From a virus, in IMG/VR virus record IMGVR_UViG_3300042906_000857, positions 108,158 through 172,157 of that record: a stretch of 64,000 nt of DNA; one strand, written 5' to 3'. The position numbers were made by a program, and so were the translations under genes. The notes below the pieces were generated by a model, which worked only from the letters and a program-made list of their open reading frames with translations, searched no databases and had not been told where the DNA came from. This document shows positions 1-64,000 of this stretch, one piece after another (the stretch's first letter is position 1; every line of letters begins with the position of its first letter).

Positions 1-205
1 ACATTTCTTTGGTACGTTTCAATGAATAAAAGTTTACATACTTCCTACGGTCAAAGGTATCACCGAGTATTAATACGGTATCAATCTTCTCCTGTTCTAA
101 AATAGGAAAGAATGTTTCTTTATAAAACTTTTCATAAAAATCCAGGAAATGAATCGAATCATTCCTTGCGCCAAAATGTTGGTCGGTGATTATCGCAATT
201 TTCAT
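1..205 (-). CDS. 47: gp47-like recombination nuclease subunit (SbcD/Mre11 family), N-terminal part only
   Basis: This is the first 68 codons of a gene that runs off the left edge of the window. The translation starts MKIAIITDQHFGARNDS and later has LILGDTFDRRKYVN. The D-x-H and G-D-x-F-D-R motifs are the first two metal-binding motifs of the calcineurin-like phosphoesterase fold of Mre11/SbcD and T4 gp47. In T4, gp47 pairs with the gp46 ATPase to process DNA ends for recombination-dependent replication, so the partner is expected beyond the edge. The start ATG is 17 bases after the stop of the upstream cytidylyltransferase gene, in the same operon direction. No strong Shine-Dalgarno sequence is visible. 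Family assignment rests on the two motifs and the gp55/UvsW neighbourhood. The rest of the protein cannot be assessed. Confidence 0.9.
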   Translation of the reverse strand, partial: MKIAIITDQHFGARNDSIHFLDFYEKFYKETFFPILEQEKIDTVLILGDTFDRRKYVNFYSLKRTKEM

Positions 206-222
206 TTATAACAAATATTAAT

Positions 223-621
223 CTATCTTAATTCTAATACACGTTGTCGTAACTCAGTGGTACTAAAACTATGCTGCCTACTATTGAAATATACCGAAAT
301 TGGTAAATTAAAACCGGTAAATTGTTTGTCCCGGTATTCTTCTCCGATGATTCTAACATCAATTGGGTAAGAAGTCAATAGGTCCATCAACTCTTTTTCT
401 GTGGAATATGGTACAATTTCATCAACGTGCTTGCAGGCCTGTAATTGTATGAATCTTTCCAGAAGGGTTTGTACCGGTTTATTCTTCTCCGGTCGGTCAA
501 TGGTAGGATCCGATTGTAATCCTACGATGAGGTAATCACATTGACTCTTTGCTTCCTGTAACATCATTACGTGTCCTGCGTGGAACAAATCAAAACAAGA
601 ACAGGTAAATCCCACTCTCAT
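223..621 (-). CDS. cytidylyltransferase-like nucleotidyltransferase (TagD/GCT fold)
   Basis: The protein is a small (132 residue) member of the HxGH nucleotidyltransferase superfamily. It starts MRVGFTCSCFDLFHAGH, which matches the N-terminus of glycerol-3-phosphate cytidylyltransferases, with HAGH as the nucleotide-binding motif. A C-terminal S-T-T-E-L-R segment corresponds to the second nucleotide-binding motif (R-T-x-G-I-S-T-T in TagD), and IIGEEYRD lies between. The family transfers CMP or AMP to a phosphorylated small molecule; the substrate here is unknown. I chose the internal ATG at 621 because AGGTGG sits just upstream and the family begins there. An upstream ATG at 648 would add nine residues. 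It lies between gp55 and gp47 and overlaps neither. A role in modifying a sugar, lipid head group or nucleotide is inference only. Confidence 0.85.
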   Translation of the reverse strand: MRVGFTCSCFDLFHAGHVMMLQEAKSQCDYLIVGLQSDPTIDRPEKNKPVQTLLERFIQLQACKHVDEIVPYSTEKELMDLLTSYPIDVRIIGEEYRDKQFTGFNLPISVYFNSRQHSFSTTELRQRVLELR

Positions 622-651
622 ATCACCACCTAATTTATTCTTTCTCATAAT

Positions 652-1194
652 TTACTCCATGAATTTTTCTATACCTTTGGGTTTCTTGGCTGCATCCTTT
701 TCCGCTTTCTTGGCATTTCTGGCACTCTCATATGTTCCAATGAATTCGGCAATATTGTCGTACAGTTCGAATTGTTTTGAAGAACCATCTTCTGACTCCA
801 ACATCTCAAACTCATCCAGTACACCATACATCTCTGTGGCCTTATACTTGACGTACAGTTGTTTCTTTTCCTTTTGGATTCTACGTAAGAACGCATAGTA
901 GATTACCTGTGTAAAGTATGCAAATGGATTCTTAGATTTGGTAGGATCAAAGTTCTCAAAGTACATGAGACAGTTCTCAATGCCATCGGATACCATTTCA
1001 TCTCTATAGGTGTAGTTGATAAAGTTTGGTTTGTGGGAAAGACCTTCACCAATCTTCATAAAGCACTCACCAATGTAGTTTGGTATGTTGGGTTTAGTTT
1101 TGTTTTCCAATTTTGCCGCAGCGCATTGTTCCTTGTAATCTACCAAGGCCTTTAGGAAATCTTCGTTGTTAATGTAATGTTTAATTTTGCTCAT
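652..1194 (-). CDS. 55: gp55-like sigma factor for late transcription
   Basis: This 180-residue protein matches T4 gp55 (185 residues), the phage sigma factor that directs host RNA polymerase to TATAAATA late promoters. The central part, including FINYTYRDEMVSDGIENC, FDPTKSKNPFAYFTQV and the helix continuing into FLRRIQKEKKQ, corresponds to a sigma region-2-like core and -10 recognition helix. The C-terminus is lysine and alanine rich. Its expected targets are visible in this window as octamers before gp18, gp19, gp22, gp23 and other structural genes. It follows the 119-residue unknown gene after a 72-bp gap. The start has only a weak Shine-Dalgarno sequence. In T4 the protein works with gp33 and the gp45 clamp, which are not in this window. 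Confidence 0.93.
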   Translation of the reverse strand: MSKIKHYINNEDFLKALVDYKEQCAAAKLENKTKPNIPNYIGECFMKIGEGLSHKPNFINYTYRDEMVSDGIENCLMYFENFDPTKSKNPFAYFTQVIYYAFLRRIQKEKKQLYVKYKATEMYGVLDEFEMLESEDGSSKQFELYDNIAEFIGTYESARNAKKAEKDAAKKPKGIEKFME

Positions 1195-1216
1195 TCAAGT
1201 ATACCATAGAAAGTTG

Positions 1217-1245
1217 TTGACAAGGGGCTTGACATGTGATATAGT
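1217..1245 (+). promoter_or_regulatory. possible plus-strand sigma70 promoter in the gp55 leader gap
   Basis: TTGACA at 1217-1222, then 17 bases, then TATAGT at 1240-1245. The bases before the -10 are TGA, giving an extended -10 as well. A second TTGACA starts at 1229. The direction opposes every gene in the window, and no plus-strand gene follows, so any transcript would be antisense to the 119-residue gene and uvsW. Seen only as a sequence match in AT-rich DNA. Confidence 0.35.
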
Positions 1246-1266
1246 TCACGGTGTCCCCCAATGATG

Positions 1267-1626
1267 TTAATGTAATAAGGATTTAGTTAAGTCCTTCTCC
1301 TCAAAAGCTAGTAACACCTCATCTGTTAAAGCTACCTCTTTATCTTTAAGATTTTCTTCCTTCATTCTGCGGAGAGATTCCACATAATATTCCGCAAAAT
1401 CATCGTTTGGATCCATTGTGCAGAGTATATCTTCCTTGTTCACGTAAACAAAATTATCTTTCATTACCGCAACAGGCAACCAATACTGTAACATGAGGTT
1501 TACACCTCGGATTTCGAACAACATTGGATCTACAATTTTATATTGGTCATTTGTTGGTGATGATACAGAAGTGCAATCGCAGATTACATCCAAACCATCT
1601 TTGAATCTTACAATTTTAATTTCCAT
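1267..1626 (-). CDS. conserved hypothetical protein between UvsW and gp55
   Basis: A 119-residue protein with no function I can name. It begins MEIKIVRFKDGLDVICD, has a middle strand-rich part (MLQYWLPVAVMKDNFVYVN) and then the segment ILCTMDPNDDFAEYYVE, followed by a charged helix. Small beta-rich proteins of this pattern sit next to gp55 and UvsW in several marine T4-like phages, and the beta part recalls an Sm-like barrel; that resemblance is from memory and weak. The start lies 11 bases inside the end of uvsW and is preceded by AGGAT, so the two genes are translationally close. Its place between the helicase and the late sigma factor suggests nucleic-acid metabolism or transcription, which is inference. 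Confidence 0.75.
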   Translation of the reverse strand: MEIKIVRFKDGLDVICDCTSVSSPTNDQYKIVDPMLFEIRGVNLMLQYWLPVAVMKDNFVYVNKEDILCTMDPNDDFAEYYVESLRRMKEENLKDKEVALTDEVLLAFEEKDLTKSLLH

Positions 1627-3112
1627 TTTTTAATCCTATGTTGTAGATTTTAAAGGGGAACTTCTCCTCATTATATATCTTTACTCTTTCCACAAAATGT
1701 TGCAACGTAAAGTTCATATGTTTTTTGTGTCTGAGGTCATCTGCGATATCATAGAGTGTCGCCATTTTCTTTCCTGCCGATTGTCGTAAACCTCGTCCAA
1801 TAGATTGAAGATTGCGAACTCGTGATTTGGAAGGAGATGCGAATATGATATTATGCAAATTACGAATATTAATTCCAGTACTAAAGGTACCAAAACTAGC
1901 CACAACAATAGCGTCATTTTCTGTCTCCATAATTTTACGAATAGCTTCACGATCATCCGTATCTACTTTACCGTGAACAAAGAACACTTTACGTCCATTT
2001 GCTTTCTCTTTGATGATTTCAAACAGAATCTTTCCATGTTTTTCCACCATCTGAAATAATACCAATGTATTGGTGTTTAAACTAATTGCAAGATTTCGAA
2101 TGAATCTATTACGATTCTCATTCAGAATCAAGTATTCTATTTCTTCTTGGTACGTGCAACCTTTCATGCTCTCTGCAATCTCAGGTGAATGTTTCAATAC
2201 CAAACATTTAATCTCAAAAGGAGATAACTGATTAGTGTCAATCAGTTCTTTTGTAGTTGTGACCTTCTCTACTGCACCGAATAGACCTTCCAAAACCAAC
2301 TTGTGAGTCTTTGTTCCATCCAAAGTACCAGTAAGTCCAACTCTGTACTTAGTGTTTGTTGCTGAAGTTAGAATCGTAGTAAGAGATTGTGCTTTGAAAA
2401 GGTGAGCCTCATCACCAATGATGTATTCAAAATCTTGAAAATATTCTTTAGGTAACTGGTAAAGTGATTGCCAAGTTGAGATTATTAACTTCTTGTCCGA
2501 TACTTTATCTTTACCTTGATAGATTCTGTGTACGTTTTCCTCCACATCGAAACCATTGTGTGAAGAATAGTCTTGAAAATCGGAGTATAACTGTTCAACC
2601 AATGAGGTTGTCGGTACGATAATCAAGCCTTTAAGGTTCTGATACTGCAACAACTGTCTGAATATCAGATATATGATTAGGGACTTACCAGAAGCGGTAG
2701 GAGACAACAATAACGCTCTACGCCTTTGCATTGTATGTATGAACGCATTACGTTGGTGGTCACGTACTTTAATTGCGTTACCTTGAGAATGTAGATTCAA
2801 AGTATCAAAGAACTTCTCCGCATGGTAAACTGAGTACTCATCTTCCAGTTCTTCTAAGTCATACGTATATCCACGTTCAACGCAGAACTCCTTCAGATAC
2901 GGAATCAATCCAAGATATATTTGACTAGTCTGTAAATTGAATAGTCTTATCTTTCCATCCCACAATCTATTACGGAAGGCTGGAACAAATTGATAACCAG
3001 GTACAAAGAACGTAAAGTACTCTGAGATTTCCATAGTGATGTGTCTCTCGCCAACTATCTTGGCATAGACCTCATCTTTTTTTGTTATGGTTAAATCTTT
3101 ATTGTCCTGCAA
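1616..3112 (-). CDS. uvsW: UvsW-like ATP-dependent helicase
   Basis: This superfamily-2 helicase is close in length to T4 UvsW (503 residues) and has the same layout: an N-terminal substrate-binding domain (FFVPGYQFVPAFRNRLWDGK), Walker A SPTASGKS at about residues 137-144, the DEAH box at about 234-237, the GLTGTLDG motif, and the C-terminal QSIGRGLRQS arginine-finger motif. UvsW unwinds R-loops, stalled forks and D-loops, which shuts off origin replication and supports recombination-dependent replication. I place the start at the TTG at 3112, which has GGGAGA eight bases upstream and begins close to the T4 N-terminus. A GTG at 3139 would add nine residues but lacks a Shine-Dalgarno sequence. 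Either start overlaps the end of uvsY, so the pair is probably co-translated. Confidence 0.94.
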   Translation of the reverse strand: MQDNKDLTITKKDEVYAKIVGERHITMEISEYFTFFVPGYQFVPAFRNRLWDGKIRLFNLQTSQIYLGLIPYLKEFCVERGYTYDLEELEDEYSVYHAEKFFDTLNLHSQGNAIKVRDHQRNAFIHTMQRRRALLLSPTASGKSLIIYLIFRQLLQYQNLKGLIIVPTTSLVEQLYSDFQDYSSHNGFDVEENVHRIYQGKDKVSDKKLIISTWQSLYQLPKEYFQDFEYIIGDEAHLFKAQSLTTILTSATNTKYRVGLTGTLDGTKTHKLVLEGLFGAVEKVTTTKELIDTNQLSPFEIKCLVLKHSPEIAESMKGCTYQEEIEYLILNENRNRFIRNLAISLNTNTLVLFQMVEKHGKILFEIIKEKANGRKVFFVHGKVDTDDREAIRKIMETENDAIVVASFGTFSTGINIRNLHNIIFASPSKSRVRNLQSIGRGLRQSAGKKMATLYDIADDLRHKKHMNFTLQHFVERVKIYNEEKFPFKIYNIGLKNGN

Positions 3113-3533
3113 CGAATTTCTCCCATGATATAAAGTCACGCAATTGCCATGTGCGTTGTTTCAATTCATTCATAATAGATTCAATTACAGATACGACTTC
3201 CTCATGGTATACTTTTTTCTCAAGTAACTTGATGAGGTCTTTGTCTGCTTCGAGATATGTGGTTATGTCAGACTTGAGTGCAAACTGAAATGGTTCCCAA
3301 CCATATTCAGATAGTTCTTCCTGAGACATTTTACCAGTGAAGTACTCCCATTTGACCTTACGCATACGCAAGTAATCAAAGTGAGCCTTCTTAGAGGCAA
3401 TACGGTGTTTAGTAAGTATACTTACGTATTTACTATGATACTTGGGAATCTTTAAGAGCTCTTTGCTAGGCTCTGTACGATCTATGTCCGCATCTGATTC
3501 CCACATTTTTAATATCTGTTCAAGTGTTTCCAT
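3099..3533 (-). CDS. uvsY: UvsY-like recombination mediator
   Basis: This 144-residue, charged, mostly helical protein matches T4 UvsY (137 residues) in size and in the pattern of lysine-rich helices. It shares the features Y-x-S-K-Y, K-x-R-x-A-x-K-x-A-x-F-D-Y, TYLEADKDLIKL (T4 has VLSADKDVLKV) and a C-terminal segment ending FVAGQ (T4 ends FEAGK). UvsY loads the UvsX recombinase on gp32-coated single-stranded DNA. It is encoded directly before uvsW, as in T4. A consensus sigma70 promoter lies 35 to 63 bases upstream, overlapping the end of the preceding tail-tube-like gene, so this recombination block can probably be transcribed without the late sigma factor. Confidence 0.92.
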   Translation of the reverse strand: METLEQILKMWESDADIDRTEPSKELLKIPKYHSKYVSILTKHRIASKKAHFDYLRMRKVKWEYFTGKMSQEELSEYGWEPFQFALKSDITTYLEADKDLIKLLEKKVYHEEVVSVIESIMNELKQRTWQLRDFISWEKFVAGQ

Positions 3534-3567
3534 TTATGTTTAATAATATAGTCAAATTAATATGTCC

Positions 3568-3596
3568 ATTATATCATAAAAATATTATGCTGTCAA
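3568..3596 (-). promoter_or_regulatory. perfect-consensus sigma70 promoter upstream of uvsY
   Basis: On the minus strand TTGACA (3596-3591) is followed by exactly 17 bases and then TATAAT (3573-3568). TGA precedes the -10, making it an extended -10 as well. Transcription would start near 3561, about 28 bases before the uvsY ATG. All twelve core bases match the bacterial consensus. It overlaps the 3' end of the tail-tube-like gene, and would let the host polymerase express uvsY, uvsW, the unknown gene and gp55 early. Confidence 0.85.
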
Positions 3597-4097
3597 GTAT
3601 TTGTATGATTGATACCTAAATGTGGCTCTTGCGGTGATAAGGTTGTCCGCAGATTGGGTAGTGTCAAACTGAATATCTCCGATGGTCAAAGGAAATACAT
3701 TTAGATATTGTATTCTTATAATAGGATTATTCAGTCCACTTAATATGGTCAGTGTGGCGTCAGAAAAGTGTTTGATAGATTGCAACTCTCTACTACCGTC
3801 TCTGGATTCAAATCCATCTGGATCAGCCATAGACAAGAACCAATTATATAAGTTCTTCCATGATTGCAATTCTTCATCAATTAGAAATTCTATTTCCAGT
3901 GGAGAATAGGTTAACTTGGTACCTGGAGAATACATGTCCAAAAATGGCGTAGCCCTATTAACTTCACCTAGAGAAACTCCAGGTAAATTAACCGATTGAC
4001 AAAAATATTGTACAGTTTGAATTCTATTAAACGTCAACAAGAATTTTGTTGGTTGTAGTAAATTAGTATTCTGAGGACTTCTAGTAATTGCAGTCAT
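3585..4097 (-). CDS. tail-tube-fold protein (second gp19-family member)
   Basis: A 170-residue protein of the T4 gp19 tail-tube family. Shared family features are an early F-x-L-x-F strand, the CQSVNLPGVSLGEV segment (LPG followed by an IG/LGEV turn), IDEELQSWKNLYNWF, which corresponds to the N-D-E-D-F..N-W segment of the main tube protein, and a C-terminal beta strand with F-R-Y-Q-S-Y. It differs clearly from the main tube protein encoded after gp18. Baseplate tube-initiator proteins such as T4 gp48 and gp54 contain related folds, so it may form a special ring at one end of the tube rather than the tube itself; the exact role is inferred. It has its own late-promoter-like octamer and sits just after the gp23 terminator. 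Confidence 0.75.
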   Translation of the reverse strand: MTAITRSPQNTNLLQPTKFLLTFNRIQTVQYFCQSVNLPGVSLGEVNRATPFLDMYSPGTKLTYSPLEIEFLIDEELQSWKNLYNWFLSMADPDGFESRDGSRELQSIKHFSDATLTILSGLNNPIIRIQYLNVFPLTIGDIQFDTTQSADNLITARATFRYQSYKYLTA

Positions 4098-4114
4098 TTT
4101 ATCTCCTATATTAC

Positions 4115-4122
4115 TATTTATG
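4115..4122 (-). promoter_or_regulatory. late-promoter-like octamer CATAAATA
   Basis: CATAAATA on the minus strand matches the T4 late octamer TATAAATA at seven of eight positions and lies 18 bases before the ATG of the tail-tube-like gene, just past the gp23 terminator. A spaced AGGAGA precedes the start codon. It would restart late transcription after gp23. Confidence 0.55.
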
Positions 4123-4130
4123 AGCCAAAA

Positions 4131-4156
4131 AAAAGGACCACCGAAGTGGTCCTTTT
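4131..4156 (-). terminator. gp23 rho-independent terminator
   Basis: A perfect 11-bp stem (4131-4141 with 4146-4156) closes a four-base loop that reads TTCG on the minus strand. The T tract on that strand (As at 4127-4134 on plus) follows directly. It lies 38 bases after the gp23 stop codon. The stem ends in a run of A/T pairs on both sides, so it could also work in the plus direction. Confidence 0.9.
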
Positions 4157-4162
4157 AAAACT

Positions 4163-4187
4163 GTCACTCTTAACGGTGACTTTTTTT
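4163..4187 (+). terminator. second hairpin with plus-strand T tract
   Basis: GTCAC at 4163-4167 pairs with GTGAC at 4176-4180 around an eight-base loop, followed by seven T residues (4181-4187) in the plus direction. The stem is short (5 bp). It backs onto the gp23 terminator, so the pair may act as a bidirectional barrier or protect the 3' end of the abundant gp23 message. Confidence 0.5.
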
Positions 4188-4193
4188 CAACGA

Positions 4194-5543
4194 TTACATC
4201 AAGTTTTTAACTTGGAAAATACGGTAGTAAACATTACTACGAGCATTCAATGCACCGTTACCAGTTGTCAAACCAGTTGCGAATGGGTTTGCAACCATGC
4301 CGTAACGAGTTTTGAAACCGATTTTAGGTTGGAATGTATATTGGTCAACCGCACGAACCATTTGTAGAGGAACGTATGGGCAATAGAACAAACCAGCATC
4401 ATAAGGAGAAGAACCCTTATAACCAACTGTTACCAATTCTTGGTTGGATGTGTATCCACCAAAGTATGGGTCGATGTACACTTTGATACGACCGTGTAAC
4501 ATACCTGCGAAGGTGTTACCAGTGTCATCAACTTGCAAGTCAGCAGACAAAGCAGGAGTGTATTGTAACACACCAGCCATCGCCATTGCGGAAGCAACGT
4601 CAGATGATACAATCATCACGTTACCTTTACCACGACGAGTTTGTTTAGCAATAACGTTAGCATCACGTTCGATTTGGAAAATCAAACCTTTGAAACGTTC
4701 AACTGACCAACGACCGTTAGAGTCTGTATCCAAGTCGAAAGAACCAGCAGTTGTAGTACCATACTGAGCACCGGCAACAGCGCAAGTATAGATAGTACGG
4801 ATAACTTCACGGTTAATTTCAGCCAAGATTTCTGTAGACAGAATGTTTGACAATTCTGTTTCAGCATCTAGACCATGGATTGCTTTCAAGTCTTGAGCGA
4901 GTTCAAGTGAGTACTCAGCTTTCAACGCACGGGATTGAGCAGTAACAGTAACCTTCTCGATAGAGAAAGCCATTTGACTGAACATACCTGTATCAGTATC
5001 AGCACCCAAACCTTCAGCACGACTTGTTGGCATGCCGATACCAGTTGTGTAACTGTTAGCAACCAAATCACCACCAGCATTTGTTACAATGTCAGTTGCG
5101 TTGTTACCACGGAAACCGTATGGATTTGCAGCAGAACCAGCACCAGAGAACAATGTGTTTGCTTCATTGAAGAAAGCTTCATTGCTGTTTGATGGACCAC
5201 CAGATTGTGTGTTGTAACGAGCACGCATCGCAAAGATCAAGCCTGTTGGGCCTGTCATTGGTTGAACGCCAGCAACATCATAAGCAATTAGGTTAGGCAA
5301 CGCACGGCGAACCAAACTAATCAAGATTGGGTCGTAGTTAGAAATGCCAGCACCTGTTGCATTACCAGGAGTTGCAGAGTAAGTAGTCTCGTTCAATGCT
5401 TGTGCATCGGTAGACATAGCTTGTTGTTGGTTTTCCAAAACCAAAGCTGTAACAGCCTTTTTGTATGGATCTTTAATCGCTTCTAATTCTGGGTGTTCCA
5501 GAACTGGTTGCCATTTTTTTTGTAGTTCTTCGGTTAGAAACAT
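4194..5543 (-). CDS. 23: major capsid protein gp23
   Basis: This 449-residue protein is the HK97-fold major capsid protein of T4-like phages. Recognisable segments are ISNYDPILISLVRRALPNL, the GVQPMTGPTGLIFAMRARY stretch that is near universal in T4-like gp23, and the C-terminal region with FFGGY-type and TRYGMVANPF sequences. It is shorter than T4 gp23 (521) but typical for marine relatives. Residues 50-52 (L-N-E) fit the prohead protease consensus I/L-x-E, so mature protein probably starts at T53; that cleavage site is inferred. It is encoded after gp21 and gp22, as in T4, with a late-promoter-like octamer about 40 bases upstream, a clear AAGGAG ribosome site, and a strong terminator directly after. 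Confidence 0.97.
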   Translation of the reverse strand: MFLTEELQKKWQPVLEHPELEAIKDPYKKAVTALVLENQQQAMSTDAQALNETTYSATPGNATGAGISNYDPILISLVRRALPNLIAYDVAGVQPMTGPTGLIFAMRARYNTQSGGPSNSNEAFFNEANTLFSGAGSAANPYGFRGNNATDIVTNAGGDLVANSYTTGIGMPTSRAEGLGADTDTGMFSQMAFSIEKVTVTAQSRALKAEYSLELAQDLKAIHGLDAETELSNILSTEILAEINREVIRTIYTCAVAGAQYGTTTAGSFDLDTDSNGRWSVERFKGLIFQIERDANVIAKQTRRGKGNVMIVSSDVASAMAMAGVLQYTPALSADLQVDDTGNTFAGMLHGRIKVYIDPYFGGYTSNQELVTVGYKGSSPYDAGLFYCPYVPLQMVRAVDQYTFQPKIGFKTRYGMVANPFATGLTTGNGALNARSNVYYRIFQVKNLM

Positions 5544-5581
5544 TAGTTTTCTCCTTGTTAGTTTCTGTTAGTGGTAAAGTT

Positions 5582-5589
5582 TATTTATT
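5582..5589 (-). promoter_or_regulatory. late-promoter-like octamer AATAAATA before gp23
   Basis: AATAAATA on the minus strand (seven of eight to TATAAATA) overlaps the gp22 stop codon and lies 38 bases before the gp23 ATG. AAGGAG lies between it and the start codon. Confidence 0.6.
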
Positions 5590-6856
5590 TAGCCACTGTT
5601 TTAGATATTGCGGATGCGTATTGTGCCATTGCTGGGTCACCTGAAACAGAAGTTTTAGGTTCATCTTCAATTAACACTTCTTCATTTAGAGCAGAACTGT
5701 TTCCAGACTTAACTTTGTTTTGAAAGTATGAATCTACCAAAGTTTCTAGTTTATGTCCAAATTCTTCCTCAGTAGTAAACTCAACGCTCTCTGCGAGTGT
5801 TTTCAATTTTTCTACTTGGGTCTGCGTCAGGCCTTCACATACTGCATGTATAGCCTCTGTCTTTTTGTGTTCGTTAAGTTCTCTTTTCATTGCAACAGAA
5901 GATTTGATTTGTTCGTTGATTGAAGATTCTAATTGTTCAACCTTAGTTGTCAATTCTTCAACAACATCAACTTTTTCTTCTGGAATGTCGATATAGTGTT
6001 CTGTGAATAGGTCACGCATACCACGGATGAAATCTTCAACGATTTCGGAACGTAGACCAGATTCGATAGCCAATTGATTTTCTTTAAAGAATTCTTCAGC
6101 CATATAGTCGATGTACTCATCTAACTTGGTAGCCAAATCTTCTTTAACTGTTTCAACAGCAGATTCAAATTCTTCAAACAGAGCTTCTTCAACTTCTTCC
6201 ACAATAGATTGTGAACGAGCAATAACTGCTGCTTCGAAAATTGTAGTTGCTTTCTCTTTGAATTCTTCGGAAAGACTTTCACCAGAAAGAAGTGCGCCAA
6301 CGTCTTGGTCCATTTGTTCTTTCATTTTTTGTTTCTTCATCATCTTCTTAATCATGGCCGCATCTTGTGCTGAATCTTCATGACCTTTTTCTTCTTTTTC
6401 TTCAGCAACTACTGTCTCATCATTTTCTACTTCTTCTGGAACAGCATGGAAAGTAGCGCCTGGATTAGACTTCATAGTTTGTGTAGCAAGTTTTGCCTTG
6501 ATACGGTCACGAATTGCTGAGTAGTCAGTCGCAGCAGCTTGTTGAACTGCGTGTTCTGAACCTTCTGAGTCAGCAGGTCCGCTTAGTTTGGAACCTGGTT
6601 GCGAACCTACTGGAGGTGTTGCACCTGGAGGTGTTGCGCTTGGTGTACCTTTGGTGTAGTCTGGTTTGCCATCGGCAAGTTTGTCTACAACGTCAGCAAC
6701 TTGTCCAACATCTTTGGTGCCATAAGCAACCGCAGCGGATAGTTTTGATGCACCGTCTTTGCCACCACGTTTTGATGAAAGGTTAGCTTCAAAGTTTTCT
6801 TTAGCACCTTCTGTCAAAATGTTTTTAGCGGCGTCTGTCAGATTAAATTTTCCCAT
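5585..6856 (-). CDS. 22: gp22-like prohead core scaffold
   Basis: A 423-residue, strongly charged protein dominated by glutamate- and lysine-rich helices with coiled-coil character, flanked by gp21 and gp23 as in T4. T4 gp22 (269 residues) fills the prohead core and is cut to small peptides by gp21. This version is longer: residues 1-130 hold a low-complexity proline/glycine/alanine linker (ATPPGATPPVG), and an acidic stretch is followed by the helical part. The L/I-x-E triplets scattered through it are potential protease sites. A perfect TATAAATA octamer and AAGGAG precede the gene. Assignment rests on position, composition and the MGKFNLTDAAKNILTEGAK start common in marine relatives, rather than on catalytic motifs. 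Confidence 0.88.
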   Translation of the reverse strand: MGKFNLTDAAKNILTEGAKENFEANLSSKRGGKDGASKLSAAVAYGTKDVGQVADVVDKLADGKPDYTKGTPSATPPGATPPVGSQPGSKLSGPADSEGSEHAVQQAAATDYSAIRDRIKAKLATQTMKSNPGATFHAVPEEVENDETVVAEEKEEKGHEDSAQDAAMIKKMMKKQKMKEQMDQDVGALLSGESLSEEFKEKATTIFEAAVIARSQSIVEEVEEALFEEFESAVETVKEDLATKLDEYIDYMAEEFFKENQLAIESGLRSEIVEDFIRGMRDLFTEHYIDIPEEKVDVVEELTTKVEQLESSINEQIKSSVAMKRELNEHKKTEAIHAVCEGLTQTQVEKLKTLAESVEFTTEEEFGHKLETLVDSYFQNKVKSGNSSALNEEVLIEDEPKTSVSGDPAMAQYASAISKTVAK

Positions 6857-6884
6857 TTTGAGAATCTCCTTGATTTATATTGGA

Positions 6885-6892
6885 TATTTATA
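6885..6892 (-). promoter_or_regulatory. perfect late promoter TATAAATA before gp22
   Basis: An exact match to the T4 late octamer on the minus strand, 28 bases before the gp22 ATG and overlapping the end of gp21 by a single intergenic gap. AAGGAG follows before the start codon. Confidence 0.85.
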
Positions 6893-6893
6893 A

Positions 6894-7538
6894 TTAAAGT
6901 TTTTTAAGGAAGTTTTCGAAGATACTTAAACTTACTGCTTCGATTTCTTTACTTGAGGCCTGACGAATTTCTTGTTTGGCCTCCTCGTACTGTTGTTCCG
7001 ACCAAACGCCGTTTACCAACATCCACTCTTTACCTTCCATAATTCCTTGTACGAAAGCACCAGGGGCAGAAGGGTCTGCTACAATATCTGCCGCTGTGGC
7101 TAGATGAAAGTCTCCTTGAACGACATTGATGCCGTTTTCCATTTTAAGGGAACCCATACCACGAGAAGATACACCTAATTGTGCGCCGCCCTCGATAAGA
7201 CTCCTTGCAATGTTACCCATAGGGGTTTCAAGAATTTTTGCTTTGCCTATCCAAGCATTTCCCTCTTGTCGTAAACCAACAATTAAATGTGATACACGGT
7301 CAAGGTTAATAGATGGGGTGTCTGGATGACCCAGTTCACCAAAGGCACGATTTTTTGAAATGTATTCTTCTGAATAACGATTAACTTCATTACGCATAGT
7401 TTCTTCTTTATACATGCGTTTGTTTTTGTTAACCGATTCAGCTACTAGAAACGGACCTTCAATGAAAAGAGTTTTCTTTCCATCTTTTTCTTCCGTTAAA
7501 TAACTTACTGACTCTGAGAGTTCTCGTATTAGTTTCAT
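6894..7538 (-). CDS. 21: gp21-like prohead protease
   Basis: A 214-residue serine protease matching T4 gp21 (212 residues), which shares an assemblin-like fold with herpesvirus proteases. The conserved catalytic surroundings are visible: GELGHPD with His71, and LGVSSRGMG with Ser124/Ser125. The N-terminal FIEGPFLVAESVNKNKRMY and the SAPGAFVQGIMEGKEW region are also typical. It cleaves gp22, gp23, gp67-like and other prohead proteins at I/L-x-E sites and then digests itself. It lies between the unknown head-cluster gene and gp22, eight bases from the former, which argues for co-transcription. Confidence 0.95.
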   Translation of the reverse strand: MKLIRELSESVSYLTEEKDGKKTLFIEGPFLVAESVNKNKRMYKEETMRNEVNRYSEEYISKNRAFGELGHPDTPSINLDRVSHLIVGLRQEGNAWIGKAKILETPMGNIARSLIEGGAQLGVSSRGMGSLKMENGINVVQGDFHLATAADIVADPSAPGAFVQGIMEGKEWMLVNGVWSEQQYEEAKQEIRQASSKEIEAVSLSIFENFLKKL

Positions 7539-7546
7539 TTTAGTCC

Positions 7547-8071
7547 TTATGGTCTAATGGCGTAACTGCCATAGTTAAATGCAGCAGGATCATTAAATTG
7601 ACCACGTTGATAGTATTCGTTTTCTTTACGTACTTCTAAGATGATTGTATAAACACTGTTTGCAACCATACCTCTAGTAATAAGTCCAATGTCACCAAGA
7701 CAATTCGCAGTTGCTTTAGCATCATTCGGTATTGTTGTCCAATTGCCCATACCGTCAAATTCACCATTTCCATTTAGATGGAAAATGTATTTAACTGTGT
7801 CAGCATGCCAGAATAAACTTACTTGGCCGGCGCCATCTGCACAATCATACCAAACACGATTGATTGCTAAACCGTAATATGGCAACGGGCCTGTGTTTGC
7901 GGTTGAAGAAAGTAAATTTGCTTTTGAACTATCTAATGCACCAGATAATGTGTTTGCTTGAATTCTTCGGTGGTCATTCTCTTGGCCAGTACCATCAAAA
8001 AACCCAGTCAATTTAATAACTGCATGTTCTGTTGTGTCTTTAATGACTTGATATCCATATGAATTTGCCAT
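7547..8071 (-). CDS. unknown head-cluster protein, candidate capsid-associated
   Basis: A 174-residue protein without a function I can assign. It begins MANSYGYQVIKDTTEHAVIKLTGFFDG and contains a tryptophan- and glycine-containing beta-rich middle (LFWHADTVKYIFHLNG, MGNWTTIPND) and an end with YYQRGQFNDPAAFNYG. The YGYQVIKDTTEHAVIKLTG start recurs in marine T4-like phages in the same place, as far as I recall. It occupies the slot between gp67 and gp21 where T4 carries gp68, but I see no similarity to gp68. A perfect late octamer lies 28 bases upstream and the gene is translated in the head operon. A decoration or inner capsid role is inferred from position only. Confidence 0.8.
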   Translation of the reverse strand: MANSYGYQVIKDTTEHAVIKLTGFFDGTGQENDHRRIQANTLSGALDSSKANLLSSTANTGPLPYYGLAINRVWYDCADGAGQVSLFWHADTVKYIFHLNGNGEFDGMGNWTTIPNDAKATANCLGDIGLITRGMVANSVYTIILEVRKENEYYQRGQFNDPAAFNYGSYAIRP

Positions 8072-8098
8072 TTGTAATCCCTGTTATTGTTTAGATAA

Positions 8099-8106
8099 TA
8101 TTTATA
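8099..8106 (-). promoter_or_regulatory. perfect late promoter TATAAATA before the head-cluster gene and gp21
   Basis: An exact match to the T4 late octamer on the minus strand in a 49-bp gap, 28 bases before the ATG at 8071. CAGGGA lies between as ribosome site. The 28-base spacing equals that at gp22. Confidence 0.85.
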
Positions 8107-8120
8107 TAATTATAATGAGA

Positions 8121-8303
8121 TTAAGATTCTTCAGCTTCAGGCTCTGGTTGAACATTGTCACCCATTAAATTCTTTGCAACTTCAGCTTTATGTGCCTCTA
8201 TGTGAGACATAACTCTATCTGAAATAGCAGAATACAATGCATCACGCATTTCTTTTGCGTTGTCTTGTTCAGCATAGTCTACAATTGTTCGTGCTTGTTC
8301 CAT
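8121..8303 (-). CDS. 67: gp67-like prohead core protein
   Basis: A 60-residue protein with one amphipathic helix (MEQARTIVDYAEQDNAKEM onward, then DRVMSHIEAHKAEVAKNL) and an acidic proline/glutamate tail. T4 gp67 has the same plan (80 residues, a helix then a highly acidic tail) and follows gp20 directly, as here. gp67 is a prohead core component cut by gp21 into internal peptides. The match is based on layout and position; sequence identity over so short a protein is limited. AGGAGA precedes the start. Confidence 0.72.
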   Translation of the reverse strand: MEQARTIVDYAEQDNAKEMRDALYSAISDRVMSHIEAHKAEVAKNLMGDNVQPEPEAEES

Positions 8304-8316
8304 GTTTCTCTCCTAA

Positions 8317-10008
8317 TTATAATATACGTTTCAATTTAGTGAACGTGTTTTCCAAAATTAAATCACCTTCTGGTGTATCGTTTTCTTCTTTTTTGGAAGA
8401 AGTTTTCTTCATGTCAGCTTGCGCTTTTAAATCTTCTGGATGAGTTGGTTGTGCAGGTATGCTACTCATCATCTGTTGTTGTGCAATGTCATTAGATACA
8501 CCTACTGGTATACCTAAACCTTCTTCTTTTTCTTTATCTATCTGTTTCTGAATTACTTTAATTTCATCATCATTCATACGCAATACATTTTGTTGTATCC
8601 ATTGTTGAGAGAAATATCTTCCAGTATAAGGATCAACAGCAGATAACAGTGACAATCTTTGCGTCATTAATTCCGCTTCTTTAAGTTCGGAGAAATTATT
8701 GTCTTTAATAAAGTCGTAATGTACGTTTTCTTTAAACAAATCCCATTCTTCATTTGTACAGACACCTTTTAGTACACACTGTACACGCAAAGCCTGGTCA
8801 AATACATCCGAGAATTTGCTTCGTAGTCTATCAACAAACTTAGAAAACTTTAATTCATCACGAGTAATTTCTGATGTACGTCCCAATGAGAAACCTTGAT
8901 TGGGTTCTAAACGAGAGATAGGTACACTCAAAGCACCATATAATTTCTTTTGGAAGTACTTAACGTCTTCCAGTTCACCCAGGTTTTGACCACCAGGCAA
9001 TGTTGTAATCTCTGTACCTTTACCACCTTCACGGCGAGGTAACCAAAAATCTTCAAGCATAGACATATGTTTACGGTCATCACGTACTTCACCTGTGTTT
9101 GAATCATACACAAGTTTGTTTTTGTACTTAACCATAATGTCACGCAGATATTGTTCCGCTTTTAATTTCGGTAAGTTACCTACGTCAATATAAAATATAC
9201 GGCGTTCTGGTGCTCTCGAAATACGATATATGACCGTTGCATCCTCAATCATACGTAATTGATTGAGTGGTTTAATTGCTTTATGTAGATAACTCAGCAC
9301 GACCGCACGGCGTGAATCCATAAGGCCAGAAACGACCGAAATGATAGAGTCAGTAGTAATGCGTACACCTGTTGGACCGTAGTTGGAAGAACTTCCTGTC
9401 ACGACCTTGTCATTGTATATGTAATACTCATTAACCGGTTTCATAATGTCCGCACCAGTGCGTTCATCTTTTTGTTTTTTGATTTCTCGTACCTTACGTA
9501 ACTTACGTGGGTCGATGTATCTTAACTCTTTAATACCTTCTTGTGGATTATCACGGTCAATAATGATGTGATAATACATTCTACCGTCAACATAGTAACG
9601 GCGAAAAATATCTTGAGCCATATTTTGATAGTTAATCAAACGAAGAATATTATTAAATTCTTCCTTAATGGCCTTCTTAATTTTATCATTTTGCTTCAAG
9701 TCATCCAAAACAATCTCGGTAATTTTACCGTCATCATCTTGAACAATAGCTTCATTAACTATATCATCTATCGCCGATTCAATTTCAGGTTGCATTGCCA
9801 TCTCACGGTATCGAGAAATGAGTTCTACCTCATTCTTTGCAGTACCATCAAGGTCAACGTATGTGCCATAGTAAGCGGCAGATGTAATAGTTAATGCACC
9901 ATCATCCGAACTTGGAGGTGCGAATGACTGTTGCGTAGTCGATTCTTCTTCATCCTTTGCACGGGATATAGTGAAACCGAAAAGTGAAAATTTATTTGTA
10001 TTTGCCAT
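8317..10008 (-). CDS. 20: portal vertex protein gp20
   Basis: A 563-residue protein matching T4 gp20 (524 residues), which forms the 12-subunit portal ring for head assembly initiation and DNA passage. Diagnostic stretches include ISRYREMAMQPEIESAIDDI with NEAI, RRYYVDGRMYYHIIID, KELRYIDPRKLRKVRE, APERRIFYIDVGNLPK, DFWLPRREGGKGTEI..LPGGQNLGE, and SRTSEITRDELKFSKFV-type sequence (here LGRTSEITRDELKFSKFVD). The last 80 residues form a charged linker typical of the clip/crown end. The gene follows the gp19 terminator. I see neither an obvious late octamer nor a strong Shine-Dalgarno sequence before its ATG, which is unusual for an essential late gene. Confidence 0.97.
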   Translation of the reverse strand: MANTNKFSLFGFTISRAKDEEESTTQQSFAPPSSDDGALTITSAAYYGTYVDLDGTAKNEVELISRYREMAMQPEIESAIDDIVNEAIVQDDDGKITEIVLDDLKQNDKIKKAIKEEFNNILRLINYQNMAQDIFRRYYVDGRMYYHIIIDRDNPQEGIKELRYIDPRKLRKVREIKKQKDERTGADIMKPVNEYYIYNDKVVTGSSSNYGPTGVRITTDSIISVVSGLMDSRRAVVLSYLHKAIKPLNQLRMIEDATVIYRISRAPERRIFYIDVGNLPKLKAEQYLRDIMVKYKNKLVYDSNTGEVRDDRKHMSMLEDFWLPRREGGKGTEITTLPGGQNLGELEDVKYFQKKLYGALSVPISRLEPNQGFSLGRTSEITRDELKFSKFVDRLRSKFSDVFDQALRVQCVLKGVCTNEEWDLFKENVHYDFIKDNNFSELKEAELMTQRLSLLSAVDPYTGRYFSQQWIQQNVLRMNDDEIKVIQKQIDKEKEEGLGIPVGVSNDIAQQQMMSSIPAQPTHPEDLKAQADMKKTSSKKEENDTPEGDLILENTFTKLKRIL

Positions 10009-10041
10009 ATATTGTGTGTAATTATAAAATCAAAAAAACAT

Positions 10042-10062
10042 TGGAGGGCACTAGGCCCTCCA
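10042..10062 (-). terminator. gp19 rho-independent terminator
   Basis: An 8-bp perfect GC-rich stem (10042-10049 with 10055-10062) around a five-base loop, followed on the minus strand by a run of seven T residues (10038-10032). It starts seven bases after the gp19 stop codon and separates the tail tube gene from gp20. Confidence 0.9.
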
Positions 10063-10068
10063 CTAATA

Positions 10069-10611
10069 TCAAGTTGTTGTGTCTGTTTCCCAGAATTGAT
10101 AAGCAAACGTTGCAGTATACTCCTCAATTGCGTCATTTGAACCCCAATCTAGGTCGATTGGTGCCAAATCAAGTGGGAACACACCAACAAATTTATACCT
10201 CTTCAATTCGTTACCAGTTTTTCCGTATTGTATTACACTAGCGTCAATTGAATATCCGTTGGAACTCAAAGCCGCAGCATTTCTTACATTACCCGAATGA
10301 CTATTGATAGTATTCATCCAGTTTTCTAAAGAATTTCTGATAACAAAATCTTCATCGTTAATAATTGTCAATGTCCAGTCGGCGAAACTTCTGTTGCCAG
10401 CAAATTTCATTTCACGACCGAAGTAGTAAACAGGAACAGTACCTATTGTAGAGCCTGGTAGTTGAGCTGTCTTTGCCATAAATGTTATTTTTTGGCCAGC
10501 AGCTGTAGCGTTTTGTACGATTGTTGGGAATATTAGAGAAACCGAAAACAGATTAGGACGGGCACCGTCTCCAATCATGTTCGCTCTAAATTCTGATACA
10601 TTGAATGCCAT
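10069..10611 (-). CDS. 19: tail tube protein gp19
   Basis: A 180-residue protein matching T4 gp19 (163 residues), the subunit of the inner tail tube. It begins MAFNVSEFRANMIGDGARPNLF, has the typical FMAKTAQLPGSTIGTVPVYYFGR segment, TLTIINDEDFVIRNSLENWM, and the C-terminal NELKRYKFVGVFPLDLAPIDLDW. It is encoded directly after the sheath gene as in T4 and ends at a strong terminator, fitting the need for a large amount of a discrete message. A late-promoter-like octamer and AGGAGA precede its start. Confidence 0.96.
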   Translation of the reverse strand: MAFNVSEFRANMIGDGARPNLFSVSLIFPTIVQNATAAGQKITFMAKTAQLPGSTIGTVPVYYFGREMKFAGNRSFADWTLTIINDEDFVIRNSLENWMNTINSHSGNVRNAAALSSNGYSIDASVIQYGKTGNELKRYKFVGVFPLDLAPIDLDWGSNDAIEEYTATFAYQFWETDTTT

Positions 10612-10631
10612 TGTTTTCTCCTATTATCGTT

Positions 10632-10639
10632 TATTTATT
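10632..10639 (-). promoter_or_regulatory. late-promoter-like octamer AATAAATA before gp19
   Basis: AATAAATA on the minus strand (seven of eight to TATAAATA) overlaps the gp18 stop codon and lies 20 bases before the gp19 ATG, with AGGAG between. The octamer follows the stop triplet as TAATAAATA. Confidence 0.55.
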
Positions 10640-12329
10640 AAGCTGCACCAACGATTGTCACGAAGTCAACACCAGTTCCAACTGCAATAAAGTTTAATTG
10701 GATGTAGTTAACGGAACGAGCAGGCTTAATGTATATATCACCAACAAATTGGTTGCTATCAATAACCTGTTGTGTATTATTAGTTGAATCGCAAACAACT
10801 CTGAAATCAGTAATACCACGGCGACCTTGGATTTCACGCAAGAACGGAGCGACTAAAGCAATAAACTGTGATCTTGTGAATTCATCATTCAACTCAAACA
10901 TAGAATACTTGGCTGCTTGTGCAATTGACTTTTCAAGTGTGATAAACAATCTACGAACATTGATACGGTCAAACGCAGAAGGTTTTGCCAACAACGTTTT
11001 ATCACCAAACAACAATGTACCTTGACCTGGCATTGAGATAACAGGATTAACACCTGCTGCATACAATGTATCACGGAAAGATTTTGTTGGGTTCCAAGCT
11101 AACTTGATACTGTTTTTAATTGCACCACGATTGAAACCTGCTGGTGAGAACCATGGGTCTCTGTTGTTGTCTGTGAAAACACAAAGACCAGCAATATCAC
11201 CATTCAAAGGTATCCAACGGTATGAATTGTTATATTTGTCGAATTGATATTTCCAACCAGAATCGGCAACAACGTATGAAGAACTTCTTGATAGTGCGGT
11301 TAACCAGTTTAAAATGTTTGAAGTTTCTGAACCAGCTTGATTAACAACGTCAACGTAACGTGGAGAAATGAACGCCACGCAATCTGCACGACCAACAGCA
11401 AGTGTGTCGATAACATATTGTTGAACTGTAACTGAGTGTCCGCCTGTTAGAACCAACGCAACATCAATACTTTCCTTATTTGAAAATAAGTCATACGCTA
11501 ATTGTATGTTACCGTCAGTAGGAACAGCATTCGTACCTGATGTTAAGTTGGTAACAATGTTTGTCAACGGACGGCCGAATGTTCTTCCTGCTGCCGTTCT
11601 ATCCCAAGTTGAACTTGTTGTTGCATAATCAACAGGACTCATTGAGTAAACGTATTTTGAGTTGTTAGATATAACTTGTTTGTAATAGTTTGTATTGCCA
11701 TTGATTGTTGCGTCAGACGCAGCTGAGACAAAACCGTAAGTTTCTAATACAGAACCAGCTGAACCTGTTAACAAACCGTCTTGGTCAACTACAACGATGT
11801 GCATTTCATCACTTGCACCATTTACTGAACTTGCATATTCAGATGTACCTGGTGCGGATGTAAAGTAGTTTTTGTATGCCCAAGTACCATAAGTTGTAGT
11901 ATTTGCACAAACATGAACAGTCACGGAGTTACCTAGTGTACCAGGATATCTTGCAACAAAAGCTCCATAAGCATTACTGTTGTCAACGTCAAGGTATGCA
12001 GCTTCGTAAACATCTTCATTTTTAATCTGTATGTTACTTCCGTTACCGTCAGTTGCGTTGTTAGCAAGATTGCCAACCGCACGTACTATATTTAAGTTAT
12101 TACCATAAGATAAGAAACTAGATGCGGTAAAAAATGATACTGCTGAACCCGAATCTGGCTTACCGTAGGTTTTAACAAGTGTAAGCTCACTGTCTATTTG
12201 TTTTACTTTCTCTGCTGGACCCCATTGGAATGTCCCAGCAAATGCACCGGCCGTTTGTTGCGTAGAAGGTACAACTGTTGTTGCATCAATTTCCGACACA
12301 TTTACGCCTGGAGAGATTTGAAATGCCAT
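10638..12329 (-). CDS. 18: tail sheath protein gp18
   Basis: A 563-residue contractile sheath subunit, somewhat shorter than T4 gp18 (659). The N-terminal ISPGVNVSEIDATTVVP, the AGAFAGTFQWGPAEKVKQI motif and the C-terminal NVRRLFITLEKSIAQAAKYSMFELND, followed by TRSQFIALVAPFLREIQGRRGI, are hallmark sheath sequences; the last part carries the conserved polymerisation domain. The middle (about residues 100-330) is the variable surface domain. It contracts on infection to drive the gp19 tube through the envelope. It is followed at once by gp19, and preceded by a late-promoter-like octamer 50 bases upstream. Confidence 0.97.
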   Translation of the reverse strand: MAFQISPGVNVSEIDATTVVPSTQQTAGAFAGTFQWGPAEKVKQIDSELTLVKTYGKPDSGSAVSFFTASSFLSYGNNLNIVRAVGNLANNATDGNGSNIQIKNEDVYEAAYLDVDNSNAYGAFVARYPGTLGNSVTVHVCANTTTYGTWAYKNYFTSAPGTSEYASSVNGASDEMHIVVVDQDGLLTGSAGSVLETYGFVSAASDATINGNTNYYKQVISNNSKYVYSMSPVDYATTSSTWDRTAAGRTFGRPLTNIVTNLTSGTNAVPTDGNIQLAYDLFSNKESIDVALVLTGGHSVTVQQYVIDTLAVGRADCVAFISPRYVDVVNQAGSETSNILNWLTALSRSSSYVVADSGWKYQFDKYNNSYRWIPLNGDIAGLCVFTDNNRDPWFSPAGFNRGAIKNSIKLAWNPTKSFRDTLYAAGVNPVISMPGQGTLLFGDKTLLAKPSAFDRINVRRLFITLEKSIAQAAKYSMFELNDEFTRSQFIALVAPFLREIQGRRGITDFRVVCDSTNNTQQVIDSNQFVGDIYIKPARSVNYIQLNFIAVGTGVDFVTIVGAA

Positions 12330-12378
12330 TTTATTCTCCTTGAATTATTATGTTCTCTTGGCAAAATACCATATAGTA

Positions 12379-12386
12379 TATTTATG
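12379..12386 (-). promoter_or_regulatory. late-promoter-like octamer CATAAATA before gp18
   Basis: CATAAATA on the minus strand, seven of eight to TATAAATA, lies in the 77-bp gap between gp17 and gp18, 50 bases before the gp18 ATG. AAGGAG precedes the start codon. Confidence 0.6.
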
Positions 12387-12406
12387 AAACGCTGGATTTA
12401 CAAATT

Positions 12407-14086
12407 TCACAAGTCTTTTCTAAAGAAGTTTGCGTATGTTTCTCCACCATCAGCGAGTTCCCATATATCATCACCAATTATCTCGAAGTCGTGTTCTAAA
12501 CCATCTTCAATAATTGGTGCTGGCAAAAGGTCCTCATCCATTTGATTCATATTTTCTAACTGAATCTGTTTACGAATGTCGTGATTTACAATTTCTTTGA
12601 AGTATTGCTGAGTTGTTACCCATGCAAATATCACCAAAGACATAACCAAGTCATCATTTGCACCATCTTCCGCACTAAATGAGTTCTTTTGTTGAACAAA
12701 CGTAGTCAATTCGGAGTAAGTATCAAAATCATTAATAACTAATTTGTCACCTTCAATCAAGGTTTTTAGGTTGGAACAACCAATTGCCTTAACTTGAGGT
12801 GACATTTTCAGGCCCATTTGAATACCACGAGCAAATCCTGCTGATAGTTGTTGTGGTTTCTTGTTGCCTGTAAATACTTTCCATAGATTCTCATACTCAA
12901 AATCTGCGTGTAGTGAGTCTGCAACCTGTGGATTATTATTTATTTCTATTAAAACATACGCATCATTGTAATACTTGGCTGCATTGTATATGACGGTAGG
13001 ATATAAAATTGGTGTGATTGACGAACTTTTATACACCGCAACTTGTTTGTATGGTGTTTCTGATATGTCTATAACTTGAAATGCAGAACTGTCCAGATTC
13101 TTACCTTCTGAAACGTCAACACAAATTGCATATAGGTGGTCTGTATTACTCTCGTTTACACCTTCTTTGACTGGGTGTTCATATATCTTCAACATATCAT
13201 GGTTGGCAATTGGATCACTGTATGCCAACTGTTGAAGTTTATAACCAGATATTAGAGTATTGGTAGAACCTAAGAACTCAGTTTCAAACTCTTGCTTGAA
13301 TTGTCGTTCAGAGGTGTTGCGAATTGTTTCTTCTTTCCATTTCTCATCACGGCCTGGTACCATTGACCAGTGAATCTCAAAGTTTATATAATTATTTTTC
13401 TTGTTCAAAGAATCCATCCACAACTTGTAGAACAGATTCATACCGTTAGGTGTTGACACAATAATAATCTTTGTCTTTTTACCAGATGAAATTACAGGAT
13501 AAACGGAGTTAAAGAATTCTTCTGCAATATTATTAGGAACGAAAGCAAATTCGTCCAAGAATACAATGTTAAAAGAACCACCTCGAATGGCGGAACTAGA
13601 TGTGGACGCAGCGATAATCTTAGAACCGTTCTCTAGTTCAACGTTACCTTTATTCCAGGTAAGAACACCTTGTTGCAACCACATTGGTAAATTCTCATAA
13701 GCCAATTGGTATTTTGAAAGAATGTCTCTTGCAAGAGAACCTTTGTTTGCCAGAACGGCACAGTTTTGTGTGTCAGTAAAGATAGTTGCCCACAACATAT
13801 AAGCAACAGTGGTTGTTGTTTTTCCAACCTGACGAGGACATTTAGTAATAACGAAACGATTGGATGCAAACAACCGAATCATTTCCTCTTGAAACCCCCA
13901 CATCGCAAAGTTGATTAGACCTTCATCAACGTTGACAATTTTAATATAGTTTTTGGCAAAGTATACCGGATCACTTGCACATTTAACATATTCATCAATC
14001 TGTTCTTTGGTGTACTCTACCTTAACGCCAGCCTTCTTTAATAAGGGATTGTCCCGGTATGCATCACCACTATGCAATTCACTCAT
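12407..14086 (-). CDS. 17: terminase large subunit gp17
   Basis: A 559-residue packaging motor protein (T4 gp17 has 610). The ATPase domain shows Walker A CPRQVGKTT at residues 83-91, Walker B IVFLDE at about 174-179, and the STPNG coupling motif at 211-215. The C-terminal nuclease domain shows ICVDVSEGKN with Asp324 and later GANDDLVMSLVIFAW, containing the acidic residues of an RNase H-like headful nuclease. It translocates DNA into the prohead through gp20 and makes the headful cuts. The start overlaps the gp16 stop as ATGA, a sign of translational coupling with the small subunit. Confidence 0.97.
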   Translation of the reverse strand: MSELHSGDAYRDNPLLKKAGVKVEYTKEQIDEYVKCASDPVYFAKNYIKIVNVDEGLINFAMWGFQEEMIRLFASNRFVITKCPRQVGKTTTTVAYMLWATIFTDTQNCAVLANKGSLARDILSKYQLAYENLPMWLQQGVLTWNKGNVELENGSKIIAASTSSSAIRGGSFNIVFLDEFAFVPNNIAEEFFNSVYPVISSGKKTKIIIVSTPNGMNLFYKLWMDSLNKKNNYINFEIHWSMVPGRDEKWKEETIRNTSERQFKQEFETEFLGSTNTLISGYKLQQLAYSDPIANHDMLKIYEHPVKEGVNESNTDHLYAICVDVSEGKNLDSSAFQVIDISETPYKQVAVYKSSSITPILYPTVIYNAAKYYNDAYVLIEINNNPQVADSLHADFEYENLWKVFTGNKKPQQLSAGFARGIQMGLKMSPQVKAIGCSNLKTLIEGDKLVINDFDTYSELTTFVQQKNSFSAEDGANDDLVMSLVIFAWVTTQQYFKEIVNHDIRKQIQLENMNQMDEDLLPAPIIEDGLEHDFEIIGDDIWELADGGETYANFFRKDL

Positions 14087-14505
14087 TCTTTACCTCTGAG
14101 TAACTTATTCAATTCAGCAGTAGAACCTATGAATATAGCTTTATCTATTTTAGTGTCTCCATCTTTTTCGGGACCATTCATAACACGCATCTGTTTCTGT
14201 ACTGCTAATAGTTCTTTGTTTGCATCTACTACGTTTTTTAATAGTGTGCCATAGACCTCAAAGGCTCGTGGGTGTTGTCCTGCTTTGGCGATATTCAATA
14301 TTTCATCCATGGCATCTTTGCCTTGGTCAATCAACTCTTGTAAATTATCTTTAGTCTGTTGATATGCATCAGCCAAATCTTCTTTTAGGTCTGGTTCATT
14401 TGTATCTGGTGTTACAGTGACTAAACTTTTTTCTTTAGGTTCAATCGGTGTAACATCAAATATTTTTTCCATATTCTTGTCAAATGTATTCATATTATTT
14501 TCCAT
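14083..14505 (-). CDS. 16: terminase small subunit gp16
   Basis: A 140-residue protein with the T4 gp16 plan (164 residues). The acidic N-terminus is followed by helices with AGQHPRAFEVYGTLLKNVV and ANKELLAVQKQM, matching the T4 segment with SPRHMEVFATLM and TNREIL, and a C-terminal IDKAIFIGSTAELNKLL that matches T4 ATVFMGSPTELMD. It forms a ring that regulates the gp17 ATPase and selects DNA. I take the ATG at 14505, four bases after the stop of the upstream fibre gene. A second ATG at 14493 is equally possible. Extension to 14637 would run 128 bases into the fibre gene and adds a non-gp16 sequence, so I reject it. Confidence 0.9.
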   Translation of the reverse strand: MENNMNTFDKNMEKIFDVTPIEPKEKSLVTVTPDTNEPDLKEDLADAYQQTKDNLQELIDQGKDAMDEILNIAKAGQHPRAFEVYGTLLKNVVDANKELLAVQKQMRVMNGPEKDGDTKIDKAIFIGSTAELNKLLRGKE

Positions 14506-14509
14506 AAAA

Positions 14510-16315
<1,806 letters not shown>

Positions 16316-16335
16316 TTATTTCTCTCATTTATTGT

Positions 16336-17349
16336 TTACTGGTTTGCGGCCTTATTGATTGTAAGTATCGTATTCAATGTGTTATCAGCCTTGGCATCTT
16401 CTTTATCAACCGACATGAAATCGATATCAGAAGTAACTTTACCAACTGCATCAACTTCAACAAATTTCAGTGGGTTCAAGTTATACGATGTGAAATTATA
16501 GTTCGCAAGGGTATTTATTCCGTATATAGGTTGACTTGACACAAAGTTTCCTGTTAGTTCTTTTACTCTTAATACGTTGTCGGTAAACTGTACGACTATT
16601 CCTGTTGCAGTTGAATCGTCAGAATTGTAACCTTGATATATCTTTTCACCAACCTTATACGTACCGTAACCAGAATTTAAATCCATATAAAATTCAATAA
16701 CTTCTGCTGTCGTTATTAAATTGTAAACGGAAACAAAAGCACGATTGATAACGTTTGTCTCTGATGGTTTACCAAAAACAAAACCTTTGACAGTAAAGTT
16801 TAAGGTCCAAACAATCATTCTTGTGTCGTTCTCTCTAGGTCCTTCATATGTAATTTCATGTGAAGTTGAGTTCAGAATGACAGGTACCTCTTTGATGATT
16901 CCCATTTCAGGAATCAAATTCAATTTCATCGTGTAGTCTGGTGTAAAGAACGGTAGAATGTGTTCTATTATTTGTGTACCATCTTCAATGTTTCTAACGT
17001 ATATGTAAAGACTAAAATCAAAGTTGTAGGGTACAGGATTGTATTGTGAAATTATACCAGTAGCTGTAGATGCAAAATTCTTAACGTTTGTATTTTGTTT
17101 TCTATTTGCATCATATTGCATACCAGTCATTTCAAAAGACAATCGTGGTAGAGTTACTTGCACCTTTTTGTCTAGAGCCATATCTTCCTCTAGACGCATG
17201 ATATAACGTTCTTTAGTTGCATACGCAATAGGAACAATAAATCTTTCAGTCTCATCAAGGTTGCCATCGAACCTGTATAGTGTAATACTATCAAACAGAT
17301 TGCCAAATCCAACAACCAATTTTCTTATGACACGATTGTATGTTGACAT
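16336..17349 (-). CDS. 15: gp15-like tail terminator
   Basis: A 337-residue protein matching T4 gp15 (272), which caps the completed tail and joins it to the head. The N-terminus is diagnostic: NRVIRKLVVGFGNLFDSI, then IVPIAYATKERYIMRLEED and VQVTLPRLSFEMTGMQYDANRK. T4-like gp15 proteins share this run of short motifs. The C-terminal region is longer than T4 and includes a beta segment with the local repeat TATGIVVQFTDNVLRVKELTGNF that is also present, in related form, in the adjacent gp14 (VVAIVQEWNTIDDVLKVTN). Its ATG overlaps the gp14 stop by one base (TAATG), so the two are translationally coupled. Confidence 0.92.
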   Translation of the reverse strand: MSTYNRVIRKLVVGFGNLFDSITLYRFDGNLDETERFIVPIAYATKERYIMRLEEDMALDKKVQVTLPRLSFEMTGMQYDANRKQNTNVKNFASTATGIISQYNPVPYNFDFSLYIYVRNIEDGTQIIEHILPFFTPDYTMKLNLIPEMGIIKEVPVILNSTSHEITYEGPRENDTRMIVWTLNFTVKGFVFGKPSETNVINRAFVSVYNLITTAEVIEFYMDLNSGYGTYKVGEKIYQGYNSDDSTATGIVVQFTDNVLRVKELTGNFVSSQPIYGINTLANYNFTSYNLNPLKFVEVDAVGKVTSDIDFMSVDKEDAKADNTLNTILTINKAANQ

Positions 17350-18230
17350 TATATTTTTCCGAACGGATTAGATTCTGTGAAGTCTATGATATTATTTGCC
17401 GCATTAAACAAATACGCATTATCATAAGTTTCATTTCGTGTACTGTCTTTTAGTGGATCAAAAGATGACAGGTAATATCGTGCATTGCTTGTTGCACCAA
17501 TAATAACTTGGCTGCTTTGGAATTCACCTGCAACATTTGTCACCTTCAGAACATCATCAATTGTGTTCCACTCTTGTACAATTGCAACCACTGACGCATT
17601 GGCCTGTGTGAAGTCAATTGACTGGAATACAATTTCTCTTGCTTCATATGTTCCAGTACCAACACCAGTATTCAAGTCGATAGTGTAACTTGATTGAATC
17701 ATTACATCATCAATATCTTCCACACCAGTATCGATAACTTCTTGAGAATACTTGAATTTCTCTAGTTCCAATTCATAGAAATATGGAATCTTTCGGCCTA
17801 ACATAAAGAAGTCTTTAGTTTGATTTGTGAATTTGATTTCAAATATCTCACCAGTACCATTCAAAAACGGTACATAAATCAGATCACCCTCTCGTGGTCT
17901 GGTGAAATGATCTTGTGGAACACGTTGAGAGAAAGACCTCTTAGACAACATAATATTAATGTTGTTCTTAATTTCCAAGCCAAACTTGGAAAAGAATTCT
18001 CTTTCACCACCGTACTCCAAAGAACTCGATAGATAAAATTCAATAGGAAATGCTGAACTGAATTTTTTAACCGGATCTTCACCGTACAAAATATCACGGT
18101 CAGTTTCATTTTCAATAGGTAGATAATAGGCGTCATGCCCCATAATCTTGATTGATTCAACAATCAAATCTTCAACTACTCGCTGTTCAGCAAGAGAGTT
18201 GTAATTGTTAAAATAGACCGAAGTTGCCAT
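17349..18230 (-). CDS. 14: gp14-like neck protein
   Basis: A 293-residue neck (head completion) protein; T4 gp14 has 256 residues. The N-terminus MATSVYFNNYNSLAEQRVVEDL, the segment IMGHDAYYLPIENETDRD and the FPIEFYLSSSLEYGGEREFF stretch are typical of marine T4-like gp14. With gp13 it closes the filled head and forms the docking site for the gp15-capped tail. It follows gp13 by one base and overlaps gp15 by one base, so gp13, gp14 and gp15 make a tight translational unit. Confidence 0.92.
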   Translation of the reverse strand: MATSVYFNNYNSLAEQRVVEDLIVESIKIMGHDAYYLPIENETDRDILYGEDPVKKFSSAFPIEFYLSSSLEYGGEREFFSKFGLEIKNNINIMLSKRSFSQRVPQDHFTRPREGDLIYVPFLNGTGEIFEIKFTNQTKDFFMLGRKIPYFYELELEKFKYSQEVIDTGVEDIDDVMIQSSYTIDLNTGVGTGTYEAREIVFQSIDFTQANASVVAIVQEWNTIDDVLKVTNVAGEFQSSQVIIGATSNARYYLSSFDPLKDSTRNETYDNAYLFNAANNIIDFTESNPFGKI

Positions 18231-18231
18231 A

Positions 18232-19008
18232 TTAGTTCATGAACATTTCAAGAGGTGCGCCGTACTTGTCACCAATTTCGGCATGTAACATATCTATTTC
18301 GTTTTTGGCTTCAGTATAAATCCTGTCGCCATTTAATTTAACACCACCTGGTAATTGAATACCTTCAAACTTTTTAAGGTTATTACCCCAAGAACGTTTG
18401 ATAAGTGCTGTTGCATATTCTTTTAACCAACGGTCATTCCATGCCATTGTATATACATCCGGATCAATCAACGCATAACATTCGGCAATAACTGTCGTAC
18501 CAATTGGTGCTTCACTGCGTCCCCATGCCCAATCGATATACAACCTTTGCATATGTCTCTGGAATCGAATAGGAACCTCACCAGTGAACATCAATTCCAA
18601 AGAACGAAGATGTTGTTGAGTCAGTGTGTAATTGATGTAGGACGCCGAAGTAAAGTCATACAATTCATTTAAACGTAATTGGTATCTCAAGTCAAACATA
18701 TTGACTGACGATTGTGAATCGGATATCGGAAACACTCTGGTGATACCAGCAATTTGCAGTACGTTATTAGATGAGTCTTTTGCTTCTGTCAGATTCAGGT
18801 ACTTATTATTGATATCCGTTTGGTCAATTTTTTTGATGTAATATATTTTTTGTAGTCCATCAAAGTGGTAGTCTTGCCAATATTGCAACGCATCATCGAT
18901 ACGATCTTCCACCTGGTCATCATCAACGTTGATTTCGATGACAGGAAACCCTAATCTGCGTAAGCAATATTCTTTGAAAGCTGTTCTGGTTGTAATTGGC
19001 TGCGACAT
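18232..19008 (-). CDS. 13: gp13-like neck protein
   Basis: A 258-residue neck protein (T4 gp13 has 309). It starts with a helical region including FKEYCLRRLGFPVIEINVDDDQVEDRIDDALQYW, with tyrosine-rich continuation, typical of the head-to-tail connector family of T4-like phages. The C-terminal half has WGRSEAPIGTTVIAECYALIDP and YATALIKRSWGNNLKKFEG. It acts with gp14 after packaging. The upstream leader is unusual: a late-promoter octamer abuts a hairpin that covers the GGGGG ribosome site (see the separate features), which could limit translation from read-through message. Confidence 0.92.
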   Translation of the reverse strand: MSQPITTRTAFKEYCLRRLGFPVIEINVDDDQVEDRIDDALQYWQDYHFDGLQKIYYIKKIDQTDINNKYLNLTEAKDSSNNVLQIAGITRVFPISDSQSSVNMFDLRYQLRLNELYDFTSASYINYTLTQQHLRSLELMFTGEVPIRFQRHMQRLYIDWAWGRSEAPIGTTVIAECYALIDPDVYTMAWNDRWLKEYATALIKRSWGNNLKKFEGIQLPGGVKLNGDRIYTEAKNEIDMLHAEIGDKYGAPLEMFMN

Positions 19009-19014
19009 TATTTC

Positions 19015-19027
19015 CCCCTATTAGGGG
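19015..19027 (-). promoter_or_regulatory. hairpin hiding the gp13 ribosome-binding site
   Basis: In minus-strand RNA, CCCCU (from 19027) pairs with AGGGG (19019-19015) around the loop AAU. The 3' arm is the gp13 Shine-Dalgarno sequence (AGGGGG, then AAAUA, then AUG). The 5' arm starts directly at the end of the CATAAATA octamer, so an mRNA started by that promoter would lack most of the 5' arm and leave the site free. Confidence 0.6.
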
Positions 19028-19035
19028 TATTTATG
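19028..19035 (-). promoter_or_regulatory. late-promoter-like octamer CATAAATA before gp13
   Basis: CATAAATA on the minus strand, seven of eight to TATAAATA, in the 46-bp gap between the first island fibre gene and gp13. It ends 19 bases before the ATG and abuts the hairpin described at 19015-19027. Confidence 0.65.
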
Positions 19036-19054
19036 TTTCTTGGAACAACTAATA

Positions 19055-20539
19055 TTAGTATCGAATGACGATACGACCACCACCAGCCCAAGAAGTGCTG
19101 GCGTTTCCGCCTTGGCCAGCAGACCTGTTTGAAGCATTAACTGTACCTGATGCTCTGTCTGCATCAGCAGAATTACCTGGAGTACTAACACCTGTTCCAG
19201 CAATAAGTGATGTTGTACCAGTTAGTCCACCAATATAACCTGATCCTCCGCCACCTGCGGAATGTCCCCAGCTGCCGTTTCTACGGCCAGAACCGCCGCC
19301 ATAATAACCACCACCAGCACCGCCGCCGTATGTAACTGTACCGCCTGTTAATTGTCCGCCGTATGTGGTTTCACCTTCACCTCCTGGTGTACTCGAACCA
19401 CCGGCACTTTGCGTTCCGCCTTGGCCGCCAGTGCCTACTCCACCTGGGCCATGTCCTGCGGTACCTGTTGTACCACCACCATGACCACCGCCGCCTTGAA
19501 TTGAACCACCGCCACCGCCGCCAGCAGCAGCAATCACATTTGCAAATGCTGTACCACCACTAAACACATATGAACCACCGCCACCGCCGTGATCTTGACC
19601 ACCGCCCACACCGCCACCGAAACCACCTGCATCGTTGCCTGTGCCAGTGCCTTCTACAGAACCATAACCGCCACCACCTACTCGTAATGTGAATGTTTCT
19701 CCTGGTGTAACAGTTCTAAATCCACTTGCATAACCACCAGACCCACCAAATTCTGTAGTGCCAGCACCACCACCGCCAGCACCCCAAACTTTAAATTGTA
19801 CCGATGTTACTCCATCTGGAACTGTCCAAGTTTGATCTGCTCCACCGCCGACAGCAGGCATACCAAAAGCAACAACCACCGGTTCTGTTGTGACTGCAAT
19901 ACTAAAATTTCTATCAGTATCTTGGCCTTGACCATCTGTTGCTCGAATCGCAAAGTTGTATGTGGTTGAACCTGATACACCAGGTGCTGTTCCTGATATT
20001 ACACCTGTGTTGGCACTCAATGTCATTCCAGCAGGCAAAGTGCCAGAGTACAAACTGTATGTTACTGGTGCATCACCTGTTGCAACAACGGTTGTGTTTG
20101 CGTTTGCTGTGTTTCGTAAAACCGATAAGATTGAACCTGAAGCTGTTGTCCAAACTGGTGCAGGACTATAAATTATTCCCGGTACAGATAGTGTGGTACC
20201 ACCATCTGCATTGATGACGTATATGACATATGTACCAGTTGACAAAGCAGGTGTAACAAAGGTAATCAGTGTATCACCAACATAAGTTACAGTCGGTGCA
20301 GGAGTTGTTCCCACGACAACAGTAACACCAGCCGCAAAGCCTGTACCGTTCAAGGTGATTGTTTGTCCACCGCCCGTATCAGCAGCAGTATCATTTGATG
20401 GATAACCAATACTTGTTACCTTCAAAGCAGAAGTTGCTAACGAGTAAGCAGTATTAGCTTTATTATATACTCCAGGTGATAACACTGAGAAGTCTTGTGT
20501 GTTATCTAGTCCACTTGGTTGTATTTTTGTTAATGCCAT
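19055..20539 (-). CDS. fibre/adhesin with TIG and Ig-like head and glycine-rich tip
   Basis: A 494-residue putative receptor-binding protein. Residues 1-35 form a leader with NKANTAYSLA. Residues about 42-125 look like an IPT/TIG domain (GGQTITLNGTGF, then TYVIYVINADGGTT). Residues about 130-220 look like a cadherin/He_PIG-type Ig domain (YSLYSGTLPAGMTL, ANTGVISGTAP, IRATDGQGQDTDR). From about residue 225 to the end is a glycine-rich domain (FKVWGAGGGGAG, VGGGGYGS, many GGG runs) ending GGGRIVIRY. Such domains form polyglycine-II sandwiches in the adhesin gp38 of phages T2/S16; that fold is inferred here. Its head is closely similar to that of the next gene upstream. It ends the fibre island, just before gp13. 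Confidence 0.85.
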   Translation of the reverse strand: MALTKIQPSGLDNTQDFSVLSPGVYNKANTAYSLATSALKVTSIGYPSNDTAADTGGGQTITLNGTGFAAGVTVVVGTTPAPTVTYVGDTLITFVTPALSTGTYVIYVINADGGTTLSVPGIIYSPAPVWTTASGSILSVLRNTANANTTVVATGDAPVTYSLYSGTLPAGMTLSANTGVISGTAPGVSGSTTYNFAIRATDGQGQDTDRNFSIAVTTEPVVVAFGMPAVGGGADQTWTVPDGVTSVQFKVWGAGGGGAGTTEFGGSGGYASGFRTVTPGETFTLRVGGGGYGSVEGTGTGNDAGGFGGGVGGGQDHGGGGGSYVFSGGTAFANVIAAAGGGGGGSIQGGGGHGGGTTGTAGHGPGGVGTGGQGGTQSAGGSSTPGGEGETTYGGQLTGGTVTYGGGAGGGYYGGGSGRRNGSWGHSAGGGGSGYIGGLTGTTSLIAGTGVSTPGNSADADRASGTVNASNRSAGQGGNASTSWAGGGRIVIRY

Positions 20540-20554
20540 TTTTATTTTTCCTAA

Positions 20555-23500
20555 TTATTTTGTATAAAGAGCTTGTGCTGGTGGAGTGAATGTGGAGGTG
20601 TATCGTGCAACACCTTTGGTGATACGTAGGTCATCAATATAACCAGTAAAATAATTTCCAACATGACTGATGCCTACCTCTAACGATCCGGATGCACTAT
20701 AATTTCTAGCATCAGCTACGCTGCCGTCTAAAACCCCATTAACCCATAGTTTCACAGTTCCACTTTGTCGTGTAACTGCTATATGATACCATTGATTTGT
20801 GGAAAGTGATGTGGTACCAGTTAATAAATTAGCAGGTGTTTGCGGAGTTATAGTTCCCCATTGTAATTTATTTGCAGGTAATATATAAAGTGTCCATCCT
20901 ACACCATAACCAAACATAATTCCAGAGTCACTACCCAAACTACTCCATTTGATCCAACTTTCAATAGTAAAATCTCCTGTACCCCATGAAACGTTTTGAT
21001 TAGAAGGTGTAATCAAATAATCTCCAGTGCCGTCAAAGTACATAGCGCCTGTACCATATTTAACTGCAGCTGAAGAAACTTTTGAATCTGCAACAGTGGT
21101 ATAATTACTTTGCATGGATTGGTCTACAATACTAGCATTTGTTCCTCTGAGCAACAAAGCTGTAGTTTTGAGTACATTCAATGGTGTTGTATTTGGTGTA
21201 AAATTGCTTGAGTATAAACCTGTTTTTGTAATTCTAAGATCGGAAATATAACCATTGTACTGATAGTGTACAGTATTAACAGTATCATACCCAATATATA
21301 AAGGTAGGTCATTATCACTTGGTAAAGTTATTGAAGTGGGACCTGCTGCTGAGGTTCCATTAATGAAAATTCGTGCGGAACCAGCAACGCAAGAAAGTGC
21401 AACATGATACCATTGACCTGTTGTAATTGTTCCTGCCGAAGTTGCAATACCTGTACCTGGCCAAGCCGGGCCCGCTCCAATAATACCATTGGAAGATAAA
21501 GTAACCGTATAACTAGCAGGAGTATCATTTACGTTAAACATTAAAAATCTGCAAGGACCAGCGGGCAAAGCATTAACATACATATACAGTTCTATTGTCC
21601 AATTGCCGCCAGATAAATTAAATGCATTGGAAGTTGGCAAGGATAATCTATGTCCATTTATATACATAGAACCACCATGAATACTTGGAACATATCCCGT
21701 AGTAGTACCAAATGGTGAGAATCTGCTTACAGTTGTATCACCATTTTTAGTAACTACAAAATTATTAGTACTGTTGTCTTTAAAGTTATTAGATTGGCAA
21801 GTTAATAGACTCGTATTAGCAATTGCTGTTAGTGGTGTTGTACTTGGAGTAAACGCTGCAGTATAGAGTGCAGTACCTTTTACAATGCGGAGATTTGAAA
21901 TATTTCCTCTAAAATAACTGCCATCACTGTTATAGTTAGCGTAGTAAGTTCCAATGAATAGTGTACCGCCAGCACCAGCACCACTAAACGAATTTGTTGA
22001 ATAAACTGATACTCCGTTAACATACATGCTAAAGTTACTGCCGTATCTTACTGCGGCAATATGTGTCCAAGCATTATTTTGGATTACACTGACAGCAGAA
22101 GTATAAGTATTGGTCCAGCTCCAGTTTCCGGCAGGATTAGTCTGCCACATTAGGCTTCTATCATTGTTGATCTGCCAACTGTTCCAGGTTGAACTTCCAC
22201 CGGCACCTGATGTTAAAATAGTATTGTTACCGTTTGAAGTTACATAGACCCAACATTCAACAGTCCAATCTCCAGTACTGAGATTATAGTTAGAAGTAGC
22301 TGGAGTAGATAGATAAGCTGTTGTGCCATTAAAGTAGTTGCTCCAATTTGATCCGAACGGACTAAATGACCCTTGTGTTGGTGTGCCAGTATTGGTTATT
22401 GCAAGGTTATTTGGTCCTGAATCCACAAATATATTATTATTATTTGGTACTGGACTTTGTAAAGTTAGTAAACTTGTACCTGAAATTGCTGTTAGTGGAC
22501 TAGTTGGTGGTGTAAATGCTACAGTGTAAACTGCCGTACCTTTTACTATACGTAGGTTGGAGATGTAACCAAAAGTTCCGTATAAATTAGTACCATTCAT
22601 ACCACCAATATATCTAACATTTGCAGAGTTATTCAAATTTGTACTATTAGTTGCTGTACCTACTGATACACCATTAATATATAGTTTCATTGTTGTACCT
22701 GAACGTACAACAGCGATATGAGACCATACCTTCAATTGCAATCCCACACTAGAAACGATCCAGTTAGTTAAATCTCCACCAACAGAAATTCCTTGTGTAT
22801 AGTTCCAATAAATTTGTAAAGCACTATCGGTACCAGTTCTATAACCATAAAACATTTGATTAGTACTAGGTGTAGGTGTAGAGAGCGGAGCTTGAGTAGG
22901 ATTAATCCACATTTCAATAGTAAAATCACCTGTACCAAAATCATTCGCTGAACTAGCTGGTGTTGTCAAATAGTTACTTCCACTAAAACTTGTAGAACCT
23001 AGTGTAACAGAAGGTGTAGTTTCAAACGGAATTTTTTGTGAGACTGAAACACTAGTATTGGTAATTGCAAAAGCATTAGTACTATTATCTTTAATACGAT
23101 TATTTTGTAAAATTAAAAGACTTGTACCGGAAATTGCTGTTAGTGGTGTTGTGCTTGGTGTAAAGTTGGCTGTGTAAACTGCTGTGCCTTTAACAATTCT
23201 CAGGTCATGTAAGTTGCCTGACAAATTCATGTTTGTTCTGATATCGTGTCGACCTATACCAAAGCCACCATCACACAGTAAAGCTTGTCCTGCTGAGATT
23301 GCAGTATTTGATACCGATGTTCCGTTAATATAACACGTTACAGATGTTCCTTGACGAACATAAGCTACGTGTGTCCAAACACCTGCAGGTATTGTAACTG
23401 CAGGCGATATTGTAGCATTCAGTCTACTAAATGCAATTGTTGAACCACTACTAAAAGAGATTTGCCAAGCATCAGTAGCAGAAGTCCAGTATGGTGATGT

Positions 23501-24670
23501 TAATATAGCAGAACACATTACACCAGCATTAGTGCCATTCCCAATATTAAAAAAGTTAAATTCAATAGTAAAATCACCAGTACCAAAGCTGAGCGGACCA
23601 GTTGTTGCTGTATCTGTTATACTTAAATAACTACTACCATTAAAATAACCACTATATCTATCATTAAATGGTGTTAAGTTGGTTGCAGTTGGTGCCGCAA
23701 CCGGTGTCACCGCAAAGTTGTTTGTACTTGAATCTGTTGTATTGATAAAGGTATCACCAGATAATAATGCAGTTGTATTTTTGAAGTATGTGTCACCAGC
23801 AACACTCACTGTCCAATTTAATATCAGTGAAGAAGTTTTGTTTGTTACAGATGAAGTTGCTGTAACTAAGCTATTAATTGTCTGTGCTGTCGTTGGTGTT
23901 CCTGTAATCGTGTTACCCGAAATACTTAGTCCTGCTGGCAAAGAATTCGCAGAATACGTTATACTTTGACCAGAACCAGCATTCGCACTTAACGACAACA
24001 AAGTAGAAGCATCAACATACGCTTGCGTTGTTGTATTGTTTGCAGGACTTATCCATGTAACAACATCGGTATTAATTGTTATACTGAAACTTCTGTCTGT
24101 ATCTTGTTGTTGTCCATCAGTTGCACGAATAACAAAACTGTATGTGGTTGCACCATTACTTGCAGGAGCAGTTCCTGATATTAAACCTGTGTTGGCATTC
24201 AGTGTACTGCTTGTTGGTAATGTACCAGAAAACAAACTGTAAGTGACTGTTGCATCACCTGTGGCTGCCACATTTGAACTTATAGATGACGTTTCATATA
24301 CTGAAGCCAAACTGCCGGCAGCAGTTGTCCATGTTGGTGTTCCACTGTATGAAATACCTGGAATACTAATTGCTGTACCACCATCAGTGTTGATAACATA
24401 AAGTGTATATGTTCCTGCCGAAAGTACTGGAGCCGTAAATTCAATAGAAGTACTATTAACAACATTAACAACAGGCACATAGGCGCCGTTGATTAATATA
24501 TTTGCACCAGCATTGAAACCTGTACCAGTGATTGTAATGGTTTGACCGCCAGCAATATCCGCAGCCGTGTCATTACCTGGATAAGTAATTGCTGAGATTT
24601 TAGGTACACTGCTACCAAGTGCAGCCAGTGTGCCCTCTTGGATATTATCTGATGATATTTTTATTGTCAT
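20555..24670 (-). CDS. fibre/adhesin with TIG and Ig-like head and five LamG-like lectin domains
   Basis: A 1371-residue putative adhesin. Residues about 20-105 are an IPT/TIG-like domain and 110-205 a He_PIG-like Ig domain, both near copies of those in the adjacent 494-residue fibre. A further Ig-like segment with AGSGQSITYSANSLPAGLS is at about 205-300. Then five concanavalin/LamG-like domains start near residues 335, 555, 773, 997 and 1208. Each has the sequence F-x-G/F-D-G, G-D-F/W-T-I/V-E, W-x-H-V/I-A, and ends in L-R-I-x-K-G-x-A-x-Y-T-x-x-F-T-P with PLTAI-type linkers. This family binds glycans in other proteins. Carbohydrate binding on the host surface is the likely role. It has no transmembrane or signal sequence. 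Confidence 0.85.
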   Translation of the reverse strand: MTIKISSDNIQEGTLAALGSSVPKISAITYPGNDTAADIAGGQTITITGTGFNAGANILINGAYVPVVNVVNSTSIEFTAPVLSAGTYTLYVINTDGGTAISIPGISYSGTPTWTTAAGSLASVYETSSISSNVAATGDATVTYSLFSGTLPTSSTLNANTGLISGTAPASNGATTYSFVIRATDGQQQDTDRSFSITINTDVVTWISPANNTTTQAYVDASTLLSLSANAGSGQSITYSANSLPAGLSISGNTITGTPTTAQTINSLVTATSSVTNKTSSLILNWTVSVAGDTYFKNTTALLSGDTFINTTDSSTNNFAVTPVAAPTATNLTPFNDRYSGYFNGSSYLSITDTATTGPLSFGTGDFTIEFNFFNIGNGTNAGVMCSAILTSPYWTSATDAWQISFSSGSTIAFSRLNATISPAVTIPAGVWTHVAYVRQGTSVTCYINGTSVSNTAISAGQALLCDGGFGIGRHDIRTNMNLSGNLHDLRIVKGTAVYTANFTPSTTPLTAISGTSLLILQNNRIKDNSTNAFAITNTSVSVSQKIPFETTPSVTLGSTSFSGSNYLTTPASSANDFGTGDFTIEMWINPTQAPLSTPTPSTNQMFYGYRTGTDSALQIYWNYTQGISVGGDLTNWIVSSVGLQLKVWSHIAVVRSGTTMKLYINGVSVGTATNSTNLNNSANVRYIGGMNGTNLYGTFGYISNLRIVKGTAVYTVAFTPPTSPLTAISGTSLLTLQSPVPNNNNIFVDSGPNNLAITNTGTPTQGSFSPFGSNWSNYFNGTTAYLSTPATSNYNLSTGDWTVECWVYVTSNGNNTILTSGAGGSSTWNSWQINNDRSLMWQTNPAGNWSWTNTYTSAVSVIQNNAWTHIAAVRYGSNFSMYVNGVSVYSTNSFSGAGAGGTLFIGTYYANYNSDGSYFRGNISNLRIVKGTALYTAAFTPSTTPLTAIANTSLLTCQSNNFKDNSTNNFVVTKNGDTTVSRFSPFGTTTGYVPSIHGGSMYINGHRLSLPTSNAFNLSGGNWTIELYMYVNALPAGPCRFLMFNVNDTPASYTVTLSSNGIIGAGPAWPGTGIATSAGTITTGQWYHVALSCVAGSARIFINGTSAAGPTSITLPSDNDLPLYIGYDTVNTVHYQYNGYISDLRITKTGLYSSNFTPNTTPLNVLKTTALLLRGTNASIVDQSMQSNYTTVADSKVSSAAVKYGTGAMYFDGTGDYLITPSNQNVSWGTGDFTIESWIKWSSLGSDSGIMFGYGVGWTLYILPANKLQWGTITPQTPANLLTGTTSLSTNQWYHIAVTRQSGTVKLWVNGVLDGSVADARNYSASGSLEVGISHVGNYFTGYIDDLRITKGVARYTSTFTPPAQALYTK

Positions 24671-24729
24671 TTTTTATTTGTTGTCTGGCTTATTTGTATA
24701 TTTAGTGTGTGAAAAATATCAAGAGAAAC

Positions 24730-27700
24730 TTAAACATCACCTGTATTGGTAGATGGGTATGATCGATTTGTACCCCAAATAATTCTTACTGCGCCGCCAG
24801 CGCCTTTGCCTCTTGTACCACCACCTAGGCTTTGGCCGCCGCCGCCGCCACCGCCATATAATCCACCATTAGAATATGCTGAACCGATGAATCCAGTTTG
24901 GCCACCTGAACCGCCGCCACCAGCAGTGTGCCCCCCTGCTCGGCTGGTTCCATCAGGATCTCTATCCTGTTGGCCGGCTGCGCCATTATTGCCTTGGCCA
25001 TAAATTCCTACGCCGCCTCCGCCTGCGCCGTACCCAACGCCTATGTACTTGCCGCCACCGCCGCCTCCGCCGCCTCCGGATCCGGCGACACCGGTAAAGC
25101 TTGCTCGATATTGGGTTGTTTGAGGTTGCCACCCGCCAGTGCCGCCATTACCGGCATATCCACCAGCACCACCGCCGCCACCGCCTTCACCTTGTGCAGC
25201 ATATCCTCCTTGGCCTCCATTGCCGCCACCATCACCCAAAAACGTACCGCCGGCGGAAAGAAAATCGCTAAAGCCGCCGTCACCTGCTGCTCCGCCGCCG
25301 CCGTAAACTGTACTCATATCTAAAAAATAACTATTGCCTCCAGCCGTAGGAGCAACACCGGCGCCGTTGCCTCCAGCTCCCACCACTACGGTAATCACTT
25401 GGCCTGGAGTCACACTAACGTTTTTCCATCCTAAACCGCCACCTGCACCGCCGCCCTGGTTGCCGGTGCTTTTGCCTCCGCCGCCGCCTCCAACGCAAAC
25501 AACACTTACGCTAGTAACACCTTCATGTACAGTCCATGTATATGTTCCGGGAGTAGTCCATTCAATTTGACCAGGATCCGTGTAATAATTAAATGATGTG
25601 TTGTAGTCAAAGAAATTTAAAAAGTTACCAGGTTGCCAACTTGAAAAAGTCCAACCCAAATTATTTGAAACGTTAGTTGAATTTAAACCTGCATAAGCAG
25701 AAGCACCTTTAGCAAATGAATCTTGTATACTTAAATAATCAGTGTTTATTACTCCAACAGTTTTAACCAAATTGAATCTGGTACCTGATATTGAACTGTT
25801 TATTGTTACTAAGTTACCTGCTGTTCCGGATAAACTAAATGCGGATACAGTTGTTGTAGTTGCCGCAGTGAATGTAATCGTACAAGGTTGAACTGTGTCT
25901 GTTATATCACCAAATGTGTTTGAACCTGTGATAGTCAATGCACCTGCACCACCTTGAGATAGTATAGGATAAGTTGCACTAGCGCCTACAAATGTTTTAG
26001 CACTTGCAGAAGTCATGCTTATTGTAATTCCTGAACAAGTCCATCCTGTTGCACTAGCATTTGACCAAGCCGTAGCGCCTGAACCTGTGATTGTAAATAT
26101 AGAATTTGTACCAGTAATTGACCTTGTTAAACTTCCTGTAGAAGCAAAACTTCCACTGGTTAGATTGTACACATCCAATGCCAATGTTCCTAGTGTAGAA
26201 GTTGTGGCACCAGATATAATCAATGCACCAGCCAATGTTGCGGTGCCCGAACTATTAATAGTCAACGCAGCTAATGTTTTTCCATTAGGTGTAATTGTAC
26301 CTGTACCACGCATAGTTGCGGTTATACCGGTATAAGTGCCACCAATATCCAATATTAAACTATTAAGATTTAATGATGTTACTGTTGTAAATCCACCGGT
26401 ACATCCTGTGAAATCTAATATATTAAACCAACTACCTGAGGTTAACGTGGCTTGGTTTGCACCAGATATGAGAGATAGACTAGGTGCATTGGTTGATGTT
26501 CCACCTGTTGTACCAAATGTAAATGTTCTATTTTGTGCAGTATTCGAACTAAATTTTCCTGTGCCTGTCCAAGTAAAGTTGGTTGCATTGGCCATATCCA
26601 GCGCCGAGACAGTACCATTGCAAATAATTTGGCCTGTGCCAAATTGTATTTGTCTTACGTTGGCATTATTTGATACAAATGCGCCACCCGTTGTTAAATT
26701 AAAATTATTTAAATTTAATGTTCCGGATGTTAGTGTTGTTATTGCAGAAACTCCAAAGTTGTCAGCTAACGATACTATTTCTCCTGGATTATTAATCACA
26801 AAATTATTTAATGATGTATTTCCATTACTAGTAATTGTGCCTGTGCCTACTATATTCACACTTAGATTATTCCAACTAGTAGAATTCATTGTCAAAGCAT
26901 TTAAGTTTACAGTTGATGCAGGTATATAAGGAGTTGCAGTGCCGCCGCTCCAATTCAATTTATTAAACCAAGAACCTGTTGTCAATATTACATAATCTGA
27001 TGCACTTGATACTGTTAAATTTGGTGCGTTTGTTTTTGATCCACCAGTTGTACCAAATGTAAATGTTTTAATACTATTTGCTGTGACACTAGAATTGGTA
27101 AAACCACCTGTACCAGTCCAAGTGAAGTTGGTTGCAGTGGCCATCGACAACATCACTACACCACCAGTGGTGGAAACCATATTAACATTACCGGTGCCAA
27201 ATGCAATTGAACGCACATTAGTATTAGTTGATGCAAACGTATTTGTTCTTAGTGTAAAACCATTTAGTGTTAATGTACCCGAAGTCAATGTGGTTGCACC
27301 AGACGAATCAGCATTATCAATTAATGTTGTATTAACTGAGGCAATTGCTAAGGTTGCTATTTGTTTTGTGTTACTTGTAATAGAACCGGTTCCAACCATA
27401 GTTGGATTCAATGAACCATAAGTTCCTCCAGAAGCAAGTATCAATGTAATAACGTTTGTTGTGGCAACAGGTGAACAGGTACTACCTGTAAAATCAAGTG
27501 TATTAAACCAACTACCACTTGTTATTGTTGGTGCTTGTGAACCAGAAATTAATTTTAAAGTTGGAGCATTGGTTATTGTACCACCGGTTGTACCAAAAGT
27601 AAATGTTCTGGTCAATGTCATGTTAGAAACAAAATAACCGGTTCCAGACTTTGTGAATCCGGTTGCATTTGCAAAACTCAATACTGTTGTGCCAGCCGTG

Positions 27701-30700
27701 GTGTGTGCTAATACAATATTGTTAGTTCCAAAAGCAATTGACCGAGCAGTCGTTGTTGTAGAACTGAATATACCTGGTGTTAAATCTCCAGTACCTAAAG
27801 TTAATATACCACCGTTCAGTGTATAAGTACTCGTACCAGATAATGCCAAAACTTTATTTAAGGTTACATTACCTGCTGTTTGTGTAAAAGTATTTAATGT
27901 ATTTAATGTAGCCGTTCCATTGTAAGTGAAAGAACCCGGTGCTGTTGGTGCATTTACTACGAAAGAAGTATTACAAACTATGTTACCCGCAGTAAAGTTA
28001 AACTCACCATTTTGCACAACACTAAAAGTAGCTGTATTAATATTAATATTAGTTAAAGAATTTACTGGTGCTTGGGTGGAAAATGTTCCAGAACAAGTCA
28101 GAGTAAATGTATTACAATCAAGAATACCTAATACATGCGAACCTGCTGAACAAGTCACAGCGCTTAATAATGTTGTGGTTGTTGCACTAGAAGGATGTTG
28201 AATAGTTAAAACACCCACAGATTTACCATTGCCGGTTATGTTGCCAGCATCACGCATAGTAACATTCAAACTTGTATATGTTCCACCACTTGCTAATATT
28301 AAATTGTTAACGTTAACAGTTGATGATGCTGGCGTAGAAGTACTGCCCGTAAAATTCAATGTATTAAACCAAGAACCGTTTGTAAAGGTGGGTATCGCTG
28401 CACCAGATGTAATCGAAAGATTAGGTGCATTAACGGCAGTACCACCGGCAGTAGAACCAAATGTAAATGTTCTAGTAACTGACATTGCAGCAGTAAAGCC
28501 ACCAGTACCAGTCCAGGTGAATCCAGTAGCAGTTGCCATATTGATATTGACTGCACCGGCTGCAGTAGTTGACAATATGATATTGTTAGACCCAAAATTA
28601 ATTGCACGAGTATTTGTACTGCCTGAATCAAATGTACCAATGGTTAAATTATACCCGCCTAAATCTAATGTTCCGCTACTTAGATTACATAATGATGTTG
28701 CAATATAAGTTTGAGTACCATCTAGTGTCAATGTTCCGCCAGGTATATTTACTGAAAAACCAGCTAGTTGCTTGCTGAATTGAGCCGTCCAAGTTTGTGT
28801 TCTAGTAAATGACGGTGTTAAATTAGTATAAGTTCCGCCGGATGCCAATGTTAAAGTGCTAACTTGTACTATTGCGACTGCCGGGGTAGACGTAGTTCCT
28901 GTGAAGTTTAAATTGTTAAACCAACTATTAGTAGTTATTGTTATTATTGCTGCACCCGATGTAAAAGATAAATTAGGTGCATTAACGGTAGTACCACCAG
29001 TTGTACCAAATACAACTGTTCTTGGCACATCATAACCGGATCCCGCTGAACCGTCATTAGTAAAACCACCTGTGCCGGTCCAAGTAAAGTTGGTAGCATT
29101 GGCCATACTAAGTATTGTTGTAGTTGATGTGGTTGTATTTAATATAATATTATTAGAACCAAATACAATTGAACGTGTGTTAGTATTCGTTGAACTGAAT
29201 GTTCTTGCTTCAAAATCAAAACCACCCAAATTCAATGTGCCGGATGTTAGTGTGGTAACCGAACCCATAATTAAATTCTGTGTGCCGCCTAATGTAACTG
29301 TCGCATTATTGGTAACACCAAACCCACCTAATTGTTTACTGAACTGTGGTGTCCAAGTCTGTGTAGTATTAAATTGTGGTGCAAAACCTACTGTGTTATA
29401 TATTCCACCAGTTGCTAATACTAGTGTATTAACGTTGAATAAAGTTCCTGCTGGCGCACAAGTACTGCCTGTAAAATCTAATATATTGAAATAACTTCCG
29501 GCTGTCAGAGTCGGAACAGATGCACCACTTGTTATGAACAAATTGGTTGCGGTTGTGGAAGAACCACCAGTTGAAGTTCCAATTTGAAATGTTCTAGTCA
29601 CTGACATTATACTAGTGAAACCACCTGTACCAGTCCAAGAATAACCAGTGAGTGTTGCCATTGACAAAACAGTTTGTCCTGCTGTCGTATGCGCTAACGA
29701 AATGAAACCTGTACCAAACACAATATTCCGAGTGGAAGTAGAATTGGATGCAAATATACCTGTTGTTAAAGTATTGTTACCTAAATCTAATGTACCAGCA
29801 GTGTGTGTATAGGTACCTGTAGCCGTCAATGCATAATTTTTACCTAACGTTACTGTACCTGCTGTTTGTGTAAACGTTGGTACAGCAGACAACACAGCCG
29901 GACTATTATATGTAAAAGAACCGGTAGCTGAATTTACAAAACTTGTTGATGGTGTTATTGTTCCGTTATTGAAAGAGAAAGCACCATTGTTTGTAAACGT
30001 TGTACAAGTTATTGTTCCTACATTACTCAATGTGCCAGCCGTAAATGCCGCTGTACTTGAACAAGTTAAATTGAATGTTGCAAAATCAATGGTACCACTT
30101 GTTTGTGTATATGTTGTACATGCCAATGCACCAGCCAATGTCACAGTATTCAACACAGTTATATTACTAAATGCTGCAATAGTTTTACCATTAGGTGTAA
30201 TGGTGCCAGGTCCCGTATCAAAATCACGGCACTGAACAGACAAACTTGTGTATGTTCCACCAGATGCCAATATTAAACTACCTACGTTTACAGCAACCGC
30301 TGCTGGTATACAAGTACTGCCTGTAAAATCTAGTGTGCTGAATCCTGAACCGGCAGAAAATGTAGGTATCGATGCTCCAGCATTTATGAATAATCTTGGA
30401 TTATTGCCTTGAAATCCACAATTGAATGTTCTTGTCACCGACATATTGGCAGCAAAGCCGCCTGTACCAGTGAATGTGAAATTATTAGTTACTGCCATGG
30501 ACAATACTGTTGTGCCGGCCGTGGTGCTTGCTAATATAATATTATTAGAACCAAATGCAACCGAACGAACACCACCACCAGTTGAACTGAATATACCCGT
30601 AGTTAAATTGAAACCACCTAAATTTAATGCACCAGCAGTTAATGTATAAGTTCCTGTAACAGTACTTGGCAAAGTTGCATTAGCCGCTAATGTAACTGTA

Positions 30701-31959
30701 CCGTTAGTTTGTGTGAATGACGGTGTGGTTAGTGTACCAGCAGTATATGTAAATGATGCCGTTGCAGAATTGATTATAAATCCACCAGATGCAGTAATAG
30801 TACCTGATGTAAAATTCATTGCGGCCGAAGCACTCACAGTAAATGTAGTACATGAAATTGCACCAACACCAAAAGTAATAAATCCACCAGCGTGACTAAA
30901 TGCACCAGAACACGTTAACGTCTGCCCGTTTACTGCGAATGTTCCTGTATTAGTAGACAACAAAGAACACGTTGTTACAGCTAAATTATTTGATAGTGTT
31001 ACTGTACCGGAAGTATTAATGTTTAATGCGCTTATAGTTTTAGCAGCAGCATTAACAACATTTCCTGTACCAATCATGTTTGCAACAAGACCTGCTGGGT
31101 TACCGCCACCCGCAGTTATTGTCAATGTGCCGTATACGTTTACAGTATAACTTGGTGAACCTCCTATGGAACCATAATTGAGATTATTCCATGAACCATT
31201 TGCAGACATGGTTGGATTTTGTACACCTGCGCCAACGAAAGTTAAGTTTGGTGCGTTAGATGATGTTACACCTGTTGTTGGTGCGTTAATTGTGATTGAG
31301 AAACCATTATCGGTTACAAAGGCACCTGTACCGGTCCAAGAAAATCCTGTAAGGTTTGTCAGGTTTAATACAGTAGTTCCGTTTTGTACTGATGGTTGTG
31401 CATTAATATTACCTGAACCAAACGCAATAGAACGAGTATTTGTATTACTAGAAGAAAAACTATTTGTACTCCACGAAAAACCACCAAGGTCAAGTGCGCC
31501 GTTAGTTAGTGTGGTGGAATAATTTGATGCATTAACAGTGTCTCTCATGTTGTAACTACTGAGTAGTGTCCAACCTCCACCAACACCATTGAATACAACA
31601 TTACTTTCAACCCACAAACTGTTAGTGTTTATGGTATTTCCCGTGGTAGTTGCGAGAAAGTTAATGGTTGCTCTATTTTGCCAAGTTGCGCTAGCACCAA
31701 TTGTAGAGAAACTTCCATACACATTGAGTACTACATTAGAAGCACCTTGTACGTAAGGTGCACCGGCAGACATGTTGAGGTCCAAACAATTGATTGTTCC
31801 TGCCATGTTGACAAAATAACTGCCTGCTTGGTCAAAGAAAACGGAGTCTGCTGACGTAGGTACACTTGCACCACCGGCACCACCGCTTGTTGTTGACCAG
31901 TTGGTGGTGGTTGTAGCATCCCATGTACCAGTACCACCACGCCAATACCTATTAGCCAT
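24730..31959 (-). CDS. giant beta-repeat fibre protein with glycine-rich C-terminus
   Basis: A 2409-residue repetitive protein, the largest gene in the window. The N-terminus MANRYWRGGTGTWD followed by TTNWSTTSGGAGGASVPTSAD is a known start of phage and metagenomic beta-helix-type proteins. Residues about 130-2100 contain eight clear copies and one weak copy of a unit of roughly 170-260 residues with the order L-T-S-G-T-L-N-L-G-G-F, T-R-S-I-x-F-G-S-N-N-I, M-A-x-A-T-x-F-T-W-T-G-T-G, F-G-T-T-G-G, A-P-x-L, and W-F-N-x-L-x-F-T-G. They are rich in T, S, G and N with alternating hydrophobics, as in stacked beta-solenoids. The last about 270 residues are glycine-rich (YGGGGAAGDGG, GSGGGGGGGGG) ending GGAVRIIWGTNRSYP. 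An extended fibre with an adhesive tip is inferred. Confidence 0.82.
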   Translation of the reverse strand: MANRYWRGGTGTWDATTTTNWSTTSGGAGGASVPTSADSVFFDQAGSYFVNMAGTINCLDLNMSAGAPYVQGASNVVLNVYGSFSTIGASATWQNRATINFLATTTGNTINTNSLWVESNVVFNGVGGGWTLLSSYNMRDTVNASNYSTTLTNGALDLGGFSWSTNSFSSSNTNTRSIAFGSGNINAQPSVQNGTTVLNLTNLTGFSWTGTGAFVTDNGFSITINAPTTGVTSSNAPNLTFVGAGVQNPTMSANGSWNNLNYGSIGGSPSYTVNVYGTLTITAGGGNPAGLVANMIGTGNVVNAAAKTISALNINTSGTVTLSNNLAVTTCSLLSTNTGTFAVNGQTLTCSGAFSHAGGFITFGVGAISCTTFTVSASAAMNFTSGTITASGGFIINSATASFTYTAGTLTTPSFTQTNGTVTLAANATLPSTVTGTYTLTAGALNLGGFNLTTGIFSSTGGGVRSVAFGSNNIILASTTAGTTVLSMAVTNNFTFTGTGGFAANMSVTRTFNCGFQGNNPRLFINAGASIPTFSAGSGFSTLDFTGSTCIPAAVAVNVGSLILASGGTYTSLSVQCRDFDTGPGTITPNGKTIAAFSNITVLNTVTLAGALACTTYTQTSGTIDFATFNLTCSSTAAFTAGTLSNVGTITCTTFTNNGAFSFNNGTITPSTSFVNSATGSFTYNSPAVLSAVPTFTQTAGTVTLGKNYALTATGTYTHTAGTLDLGNNTLTTGIFASNSTSTRNIVFGTGFISLAHTTAGQTVLSMATLTGYSWTGTGGFTSIMSVTRTFQIGTSTGGSSTTATNLFITSGASVPTLTAGSYFNILDFTGSTCAPAGTLFNVNTLVLATGGIYNTVGFAPQFNTTQTWTPQFSKQLGGFGVTNNATVTLGGTQNLIMGSVTTLTSGTLNLGGFDFEARTFSSTNTNTRSIVFGSNNIILNTTTSTTTILSMANATNFTWTGTGGFTNDGSAGSGYDVPRTVVFGTTGGTTVNAPNLSFTSGAAIITITTNSWFNNLNFTGTTSTPAVAIVQVSTLTLASGGTYTNLTPSFTRTQTWTAQFSKQLAGFSVNIPGGTLTLDGTQTYIATSLCNLSSGTLDLGGYNLTIGTFDSGSTNTRAINFGSNNIILSTTAAGAVNINMATATGFTWTGTGGFTAAMSVTRTFTFGSTAGGTAVNAPNLSITSGAAIPTFTNGSWFNTLNFTGSTSTPASSTVNVNNLILASGGTYTSLNVTMRDAGNITGNGKSVGVLTIQHPSSATTTTLLSAVTCSAGSHVLGILDCNTFTLTCSGTFSTQAPVNSLTNININTATFSVVQNGEFNFTAGNIVCNTSFVVNAPTAPGSFTYNGTATLNTLNTFTQTAGNVTLNKVLALSGTSTYTLNGGILTLGTGDLTPGIFSSTTTTARSIAFGTNNIVLAHTTAGTTVLSFANATGFTKSGTGYFVSNMTLTRTFTFGTTGGTITNAPTLKLISGSQAPTITSGSWFNTLDFTGSTCSPVATTNVITLILASGGTYGSLNPTMVGTGSITSNTKQIATLAIASVNTTLIDNADSSGATTLTSGTLTLNGFTLRTNTFASTNTNVRSIAFGTGNVNMVSTTGGVVMLSMATATNFTWTGTGGFTNSSVTANSIKTFTFGTTGGSKTNAPNLTVSSASDYVILTTGSWFNKLNWSGGTATPYIPASTVNLNALTMNSTSWNNLSVNIVGTGTITSNGNTSLNNFVINNPGEIVSLADNFGVSAITTLTSGTLNLNNFNLTTGGAFVSNNANVRQIQFGTGQIICNGTVSALDMANATNFTWTGTGKFSSNTAQNRTFTFGTTGGTSTNAPSLSLISGANQATLTSGSWFNILDFTGCTGGFTTVTSLNLNSLILDIGGTYTGITATMRGTGTITPNGKTLAALTINSSGTATLAGALIISGATTSTLGTLALDVYNLTSGSFASTGSLTRSITGTNSIFTITGSGATAWSNASATGWTCSGITISMTSASAKTFVGASATYPILSQGGAGALTITGSNTFGDITDTVQPCTITFTAATTTTVSAFSLSGTAGNLVTINSSISGTRFNLVKTVGVINTDYLSIQDSFAKGASAYAGLNSTNVSNNLGWTFSSWQPGNFLNFFDYNTSFNYYTDPGQIEWTTPGTYTWTVHEGVTSVSVVCVGGGGGGKSTGNQGGGAGGGLGWKNVSVTPGQVITVVVGAGGNGAGVAPTAGGNSYFLDMSTVYGGGGAAGDGGFSDFLSAGGTFLGDGGGNGGQGGYAAQGEGGGGGGAGGYAGNGGTGGWQPQTTQYRASFTGVAGSGGGGGGGGGKYIGVGYGAGGGGVGIYGQGNNGAAGQQDRDPDGTSRAGGHTAGGGGSGGQTGFIGSAYSNGGLYGGGGGGGQSLGGGTRGKGAGGAVRIIWGTNRSYPSTNTGDV

Positions 31960-31962
31960 TCA

Positions 31963-32187
31963 TTATTCCTCTACGATTTCTGTGGGAACTTCCTCTGTAG
32001 GCATTGCGCTGATAACAGCTAACCAGTTGTCATATCTTTCTTGTTGCATTGTTGATATTTGTTCTGGTGTAGTTGCATCGTATTCTTCCTGAGTGAACCA
32101 TAGTGCATCTCTGTACACGGATGTTCCATCGGTCTTTTCGTAGATTACTTGAACTTTTCCATCAACTTGATTAATAATATCTTCCAT
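31963..32187 (-). CDS. small conserved fibre-cluster protein
   Basis: A 74-residue acidic protein (MEDIINQVDGKVQVIYEK, then YRDALWFTQEEYDATTPEQI and MQQERYDNWLAVI). The D-A-L-W-F-T-x-E-E-Y-x-x-x-T-P-E-Q-I pattern is a recurring small protein in the fibre regions of marine phages, as far as I recall, without known function. It has a helical acidic tail. It lies three bases from the start of the giant fibre and 21 bases after the LamG fibre, so it could be a fibre chaperone or adaptor; that is inference. T4 gp38 and gp57A are examples of small fibre chaperones. Confidence 0.78.
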   Translation of the reverse strand: MEDIINQVDGKVQVIYEKTDGTSVYRDALWFTQEEYDATTPEQISTMQQERYDNWLAVISAMPTEEVPTEIVEE

Positions 32188-32208
32188 ATTTTTCTTCCAT
32201 TAAAACTG

Positions 32209-33984
32209 TTAGAATCCAAAGTTTTTAGCTATCAATTGCCACTTTGTAGATATTGAATTGTATATGAATCCCATATAATCATATTTATTATTGGCGGAAG
32301 ATACTGTAGGTAAAATCATGTCGGTTGATCCAGCGAATACAGTATCCCACGAAAACGTTTGTACATTTGCGGATTGTAATCTGAGTATGATTTTTTGACC
32401 TTCTAATGGTGTACCGGAAGTTGCAACTGTTAGTGTACCGGCCAATTGTGTATTTGTTTGAATAACAATGTCTGATGTGTTTGCATTCATTGTTATTGTG
32501 GTTATATCAGCCACAGTGACAACTCTGACTACACCATTACCGCTGGTGGTGTTCGCTTTAACAAAAGCCGCATTGGCCTGTACAAAGGATGCATTGGCTG
32601 TATCTCTAGCATACGTATCTGTACCAGCACCACCAGAATTTGCTTGAGCATACGCCGCATTGGCTTGTATGAAAGCAGCATTGGCATATAACGCCGCTGA
32701 GTTCGCAATTTCCGGTGGTGTATTTGCTTGCAAGAACGCTGCATTGGCATATAACGATGCTGTTGCAGCATTGGATGTCGCAATATTTGCCTGAGCATAT
32801 GCAGCATTTATATAAGATGAATCCCATGTTGGTGACAAAGCACTACTGGTAGATGCACCAACGTTAGTTACGGTTGAATTATAAGGTGAACTATCAGTTA
32901 GGAAACCAGCACCGTTGACGGTACCTAATAACAAACTGGTGCCAGAACCAGTACTTGTTAGTGGTGAGGTTGGTGGAGTAAATGTACTGGTATAAACTGC
33001 TGTACCGTTGATAACACGTAAATTGGAAATATAACCAGCCACCGTTTGGCCAATTTTAATCGTGCTAGTAGGCGTTGGTATATTCGATGAGTCTGTGAAT
33101 GATGTTACAGGAAATGATCCAGGATTTGCTCCACTACCTAAAGATTGTTGAACTCCATTAACAAACAATCTGCAAGTGCTACCAGATCGAGTGAGTGCTA
33201 CGTGCTTCCAAGAACCAATTGCGGATGTTTGTGTGATATTACAACTCCATACAGAACCAACAGTTCCTGAATTGAGGGAAACTTGTAACTTGTTTCCAAA
33301 TCCATCATTACCAAAACGTATATCAAGACTGGTACCTGTTCTTGCTTGTGAGTATATAAAACGATATGCATCACCTGCCGCAGTTAGATAAAACCAAGAT
33401 TCTATCGTAAAATCACCTGTACCAAATGCAAACGCAGCATTTACTGGTACTGTTAAAGACTGAGTACTACCATTAAATGAAACACTACCCGATTCTGGTG
33501 GAGTTAAAACAAGTGCTGAATTTGCCCGATCAAACGATGCGTTTGCCTGAGCATATGATGAGTTAGCATACGAACCAGATGTTACTGCCTTATCATCAGC
33601 TGTTGCCGAATTGGTTGTAGCCGTATTTGCTTGAGTGTATGCCGCATTGGCATACGTGCCTGTCGTATTCTGTGAACTGTATGATGAATTGGCTTGTAAG
33701 AAGGATGCATTGGCTGTATCTCTAGCATACGTATCTGTACCAGCACCACCAGAATTTGCTTGTATGAAGGCTGCATTGGCTTGCAAGAACGCAGCATTAG
33801 CATATGAACTGGCTGCTGTTGCACCTGAACCAGAATTGGCTGCAACAAACGCCGCATTAGCCTGTAAGAATGAAGCATTGGCATATGCCGCTGCCGAGTT
33901 TGCAGTACCATATGCTGAACCTACAAACGATGAAAAATCATTTGATGAATCTAAGTTTGAAGGTTTTATTCTAATGAATGGCAT
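32209..33984 (-). CDS. fibre protein with heptad repeats flanking a LamG-like domain
   Basis: A 591-residue fibre. Residues 1-165 and 395-490 consist of heptad repeats of the form Y/Q-A-N-A-A-F-x, which are probably trimeric coiled-coil or similar shaft. Between them, at about 165-385, sits a LamG-like lectin domain (SGSVSFNGSSQSLTV, FGTGDFTIESWFY, WKHVALTRSGSTCRLFVNG, NLRVINGTAVYTSTFTPP). The C-terminal ~90 residues (VRVVTVADITTITMNANT, ILRLQSANVQTFSW, YDYMGFIYNSISTKW) form a beta-rich end domain common in marine phage fibres. A perfect 62-bp direct repeat brackets the LamG part (see that feature). Likely role is host-surface binding. Confidence 0.85.
   Translation of the reverse strand: MPFIRIKPSNLDSSNDFSSFVGSAYGTANSAAAYANASFLQANAAFVAANSGSGATAASSYANAAFLQANAAFIQANSGGAGTDTYARDTANASFLQANSSYSSQNTTGTYANAAYTQANTATTNSATADDKAVTSGSYANSSYAQANASFDRANSALVLTPPESGSVSFNGSTQSLTVPVNAAFAFGTGDFTIESWFYLTAAGDAYRFIYSQARTGTSLDIRFGNDGFGNKLQVSLNSGTVGSVWSCNITQTSAIGSWKHVALTRSGSTCRLFVNGVQQSLGSGANPGSFPVTSFTDSSNIPTPTSTIKIGQTVAGYISNLRVINGTAVYTSTFTPPTSPLTSTGSGTSLLLGTVNGAGFLTDSSPYNSTVTNVGASTSSALSPTWDSSYINAAYAQANIATSNAATASLYANAAFLQANTPPEIANSAALYANAAFIQANAAYAQANSGGAGTDTYARDTANASFVQANAAFVKANTTSGNGVVRVVTVADITTITMNANTSDIVIQTNTQLAGTLTVATSGTPLEGQKIILRLQSANVQTFSWDTVFAGSTDMILPTVSSANNKYDYMGFIYNSISTKWQLIAKNFGF
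32585..33762 (-). repeat. perfect 62-bp direct repeat bracketing a LamG domain
   Basis: Positions 32585-32646 and 33701-33762 are identical over 62 bases. Both encode the same peptide (QANSGGAGTDTYARDTANASF) in the same frame. The offset is 1116 bp, an exact multiple of three (372 codons), and the LamG domain lies in between. Recombination between the copies would delete the domain and leave an intact reading frame. Confidence 0.95.
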
Positions 33985-33996
33985 GGTTTATTTATT

Positions 33997-34350
33997 CTAT
34001 TCTGGTGTGATTTCTATCCAAGATAATGTTTCTTCATTCCAATACCACGCACCGGTCGTAGGCATTGCAACAGGAGCATCCCATAAACATGTATCTTCAT
34101 TTAATGTCCAACTTGCAAAAGGTTGTGGTGGAATAAATGCATCACGAACTGAATCGTATGTGTATCCGATACCTGCATAATTCTTTCGCAATGGTGTGCC
34201 ACCTAATTTGTGTTGGCCACCGTATGTATTGTAACTTGTTTGTATAAAAGAACTTGGTTCACCAAACAAACCAGAATTCACAACGTCTTGTTCTATTACA
34301 AGAACTTGTGTTACAATATTATTTCCATTTATTTGTGCAAAATGTGCCAT
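33997..34350 (-). CDS. small conserved marine-phage protein of the fibre region
   Basis: A 117-residue protein that starts MAHFAQINGNNIVTQVLVIEQ and contains RKNYAGIGYTYDSVRDAFIPP, then PFASWTLNEDTCLWDAP and WNEETLSWIEI. This combination, the NYAGIGYTYD...FIPPQPF...SW.L.....W motif set, is very common in marine T4-like phages and I recognise it, but I know no function. The tryptophan-rich ending suggests a beta-barrel or adaptor. It sits between two fibre genes and overlaps neither. The gene is separated by 12 bases from the LamG fibre and 21 from the glycine-rich protein. Confidence 0.85.
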   Translation of the reverse strand: MAHFAQINGNNIVTQVLVIEQDVVNSGLFGEPSSFIQTSYNTYGGQHKLGGTPLRKNYAGIGYTYDSVRDAFIPPQPFASWTLNEDTCLWDAPVAMPTTGAWYWNEETLSWIEITPE

Positions 34351-34371
34351 TTTTTTATCCTATCTCATTCT

Positions 34372-35940
34372 TTAAAAAGTTATACTGCCTGAGCTTGTGA
34401 ACTTATATATTCTATATCCACCAAGAGTTGTCGTTGTGGGACTTCCAGTAGTTGGTAAAAATGCAAATGAATCTGGATGCCTAATAATTACAACGCCAGA
34501 ACCACCGGCAGTACTACTACCACCATTGCCGCCTGCACCACCGCCAGTATTAACAGTACCCGATGCGAGTGAATTACCACCTCCGCCAAGGCCGCCTGTA
34601 CCAACGTTGCTGCCCAATCCTGCACATTGCGTACCTGCACCGCCGCCTGCATAGTATGTAGATGACCCTGATATAGTATATGCAAGACCAACACCACCGT
34701 TACCTGCTCTACCACTAGAACTCGCAGCTGCAGATTGACCGACTGCACCAGCGCCACCGCCGCCACCAGCACCATTGCTGGTACTACCTGCACCACCGGC
34801 ATTTCCTTGTCCTGCTGTACCACTTCCTGCTGAACTCATAGGAGCTCCAATAGCATCTGCGCCGCCGCCACCAGAACCACCAGTAAAACCAGCAGGTCCT
34901 GCATCTCTACCTGCACCGCCGCCGCCGCCAATACTAATTAATGTAGTAAAAGTTGTTGTTGTGAATGGATTTAATGCATTACTCGTTGCAGTACCAACGT
35001 TAGTTACTGTAAAATTGTTTGTAGAACTATCAGTTAAAAAAGTTGTTCCTGCAACTGTGTTTAACAATAATGATGTTCCCGAAATTGCAGTTAATGGAAC
35101 AGTACTTGGTGTAAAATTACTTGTATAAACTGCTGTACCTTTGACAACACGTAGATTTGATATATAACCTGCAAGATAATTAGTACTGTTGCCACGCCCT
35201 CGTCCTATTCTTGAAGTACCGCCACCCGCTAAGTTTAAACTTATTGTTTGTGATGTAATCAGTACACCATTTAAGTATATTTTAAAAGTACCGGCTGATC
35301 TTACAAAGGCTATATGCGACCATGTATTCAATGGTACAATTGGTCCAGTGCTAAACAAGTAATCTGTTGCACCAACAGAAAAATATAATCTACCTGTAGA
35401 AGGATATGTACCAAAAGCATAACTTGCTGCACCGCCGGCCTCTGAAGCATCATTTGAAATGAAGATTTGATTTGCATCAGTATAGTTGTTTAGATTTAAC
35501 CATGTTTCAACAGTAAAATCTCCTGTACTCAAATTAAGAGCAGCATTAGATGTGACACTCAAATATTGACTACTGCCATTAAATGATACGCTGCCTGTTC
35601 CTGTTCCAAATGATGTATTACTTCCTGATGCAGAAGATAAGGCACCACTAGTAGAGCCAGCGCCGCCGGCACCAATAGAAACAACATAAGTTGTTTTTGA
35701 AGGAATGGATTGTGCAGTAAAGTATCGTAAACCACCTGCGCCACCTCCACCGCCACCGTTGTTACCTCCGCCACCACCGCCTGCAACTGCAAGCATATCC
35801 ACGGTATCCGGCGAAAGACCTGGCCAAGAACTTGATGTTAAAGATTCATATGCAGCAACAATGTGATTCATACCAGAGGTTGAATTCACAGATACTAAAT
35901 TTTGAGGACCAATTAGGCCTTTGTTGCCCCGTGTACGCAT
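34372..35940 (-). CDS. glycine-rich adhesin with an embedded LamG-like domain
   Basis: A 522-residue protein. Residues about 1-112 start the glycine-rich domain (VDMLAVAGGGGGGNNGG, TTYVVSIGAGGAGS). A LamG-like domain occupies about 113-330 (TGSVSFNGSSQYLSV, TGDFTVETWLNL, WSHIAFVRSAGTFKIYLNG, NLRVVKGTAVYTSNFTPST). The glycine-rich domain then resumes at about 333 (TTLISIGGGGGAGRD onward) and ends with IIRHPDSF and GGYRIYKFTSSGSITF. The neighbour at 37176-38039 has the same glycine-rich framework without the LamG domain, so the LamG looks like an inserted cassette. No frame disruption. A receptor-binding tip is the likely role. Confidence 0.85.
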   Translation of the reverse strand: MRTRGNKGLIGPQNLVSVNSTSGMNHIVAAYESLTSSSWPGLSPDTVDMLAVAGGGGGGNNGGGGGGAGGLRYFTAQSIPSKTTYVVSIGAGGAGSTSGALSSASGSNTSFGTGTGSVSFNGSSQYLSVTSNAALNLSTGDFTVETWLNLNNYTDANQIFISNDASEAGGAASYAFGTYPSTGRLYFSVGATDYLFSTGPIVPLNTWSHIAFVRSAGTFKIYLNGVLITSQTISLNLAGGGTSRIGRGRGNSTNYLAGYISNLRVVKGTAVYTSNFTPSTVPLTAISGTSLLLNTVAGTTFLTDSSTNNFTVTNVGTATSNALNPFTTTTFTTLISIGGGGGAGRDAGPAGFTGGSGGGGADAIGAPMSSAGSGTAGQGNAGGAGSTSNGAGGGGGAGAVGQSAAASSSGRAGNGGVGLAYTISGSSTYYAGGGAGTQCAGLGSNVGTGGLGGGGNSLASGTVNTGGGAGGNGGSSTAGGSGVVIIRHPDSFAFLPTTGSPTTTTLGGYRIYKFTSSGSITF

Positions 35941-35941
35941 T

Positions 35942-36301
35942 TTAACTTATAACTTCATAAGAAGAAACTAGGTGTATTGCTGAGTTTCCTGATGCACTTG
36001 TTTGGAGAGAATCACCTTCTTCCATATAAATTGCGGTATCTTTACCCATAACAACTAGTGTTGAATTACCTGGAACAGACATTGTTCCTGCCATGTAAAA
36101 TGCACCAACGCCATTTCTGTTTAGTGATACATTTGCAGTAACCACTGTTGAACCATAGTTTGAAAGAATGATATCATTTAATTTATATACTTCACCACTA
36201 CCAATTGCATTTGTTATGACGTTGGCTGTTACTGTGGTTACGTTAGCTAAATTTGTTTTTGCTGTAATTGTTGTTACGTTTACGATATTCGGTGCTGCCA
36301 T
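35942..36301 (-). CDS. small conserved structural protein
   Basis: A 119-residue beta-rich protein starting MAAPNIVNVTTITAKT. It contains SGEVYKLNDIILSN, GTMSVPGNSTLVVMGKD, AIYMEEGDSLQTSAS and a VSSYEVIS end. The same plan (MAAPNIVNVTTI...VYK.N.I...N...VP...TLVV..KD..IYLEE...S) recurs next to fibre genes in marine phages, function unknown. I take the ATG at 36301, preceded by GGAGG; an ATG at 36313 would add four residues and overlap the upstream gene. Its place after a heptad-repeat fibre is typical of caps or adaptors in these clusters. Confidence 0.82.
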   Translation of the reverse strand: MAAPNIVNVTTITAKTNLANVTTVTANVITNAIGSGEVYKLNDIILSNYGSTVVTANVSLNRNGVGAFYMAGTMSVPGNSTLVVMGKDTAIYMEEGDSLQTSASGNSAIHLVSSYEVIS

Positions 36302-36302
36302 T

Positions 36303-37163
36303 TTATCCTCCAAATACTATTGCCATCGCAATAGATTTTCCTGTTGTTACGCCGCCTGATGTGGTAACACTACCGCCAGCGCCAGTAAATTTCTTAACCA
36401 AGATATAATCATTTAATGCAGGTGCCTCAGACAATGTAATTATATTATTTGAACCTACAACGGTGTATGCCACATTTGGTTGCATGATACCGTTAATCGC
36501 AACAATTATACTGTTAGCATAAACATTCGATGATAGTGTGAATTGTGTTGTTGAACCGTTACCAATATATATGTCATCAACGATTGCGGTGTTTGCAGCG
36601 GGAGTACCGCCACCACCAGTATTTGCTTGAGCAAACGCAGCGTTAGCCTGAATGAAGGCTGCATTAGCATATAACAATGCTGCGTTTGCTACACCATATG
36701 CAGAGTTAGCATAAGAACCAGATGTGACTGCTTTACCATCTGCTGTTGCAGCATTAGTAGTTGCAGTATTTGCTTGTGTGTATGATGAATTGGCATATGA
36801 ACCTGCTGTGACTGCTTTACCATCTGCTGTTGCAGCATTAGTAGTTGCAGTATTTGCTTGTGTGTATGCAGAGTTAGCATATGTACCAGTTGTATTCTGT
36901 GATTCGTATGCCGAGTTTGCCTTTAGGAAAGCAGAATTGGCATATGAACTGGCCGCTGTTGCACCTGAACCTGAGTTTGCAACAGCGAAGGCCGCATTTG
37001 CCTGTATGAAGGCACCATTAGCATAGATTGCTGCTGATGTGGTATTCGCAGTTGAAATTGGTTGAGCTACTCTTTTCCAAGCATTATTTACGGAACTATA
37101 AACGTAAGTAATTCCATTTACAACCGCTGTTGCATTATTTGCTGGAGATACTGGAAAAGCCAT
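36303..37163 (-). CDS. heptad-repeat fibre protein
   Basis: A 286-residue fibre protein. The start MAFPVSPANNATAVVNGITYVY followed by AWKR is a short N-terminal beta module common to virion proteins. Residues about 45-195 are heptads of the kind Y-A-N-S-A-Y/F-x, Q-A-N-T-A-T-x and A-D-G-K-A-V-T. Residues about 200-270 form a beta domain (STTQFTLSSNVYANSIIVAINGIMQPN, followed by an I-T-L-S-E-A-P-A-L-N-D-Y segment) also found in two other fibres here. An 84-bp tandem repeat lies within the heptad region. A shaft with a small tip is the likely structure. Confidence 0.8.
   Translation of the reverse strand: MAFPVSPANNATAVVNGITYVYSSVNNAWKRVAQPISTANTTSAAIYANGAFIQANAAFAVANSGSGATAASSYANSAFLKANSAYESQNTTGTYANSAYTQANTATTNAATADGKAVTAGSYANSSYTQANTATTNAATADGKAVTSGSYANSAYGVANAALLYANAAFIQANAAFAQANTGGGGTPAANTAIVDDIYIGNGSTTQFTLSSNVYANSIIVAINGIMQPNVAYTVVGSNNIITLSEAPALNDYILVKKFTGAGGSVTTSGGVTTGKSIAMAIVFGG
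36723..36868 (-). repeat. tandem 84-bp repeat with 62-bp perfect copies
   Basis: Positions 36723-36784 and 36807-36868 are identical over 62 bases; the period is 84 bp or 28 residues (four heptads). The encoded unit runs from the QANTATTNAATADGKAVT heptads. Longer-range, more diverged copies of this unit recur in the 1100-residue fibre at 38370-41672. Confidence 0.95.
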
Positions 37164-37175
37164 GTTTGTTTACTT

Positions 37176-38039
37176 TTAAAATGTTATGGAACCTGAACTG
37201 GTCCACTTATATATTCTAAATCCACCAGACACCGTAATTGTTGGTGAACCTGTAGTATTTGCCGCAGCTGGATAATTGTCTGGATATTTAAATATGCATA
37301 TACCACTTGAACCCGAACCTGATGCACCGGGCGATCCGCCATATCTGCCTGCACCACCGGATCCAGTATTTACTACAGCATTACCTCCTGGAGCGTTTCC
37401 GCCAACACCAGAACCACCGGTACCATCTACCCCACCAGAATAATTGTTTCCACCACCGCCACCAGCATAAAATTGAGAAGTTCCTGATATACCATAAGAC
37501 AAACCTATGCCACCGTTACTACCTGATGCTGCGCCTCCTGCACCACCGCCACCACCGCCGGTGTCGGTACCTAAACTGGCACCGGCATTACCGAAACCGT
37601 ACAAACCACTTTCTCCGGATTGTAGTGGTTGTATACCAGCACCTCCAACTGATCCACTACTTGCTCCACCGCCTGAACCTCCAGGTAATCCATTGGTAAC
37701 AAATGTTGGACCTTTAGTTACGCCACCTCCATATAATGCAGTCAATGACATACCAACACCAACAACTGTTGTATTTGCTCCTGGATTTGATGTAACTTGT
37801 CCACCACCAGCACCACCAGCACCAATTGTTATAACATATTGTGTATTTGCTTGCATTGATCTAGCTTGACGATAAATTAATCCACCAGCACCGCCGCCTG
37901 GACTGCCGCCATTGCCGGAGGAACATCCGCTGGCGCCGCCGGCAACTATTAGATAGTCCACAAACACTTGTAGAAACAAAGGTAAATTTCTATTGTTATA
38001 GTTTTTTACCTTTGGAACAGTATAGGTCCTAACGGTCAT
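37176..38039 (-). CDS. glycine-rich adhesin without LamG domain
   Basis: A 287-residue glycine-rich protein. It begins MTVRTYTVPKVKNYNNRNL and then VDYLIVAGGASGCSS, with long stretches of GG and GGG separated by S, N, T and A (TIGAGGAGGGQ, GGGGGGAGGAA). The end is CIFKYPDNYPAAA, then GGFRIYKWTSSGSITF, almost the same ending as the paralogue at 34372-35940. The YRQARSM and QYVITIGAGGAG segments match that paralogue's YFTAQS and TYVVSIGAGGAG. Polyglycine-sandwich adhesin folds are known from T2/S16 gp38; fold and receptor-binding role here are inferred. Confidence 0.8.
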   Translation of the reverse strand: MTVRTYTVPKVKNYNNRNLPLFLQVFVDYLIVAGGASGCSSGNGGSPGGGAGGLIYRQARSMQANTQYVITIGAGGAGGGQVTSNPGANTTVVGVGMSLTALYGGGVTKGPTFVTNGLPGGSGGGASSGSVGGAGIQPLQSGESGLYGFGNAGASLGTDTGGGGGGAGGAASGSNGGIGLSYGISGTSQFYAGGGGGNNYSGGVDGTGGSGVGGNAPGGNAVVNTGSGGAGRYGGSPGASGSGSSGICIFKYPDNYPAAANTTGSPTITVSGGFRIYKWTSSGSITF

Positions 38040-38368
38040 TAATAAACCTCAGTCCCAAATGCTGAAAATGCTATATTTCCGGTTGAAGAATATACAGTTA
38101 AAACATCCGTATTACCTAATGACATACCTAAAGTTAAGGCAATTGAATCTGAACCTGCAAGCGGAGTATCAAATGCAATGTAATGACTGTTTGCTAATGC
38201 TGCACCAGCTGGTCTAACAGCAACTCTAAAAAAACCATTACTCGTATTTAAATTGCAAATGTTTAAAGTTGATATGACAGCACTGTTACTTGCCGGCACC
38301 GTATATAAAGATGTTGCTGTCTGTGCTGCTGGATAACTTTGTCCTAAAACTTTTAATAGGTTTGCCAT
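38039..38368 (-). CDS. small conserved structural protein (cap-like)
   Basis: A 109-residue protein with the pattern L-G-Q-S-x-P...L-Y-T-V-P...S-A-V-I-S-T-L-x-I-C-N, then F-R-V-A-V-R-P, H-Y-I-A-F-D-T-P-L-A-G-x-D-S-I-A-L-T-L-G and V-Y-S-S-T-G-N-I-A-F-S-A-F-G-T-E. This is a familiar beta-rich small protein in marine phage tail-fibre clusters. It is similar in plan to the 108-residue protein at 41674-42000. No function is known to me. The ATG is separated by one base from the upstream 1100-residue fibre and the stop overlaps the start of the next gene by one base, so translation is probably coupled. Confidence 0.84.
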   Translation of the reverse strand: MANLLKVLGQSYPAAQTATSLYTVPASNSAVISTLNICNLNTSNGFFRVAVRPAGAALANSHYIAFDTPLAGSDSIALTLGMSLGNTDVLTVYSSTGNIAFSAFGTEVY

Positions 38369-38369
38369 T

Positions 38370-41300
38370 TTAAATTCCTGATGTTAAAAATACTATCGAC
38401 CAATCAGTTGCACCTGATGATGTTGAGATAGTTGGTGTACTCTGTGAAGATAGTGCCGATGAGGTTATGTCAATCCAAACATTAGATGACCCATCATTTA
38501 TATATTCAAATAAAACATCATCGGTTAAAGAGTACCATTGGTCACCAACAGTTGGTGAACCTGGTGAATTATTGGATGCGGTAAATGTTATACCACCAGA
38601 TGCATTGGCTGCCGCAAAGGCCGCATTTGCAGTTATGTATGCTGAGTTCGCATAAGAACCAGCCGTTACCGCTTTTGAATCTGCCGTAGCAGCGTTCGTT
38701 ACACCAGTATTTGCCTGAGTATATGCATTGGTGGTGTATGTAATTACATCGTAACCATTTACTATTGCATAATTACTAATTAAATTACCTTTGAATACGT
38801 TACCATATACATTGGAATATGCAAAACTTGGATGTGCAATATTAATTAGATTATTCGATTCAACTTCTGGTGTATAATCTTGGAAGAATATCCATTCTTT
38901 TCTATTTGGATCACGTATAATACCAGTATGTGCATTGCCAGCATTGTTGTAATGTCCAATGATACCAATGTCAACCACATCACTTGTATAATTATTATTG
39001 GCTAGATATATTAATGAATCACCAACTTCTAATTGTGATGTGGTAATTGTTGTAGAATTACCAAGAATTGATAGGTTACCTTGTACAACCAAGTCTGTCG
39101 ATATGGTTAACGAACCTGTGATTGTTCCACCAGTTTTTGGTAGTGCGTTGTTTGCTACAGTGAAGGCTGCATTAGCATAACTTCCTGCTGAATTAGCAAA
39201 CGCAAAGGCCGCATTGGCATATGTGCCAGTCGTATTTTGACTATTGTACGCACCATTGGCCTGCAAGAAGGCACCATTGGCATATAATGCTGCTGAGTTT
39301 GCAACACCATATGCAGAGTTGGCATATGATCCGGATGTTACTGCCTTATCATCAGCTGTTGCGGCATTAGTAGTTGCAGTATTTGCCTGAGTGTATGCAC
39401 TATTAGCATAAGAACCAGCCGTAACCGCTTTACCGTCTGCTGTATTAGCTGCGGTGTACGCAGCATTAGCATATGTACCAGTCGTATTCTGTGAACCATA
39501 TGATGAGTTTGCTTTTAGGAACGCAGCATTAGCAGTGTCTCTGGCATACGTATCAGAAGATGCACTGCCACCAACAAGTGATAGTGTAGTGATATCAATC
39601 ACAGCATTACTTGCAGGTGTTCCTGTTGTTGTAACTACCGAACTCACAACGTTGTAAGAAGTGTGTAGTTGTAGAATACCATTGATGTTAACTATAACAT
39701 TGTTTGCATCTACAGGTGTTGTTGATAGTGTAAATGTATTTGAAGAACCGTTGGCAACAAACGTATCATTAATGATAGTTAAAGTACCTGAAACGGTTGA
39801 AATAGTAATAACATCAATCTTAGCATTGCTTGTTGGTACTGCTGACGTTACAATCGTATTGGTTATTACATTGTATGCATTTTTTAATTGAATAACACCA
39901 TCAATATTAACTATAACATTGTTTGCATTTTCTGGAGTTACGGACAATACGAATGTATTTGAAACACCATTAGCAGTAAACGAATCATATTTTACCGATA
40001 CTGTTCCTGTTATTGTGGTAATGTCAACTTTGGCATTACTTGCAGGTGTTCCTGATGTAGTAACTATTGAACTTGCGAGATTAAAAGAACTTATTAACTG
40101 CATAACACCATCAATGTTGACGATGATGTTGTTTGCTGATGCAGGAACTACTGATAGAGTAAATGTATTTGAAGAACCATTGGCCGTGAATACATCATTG
40201 GTAATTACTAACGAACCTGAACCTGAATTGGCCAAGTCATACGCAGCATTTGCTCGTAAGAATGCCGCATTGGCAGTACTTCTAGCGTATGCATCTGCAC
40301 TTGAACCACCAGTATTTGCCGCAGTAAATGCCGCATTAGCTTGGATGAATGCTGCATTGGCATATGACGATGAAGAATTTGCAACACCGTATGCGGAGTT
40401 AGCATAAGAACCTGCCGTAACCGCCTTACCGTCAGCCGTATTTGCTGCGGTGTATGCAGAGTTAGCATAAGAACCGGCAGCTGTGGAATCGGTTGCGGCA
40501 GTATTTGCTTGTGTATATGCCGAATTGGCATAACTACCAGCTGTTACCGCTTTCGAGTCTGCTGTTGCAGCATTAGTAGTTGCGGTATTTGCCTGAGTGT
40601 ATGCCGAATTGGCATATGTACCTGCTGTGACTGCCTTACCATCTGCTACCGAAGCGGCATTGGTTGCTGTCGTTGCATTAGTAGAAGCAATGTTTGCTAC
40701 ACTGAAAGCAGAATTTGCATATGAACCAGATGTTACTGCTTTACCATCTGCTGTATTGGCAGCAGTGTATGCTGAGTTAGCATAACTTCCTGATGTTACT
40801 GCCTTACCGTCAGCAGTGTTTGCTGCTGTGTATGCTGAGTTAGCATATGTGCCAGTTGTATTTTGAGAACCATATGCCGAGTTTGCCTTTAAGAAAGCAG
40901 AATTGGCATATGAACTGGCAGCTATCGCATTGAATTCTGAATTGGCCATCGCATAGGCCGCATTGGCGTGCAAGAACGCAGCATTAGCATATGATGATGC
41001 AGTTCCACCAACATCAAGTGCATTGTTGGCCACATTAAATGCGGCATTAGCATATAGACCTGATGTATTCTGTGAATCATAAGCAGAGTTTGCTTTCAGG
41101 AATGCAGAATTAGCATAAGAACTGGCTGCTGTTGCACCTGAACCGGAGTTAGCAGCAGTAAACGCAGCATTAGCCTGTAAGAACGCCGAGTTGGCGTATG
41201 AACCAGCCGAATTGGCAAAGTCTCTTGCAACACCGTCAGTAGATGTACCACCAGATAATGAATTAGCAAGTGAGAAGGCCGCATTGGCCTGTATAAATGA

Positions 41301-41672
41301 AGCATTGGCCTGTGCAAATACTCCAGCAACATTAGAAGAAACTAGAGGTAGTTCTCTAATTTGTATATCTACTCCCGCTGCCGGTGCAGTGACAAACGTT
41401 AAGGTTGTACTGGATATATTGTAGTCGGTTATTGGTCTTTGTACGATACCATTCTCAGCAACAATCACTGTATTGGCCGTGGTGCCAATAGTTACAGTGA
41501 ACGTGTTTGCAGTACCGTTACCTGTGTATGCTCTATACACAGCAGGTGTTGAAATTCCACTTGTATTTGCTGCATCAAAGGCCGCATTAGCCTGGATGAA
41601 TGCCGCATTGGCGTAAGAACCTGATATTCTTACGTCTTTGTTTTCCTGATTGCCAATATAGGAGAACTTCAT
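38370..41672 (-). CDS. long modular heptad-repeat fibre
   Basis: An 1100-residue fibre. A beta domain lies at about residues 35-110 (NTFTVTIGTTANTVIVAENGIVQ). Heptad tracts of A-N-A-A-F-x and related form run from about 115 to 485. Three tandem copies of the same beta domain follow at about 485-710 (each with F-T/V-x-N-G-x-S-N-T-F-x-L-S and N-I-I/V-V-N-I-D-G-V). Heptads resume, followed at about 855-960 by a conserved module (NLSILGNSTTITTSQLEV, LIYLANNNYTSDVVDIG, GHYN) also present in the 591-residue fibre at 43228-45003. The end is a beta domain with SPGSPTVGDQWYSLTDDVLFEYI. No catalytic motif. An elongated receptor-binding fibre is the likely role. Confidence 0.85.
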   Translation of the reverse strand: MKFSYIGNQENKDVRISGSYANAAFIQANAAFDAANTSGISTPAVYRAYTGNGTANTFTVTIGTTANTVIVAENGIVQRPITDYNISSTTLTFVTAPAAGVDIQIRELPLVSSNVAGVFAQANASFIQANAAFSLANSLSGGTSTDGVARDFANSAGSYANSAFLQANAAFTAANSGSGATAASSYANSAFLKANSAYDSQNTSGLYANAAFNVANNALDVGGTASSYANAAFLHANAAYAMANSEFNAIAASSYANSAFLKANSAYGSQNTTGTYANSAYTAANTADGKAVTSGSYANSAYTAANTADGKAVTSGSYANSAFSVANIASTNATTATNAASVADGKAVTAGTYANSAYTQANTATTNAATADSKAVTAGSYANSAYTQANTAATDSTAAGSYANSAYTAANTADGKAVTAGSYANSAYGVANSSSSYANAAFIQANAAFTAANTGGSSADAYARSTANAAFLRANAAYDLANSGSGSLVITNDVFTANGSSNTFTLSVVPASANNIIVNIDGVMQLISSFNLASSIVTTSGTPASNAKVDITTITGTVSVKYDSFTANGVSNTFVLSVTPENANNVIVNIDGVIQLKNAYNVITNTIVTSAVPTSNAKIDVITISTVSGTLTIINDTFVANGSSNTFTLSTTPVDANNVIVNINGILQLHTSYNVVSSVVTTTGTPASNAVIDITTLSLVGGSASSDTYARDTANAAFLKANSSYGSQNTTGTYANAAYTAANTADGKAVTAGSYANSAYTQANTATTNAATADDKAVTSGSYANSAYGVANSAALYANGAFLQANGAYNSQNTTGTYANAAFAFANSAGSYANAAFTVANNALPKTGGTITGSLTISTDLVVQGNLSILGNSTTITTSQLEVGDSLIYLANNNYTSDVVDIGIIGHYNNAGNAHTGIIRDPNRKEWIFFQDYTPEVESNNLINIAHPSFAYSNVYGNVFKGNLISNYAIVNGYDVITYTTNAYTQANTGVTNAATADSKAVTAGSYANSAYITANAAFAAANASGGITFTASNNSPGSPTVGDQWYSLTDDVLFEYINDGSSNVWIDITSSALSSQSTPTISTSSGATDWSIVFLTSGI

Positions 41673-41673
41673 G

Positions 41674-42000
41674 TTATGTTATTTCTAACAGACTTAAAAT
41701 TACATCAGCTGCCGATGCGTTGCTTGTAGATACTTTGATTGAATCGTTAGCTTCCAAGACAAGTTTTTGTTCACCACCAATTGTGATTAGTGAACTACCC
41801 GGATCGATTGTCGCCATCTTAACCATATAGTAATCAGATGCAGAAGATGTTACAATAACATTTGCTGTTATAGATGAATTTAATATGTTTGCGATAGTCA
41901 TACCAATAATGGTCGTAGAAACACCAGCACCTGCCGTATATATTGTTACGGGTGATGTGCCTACCGCAGCTTGAAGTTGATTTTTAAAAATATTTGCCAT
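41674..42000 (-). CDS. small conserved structural protein
   Basis: A 108-residue protein: MANIFKNQLQAAVGTSPVTIY, then GMTIANILNSSITANVIV and LEANDSIKVSTSNASAADVILSLLEI. It shares the general plan of other small beta-rich proteins in this cluster (N-terminal A-x-V-G-T...T-I-Y-T-A, central V-x-V-x-x-S-x-D-Y-Y, then P-x-x-S...L-V-L, then I-x-V...A-V-x-x-L). The function is unknown. A GATAAATA octamer 20 bases upstream could act as a late promoter for it and for the 1100-residue fibre downstream. The two genes are separated by a single base. Confidence 0.82.
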   Translation of the reverse strand: MANIFKNQLQAAVGTSPVTIYTAGAGVSTTIIGMTIANILNSSITANVIVTSSASDYYMVKMATIDPGSSLITIGGEQKLVLEANDSIKVSTSNASAADVILSLLEIT

Positions 42001-42020
42001 TTAAATTTCCTGATATTGTA

Positions 42021-42028
42021 TATTTATC
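42021..42028 (-). promoter_or_regulatory. late-promoter-like octamer GATAAATA
   Basis: GATAAATA on the minus strand, seven of eight to TATAAATA, in a 31-bp gap; 20 bases before the ATG at 42000, with CAGGAAA between. Could drive the small protein and the 1100-residue fibre. Confidence 0.5.
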
Positions 42029-42031
42029 GTG

Positions 42032-42481
42032 TCAACTAAATGCGATAGTGAAAGCAACAATCTGAGAGTTTACATCCAATGATGTTGTACCCGTATTCGC
42101 CTTGTCAAAAGCTGCGTTGGCCTGGATGAATGCCGCATTGGCAGTACTTCTAGCATACGTATCAGTTGTTGAACCGCCACCCGAAGCATTGGCGGTTGAA
42201 CTAATCGTTATGGTTTTTGTAGAAGTATTTGTGGTAATGCTAATGTCATTACCTGCAACAAACGAAAGTGTGTCTGAAACACCAGTTGCCAATATCAGTG
42301 AACTATTGGAATTGATTGTGTCGAATGAACGTTGGTTGGAAATGAAAGAAGTTCCACCACTATCATTTTTGTAATACAGTTTTCCATCGGCGTAGTTGAT
42401 TGCAACTTCACCAAATGAAAGTCCGGCTGGTGTGTTACCTGTTGCGCCTGATTTTTTTAACTGTATTGCTGTGTTTGACAT
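42032..42481 (-). CDS. short fibre protein with the IQLK/GELA-type N-terminal module
   Basis: A 149-residue protein. The N-terminus (NTAIQLKKSGATGNTPAGLSFGEVAINYADGKLYYKN) is the short module seen at the start of many marine phage fibres and of two neighbours here (43228-45003 and 45048-45257). The middle resembles a beta segment (DTLSFVAGNDISITTN) and then two heptads (NAAFIQANAAFDKANTG) before a beta end. No function beyond structural can be named. It is followed by the 108-residue gene and preceded by the coiled-coil protein, with four bases between. Confidence 0.78.
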   Translation of the reverse strand: MSNTAIQLKKSGATGNTPAGLSFGEVAINYADGKLYYKNDSGGTSFISNQRSFDTINSNSSLILATGVSDTLSFVAGNDISITTNTSTKTITISSTANASGGGSTTDTYARSTANAAFIQANAAFDKANTGTTSLDVNSQIVAFTIAFS

Positions 42482-42485
42482 TTAC

Positions 42486-43181
42486 TTAAAACGATCCGCC
42501 ATCTTTGACTGTGCCATCTGCGTCCACGATTTGTGTGACCACAGACTCTTGTTTATTCAGCTCATCAAGTTTTTTTCTTTTGGCAGGAGGCAATTGTAAA
42601 TATTCAATTTGTGCAAGCAACTCAGCAACTTTTTTATCAACACTAAGACTTTCTTCTTTCTGTTTGTTTAACAGACCGTCAATTTCGTTCTTATGTTTAG
42701 TTGCTAATTCGTTCGCCAATTCATTTAATCTATTGGTGCTCGTTGAAGTTAATTCATCCAATTTTCTCTGTAGATCACCACGTACATTTTGTGTTTCTTC
42801 TCTGGCTTTCATTAATTCATTTTTAAATGTATCAACGTGGGTAGCCTGATTCTTAACACTATCATAGTCACGATACTTATTGTTCAAATCATTTAAATCG
42901 GATTGTAACTTCTGTACTTGATTGTTACCATCATTCAATTTATTTTGCATATCTTGAATGATGGTACTTTCATTTTCAGAATTTCGGTCCTCAAGTTCCT
43001 TCAGCATCAGCTGATGTTCGTTGAGTGCCTTTGTCAAACCTTCAATCTTACTTGTTTGTTCACCAATAACTTCTTCGGTCACCTTAGCATTCGCTTGCAT
43101 TGAGACATTTCGGATTATACAATCCGTCATCGTGCTCGTCATTGTCTCAATGTAATAATTTAAATATTTCTCATTTCCCAT
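42486..43181 (-). CDS. coiled-coil protein with the shared DGG-S-F ending
   Basis: A 231-residue protein predicted to be almost wholly alpha-helical with long coiled coils (QTSKIEGLTKALNEHQLML, QKLQSDLNDLNNKY, LNELANELATKHKNEIDGL). The C-terminus is TVKDGGSF, the same type of ending as in two neighbouring fibre proteins (LDGGQF and FDGGSF). No known family is recognised. In contrast to its neighbours it has no beta repeats. It could form a trimeric rod or act as an adaptor/chaperone between fibre parts; the evidence is only position and composition. Confidence 0.8.
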   Translation of the reverse strand: MGNEKYLNYYIETMTSTMTDCIIRNVSMQANAKVTEEVIGEQTSKIEGLTKALNEHQLMLKELEDRNSENESTIIQDMQNKLNDGNNQVQKLQSDLNDLNNKYRDYDSVKNQATHVDTFKNELMKAREETQNVRGDLQRKLDELTSTSTNRLNELANELATKHKNEIDGLLNKQKEESLSVDKKVAELLAQIEYLQLPPAKRKKLDELNKQESVVTQIVDADGTVKDGGSF

Positions 43182-43227
43182 TTCAAACTCCTATCATAAA
43201 AAAAACATGTTACATTATATAGTCAGC

Positions 43228-45003
43228 TTAGAATTGACCTCCGTCCAATGTTGTTGTCCAAACAGGAACACCAGCATTAGTAGTTGTAAGAATTTGATTT
43301 GACCATGTTTGGTCGGAAGTACCAGAAGCAGCAGTAACCGCCATGGCATTTGTGCCATCACCGTATACAATACCTTTTGATGTAAATGTAGATGCACCAG
43401 TACCACCTTGTGCAACAGTTAGACCTGATATATCGGTTGCTGTTGCAGCAGTTACACGACCATACGCATCAACAGTTAGAGAACTAATTGTTTTAGCTGC
43501 ACCAAGAGTGCCTGTTAGTGTGTAGGTTGAATTTGCAAGTACGCCGATTGCGCCTGATCCAGAACCAACTAACAAACCACCGTTAGAGAATGTAGATGCA
43601 CCAGTACCGCCTTGAGTAACTGTTAGACCAGAAATGTCCGAACCAGTTGCAGCAGTTACACGACCGTAAGCATCAACAGTCAACGATGTGATTGTCTTAG
43701 ATGCACTTAATGAACCTGTTAGTGTGTAGGTTGAATTTGATAGTGTGGTTATATTGTTGCCGCCAGCACCAATAATAATTGCACCACTTGTTAGTGTTGA
43801 GGTTGATGTGACAGCAGCATTACCTGTAGCATAAGCGCCTTCAATGTAAGATTGTAGGTCTATACCGTTTGAAGTAATTCTTCCTGGAATAGCAACGTTA
43901 CCGTTCGCATAGAACACCGATAGGTTCGCAGCAGGTCCAACACTCAAGTCATCAGTAAGGGATGAAACTGTTTTAGTTCTAACAAATGTACTAATAACAT
44001 TGGCTTTAACAACGTTAAGTACCAGATTAGCCGTGTTGAATCCGTTACTTGTAATGTCTATAACGTTGGAATCTGGTTCAACGGTGTAACCATCAAAAGC
44101 GTAGAATTCTTTAGTGCCAGCGTGACGAATGAAACCGGCATGAGCGTTCGCAGCACCACTGTTATAGTGTCCAACGAAACCAATATCAACAATGTCTGAT
44201 ACATAATTGTTTCCAGCCAAATAGATTAATGGGTCAGAAACTTCCAATGTAGTTGTATTGACAATTGTTGAAGAACCTAGAACATTCAAGTTACCACTAA
44301 TCTGAACGTTACCGTCAATGGTTTGATTCAAACTTCCTGTATTTGCACGAACAACAGTGTTATCAACATCTACTGTTACAGTATTATTTGTTACTGTGGA
44401 AGTTATACCTGCACCACCAGTGAAGGTTAATGTATCGGAAGCAAGAGAAACACTGTCTGTACCTGTATCACCAGCAATACCTAAGGTGGTAGAAATGGTT
44501 GCCGAATTGGCAATCGACATAATACGACCGTTTGCAGCAACAGTAACAATAGGAACTGTTGTTGAACCACCGTATACCCCAGCAGTAAGACCAGCCACAG
44601 CATTAAGTGAAGCACTTAACGTTGCATTTGCAGTACCATTAAACAACTGTGCAGATGCAGTAATATCACCACCAGTAACATCAATGTATCTGTTGGTTTC
44701 AAATTGTGTTGCAGCATTCGCAACACCAGCAAGTGTACCAGAAAGGTTTGTTGCTGAGATATAATTGAACGCAACATTACCAGATGCATCACGGCGTACT
44801 AGAGTACCACTACCGTTTGCGCTGGTCGCTGAATCAATTTGTGATGTGTAGTATTGTCCACCAACATTAACAACACCAGTTCCATCAGGGGAACCAATAA
44901 AGATTGTATTCGATTGGTATGAATATGCTAATTCACCCGCCAGCAGGCTTCCAGGTACGCCTGTGGTAAGGGAACGTTTAATTCTTAGTGCTGTATTTGC
45001 CAT
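43228..45003 (-). CDS. tail-fibre protein with IK/GELAY module and GHYN module
   Basis: A 591-residue fibre. Residues 1-50 form the N-terminal module MANTALRIKRSLTTGVPG then GELAYSYQSNTIFIG. Residues about 60-210 are beta repeats with V-x-V-A-A-N-G-R-I. Residues about 220-330 hold the module NLNVLGSSTIVNTTTLEV, DPLIYLAGNNYVSDIVDIG and GHYN, found also in the 1100-residue fibre. The C-terminal part has three beta repeats with the recurring S-L-T-V-D-A-Y-G-R-V-T-A-A-T and T-V-A-Q-G-G-T-G-A-S-T-F motifs. The end is TTLDGGQF. A GATAAATA octamer lies 39 bases before the ATG. Confidence 0.85.
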   Translation of the reverse strand: MANTALRIKRSLTTGVPGSLLAGELAYSYQSNTIFIGSPDGTGVVNVGGQYYTSQIDSATSANGSGTLVRRDASGNVAFNYISATNLSGTLAGVANAATQFETNRYIDVTGGDITASAQLFNGTANATLSASLNAVAGLTAGVYGGSTTVPIVTVAANGRIMSIANSATISTTLGIAGDTGTDSVSLASDTLTFTGGAGITSTVTNNTVTVDVDNTVVRANTGSLNQTIDGNVQISGNLNVLGSSTIVNTTTLEVSDPLIYLAGNNYVSDIVDIGFVGHYNSGAANAHAGFIRHAGTKEFYAFDGYTVEPDSNVIDITSNGFNTANLVLNVVKANVISTFVRTKTVSSLTDDLSVGPAANLSVFYANGNVAIPGRITSNGIDLQSYIEGAYATGNAAVTSTSTLTSGAIIIGAGGNNITTLSNSTYTLTGSLSASKTITSLTVDAYGRVTAATGSDISGLTVTQGGTGASTFSNGGLLVGSGSGAIGVLANSTYTLTGTLGAAKTISSLTVDAYGRVTAATATDISGLTVAQGGTGASTFTSKGIVYGDGTNAMAVTAASGTSDQTWSNQILTTTNAGVPVWTTTLDGGQF

Positions 45004-45041
45004 TATTATTATCCTTGTTGTATGGTTGGTATACTATATTC

Positions 45042-45049
45042 TATTTATC
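45042..45049 (-). promoter_or_regulatory. late-promoter-like octamer GATAAATA
   Basis: GATAAATA on the minus strand, seven of eight to TATAAATA, overlapping the end of the 69-residue gene and 39 bases before the ATG at 45003. AAGGAT lies between. Confidence 0.45.
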
Positions 45050-45257
45050 AAAAACTGCCACCGTCAAATTGTATATCTGATGCTGGTCCAGGTACACTTG
45101 AAATGTATCCTCCACCACCAATAGGTATAACTTCATTATTACTTGTTCCAATAAACAATGTATTTGAAACAAAAGAGTATGCTAATTCACCATCCGACAA
45201 TGAAGTCGGTGTTGCAGTAACATACGAACGTAAAATCTGTATCGTTGTATTTGCCAT
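45048..45257 (-). CDS. tiny protein consisting of the fibre N-terminal module
   Basis: A 69-residue protein (MANTTIQILRSYVTATPTSL, GELAYSFVSNTLFIG, IQFDGGSF). It is essentially the N-terminal module of the next fibre (43228-45003: GELAYSYQSNTIFIG) plus the shared DGG-S-F ending, with the whole central shaft missing. It may be a remnant of a deletion, or a small adaptor that uses the same docking interface. The gene is open, properly spaced and its start is adjacent to the preceding gene's stop, so it is probably translated. Confidence 0.72.
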   Translation of the reverse strand: MANTTIQILRSYVTATPTSLSDGELAYSFVSNTLFIGTSNNEVIPIGGGGYISSVPGPASDIQFDGGSF

Positions 45258-45791
45258 TTAGAAAAACCCTGCGTCAGCACCAGTAAATGCCAAATATGTA
45301 ACTGAATTTGCCACAGCTGCAGCTAATCCTCCAACAGGTATTTCTCCATTAACTGTATTTACCGGAACAAAACCACCTTGTGGAGTCACAACCATTGCAA
45401 TTGGGTTTGGATATGCAGCAGTCGGTGCAGCTGAAAATGCAACTGAACCTGTCTCAGCATCCGATTTAATAACTGTTCCATCCAAATCAATAGTGTTTCC
45501 AGACAAATACAAACTTCTAAATTTCTGTGTTCTACTACCCAAGTCGTAAGTTCTCGATGATGTTGGTAATAAATGTCCAGAAACTGGTGTCGCTGCGCCT
45601 AAAGGTTTTACATCAAAAGTTTTTGTTTGTGCATTATAAACAATCACTTCACCCGTGTTTGCAGTACCAACATTCAAGTCGGTAGAACTTCTTAACGTTT
45701 TGGTACCGTAAGATAGAGTCTGTACTCTTGTCTTTTGTCCTTCAACCTTAACTTTAATTGTTGCTGGTTGTCTAACTGTTACTGTGGCCAT
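45258..45791 (-). CDS. putative fibre-associated structural protein
   Basis: A 177-residue protein starting MATVTVRQPATIKVKVEGQ with a beta-rich tract (VQTLSYGTKTLRSSTDLNV, EVIVYNAQTKTFDVKPLG), then SGHLLPTSSRTYDLGSRTQKFRSLYLSGNTIDLDG. The SS-x-T-Y-D-L-G-S-x-x-x-x-F-x-x-L-Y-L-S-G-N-T-I motif is common in phage tail-fibre proteins (knob segment before a fibre shaft). The end is LAFTGADAGFF. No catalytic motif. It abuts the 69-residue gene and the BppU-like gene. Confidence 0.8.
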   Translation of the reverse strand: MATVTVRQPATIKVKVEGQKTRVQTLSYGTKTLRSSTDLNVGTANTGEVIVYNAQTKTFDVKPLGAATPVSGHLLPTSSRTYDLGSRTQKFRSLYLSGNTIDLDGTVIKSDAETGSVAFSAAPTAAYPNPIAMVVTPQGGFVPVNTVNGEIPVGGLAAAVANSVTYLAFTGADAGFF

Positions 45792-45800
45792 ATTAGTCCT

Positions 45801-46142
45801 TTAAAAAACAGTAACTTGGGGTAAAACGTTTACAACTCCTTCTAAAACTCTAGAAACTGTGTTTGAAGAATCTTTGATGAGTACGTCATACACATATCTA
45901 CCAGCAGATATATTTGCTGTGTTTGCGTTTGACAATGACATAACCAAAACACCTTCAAGTGGATCATTAATTTCAATTACAAAATTTGCTGTTGTACTGT
46001 TAGAATAATAAGATTTTTTCATAACAGCTTTAACTTGACAACCAGTTAAAACAAAAGGCGAACCATCAGCCTGGTCCAGAGATATCGATGTATTGTAATC
46101 TGAACCTTGTTCTAAAAATAATTCTTGGTAACCTGCTGGCAT
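45801..46142 (-). CDS. beta-sandwich adaptor-like protein (BppU N-terminal type)
   Basis: A 113-residue protein: LFLEQGSDYNTSISLDQADGS, then LTGCQVKAVMKKSYYSN, FVIEINDPLEGVLVMSLSNA, SAGRYVYDVLIKDSSN and VLEGVVNVLPQVT. The pattern Q-G-x-D/T-x...D-G-S-x-F-x-L-T-G, R/K-K-S-Y-Y, Y-V-Y-D-V-x-I and V-x-E-G-x-V-x-V-x-P-x-V-T is a recurrent marine phage structural protein that resembles the N-terminal beta-sandwich of phage baseplate upper proteins. A late octamer plus hairpin hiding its ribosome site precedes it. Confidence 0.8.
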   Translation of the reverse strand: MPAGYQELFLEQGSDYNTSISLDQADGSPFVLTGCQVKAVMKKSYYSNSTTANFVIEINDPLEGVLVMSLSNANTANISAGRYVYDVLIKDSSNTVSRVLEGVVNVLPQVTVF

Positions 46143-46147
46143 TATTG

Positions 46148-46162
46148 ACCCCTTTTAGAGGT
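46148..46162 (-). promoter_or_regulatory. hairpin hiding the ribosome-binding site of the 113-residue gene
   Basis: In minus-strand RNA, ACCUCU (46162-46157) pairs with AGGGGU (46153-46148) around the loop AAA, with one U-G pair. The 3' arm AGGGGU is the Shine-Dalgarno sequence, six bases before the AUG. The 5' arm begins with the last base of the AATAAATA octamer, the same geometry as before gp13. Confidence 0.6.
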
Positions 46163-46169
46163 ATTTATT
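46162..46169 (-). promoter_or_regulatory. late-promoter-like octamer AATAAATA before the 113-residue gene
   Basis: AATAAATA on the minus strand, seven of eight to TATAAATA, in the 32-bp gap between the Gp10-C-like fibre and the 113-residue gene, ending 19 bases before the ATG, exactly as at gp13. Confidence 0.65.
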
Positions 46170-46174
46170 ATACT

Positions 46175-47143
46175 TTAAACCGTTCTTTTCCATACATACA
46201 AAGGAGTAATAACTGGAGAGAAATTACTATTGGCAATGGCTACCCAAGTTCCAAAACCTAAGAGTGTGGATGGATCAGCACTGTTTGAAACATTTAAATA
46301 AACCGAACCTACAGGATATGCAGCAGATAGTGTATTCAACACTGTAGGTATGGTTGGTCTATTTGATAAATCGTTGTAAGAACCTGATGTGGCCACACCC
46401 GCAAGACCAGTTACCGCACCTGCATTGATAGCAATTGCAATATTATTTGCGGAAGTAATTCTTCCTGTTGCATCCAATGTGTATCTTGGCACAACTGCCT
46501 GTCCACCAAAAGAAATTGCAGCAACACCTGTTGCAGGAAGTCTATCTCGATTTAATGTACCTGAAGTAATGTTGTCTGCGTTTGTAGTATCTGTTGTTGC
46601 AGAATTGGCCAGACCAGTCACCGCACCTGAAGCAATAGAAATTGCAATACTATTTGCAGAAGTAATTCTACCTTTGTTATCTACTGTGAATCTGGCTGAT
46701 TGTCCAGTACTTCCCACAGAAGTTGCAGTTACACCACTGATAGCCAACCTTGCGGCCGCCAATGTACCTGATGAAATATTATTTGCATTAGTAGTATCAG
46801 TTGTGGCCGATGCAACGAATGATGGGTAGTTGGTGATCTGAGAGGTTGGTATTGCAATTGCAACCGAATTGGCAGAAGTAATTCTACCTTTGTCATCAAC
46901 CGTAAACCTAGAAACTTGTGTTGCAGAACCGGTTGAGGTTGCTGATACTTTATTCGCCAATCGAACATCAGCAATTGTTCCTGATGTTAGTTGTGCAGTG
47001 TCTATACTAACAGCTGATTCAGACGCAGCAGTAATTCTACCTTGTGAATCAATAGTTATCGATGATATGGTTGCCGCATCACCATATGAACCAGAAGTTA
47101 CTGCTGTATTAGCCAGTACTGATGGCGTTATCTTTGTTGTCAT
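46175..47143 (-). CDS. fibre protein with shortened Gp10-C-like tip
   Basis: A 322-residue fibre. Residues 1-255 are repeats with the motifs S-R-F-T-V-D-D/N-K-G-R-I-T-S-A-N and S-G-T-L-x-x-x-R-L-P/A-x-S-G-V. They also occur in the C-terminal third of the 1410-residue fibre upstream. The C-terminus AAYPVGSVYLNVSNSADPSTLLGFGTW is the start of the phage baseplate Gp10 C-terminal-like domain; but the glycine- and histidine-rich centre (G-G-x-x-x-H-x-L) that normally follows is absent and the chain jumps to an end with LYVWKRTV. This looks like an internal deletion that keeps the ends. The gene is intact and adjacent to the 1410-residue fibre. Confidence 0.8.
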   Translation of the reverse strand: MTTKITPSVLANTAVTSGSYGDAATISSITIDSQGRITAASESAVSIDTAQLTSGTIADVRLANKVSATSTGSATQVSRFTVDDKGRITSANSVAIAIPTSQITNYPSFVASATTDTTNANNISSGTLAAARLAISGVTATSVGSTGQSARFTVDNKGRITSANSIAISIASGAVTGLANSATTDTTNADNITSGTLNRDRLPATGVAAISFGGQAVVPRYTLDATGRITSANNIAIAINAGAVTGLAGVATSGSYNDLSNRPTIPTVLNTLSAAYPVGSVYLNVSNSADPSTLLGFGTWVAIANSNFSPVITPLYVWKRTV

Positions 47144-50100
47144 TTATTTTTGTCCTTTTAATACTTCAATCTCTGCTTTAAGTTCTTTAATTGCTTCAAT
47201 CAAAACGCCAACAATATTTCCATATGAAACGGACATAAATTCTTGTTCACTTGCTGCCTCCATTACTACCTCAGGAAGAATTTCTTTCATCTCCTGTGCA
47301 ATAACACCAACACCTTTTTCACCCGAATCAATTCTTTCATATGTAACGCCACGCATTTTACCTACAGTGTCTAGTGCATTTTCAATTGTCTTAACATTTG
47401 TTTTTAATCTTGCATCAGAATAAGCAGTAACGTTACCACGAGCAATAAAGTTACCAGCTGTGTCTGCGGTAAATCTATATTGTGCGCCGTCAGACCATCC
47501 ACCAATTCTGAAAACGTTATCAGCATCTAGACCCATGTTAATTGCATAAGCACCTGGTCTATGGAATGACATTGAAGCACTGTCACCAATTACACCTGAA
47601 CCAAGAACTGCTAATGTTCCTGATTGTCCGCCATAAGCAACACCTTGTGATGACTTGAAATTGTATACTGATGTAATTGTACCACCGGAAACAGCCGTTA
47701 ATACTGATGCACCATTAACTATAAGGTTTTGTCCTGGTAAATAATAATTTGAACCATCATTGTATAGATACTTTGTACCTGAAGAACTTAAATATATAAC
47801 CCCTGTTGTACCACCACTTCTATATGCACTAATATCACCAGTTGCAGATAATGTAATTTTACCTTGGCCATTGGTTACACTAACTTCACCAGTAAACCCA
47901 GCACCAGTTATTGCAGCATAAGTGGCTGGCAATCTAGCTGCATTTAATATTCCTGATGTAATGTTTGAAGCATTAGTTGTATCAGTTAAAGCACTTGCTG
48001 CGAAATTAGGAAAATCTGAAATTTGTGATTTCTGAATCTGAATAGTTGCATCACTCGCACCAGTAATAACACCTCTATCGTTTACAGTAAATTGTGCAAC
48101 TTTATTTGCACCACCATAAGAATTGGCCACAACACCGGTGGCTGCCAATCGTGCATTAGCCAAAGTACCAGAAATAATGTTGCCTGCATTTGTTGTGTCT
48201 GTTGTAGCAGAAGCAGCAAGTGTTGGGAAGTTAGTAATCTGTGAAGTTGGTATTGCAATTGCCACCGAATTGGCAGAAGTAATTCTTCCTTTAGAATCAA
48301 CAGTAAATCTGGATACTTGCGCTGCCGTTCCAGTTGAAGTTGCTGTTACCTTTTCTGCTAGATTAGAATCACCAACAGTTCCAGAGAGTTTTGATGTTGC
48401 TAGTGATGTTATCCAAGAAGGATTGGCATATGAAACAGAGGTGTATATACCATTTGTTACAGTACCAGCATTACCTGATGTGTTAATTGCATATGTAACA
48501 CCTGATGTTGCTACAGGATCATTCAATACGTTCTTAACAAACTCAGTTGTTGCTAATGCAGTATTACTTGTATTAGCATTCATCGTTGGAGCAAGTACAA
48601 TACCAGTGATTGTACCACCAGACTTGGCTATTTTTCTAGATTCGATATCATCAATTGCAAGTTGAATAGTGTTTGCGGAACCGGAGATTGAACCGGTTGA
48701 TGGACCATACGTAATATTGTTTGCATAGTATGGAAATACTGCATAACCATCAACTTCAACCAGTAGTGTATCACCTGTAGCTGGTGCAGTTGAGAATATA
48801 ATTTTAGAGTTGCTACTATTTGCGGAATATTCCGAATCCAATTGACGAACACCATTAATATATGCTCTCAGTTGAGTATTATTATTAAAGGTTGGTGTGG
48901 TAAATTTATTATTTGAACTGTCACCAGAATAACTTAGTCGAGAAGATACTATTGTTGTTCCTGGTGTTGCACCACCGCCACCTCCTGTACCACCTGGCGC
49001 CCAATAGTAATTGCCTGGACCACCAGTAACCAAACTATATCCTGTTGTGCCAGAACCTGCAGCTTCGGTTACCATATTGGTAAACGCAGCAGACAATGAA
49101 GAAGCACCAGTACCACCTTGACTTGCAGTTAGTGGTGATGTTAAAGATAGTGATGCAAAACTTGGAGAAGCAGTTGTTCTTAAATCTTGTGGTGTACTTA
49201 CAGTTAATGTGTTTGCACCAGTGGCATCGATTGAAATGCCGTTGTTACTATTGAAAGTAATACCACCAGAGTTTGCAGTTATTGAACCGGAAGAACCGTT
49301 AATTGTTGCAATAACTGAATTGGCTTTTGCGTAAGCGGAATTTGCCTTAGAGAAAGCAGGTTCAATCTGTGGTGCAACATTGTTTGCTGCCAAGAAAGCC
49401 GCATTGGCCTTTATGAAGGCGCCGTTAGCATATAGACCAGAATTTACTGCCTTGGTGTCTGCTGTGTTTGCAGCACCAAAACCGGAGTTCGCATAAGAAC
49501 CTGCTGATGCCACGGCAGCCTGCAAGAACGTATTAGCCGCAGTGATTGTGTTGTTTAATGTGTTTGCAACAGCAGAAGATGCAACATTGGTTGAACTTGT
49601 AGAAGTTAACGAAGCACTAATTTGTTCGTTAGTTAAAATTCTATAATAACTATTTGATGATACGTTAATTGTATCAAAGAATTTACTTGTTTCATTCCAA
49701 CGAATCGCAGCATTTGTACTACCAGTACCTCTGTTTACTTCAAAGTAACTAATTTGTGGTGTGTTGGTACCGTTATTAATTGTGAATGTGTTTGAGTTAT
49801 ATACAGTGGTGCCGTTGATAACAAAGTTGCCACCAATAGACAAGTTACTTTGTACTGATAGGTTATTAACAAACGCCGATGCTGAATTAGCATCAATCAA
49901 TTGAGATACAGATAATGTTTGAGTGTTTGCGGAATTATTTGCTTGTACATTGTCTGTATAAACTATAGCGGAAACAAATGCTGTTGGTGCAGAAATACTT
50001 GAGTTTGCTACCAAGAAATTTGTATAGGTTGTATTTACAACCGAAGCATTCGATGTATTAACTGATGTGTTTGCTTGCAATACATTAACGAGAGTTCTTT

Positions 50101-51376
50101 CCGAAACAGAAAGTACTTGAGTATTTGCGGAAGTGTTTGCTTGCAATACATTTGTTGATGTTCTGCCGGATACCGAAGCATCAGCCGTAGATATGGAATT
50201 ATTTGCAATTAAATATTTTGTGTAACTTGTATTAAAAACACTAGAATTAGATGTGTTTGTAGATGAAGTTGCTTGTAGAATACGAGTCTCAGTTAAACCA
50301 TCAACTGTAATTGTTGGTGTAATTATTGCAACATTAGCTTCAAAGTTATCACTTAAACTATTTGTTGTAAATATTGTGCCCGTAATTACATTCGATGATG
50401 ACTCTAATGAATCAGTTCTTATGAAATTTGCAACTGCATTTACTGTATTCACCGTATTCGCATTTATAATATTACCAAATATTGTATTGGAAATAAAAAC
50501 ATCAGGTGTTGATAACGATAAGTTGGCATTCAATGTATTCGATGATATAATATGAACGGCATTTATATTGCTTGCTCGTATAAAAGTATTTGCCACCAAT
50601 GTATTAGTATAAACGGTGCCTGTTATAGATATATTGGAAGTATTAACCGATGAGTTGGCCTGTACAACATTGGCATATAATGTGTGAACAATGGAAGCGT
50701 TCGATGTATTAACTGACGAATTCGCCTGCAATAAATTAGAAAAGATGCCTGTTGTTGCAGACATTGCTGCAGCATTTATAATAGTATTTGCTTGTAGTGA
50801 AGTTGTAGTTATACTTGTATTGGCTTGCAATCTACTTGTGTGTACAAAAGTGTTGGCAACCAATGTGTCTGTTGTTACATTGGTATTTGCACGTAATATA
50901 TCAGTAAAAGTTCTACCTGTAACTGTTAAGTTTGCAGTGTTAACACGTTGTCGTGCTTCTAAGATATTTAATTCTAAATTTCCACCAACTATTAGATCAC
51001 CACCAACTAACGCATTGTTTGAAACTTGTAAAGCATTACCAGTACCGAGAACGTATAAGGTAGTACCAACATTGGCACGACCTGTTGTTGCGATACTTAA
51101 ACCTGTATTGGTAAATAATCCTTGGCCTTGTAACGTCAGATTATTTTGTATCGTTGCAGAAGAACCTACTCCTTGCACCAACAATTCTTTTTGTACAATG
51201 ATATTGCCATTTGATTGCAAGGCATTTTGAGTGGATTCTGAAAGATATAATGTGCCAGAATCTTTAATATAATTGCCTTTGCCAAGAGCATTATTCTCAG
51301 CAATCAATTCATCAGTTGCAGTCAACCAATGGCCGAATGTGTTGGCATAACTTAAAGAGGTAATCGTATTAGCCAT
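47144..51376 (-). CDS. long tail fibre with C-terminal S74 chaperone domain
   Basis: A 1410-residue fibre. Residues about 1-560 consist of 20-22-residue repeats such as L-Q-A-N-T-S-V-N-T-S-N-A-S-V-x-N-T-x-Y-T and V-A-N-x-x-I-S. Heptads follow at about 640-680 (YANGAFIKANAAFLAAN). A beta domain lies at about 800-880 (NNKFTTPTFNNNTQLRAYINGVRQ) and further beta repeats follow (SRFTVDSKGRITSANSV). The last 91 residues (Ser1320 onward: SDARLKTNVKTIENAL, VGVIAQEMKEILPEVV) form an intramolecular chaperone (peptidase S74), with Ser1320 and Lys1325 as the conserved dyad; it trimerises the fibre and is then cut off. Autocleavage before Ser1320 is predicted from the family. Confidence 0.9.
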   Translation of the reverse strand: MANTITSLSYANTFGHWLTATDELIAENNALGKGNYIKDSGTLYLSESTQNALQSNGNIIVQKELLVQGVGSSATIQNNLTLQGQGLFTNTGLSIATTGRANVGTTLYVLGTGNALQVSNNALVGGDLIVGGNLELNILEARQRVNTANLTVTGRTFTDILRANTNVTTDTLVANTFVHTSRLQANTSITTTSLQANTIINAAAMSATTGIFSNLLQANSSVNTSNASIVHTLYANVVQANSSVNTSNISITGTVYTNTLVANTFIRASNINAVHIISSNTLNANLSLSTPDVFISNTIFGNIINANTVNTVNAVANFIRTDSLESSSNVITGTIFTTNSLSDNFEANVAIITPTITVDGLTETRILQATSSTNTSNSSVFNTSYTKYLIANNSISTADASVSGRTSTNVLQANTSANTQVLSVSERTLVNVLQANTSVNTSNASVVNTTYTNFLVANSSISAPTAFVSAIVYTDNVQANNSANTQTLSVSQLIDANSASAFVNNLSVQSNLSIGGNFVINGTTVYNSNTFTINNGTNTPQISYFEVNRGTGSTNAAIRWNETSKFFDTINVSSNSYYRILTNEQISASLTSTSSTNVASSAVANTLNNTITAANTFLQAAVASAGSYANSGFGAANTADTKAVNSGLYANGAFIKANAAFLAANNVAPQIEPAFSKANSAYAKANSVIATINGSSGSITANSGGITFNSNNGISIDATGANTLTVSTPQDLRTTASPSFASLSLTSPLTASQGGTGASSLSAAFTNMVTEAAGSGTTGYSLVTGGPGNYYWAPGGTGGGGGATPGTTIVSSRLSYSGDSSNNKFTTPTFNNNTQLRAYINGVRQLDSEYSANSSNSKIIFSTAPATGDTLLVEVDGYAVFPYYANNITYGPSTGSISGSANTIQLAIDDIESRKIAKSGGTITGIVLAPTMNANTSNTALATTEFVKNVLNDPVATSGVTYAINTSGNAGTVTNGIYTSVSYANPSWITSLATSKLSGTVGDSNLAEKVTATSTGTAAQVSRFTVDSKGRITSANSVAIAIPTSQITNFPTLAASATTDTTNAGNIISGTLANARLAATGVVANSYGGANKVAQFTVNDRGVITGASDATIQIQKSQISDFPNFAASALTDTTNASNITSGILNAARLPATYAAITGAGFTGEVSVTNGQGKITLSATGDISAYRSGGTTGVIYLSSSGTKYLYNDGSNYYLPGQNLIVNGASVLTAVSGGTITSVYNFKSSQGVAYGGQSGTLAVLGSGVIGDSASMSFHRPGAYAINMGLDADNVFRIGGWSDGAQYRFTADTAGNFIARGNVTAYSDARLKTNVKTIENALDTVGKMRGVTYERIDSGEKGVGVIAQEMKEILPEVVMEAASEQEFMSVSYGNIVGVLIEAIKELKAEIEVLKGQK

Positions 51377-51377
51377 T

Positions 51378-51599
51378 TTAACCTTTTTCTAATAGTTTTA
51401 TTATCAAGCTTTTAATCTCAGTTAAATCTTGTTTCATGTCATTTATCTCAGACTTAACCTTATTTATTTCTTCCCTTTGGGCTTCCATCCCACGGCGTTT
51501 CGCCAAATACTCATCTAACCCAGTTCTATCTTGGTTAATAATGGCACCATTTCTAGTGTCTCGCACCATCTTAGTGCCTTGAACCTTTAAATAACTCAT
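51378..51599 (-). CDS. small coiled-coil protein of the tail region
   Basis: A 73-residue protein: MSYLKVQGTKMVRDTRNGAIIN, then a helix and a coiled coil (REEINKVKSEINDMKQDL, IKSLIIKLLEKG). Proteins with the same start, MSYLKV-x-G...MVRD-x-x-x-G-A-I-I/L-N, recur in the structural region of T4-like marine phages. I know no function. It is one base from the 1410-residue fibre start and four from the DUF4815-type protein, so it might act in attaching the fibre to the baseplate. The coiled-coil end suggests a partner. Confidence 0.82.
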   Translation of the reverse strand: MSYLKVQGTKMVRDTRNGAIINQDRTGLDEYLAKRRGMEAQREEINKVKSEINDMKQDLTEIKSLIIKLLEKG

Positions 51600-51602
51600 A
51601 TA

Positions 51603-54600
51603 TTATATTGTTGTGTTAGTATTTGATGGTAAAGCAATGCATCTCATATCAGACAAGTGAGGAATAACTGTGTTGTCCGTTGTTGTTAATACAATTTTCA
51701 AAGCAAATTGACTAAATGTATAATAAGTTTGGCCGTTATTACTCAAGTAAGAAACAAATCCTTGGTCTCTGCCTGCTGTTCCTGGTGCAAAAGTATATTC
51801 GTGTGTATCATCTCTCGTTAATGAGTACAATGTATCACATGTATTAGTCTTTGTCATTAGTTGCCAGTATCCATCATCAAAACTTTGTGTATCATTTCTA
51901 CTCAACGCTTTGTAGTATACTGATATGTCGGTGCCAACTGGACGATATGCACCCAAATAAACACTTAAGTCACCAGAATCAAAGCCTGCTTCCAATACAA
52001 CCTTTTTGGTAATATATTTTGTTGCAGCAGGACCACCTTGAGTAGAAGTCTCACCTGCCACAATAGCAGTTGCACCAGTTCCTGGTGTGGTATTTGCATC
52101 GACAATGGTGATTGTAGGTGTCTGAATATATCCTGCACCTGGAGTGGTTATGGTTATACCAGTGACTACGTTACCAGTAAACACTGGTGATGCGTATGCC
52201 TGTTCACTATCTTTACCTGTTGGTGAAGAAATGGTAACTGATGTGGTATTCGCATTGTAACCTGTACCACCAGAAATAATCGAAATCAAACTGTTTGACA
52301 GTGGACAATTATTAATATCATATTGAATTGCAAACAAAGTTGTACCAGCATCAGAAAGTACAGGACTCACTGCATCATCTACTGAATACAATGATGCATA
52401 CAGAGAGAATGATGTTTCGGAATTAGCTCGCAAAACTCTCTCACCTTTATTATCGTTTAGGTATATGTGGTCAAACATTGTCGTACCATATTTACCTGGA
52501 TTAATATTTTCTTCAAATGTGTTTGTACCGTTCTGCAAAGTTGCATCATATGTGTAAGAAATATCTGTACTTGAGGGAACAAAATCAGTTGTTGTCACAT
52601 TGAAAGCGCCAACTAACATATCTTCATTTGAAATTCCAGTACCAGTAATATCAACTGTTGTGTTGGCATTTTTGTAGTAATCAATTTGTTCCGCAATCAA
52701 AGTTCTTTGTGGCATCTTCTTAGGAAGAACCATTCGCACAGAAGGAGTTTGAGTGGTATCAAATTTGCAACGTTCTAGTGTGAACATCATTGCTTGATTT
52801 TGATCGGCATCCCAAGTCACTGAATTTTGTGATAAGAATAAACCACCAACATATGGTGCCTTAGAAATCTTAGTGATTGAACTTGGATACGGATCACTCG
52901 CAAGATTCTTAACAGAAGATGGCAATGCATTATCACCGTTCGCCGCAGTCCACACCGTATACTCATTTGAATCACTTTTTAATATGAATGCATAAAATGT
53001 ATTTGGTTTAATATACACAGGAGACTTGAATTTAAATTCGGTGTAAGATGATGAATCCAAATACTGTGGTGAACTGGAGACTTTAATCTGATTAGCTGGT
53101 AAAGTAACAATAGAATTATCTAAAGTGTTACCGTTAGGATAACCATTTAATGTTCCAACTATCGAGAATTTCACTGGTGATGAATCTGTTGCTGGTTTAG
53201 AAGCAAAAAATACTCTAGCGGAAGAAAGGAATATACCGTTAGGGTAATTCGTAGCATCAACAAGGAAAGTTTGTGCAACCGGGTCGCTAAAGCCGCCGTT
53301 ATCGACTGGTCTTGGCACAGGAGGAGGTGGAGGTGGAACCAATTGACTATAAAACGAGTTGGTTGCCGTTGTTGAGGTGCTTCTTGTAAGGTAAACGTCT
53401 TGTTTTAGTGTTTGAATAAACGTATTCTTTGCGCCAGCTGGTGATGCACCAAAATCTATATTTTGTTTGTTTGCTTGTAGGCCTTGAGCATAGAATGTAC
53501 CATCGGCAGTTGTTGTTATTGAACCAACATTGTTGTTGATTCTGTTGTCCATGTGAAACTCTCTGGTGCCAGTATGGAATTTATTTTCTGGTAAATTAAA
53601 TAAACCATAGAAACTACCTTCTTCATTAGTTACCAAAGGTCCAATGGAGTAAGCATCGTTAACTGCACAAGACATTGCAGGTGCAAATTGAATAACTTTT
53701 GATGTTCCATTATAAGATGAAATGACTGCGGATTGTCCTGCACCTGTTCCGCCACTGATATAGATTGTTTGGCCAACATAGTGTCCATTGGTTGCAGATG
53801 CTAATGGTGACAATGTTATTTGTGTTGAATTTGCAACAGCTTTAACAGTATTACCGTTATGTGCGGTACTAGTTACTATACCTTGACCCGTAGTGGATTG
53901 ATATGTACCTGTTGCATTAAAGAATGCATTTTGTAATGACACACCATTATTATAAGTTGTTGTATTCCCATCCGCAATCACATATAGACGTATATTGGCT
54001 GAATTTGGATAATCATATATTCCAACAATCAATCCTGTTGGTACAAAATTGCCAGCAGAATAATATCCAACCACTTGACCTTCAATGAATGCACCAGCAA
54101 CATCTGTCAATTCAATTACATTGGCTTTATATGTATAATTGTCAACATCAACTGTATCGAAGAAGGCATGCATTGTTGTATTGTATAACATACCTGTAGC
54201 TTTAACCACAAGTGCTTGTGATCTTATCCATGGCATTATACTAATATCGGTAATGTAACCATTGTTCAACGCATATGTATTACCAATGTTACTGTATTGT
54301 CCTAGTACATTTGTTTGTTGTTGATTTAATGTTGTATTATATGTCTGTGTGGTAGTTTGTTGTTGTGTGTTTAGTAAACCAACAGAATTCCATTGTGCAT
54401 TAATTGTCTGCCATGCAGATTGTGTGGTAGTTTGTACAGTTGTACCAGAAACGGTCTGCCAATCACCAACCTGTAAGGTGTTTACTGTATCAGAACTTTG
54501 GTAAACGTGTAGATTAGGGTCAGTAATTAACAATGATGGAGAATAAGAAGTGTCAACCCATGTATCAACGTTTGGTGAAAGCTCAACTGTACCCTTTGCG

Positions 54601-57600
54601 GTAGTAACTGCGAAAGGATTCAAATTAACAACTCTACTGGCCAATCTTTGTGCAATTATATTGGTCGATGTGAATGGTAGAGTGAAGTAATTGGTATAAC
54701 CATCAGATGTTATTGAATAATTTAGTGATGATAATGTTGCAGCATTTGGATTACCCATGTTGTAAACCATAGCCAAATTCTTCAACGGAAAGTTTTTGAC
54801 AGTTTGCTTTGCTGTCATTCGTTTTGTTCTACGATTAATTGACGCACTGAAGTCTTTAACGCCAGCATCTGAAGTTCCGAAACCAGAAAAGTCATCAACC
54901 ATAATACCGTTTTTGAATCTGTTCAATCCAAATGCATCAGAAATTTGCAATGAATTTGTATTCTGTTCGAGTAAATTTAATGCTGTGTAGTATTCGATAC
55001 GATTGATACGTGTATCCAATGCACCAATATCCGACATTCTATAACGGCGATGAGTTGATATTTCAAGTGATAAATCGGATAAACCTGTTGCAATTTCTGT
55101 TGGTATATAACCTGTGTATGGCTGATGTATTAAATTTACCAAGACCAACGCACCATCAGGTTCATTTGGTGCTAATGGATTTATAGAAGGAGAACCTTCC
55201 ATAATTTGCAGTGCCTTGTCTTTGGTTAGAACCAATTTATCTCTACGACCAAGGTAAAATGAATAGTCACAAAGGAAAATACTCAAGTCAGCTGGTTGCA
55301 GTACACCCAATCTTGTTGATGATGGGTTAGAATATCTGAAAGTAAATTGTGTCTGTGCATTTAATCTGGCTGGTCTAAAGTCAATACAATCTCTTAGACG
55401 GTAACTTGCACCGTGTTTACTTGTGTAATTTGGTATTTCTCTGTAATCTTCTGGTGAACTTGAGTTGTCTACGTAAGACATTTTACTAAAGTAACCATCG
55501 CCACCTGTGTGTTTGTAGTAGTCTACCAATACAAGAAGGTTACCAACTGGTTTTACTGCACCTGGACGCAAAGTAATTGATGCATGGTCGTAGTAATTAT
55601 CTCTTTGGCCGTTGTCAAACGTGTATCTATTCGTAACATCATACAATGAATTGGTTAACATTGCTGTTGTTGGTACCACAACGCTGCTGCCTGTGTTTAT
55701 AATTTTTACAATTCGTTTTACATCAGACAAATACAATGATTGTTTATATGATGATGCAAGTATACCTGCTTGTTGAATGTAAATTTGTCCTGTAGAACTC
55801 GCAGAATCGTCAACAAAAGTATAAGTGTTTACTTGTGTACCTGTTGTCATCGTGGTATTTGCATTTGCGGTTACCAGATTCTTGATTCTCAATATGTGAC
55901 TGGTGTTTGTTCCGTCAACCACAAAAACTTTAGCAATGATTGTTGCGGTAAATGCAGTCAGATCGGATGTAGATGTACTGAAGGTTGCAACAGAACCATC
56001 ATTGTTCAGTGCAACAGTTCTTGTACTGACTGTCCATGGAATAACTTGGCCGTCAGTAAGACTTCCGTTTGATTGTTTATCCGTTACGATAATTGTATAA
56101 CATTGTTCAACAACATCACCGGAAAGAGTTGAATTCTCATTACCTAAATGTTTGATAACGCCAGCATAACTACCTGTGTACGCTAAAGAAGCCGACAATG
56201 TACTGCCTGAAACGTTAAAGTTTACACCTTTAATTTCTTGGAATGTGGTGTATGATGGTGAAGATATACTAGAAACATATTGATTACCAATTGGGTAAAT
56301 CATTTCTGGTACATTTGGATTTTGGAAGATTGTATCTCCTGTAACTACACCACCTTGTTTGCCTGTGTTATCCATTTTTGCAGAAGCATATACCGTTGCT
56401 GGGTAAGAGTCCTTGCTGGCAAATACCATGGACTCAATATCTCCAGTATCAAAGTTCAGAACAAAAACGGAAGTAGTATCTGGTATTATACTCCAAGATT
56501 GATTTAATATACCAACTCTTGTTAATCCATTCCAAGATATGATTGTTCTAGTTTCACCTGCGTTGGTACCTTTAGTGATTGTAATATTAACACCATCATA
56601 TGCATTGTTTGCTGATGATGTGATGCCATTAGTCATTGGCAACGTAACAGTAGTTGTAGTAGCAGCATAAACGTTTGCAGACACAGATTTATTTTCTAAA
56701 TCATATACGTGTGCTTTGAACACATATGTATTCGCTTGGCCGTTTGTTGGACTACTATCAAATTGTAATCCACGAATGTAAGCACTACCAACCAATGTTG
56801 AACTATAAGTTACAGCGTTTGCTTTGTTAATGTTAGCAGCAGAAACGCAATGCAAATCTACAGTGTTGGCAGTTGTAACGGGGAATGTAAGTGTACCTGA
56901 ACCACCAACATCACTAACCAAAAAGTAACTACCAAAATCTATAAATGCTGGTTCGTTATTCTGTGATGCAGTTGTTCTTGCACGATTGGTAATAAGATTA
57001 ATTGGAGATGGATTCTCAACACGGTGGCCTTGTACGTAAGCCACACCTCTACCAATATTCATCAAATATTTGTCTGCGTCTGCATCATATGTTTTTGGTG
57101 TAAATTTGAAATCTTCAACGACATAATCACCATTAGTTTCAAAGTCACGTTTTGCAAAGTGGTCATCGATAGCTGAATAGACCGAACCGTCAACCATTTT
57201 GTAAATACTGCCAGCTTCCACTCGTACCAATTCAATAAACAAAGCGTCATCACCAAAATACAATGGTCTAGATGACAATTGCAAACCGATTACATAACGG
57301 TCTGCACCTGGTGCCTGATAATTGGATGCGCCAACTGCTGGATCCAACAATGAATTGTCATTGGCATAATCAAAAATTGTTTCTGTAATTTCCAGACCAA
57401 CACGTTTCGATGGTGCGTTGTTATACTTGTCTAAGATGATGGTCTGTGGTGAAACTTGTACGAAGTTGCCTAGTACATAGAATACACCTTGTGATATAGA
57501 AACAACAGAAGAATTTCCTGTTGAATCACTTGGCATTGCTTGACATACTAAATTTGATTCTGCATCATAGATAACTTGATTATCTGTAAATCTTGTACCT

Positions 57601-57992
57601 GATTTATATGTAACAATCAATGTTGCGGCATCACCTTCACCAGCAGTACCAGTGGCCACTGCTGTGGCAACAACTCTAGCAACTATTGTTCCAGTATCAT
57701 TTCTAATTAATTTGTTAGCAAAACTTTCAACATCAACATTAATACCATTGTATGATGATTGTATTTTGATGTACTGAGCACCAAGGTTTGTAGTAACTTG
57801 ACCGCCGGTTACTGGGGAGTTTTGTTTAAAGATGTTGTCCGCAAAACTGGTGATTTGATTTTGTAATATTGTTTGTGCTTGAGTTAATTCTCTAGCCTGT
57901 ACAGCAACACCAGGTTTAAACAATACTCGGTGGAAGTTTTTTACTCCATCGAAATCGTCATAATATGGATCAACGTTAAAATTTAAAGCCAT
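51603..57992 (-). CDS. very large virion structural protein (DUF4815-like)
   Basis: A 2129-residue structural protein. The N-terminus FNVDPYYDDFDGVKNFHRVLFKPGVAVQARELTQAQTILQNQ is the signature of the DUF4815 family, large tail proteins of T4-like marine phages; I know no enzymatic role. Further in, beta-rich regions alternate with a long S/T-rich part. A run of six prolines (about residue 1550) precedes FSDPVAQTFLVD, a conserved segment of marine phage tail proteins. Near the end are two G-G-x-G-Y-type beta repeats (SGGTGYNANTTSVTI, GAGYIQTPTITIVD) shared with gp8 and the wedge protein upstream. Its place between gp8 and the S74 fibre suggests a baseplate-to-fibre structural role. Confidence 0.88.
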   Translation of the reverse strand: MALNFNVDPYYDDFDGVKNFHRVLFKPGVAVQARELTQAQTILQNQITSFADNIFKQNSPVTGGQVTTNLGAQYIKIQSSYNGINVDVESFANKLIRNDTGTIVARVVATAVATGTAGEGDAATLIVTYKSGTRFTDNQVIYDAESNLVCQAMPSDSTGNSSVVSISQGVFYVLGNFVQVSPQTIILDKYNNAPSKRVGLEITETIFDYANDNSLLDPAVGASNYQAPGADRYVIGLQLSSRPLYFGDDALFIELVRVEAGSIYKMVDGSVYSAIDDHFAKRDFETNGDYVVEDFKFTPKTYDADADKYLMNIGRGVAYVQGHRVENPSPINLITNRARTTASQNNEPAFIDFGSYFLVSDVGGSGTLTFPVTTANTVDLHCVSAANINKANAVTYSSTLVGSAYIRGLQFDSSPTNGQANTYVFKAHVYDLENKSVSANVYAATTTTVTLPMTNGITSSANNAYDGVNITITKGTNAGETRTIISWNGLTRVGILNQSWSIIPDTTSVFVLNFDTGDIESMVFASKDSYPATVYASAKMDNTGKQGGVVTGDTIFQNPNVPEMIYPIGNQYVSSISSPSYTTFQEIKGVNFNVSGSTLSASLAYTGSYAGVIKHLGNENSTLSGDVVEQCYTIIVTDKQSNGSLTDGQVIPWTVSTRTVALNNDGSVATFSTSTSDLTAFTATIIAKVFVVDGTNTSHILRIKNLVTANANTTMTTGTQVNTYTFVDDSASSTGQIYIQQAGILASSYKQSLYLSDVKRIVKIINTGSSVVVPTTAMLTNSLYDVTNRYTFDNGQRDNYYDHASITLRPGAVKPVGNLLVLVDYYKHTGGDGYFSKMSYVDNSSSPEDYREIPNYTSKHGASYRLRDCIDFRPARLNAQTQFTFRYSNPSSTRLGVLQPADLSIFLCDYSFYLGRRDKLVLTKDKALQIMEGSPSINPLAPNEPDGALVLVNLIHQPYTGYIPTEIATGLSDLSLEISTHRRYRMSDIGALDTRINRIEYYTALNLLEQNTNSLQISDAFGLNRFKNGIMVDDFSGFGTSDAGVKDFSASINRRTKRMTAKQTVKNFPLKNLAMVYNMGNPNAATLSSLNYSITSDGYTNYFTLPFTSTNIIAQRLASRVVNLNPFAVTTAKGTVELSPNVDTWVDTSYSPSLLITDPNLHVYQSSDTVNTLQVGDWQTVSGTTVQTTTQSAWQTINAQWNSVGLLNTQQQTTTQTYNTTLNQQQTNVLGQYSNIGNTYALNNGYITDISIMPWIRSQALVVKATGMLYNTTMHAFFDTVDVDNYTYKANVIELTDVAGAFIEGQVVGYYSAGNFVPTGLIVGIYDYPNSANIRLYVIADGNTTTYNNGVSLQNAFFNATGTYQSTTGQGIVTSTAHNGNTVKAVANSTQITLSPLASATNGHYVGQTIYISGGTGAGQSAVISSYNGTSKVIQFAPAMSCAVNDAYSIGPLVTNEEGSFYGLFNLPENKFHTGTREFHMDNRINNNVGSITTTADGTFYAQGLQANKQNIDFGASPAGAKNTFIQTLKQDVYLTRSTSTTATNSFYSQLVPPPPPPVPRPVDNGGFSDPVAQTFLVDATNYPNGIFLSSARVFFASKPATDSSPVKFSIVGTLNGYPNGNTLDNSIVTLPANQIKVSSSPQYLDSSSYTEFKFKSPVYIKPNTFYAFILKSDSNEYTVWTAANGDNALPSSVKNLASDPYPSSITKISKAPYVGGLFLSQNSVTWDADQNQAMMFTLERCKFDTTQTPSVRMVLPKKMPQRTLIAEQIDYYKNANTTVDITGTGISNEDMLVGAFNVTTTDFVPSSTDISYTYDATLQNGTNTFEENINPGKYGTTMFDHIYLNDNKGERVLRANSETSFSLYASLYSVDDAVSPVLSDAGTTLFAIQYDINNCPLSNSLISIISGGTGYNANTTSVTISSPTGKDSEQAYASPVFTGNVVTGITITTPGAGYIQTPTITIVDANTTPGTGATAIVAGETSTQGGPAATKYITKKVVLEAGFDSGDLSVYLGAYRPVGTDISVYYKALSRNDTQSFDDGYWQLMTKTNTCDTLYSLTRDDTHEYTFAPGTAGRDQGFVSYLSNNGQTYYTFSQFALKIVLTTTDNTVIPHLSDMRCIALPSNTNTTI

Positions 57993-58001
57993 TTTTTTCC
58001 C

Positions 58002-59369
58002 TTAGAAACCTAATACGAATCTGAATTGTTCTATACCGTCATCACTTCTCTGAACGCCAGCTCGGTTTTCGATGTAAATCATATAACCTGAGTGAATTGC
58101 AAAGTTTGGAATGCTATAAGACAACAATGTTCTTGTTACTTTTGATGTTTGTCCAAATATTGGACTGTTATTTGATGGAGTTCCCGATGTATTTATCAAC
58201 TCAATTAGGTTGGAACCAGTATCGAAACTTAAAACAGTAGCATAAAAACTCGGATCACTTAAAGAACCTTGATAAACAAATTCATCCATCACATAACCCG
58301 AATCGGAACCAGGTGCAACAACAATGTTTGTAGTCGTACTATAAATTATTCCGTTTGCTGGACTAGGATTGGTTTGTCTAGTTGTTGGGTTCACTATGAT
58401 ACCAACTTGGTGATAGTCAATGTCGGTTGGTATAAAACCACCCTCTGAACCATCAAACTGTGAAGTCAACATCACATGGGCACAACCTAGTTCTGAAATA
58501 TTATCGAACCCATGGCCACCAACTGGTGAAGTTGAAGCCTGTATGGTTGCATTGGAACCTATTGCAGAGGTTATTGAAACGTTTGCAAAGGTATAATTAC
58601 TACCAGGACTTGTAACGATAATGTCTTGTATAACACCACTTGTTAAGTTCGCAGAAGCTCTTGCACCTGTTCCGTCACCTGTAATGGTAACAAACACAAC
58701 TGCATTGGCAGGATCGTAACCTGAACCACCGTTCACAACATTGATAACATCTATACTACCTGCACCGGCAGAAGTAATTAGTGGGTTTGGTGTGTTTGAA
58801 CCTATCTGTACAGGAATCCATTCTCTGTCCATGAATTTCAATTTCAATCCGGTATCAATGGTGTACATGAACTTCCATTTGTAACCATCGGCACCTTGAA
58901 AGATTCTGTTGGCTGAGTATGTACCTGGTTCAAAGTAAGGTTCATTCACCGATGAACTGTCTGAGTTGTTCCACAGACACTTGAAAACTTGGTCGTATTT
59001 GTTCTTAGCATAAAAGTTTTTCAATAAGAAACCATTGGCATCCTTACCAAGCATATCAACATCATCACGGTAATAATCATAGACCGTACCTGCGGTCCAA
59101 TCTATACGTTGTATGACTGGAGATATATCACTTGTCTTGATTTGTTTTGCAGCAAATATGTTTTTGTAAATCTGTTTGATAGATTTAACACTTGTTCCTG
59201 GTGTCTCAGGATTGGTATCATCGGACCATGGTGATGGTTTTGCTAAGAAACAATAGTAAGAATTGATTGGCTCAGTGATTGCAGGTGGTATAACTGATAC
59301 GGGTGCAAAATACAATAGGTCTATTTGTGAGACCGTAGCCGCATTTGTGAGTATGTTTTTGTTTGCCAT
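58002..59369 (-). CDS. 8: gp8-like baseplate wedge protein, enlarged
   Basis: A 455-residue protein matching T4 gp8 (334). The conserved core is present: YYCFLAKPSPWSDDTNPETPGTSV (T4 has GRSEPWSSNEN), the segment RIDWTAGTVYDYYR, KCLWNN, GYKWKFMY, QVGIIVNPTTRQTNP (T4 QISIITNPLEAKAHP) and the C-terminal HSGYMIYIENRAGVQRSDDGIEQFRFVL. Between about residues 205 and 275 it carries an extra beta segment (NGGSGYDPANAVVFVTI, GSNYTFANVSITSAI) that T4 gp8 lacks and that resembles repeats in the neighbouring proteins. gp8 forms part of the six wedges around the hub. Its assignment is strengthened by the wedge protein upstream. Confidence 0.9.
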   Translation of the reverse strand: MANKNILTNAATVSQIDLLYFAPVSVIPPAITEPINSYYCFLAKPSPWSDDTNPETPGTSVKSIKQIYKNIFAAKQIKTSDISPVIQRIDWTAGTVYDYYRDDVDMLGKDANGFLLKNFYAKNKYDQVFKCLWNNSDSSSVNEPYFEPGTYSANRIFQGADGYKWKFMYTIDTGLKLKFMDREWIPVQIGSNTPNPLITSAGAGSIDVINVVNGGSGYDPANAVVFVTITGDGTGARASANLTSGVIQDIIVTSPGSNYTFANVSITSAIGSNATIQASTSPVGGHGFDNISELGCAHVMLTSQFDGSEGGFIPTDIDYHQVGIIVNPTTRQTNPSPANGIIYSTTTNIVVAPGSDSGYVMDEFVYQGSLSDPSFYATVLSFDTGSNLIELINTSGTPSNNSPIFGQTSKVTRTLLSYSIPNFAIHSGYMIYIENRAGVQRSDDGIEQFRFVLGF

Positions 59370-59379
59370 GTTTTATTTA

Positions 59380-61149
59380 TTAAGCGTTGGATACTTTAAC
59401 GAAAGTATTTGCTAAGTCACCATAAATACTAAAATATCTTATGTGAGCACAACTTGTTGCCGGTATTACGAATGTCGTTGCGTTTACAGTTGAATTAATT
59501 GCAGCGCACCCGTGCGTCACGGTTCTATTGGTGCCTCCAGTATTAACCAACCACAATTCAACTACTTTACCTGCAACAAAGTTACTGTGTGTAACAGTTA
59601 AATCTGCAACTAGGTTGGCTTTGATAACGGAATCTGTTCGATAATCAATTGCAATAGTTGTTTGATTGCCAACAGGAATTCTGCTCGTGTATATAAATCC
59701 TTTTTGTGGATTAACTACACCAATAAAGTCTGCTGAGTCACCATTCAATGTCAGAATGTTTGTCAGTGTGTTTGAACCAACTGGACAGTTCCAAAACTTA
59801 ATTTGTGAACCTGTATTTGCATCTGTGAAGTTTTCATTAGCAACAAAGTCTATGCGTCCTGTACCTAGTGTTTGGAACTTTGTTGTTCCATAACCACTAC
59901 TTGAATATCTTGCGATTATATCACCAGTCTGTACAGCACTAGGATAATCAACATTGCCTCTTGCAGCTCTCGCAGCAAATAAAGCATATGCATCCGTACC
60001 ATATGCATCAGAAATAACTCTTGTTGGTACATCAGTTTTACCTGATATGTGTAACATGTAACCATCATTGGCTGGAAGACTTACGTTTGCAGAAGAAGAA
60101 ATTGTTACTGCTGCTCGAGTTGAGGATGTAACTGCGTTTGCTAAAAACAATGAGGTATTCATTGTCACACCACCAACCACGTTCAAAGTACCAGAAACGT
60201 TTGCAGTTCCTATTACTTGGAAGTTTGTGGTATTCATTGCCTGAGCAAACGTATTACCTGTTATGGTTAAGTCGCCTGCGAATGTTCCTGTTGCATTTGC
60301 AAGAGCGTTGTTTGCCTTGGTAAATGCTGCATTGGCCTGTAGGAATGCACCATTGGCATATAGTGCCGCTGAGTTTGCAATTGCTGGTGGCGTATTGGCC
60401 ACTATAAACGCAGCATTGGCCTTCAAGAAAGCACCATTGGCATATAACGCAGCAGAGTTTGCAATTGCTGTTGGTGTATTGGCCACTATAAACGCAGCAT
60501 TCGACTGAACGAAAGCACCATTGGCCTGCAAGAACGCAGCGTTAGCGGCAGTACCACCAGACAATGAAGAAGTGTTCTGTGAAGTACCGTCAGCAAAGAT
60601 GATTGGCTTAGTTAATAATTGTAGGCCACCTGTTGCAGACATTCTTGCAATGATATCGGAGTTTGCAGTACCACCAGCAAGGAAATTAATTACTCGACCA
60701 GAAGATGTTGTACCAATAACTAAATTACCACCAAGACTGTTTGCAGAATCACCTTGTGAGTATAAGTAACTGTCTAATGGTTTTGAAGCGGTGTCACCTG
60801 CATAATTGAATCTGGAATTTTTAATTCCCAGATCAATATAGTATGATGAATCGTTTCCTGTATCAGCCGTAACAATATAATCTGCTGAACCATTTGCATT
60901 ATTGTTTTCTAAATTTACTTGTAAGTAACTTGCATTATTACCTACAAATTGTCCAATGACACCAGGAAAAAGAATCTCATTGTTACCAACGTTCAATACG
61001 TTGTTCGCATAAAGACCTTCTGCTAAGGTTCTTGCGGTGAATTGTCCTGTAACTCCAGATGAAACGTCCACACCAATCAATAGTGTGTTAGATGTTTCAG
61101 TATCTAAGTGAAGTAGTTCTGGTAGTTGTGAAATTTTTACTGTTGACAT
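59380..61149 (-). CDS. fibre-like protein between the wedge protein and gp8
   Basis: A 589-residue structural protein. The N-terminus MSTVKISQLPELLHLDTETSNTLLIGVD is a module found at the start of many marine phage fibre proteins. Residues about 195-280 are heptads with the local form A-N-A-A-F-I-V-A-N-T. C-terminal to these are beta segments with a module of ANVSGTLNVVGGVTMNTSLFL type. The C-terminal 100 residues (LVADLTVTHSNFVAGKVVELWLV, GCAAINSTVNATTFVI, CAHIRYFSIYGDLANTFVK) resemble a beta-barrel tip. It interrupts the wedge-gp8 order. It is probably a short tail fibre or side protein; a specific T4 equivalent cannot be named. Confidence 0.8.
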   Translation of the reverse strand: MSTVKISQLPELLHLDTETSNTLLIGVDVSSGVTGQFTARTLAEGLYANNVLNVGNNEILFPGVIGQFVGNNASYLQVNLENNNANGSADYIVTADTGNDSSYYIDLGIKNSRFNYAGDTASKPLDSYLYSQGDSANSLGGNLVIGTTSSGRVINFLAGGTANSDIIARMSATGGLQLLTKPIIFADGTSQNTSSLSGGTAANAAFLQANGAFVQSNAAFIVANTPTAIANSAALYANGAFLKANAAFIVANTPPAIANSAALYANGAFLQANAAFTKANNALANATGTFAGDLTITGNTFAQAMNTTNFQVIGTANVSGTLNVVGGVTMNTSLFLANAVTSSTRAAVTISSSANVSLPANDGYMLHISGKTDVPTRVISDAYGTDAYALFAARAARGNVDYPSAVQTGDIIARYSSSGYGTTKFQTLGTGRIDFVANENFTDANTGSQIKFWNCPVGSNTLTNILTLNGDSADFIGVVNPQKGFIYTSRIPVGNQTTIAIDYRTDSVIKANLVADLTVTHSNFVAGKVVELWLVNTGGTNRTVTHGCAAINSTVNATTFVIPATSCAHIRYFSIYGDLANTFVKVSNA

Positions 61150-61152
61150 TGT

Positions 61153-64000
61153 TTACCCCAATAGGATTAGGTTTCCATCTTCTGTTGTTATAGATTGACC
61201 ATCTTGTGTGATGAGCTCTGGTATATATGATAGACCAACTGGCCCATATATCTTAATTTGATTTGATGAGATTGAACTGTTTGCAATAAAGGTTCTGTTA
61301 ACATTAAGGTATGAATTTGTTGCAGCAGATAAATTGGCTGTTAGATATATCTTACCTTTGACATAATCGATTGCATTAACAACCTTACTTGTATTGTTAC
61401 CAACAAGAACTTTATCACCCACAAATACAATATCTTTTAGTGGATAAGTTGGGTCACTATAATTACCATTGTTCATCAAGTCATAAAGACCTGTCAGTGA
61501 TGTAATATTTAGTGTGTTTGAACCGGAGTTACCTGTAACAACCGCAACGTTTGAATATGTTAACCAAACATTGCTTGCAAGTGTGACGGTGTTCGATGAT
61601 TCATTTACTGAAACAACTTCGGAGTAAACATTAGGACCATTCTTTGTAGAGATTTCAATTGTAGAGTAACCTGGATTAATTAACAGGCCTATGCTTGCAC
61701 CCAACATATTGTTAAACTTAACTATGTTGTTACTCTTGTTTGTAAAGTCTGTGGCAATAGTTATCGCATCAGATACATTTGATCCAAGATAATAAGATAA
61801 AGGTCTTCCATCATTTAACGCATCATATGAGTGTAGATTTACATTGTTGTTTGATTTTAAACCGTAACGACCCAACACATTTGTGCCTAGTGGATGCAAC
61901 AAACTCAATAGAACATCTCTGTATTTTGAAATTTCTCTTTCGACTGTAATCAAATAAGTAAAGTTGTTGTACCTATTGTCTTGCATAACGTCATAAGAAC
62001 TTGGTTGTCCTTGAGTTGTCAAGTACTGACCATCACCAATCACCAGACCGTTTAGGAATGTTGCATTGGCCTTTGCTGAACCATCACCATATGATATGAA
62101 GCCTTGGTTATTATAATCTCTTGTGTAGATTGTTTTATTACCCAAAGAATCTAAGTAATTATATACCTTTTGAAACTGTGGGAAGGCCGAGTTAGCCATA
62201 TCTAAGTTGATGTTTCTTGTATCACCCAATATCTTCAACTCTAATGTTGGATTAGGATTGGCATTGTAATTAAATACTCTCAAATTATATAACGATGCCG
62301 TTGGATCCGCATCTGTTGCCAACAATGATACAGAGTTAACTCTTGCTACATAGGTCGAAAGGTTGATTGAAGGACCTTGATAGATGAATTCACCTTGTCT
62401 AGGTAGATTCTCAATCGCAACATTAGACACAACAATGTCCTGAACCTTTAGTGATACACCAGGTTGTTGCTCATAATCTTCACCGTAATTCAAAACGTTT
62501 ACAGTTGTAACTGAACCAACACGGTCAACAACCAATGAAAAATCTGCACCAGTACCTATAATTCCCGGTACGGATAATACTGCGCCTGAGGCCGTTGCAT
62601 TAGATGAGTTAACTGTTGCTGAAGGAAGAAAATCGTTCTTGTAACCTAGTCCACCTAACGGATACATTGGACGTGCATCCGCAGGATTAAATACGTATGT
62701 TATTCCTGTAATTGTTCCGTTGGCACCAATAGATGTTACGTTAGCATAAGAACCTCTACCTGAACCGCCTGTAAAAACTATTCGGTCGTTGGCTCGATAG
62801 TAACCACCGCCACGGATTATTTGAATGGGTGATAATATACCTAATGATGCAATATCAGAGTTTGATCCACCGTAAGTATTATTCACATCTTCTGTTGAAT
62901 ATGTTGAAGTGACTACAATACTTGGTATAGAAGCAATACCACCGCCACCATTCTCAACTTCTATGCTTGAAATTGCACTGGTTTCCAATGTTAAGAACGA
63001 CAGTGCATCAATTAATTTAGTGTTAGCATTTGCACTGGCCATATTGGCAAATAGGAAGTTACTATTACCCAATAATATATTTTGTCTGAAACCTATAACG
63101 TCTGTTGGTAAGAAACTAACATTTGATCTTGCATTACCTGGAGCTGTTGATGTTGTTATTAATGCACCAGAAGCTAAAGTGTTTGATGATACAACAACAC
63201 CAGTTAAACCAACTATTGCCTGTGCATTGACTGATGGCACATACTTTATACTTGTAATAGAACCTGTTGATGTAACACTAGAAACATATGCGAAAGGTGA
63301 ATCTTGATAATTAACTCTGTCGTTGATGCGGTAACCAGTACCACCGGTTACAATTGTATAAGATGGTGGTAAAAAATTTGCAATTGCTGATACGTTTGCT
63401 TTAGCACCGGTGCCACCAATTATATTTACGATTGTATTTGGCTTCAATGAGTAACCAAAACCACCATTCACAATGTTAATTCTTTGTACAGAACCTTTTG
63501 TAGTCTCACCAATGATTGCTGAAGCACCAATACCAGTGAGTGGATCATCTAAACCATCAAACACAACAACTGGATCACCAGGTTGGTACAATGAACCTCT
63601 GTTCACTGGATTAATTTTAATCTGACTAATTTGACCAACAATCTTAGCTCTGAGTGTTGTGCCACCGAACAACACATTTTGATTGTTACTATCAACTATA
63701 CGAACCATTTCACCTGATTGAAAGAGTCTTTCGATATTGGATATGAAAACTTCAATCTTATTACCAACAAGTATACAATTTTCAATCGTTGCAATTGACT
63801 TTGATTCTTCACCGAATACTCTAAGGTTTTTGGTACTTAAAAAGTTTGTGTCACCACTGGCCAACTTTAAACTTTTGGCAACGTACCAAGAACCAGCTGA
63901 GGCCTTGAACACAGCATCTTTAGTATTGAATACTTCGAACTCAGAGTTAAAAAGTATACGGAAAAGAAACTCGTATGAAGCAGGTGTACCTTTTGTCTGG
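61153..64000 (-). CDS. gp7-like baseplate wedge protein, C-terminal part (5' end beyond the window)
   Basis: The reading frame is open to the right edge. Upstream of the GTG at 63912 it continues in frame through TPASYEFLFRILFNSEFEVF and NTKDAVFKASAG, so the gene starts beyond 64000 and 949 codons are visible. The K-G-T-x-x-S-Y-x-F-x-F-R-I-L-F-N-x-E-x-E-x-F motif is typical of large baseplate wedge proteins of marine T4-like phages, in the position of T4 gp7 just before gp8. Several G-G-x-G-Y-x-x-x-x-x-x-x-x-x-G-G-T-G-A-x-A beta repeats follow (INGGTGA-type, TGGTGYRINDRV, RGGGYYRANDRIVFTGGSG). The family call is moderately certain. The other half is not visible. Confidence 0.75.
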   Translation of the reverse strand, partial: QTKGTPASYEFLFRILFNSEFEVFNTKDAVFKASAGSWYVAKSLKLASGDTNFLSTKNLRVFGEESKSIATIENCILVGNKIEVFISNIERLFQSGEMVRIVDSNNQNVLFGGTTLRAKIVGQISQIKINPVNRGSLYQPGDPVVVFDGLDDPLTGIGASAIIGETTKGSVQRINIVNGGFGYSLKPNTIVNIIGGTGAKANVSAIANFLPPSYTIVTGGTGYRINDRVNYQDSPFAYVSSVTSTGSITSIKYVPSVNAQAIVGLTGVVVSSNTLASGALITTSTAPGNARSNVSFLPTDVIGFRQNILLGNSNFLFANMASANANTKLIDALSFLTLETSAISSIEVENGGGGIASIPSIVVTSTYSTEDVNNTYGGSNSDIASLGILSPIQIIRGGGYYRANDRIVFTGGSGRGSYANVTSIGANGTITGITYVFNPADARPMYPLGGLGYKNDFLPSATVNSSNATASGAVLSVPGIIGTGADFSLVVDRVGSVTTVNVLNYGEDYEQQPGVSLKVQDIVVSNVAIENLPRQGEFIYQGPSINLSTYVARVNSVSLLATDADPTASLYNLRVFNYNANPNPTLELKILGDTRNINLDMANSAFPQFQKVYNYLDSLGNKTIYTRDYNNQGFISYGDGSAKANATFLNGLVIGDGQYLTTQGQPSSYDVMQDNRYNNFTYLITVEREISKYRDVLLSLLHPLGTNVLGRYGLKSNNNVNLHSYDALNDGRPLSYYLGSNVSDAITIATDFTNKSNNIVKFNNMLGASIGLLINPGYSTIEISTKNGPNVYSEVVSVNESSNTVTLASNVWLTYSNVAVVTGNSGSNTLNITSLTGLYDLMNNGNYSDPTYPLKDIVFVGDKVLVGNNTSKVVNAIDYVKGKIYLTANLSAATNSYLNVNRTFIANSSISSNQIKIYGPVGLSYIPELITQDGQSITTEDGNLILLG

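Follow-up and report, generated by a model that had tools for sequence, protein, structure and literature searches.

The gene at positions 24730 to 31959, on the minus strand of the DNA analysed here (a stretch of 64,000 nucleotides, hereafter 'the window', which is part of a virus record of 172,157 bases), probably encodes a virion receptor-binding fibre, or adhesin, of a T4-like phage, made of a beta-solenoid spacer and an exchangeable glycine-rich tip.

Architecture of the gene and its product

The open reading frame (ORF) starts with an ATG and codes for 2409 residues, in exact agreement with the coordinates and length first predicted; the strand, which had been left unstated, is the minus one for the gene and all its parts, and a plus-strand reading of 24730-31959 was ruled out, its translation being broken. 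The 7230 nucleotides make up 11.3% of the window (11 percent in the original prediction). The same 16.9 kb, identical except for one mismatch, is present on a second IMG/VR contig, which makes an assembly artefact unlikely. The protein is rich in Thr, Gly, Ser and Asn, as had been noted of its repeat unit; its charge is very low (Glu 0.3%, His 0.3%, Lys 0.9%, Arg 1.4%, Asp 1.9%).

The protein begins with an N-cap (residues 1-153, positions 31501-31959), which reads MANRYWRGGTGTWD..NWS..P..ADSVFFD and is kept in at least 568 IMG/VR loci. Eight repeat units follow, the number originally claimed, with eight motifs of the FTWTGTG type and eight of the RSIxFGSNNI type, the latter at residues 176, 465, 744, 929, about 1117, 1406, 1583 and 1769. 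The units lie at residues 154-442 (unit 1, positions 30634-31500), 443-721 (unit 2, 29797-30633), 722-906 (unit 3, 29242-29796), 907-1095 (unit 4, 28675-29241), 1096-1383 (unit 5, 27811-28674), 1384-1560 (unit 6, 27280-27810), 1561-1745 (unit 7, 26725-27279) and 1746-1923 (unit 8, 26191-26724). The unit length of 170-260 residues given at first was slightly off: five units are 177-189 aa long, and three (units 1, 2 and 5) reach 279-289 aa owing to an insert of about 100 aa in each. When aligned, the units have a core of about 175 residues with 17 invariant columns. Ungapped 40-residue segments of the protein, compared with one another using BLOSUM62, scored up to 167, whereas five composition-matched shuffles gave no score above 66; the repeats are therefore far above chance.

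An iterated profile detected a degenerate ninth copy at about residues 1924-2107, designated the C-cap (25639-26190; ..NTDYLSIQDS..GLNSTNVSNNLGWTF). Next come a segment with the aromatic motif PGNFLNFF (residues 2108-2125, positions 25585-25638, with GNFLNFF at residues 2111-2117) and the glycine-rich domain (residues 2126-2409, positions 24733-25584). The latter is the glycine-rich end of the original prediction, glycine accounting for 38% of the last 284 residues. With its N-cap, its profile-matching FTWTGTG/RSIxFGSNNI units and its C-cap, the protein has the parts by which the repeat family is defined.

Predicted fold and domain content

An AlphaFold2 model of residues 1-620, computed from the protein and 19 relatives, had a mean pLDDT of 89.1 and a pTM of 0.81, with 52% strand and no helix. 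This confident model predicts an all-beta solenoid. The best fold matches in the PDB, all weak, were beta-helix passengers and adhesins (EspC, EtpA, SepA, Hap, Hbp and Ag43); EspC came first (E = 0.012, probability 0.77) and no PDB match passed E = 0.001. Taken together, the model and these weak autotransporter-like matches bear out the likeness to beta-solenoids that had been noticed from the sequence. Among predicted viral proteins, nine fold matches passed 0.001, mostly unnamed phage proteins. One was named 'parallel beta-helix repeat'; another, A0A2H4FX04, is 925 residues long, and from this equal length is presumably the N-cap protein of Methylophilaceae phage P19250A described below. A second model, of residues 1747-2409, was confident up to about residue 2026, with pLDDT under 50 in the glycine-rich part. 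Coils of a beta-solenoid rise by 4.8 Angstrom each, so that about 1950 residues, at 20-29 per coil, would give a solenoid very roughly 30-50 nm long.

Scans of the whole protein against Pfam, PHROG and NCBIfam returned nothing relevant, and tail-fibre families (T4-like gp34 to gp37) were sought in PHROG with the whole protein and with the N-terminal 620 residues, with no family found. Only the glycine-rich part, once excised, gave matches: Gly_rich_2 (Pfam PF21722) on positions 24733-25572 (44.8 bits against a cut-off of 24.3, E = 2e-11) and phrog_4474 (2.5e-47). This domain had no match among PDB sequences. Related glycine-rich domains are present in three neighbouring genes.

Gene neighbourhood

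The solenoid gene is located between gp13/gp14-like neck genes and LamG, fibre and baseplate genes. One flank carries T4-like genes for the major capsid protein, portal, sheath, terminase, neck and tail sheath stabiliser; the other carries DUF4815 and baseplate protein genes. The block between the neck and baseplate sides consists of fibre-like genes with LamG, TIG, He_PIG, glycine-rich and Peptidase_S74 domains, and a position within such a tail-fibre block fits the very long fibre proposed originally; the other proposal made then, an unrecognised surface layer, received no support. The capsid protein is closest to that of Methylophilales phage Melnitz (65.7%), followed by Pelagibacter phage Mosig (64.9%). 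In Melnitz, the corresponding block beside the neck genes is annotated 'tail fiber', and a search of this phage for the N-cap found none.

Upstream of the solenoid gene is a fibre gene (32209-33984, minus strand) encoding 591 aa with a LamG-like domain, the last 106 residues of which (32212-32529) form a domain designated c106. A small ORF of 74 aa (31963-32187, minus strand; MEDIINQVDGKVQVIYEKTDG..), absent from the 80-aa ORF list, lies between the two genes and had no family match of note. A counterpart of 55-75 residues is usual at the corresponding site in relatives, between the c106 gene and the solenoid gene, and its product is a possible assembly helper.

Downstream, also on the minus strand, a member of the same cassette (20555-24670, 1371 aa) combines TIG, He_PIG and five Laminin_G_3 domains and is probably another lectin-like fibre. 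The product of 19055-20539 (minus strand) has TIG/He_PIG domains and a glycine-rich C-terminus (ALK_LTK_GRD, 1.1e-7) akin to that of the solenoid protein (BLAST 1e-34). A degenerate SYANSAFxxANAA repeat is common to the fibre-like proteins encoded on the minus strand at 38370-41672, 36303-37163 and 32209-33984. A separate gene, at 47144-51376, has matches to distal subunits of long tail fibres. Since the window thus encodes several other fibre-like proteins, with LamG, S74 or glycine-rich domains, binding to the receptor of the main host may be the task of a protein other than the solenoid one.

Relatives in metagenomes and isolates

The original prediction had known of no phage protein with this order, which proved wrong, and had proposed searching metagenomes for the repeat. 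When IMG/VR was searched once with a profile of the eight units, 55 loci of the repeat family were identified, with 1 to 28 units per ORF: dozens of environmental phages have the arrangement, and among isolates P19250A has the N-cap and the glycine-rich end in common with our protein. The largest complete repeat ORF encodes 7357 aa, which is exceptionally long for a phage protein (loci L061+L062, virus record G001, reverse strand, 11683-33756 of the reverse complement). It comprises an N-cap, 28 units, and LamG and glycine-rich domains, with a glycine-rich end, and is followed by a gene for a 97-aa C-cap. A separate C-cap gene of about 97 residues is likewise found just downstream of the solenoid gene in L006 (12521-12811), L009 (11109-11414), L015 (17523-17816), L017 (7156-7452), L018 and L019; in L009, L015 and L017-L019 the solenoid chain terminates in a glycine-rich domain, the C-cap being provided in trans. 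In L002/L003, LamG domains are inserted within the solenoid. In GTDB, the N-cap occurs on four genome contigs, L069-L072 (a Bacteroidetes MAG, Arthrobacter, a Gammaproteobacteria MAG and a Syntrophomonas MAG), and a search of GTDB genomes for repeat units found none.

A tblastn search of isolate phages with the whole protein, the units, the N-cap and the glycine-rich part gave no match. This does not indicate absence: an N-cap is encoded by P19250A, one of the isolates searched, and low-complexity filtering probably conceals relatives. The isolates were reached instead with two other queries, the c106 domain encoded upstream and the C-cap. In P19250A, gene 0021 (annotated 'PE family protein'; 925 aa) encodes an N-cap with 58% identity over 67 aa; directly before it lie the gene for a host specificity protein J and that for a 'tail fiber' carrying c106. 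A relative of the C-cap occurs in Limnohabitans phage DC31.

Association of the aromatic tail with c106

The c106 domain closes the gene immediately upstream in 24 of the 31 repeat-family loci inspected. Its best match reaches the last residue in 81 of 84 ORFs and stops one residue short in the remainder. In most relatives the aromatic motif forms a C-terminal tail, whereas in our protein it is internal, ahead of the fused glycine-rich domain. Among 81 distinct N-cap loci, which are related by descent, c106 was present upstream in 50 of the 51 with an aromatic tail and in 2 of the 30 without (Fisher P = 2.7e-18), for a tail pattern fixed after examples had been seen and with a trans-encoded C-cap bearing a tail counted as a tail. 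On a tree of the N-caps, examined for joint changes of tail and c106, there were 19 tail changes and 16 c106 changes, with 3 pairs on well-supported branches, a number too small to test the point. From these sequences we infer that c106 and the aromatic tail may be a docking or co-assembly pair.

An alternative ending, Q-x-P-x-W, was found in 13 cases, none with c106 upstream, which suggests a second type of mounting. N-cap proteins devoid of the aromatic tail (L079, L083, L094, L098, L131 and others) often have this ending and no upstream c106. Domains like c106 were also matched in 215 Mycobacterium phage records. In phage QBert (genes 110-111; L067 6518-7944), gp110 ends in a c106-like domain and the next product ends in ..EQNFFPLIAA. 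A weak match of c106 to CBM2 (E = 0.08) was left unused.

Apparent exchange, gain and loss of units

To judge from the sequences, exchange between phages and internal duplication both appear to occur. None of the nine units of our protein has its best match inside the protein itself, all nine being closest to another phage's protein; most units of L006 (9 of 10) and L007 (8 of 9), on the other hand, best match their own neighbours in the same protein. Loci L013 and L014 have flanking DNA that is 91-95% identical, and the solenoid of L013 is longer by some 209 aa, or about one unit. In L026, L029 and L044, identity is 94-96% at the N-cap, the C-cap and the upstream c106, and about 45-60% in the middle units. 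Constant ends with a variable middle are the pattern expected of host-range determinants.

Proposed role and alternatives

The mechanism that we propose is as follows. The N-cap would begin a beta-solenoid continued by the eight units and capped by the ninth, and this solenoid would act as a rigid spacer of the approximate length given above. The C-terminal glycine-rich domain would be the tip that contacts the receptor, working like the tips of S16/PP01 gp38 and Pam3 gp24. For assembly, the protein would probably join with the fibre protein encoded upstream, whose c106 is the likely partner of the C-cap and aromatic motif, and the 74-aa protein encoded between the two genes perhaps aids this assembly. 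Location in the virion, like the oligomeric state of the fibre, is something that we infer.

Such a fibre might instead decorate the head, neck or collar, sticking weakly to glycans or to the host surface and raising the encounter rate with no part in host choice. This would suit a gene near the neck genes, in a cassette with many such genes, with lectin-like LamG domains in its neighbours and inserted in its relatives. We consider it rather unlikely, as in P19250A the partner gene, annotated as a tail fibre, comes after the gene for host-specificity protein J, and as the middle units diversify between constant ends.

The fold matches to autotransporter passengers, and a weak PATR match in one relative, raise the possibility of a non-virion or expressed surface protein on the infected cell, autotransporter-like or forming a layer. 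However, the genes stand in the order known from virion structural genes, the N-terminus MANRYWRGG is, by eye, unlike a signal peptide, and no autotransporter barrel or family was found for the protein in Pfam, which makes this reading highly improbable. Least probable is an enzyme-bearing tailspike, in which the beta-helix would degrade capsule or another polysaccharide in the manner of pectate-lyase-type depolymerases. The beta-helix is the common depolymerase fold, and a PL6 alginate lyase and a tailspike are among the very weak fold matches. Yet searches of Pfam, NCBIfam, PHROG and the PDB found no enzyme family for the solenoid, a match that the original prediction had named as what would overturn it. 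Moreover, Asp, Glu, Lys, Arg and His together stay under 5%, and D38, in the N-cap, is the sole invariant acidic position among 20 relatives; a pectate-lyase-type tailspike would be expected to show a family match and a conserved acidic active site, and the invariant columns contain this one Asp.

A receptor-binding fibre with a solenoid spacer is of interest in that most proteins by which environmental freshwater phages recognise their hosts lack annotation. Pfam, NCBIfam and PHROGs fail to recognise the solenoid, and low-complexity filters easily mask the family, which is large; this amounts to a systematic blind spot. The range of 1 to 28 units suggests an adjustable reach, and the tail/c106 association supplies a testable rule for pairing adhesins with fibres; P19250A, an isolate with a Methylophilaceae host (IMCC19250), makes the family open to experiment. 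A broader reading, which we put forward as doubtful though conceivable, is that of a widespread undescribed attachment system. It would consist of exchangeable solenoid adhesins (the N-cap family, with its 568 or more loci and proteins of up to 7357 residues and 28 units) and a two-gene docking code, in which the aromatic tail, borne by the adhesin or by a separate C-cap, pairs with the upstream c106; spacer length and tip would then be swappable between phages.

Comparison with known systems

Beta-helix fibres and glycine-rich tips are already known as kinds of structure. In the libraries and literature searched, no description was found of the solenoid repeat, the N-cap superfamily, chains of up to 28 units or the c106/tail pairing; all four are apparently undescribed. 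The closest fold relatives include proteins from uncultured Caudovirales in BFVD (A0A6J5QXQ6, A0A6J5T8W4 and others), described as 'parallel beta-helix repeat' and matched with E values of 1.9e-21 to 1e-5 at 16-27% identity. P19250A_0021 resembles the family in its N-cap and glycine-rich distal part, and has an aromatic C-terminal tail of its own, GNFFFMF; it differs in being much shorter and in having no detected repeat unit, and no function was found reported for it. The autotransporter and TpsA beta-helix adhesins (EspC, EtpA, Hap, Ag43, Fap2) are likewise long beta-solenoids with repeats, several of them adhesive. Our protein, in contrast, is phage-encoded, with no secretion signal or barrel found, its sequence repeats are different and the fold match is weak.

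For the glycine-rich domain, the nearest parallels are phage proteins in which such domains are used for receptor binding. The tip of gp24 of the myocyanophage Pam3 is TNF-like and glycine-rich; it contains a GGGGxGG motif, and its distal end is hypervariable (PMC9608196). Gp38 of PP01/S16 forms a polyglycine II lattice with protruding receptor-recognition loops (PMC12892980). Motifs of the GGG type number ten in S16 and twelve in Pam3 (PMC9608196); the terminal domain of our protein has ten. By analogy with these domains, a receptor-binding tip is the likeliest role for it. The difference lies in what bears the tip: a small N-terminal attachment or a helical shaft in gp38 and gp24, and a beta-solenoid of about 2000 residues in the protein described here.
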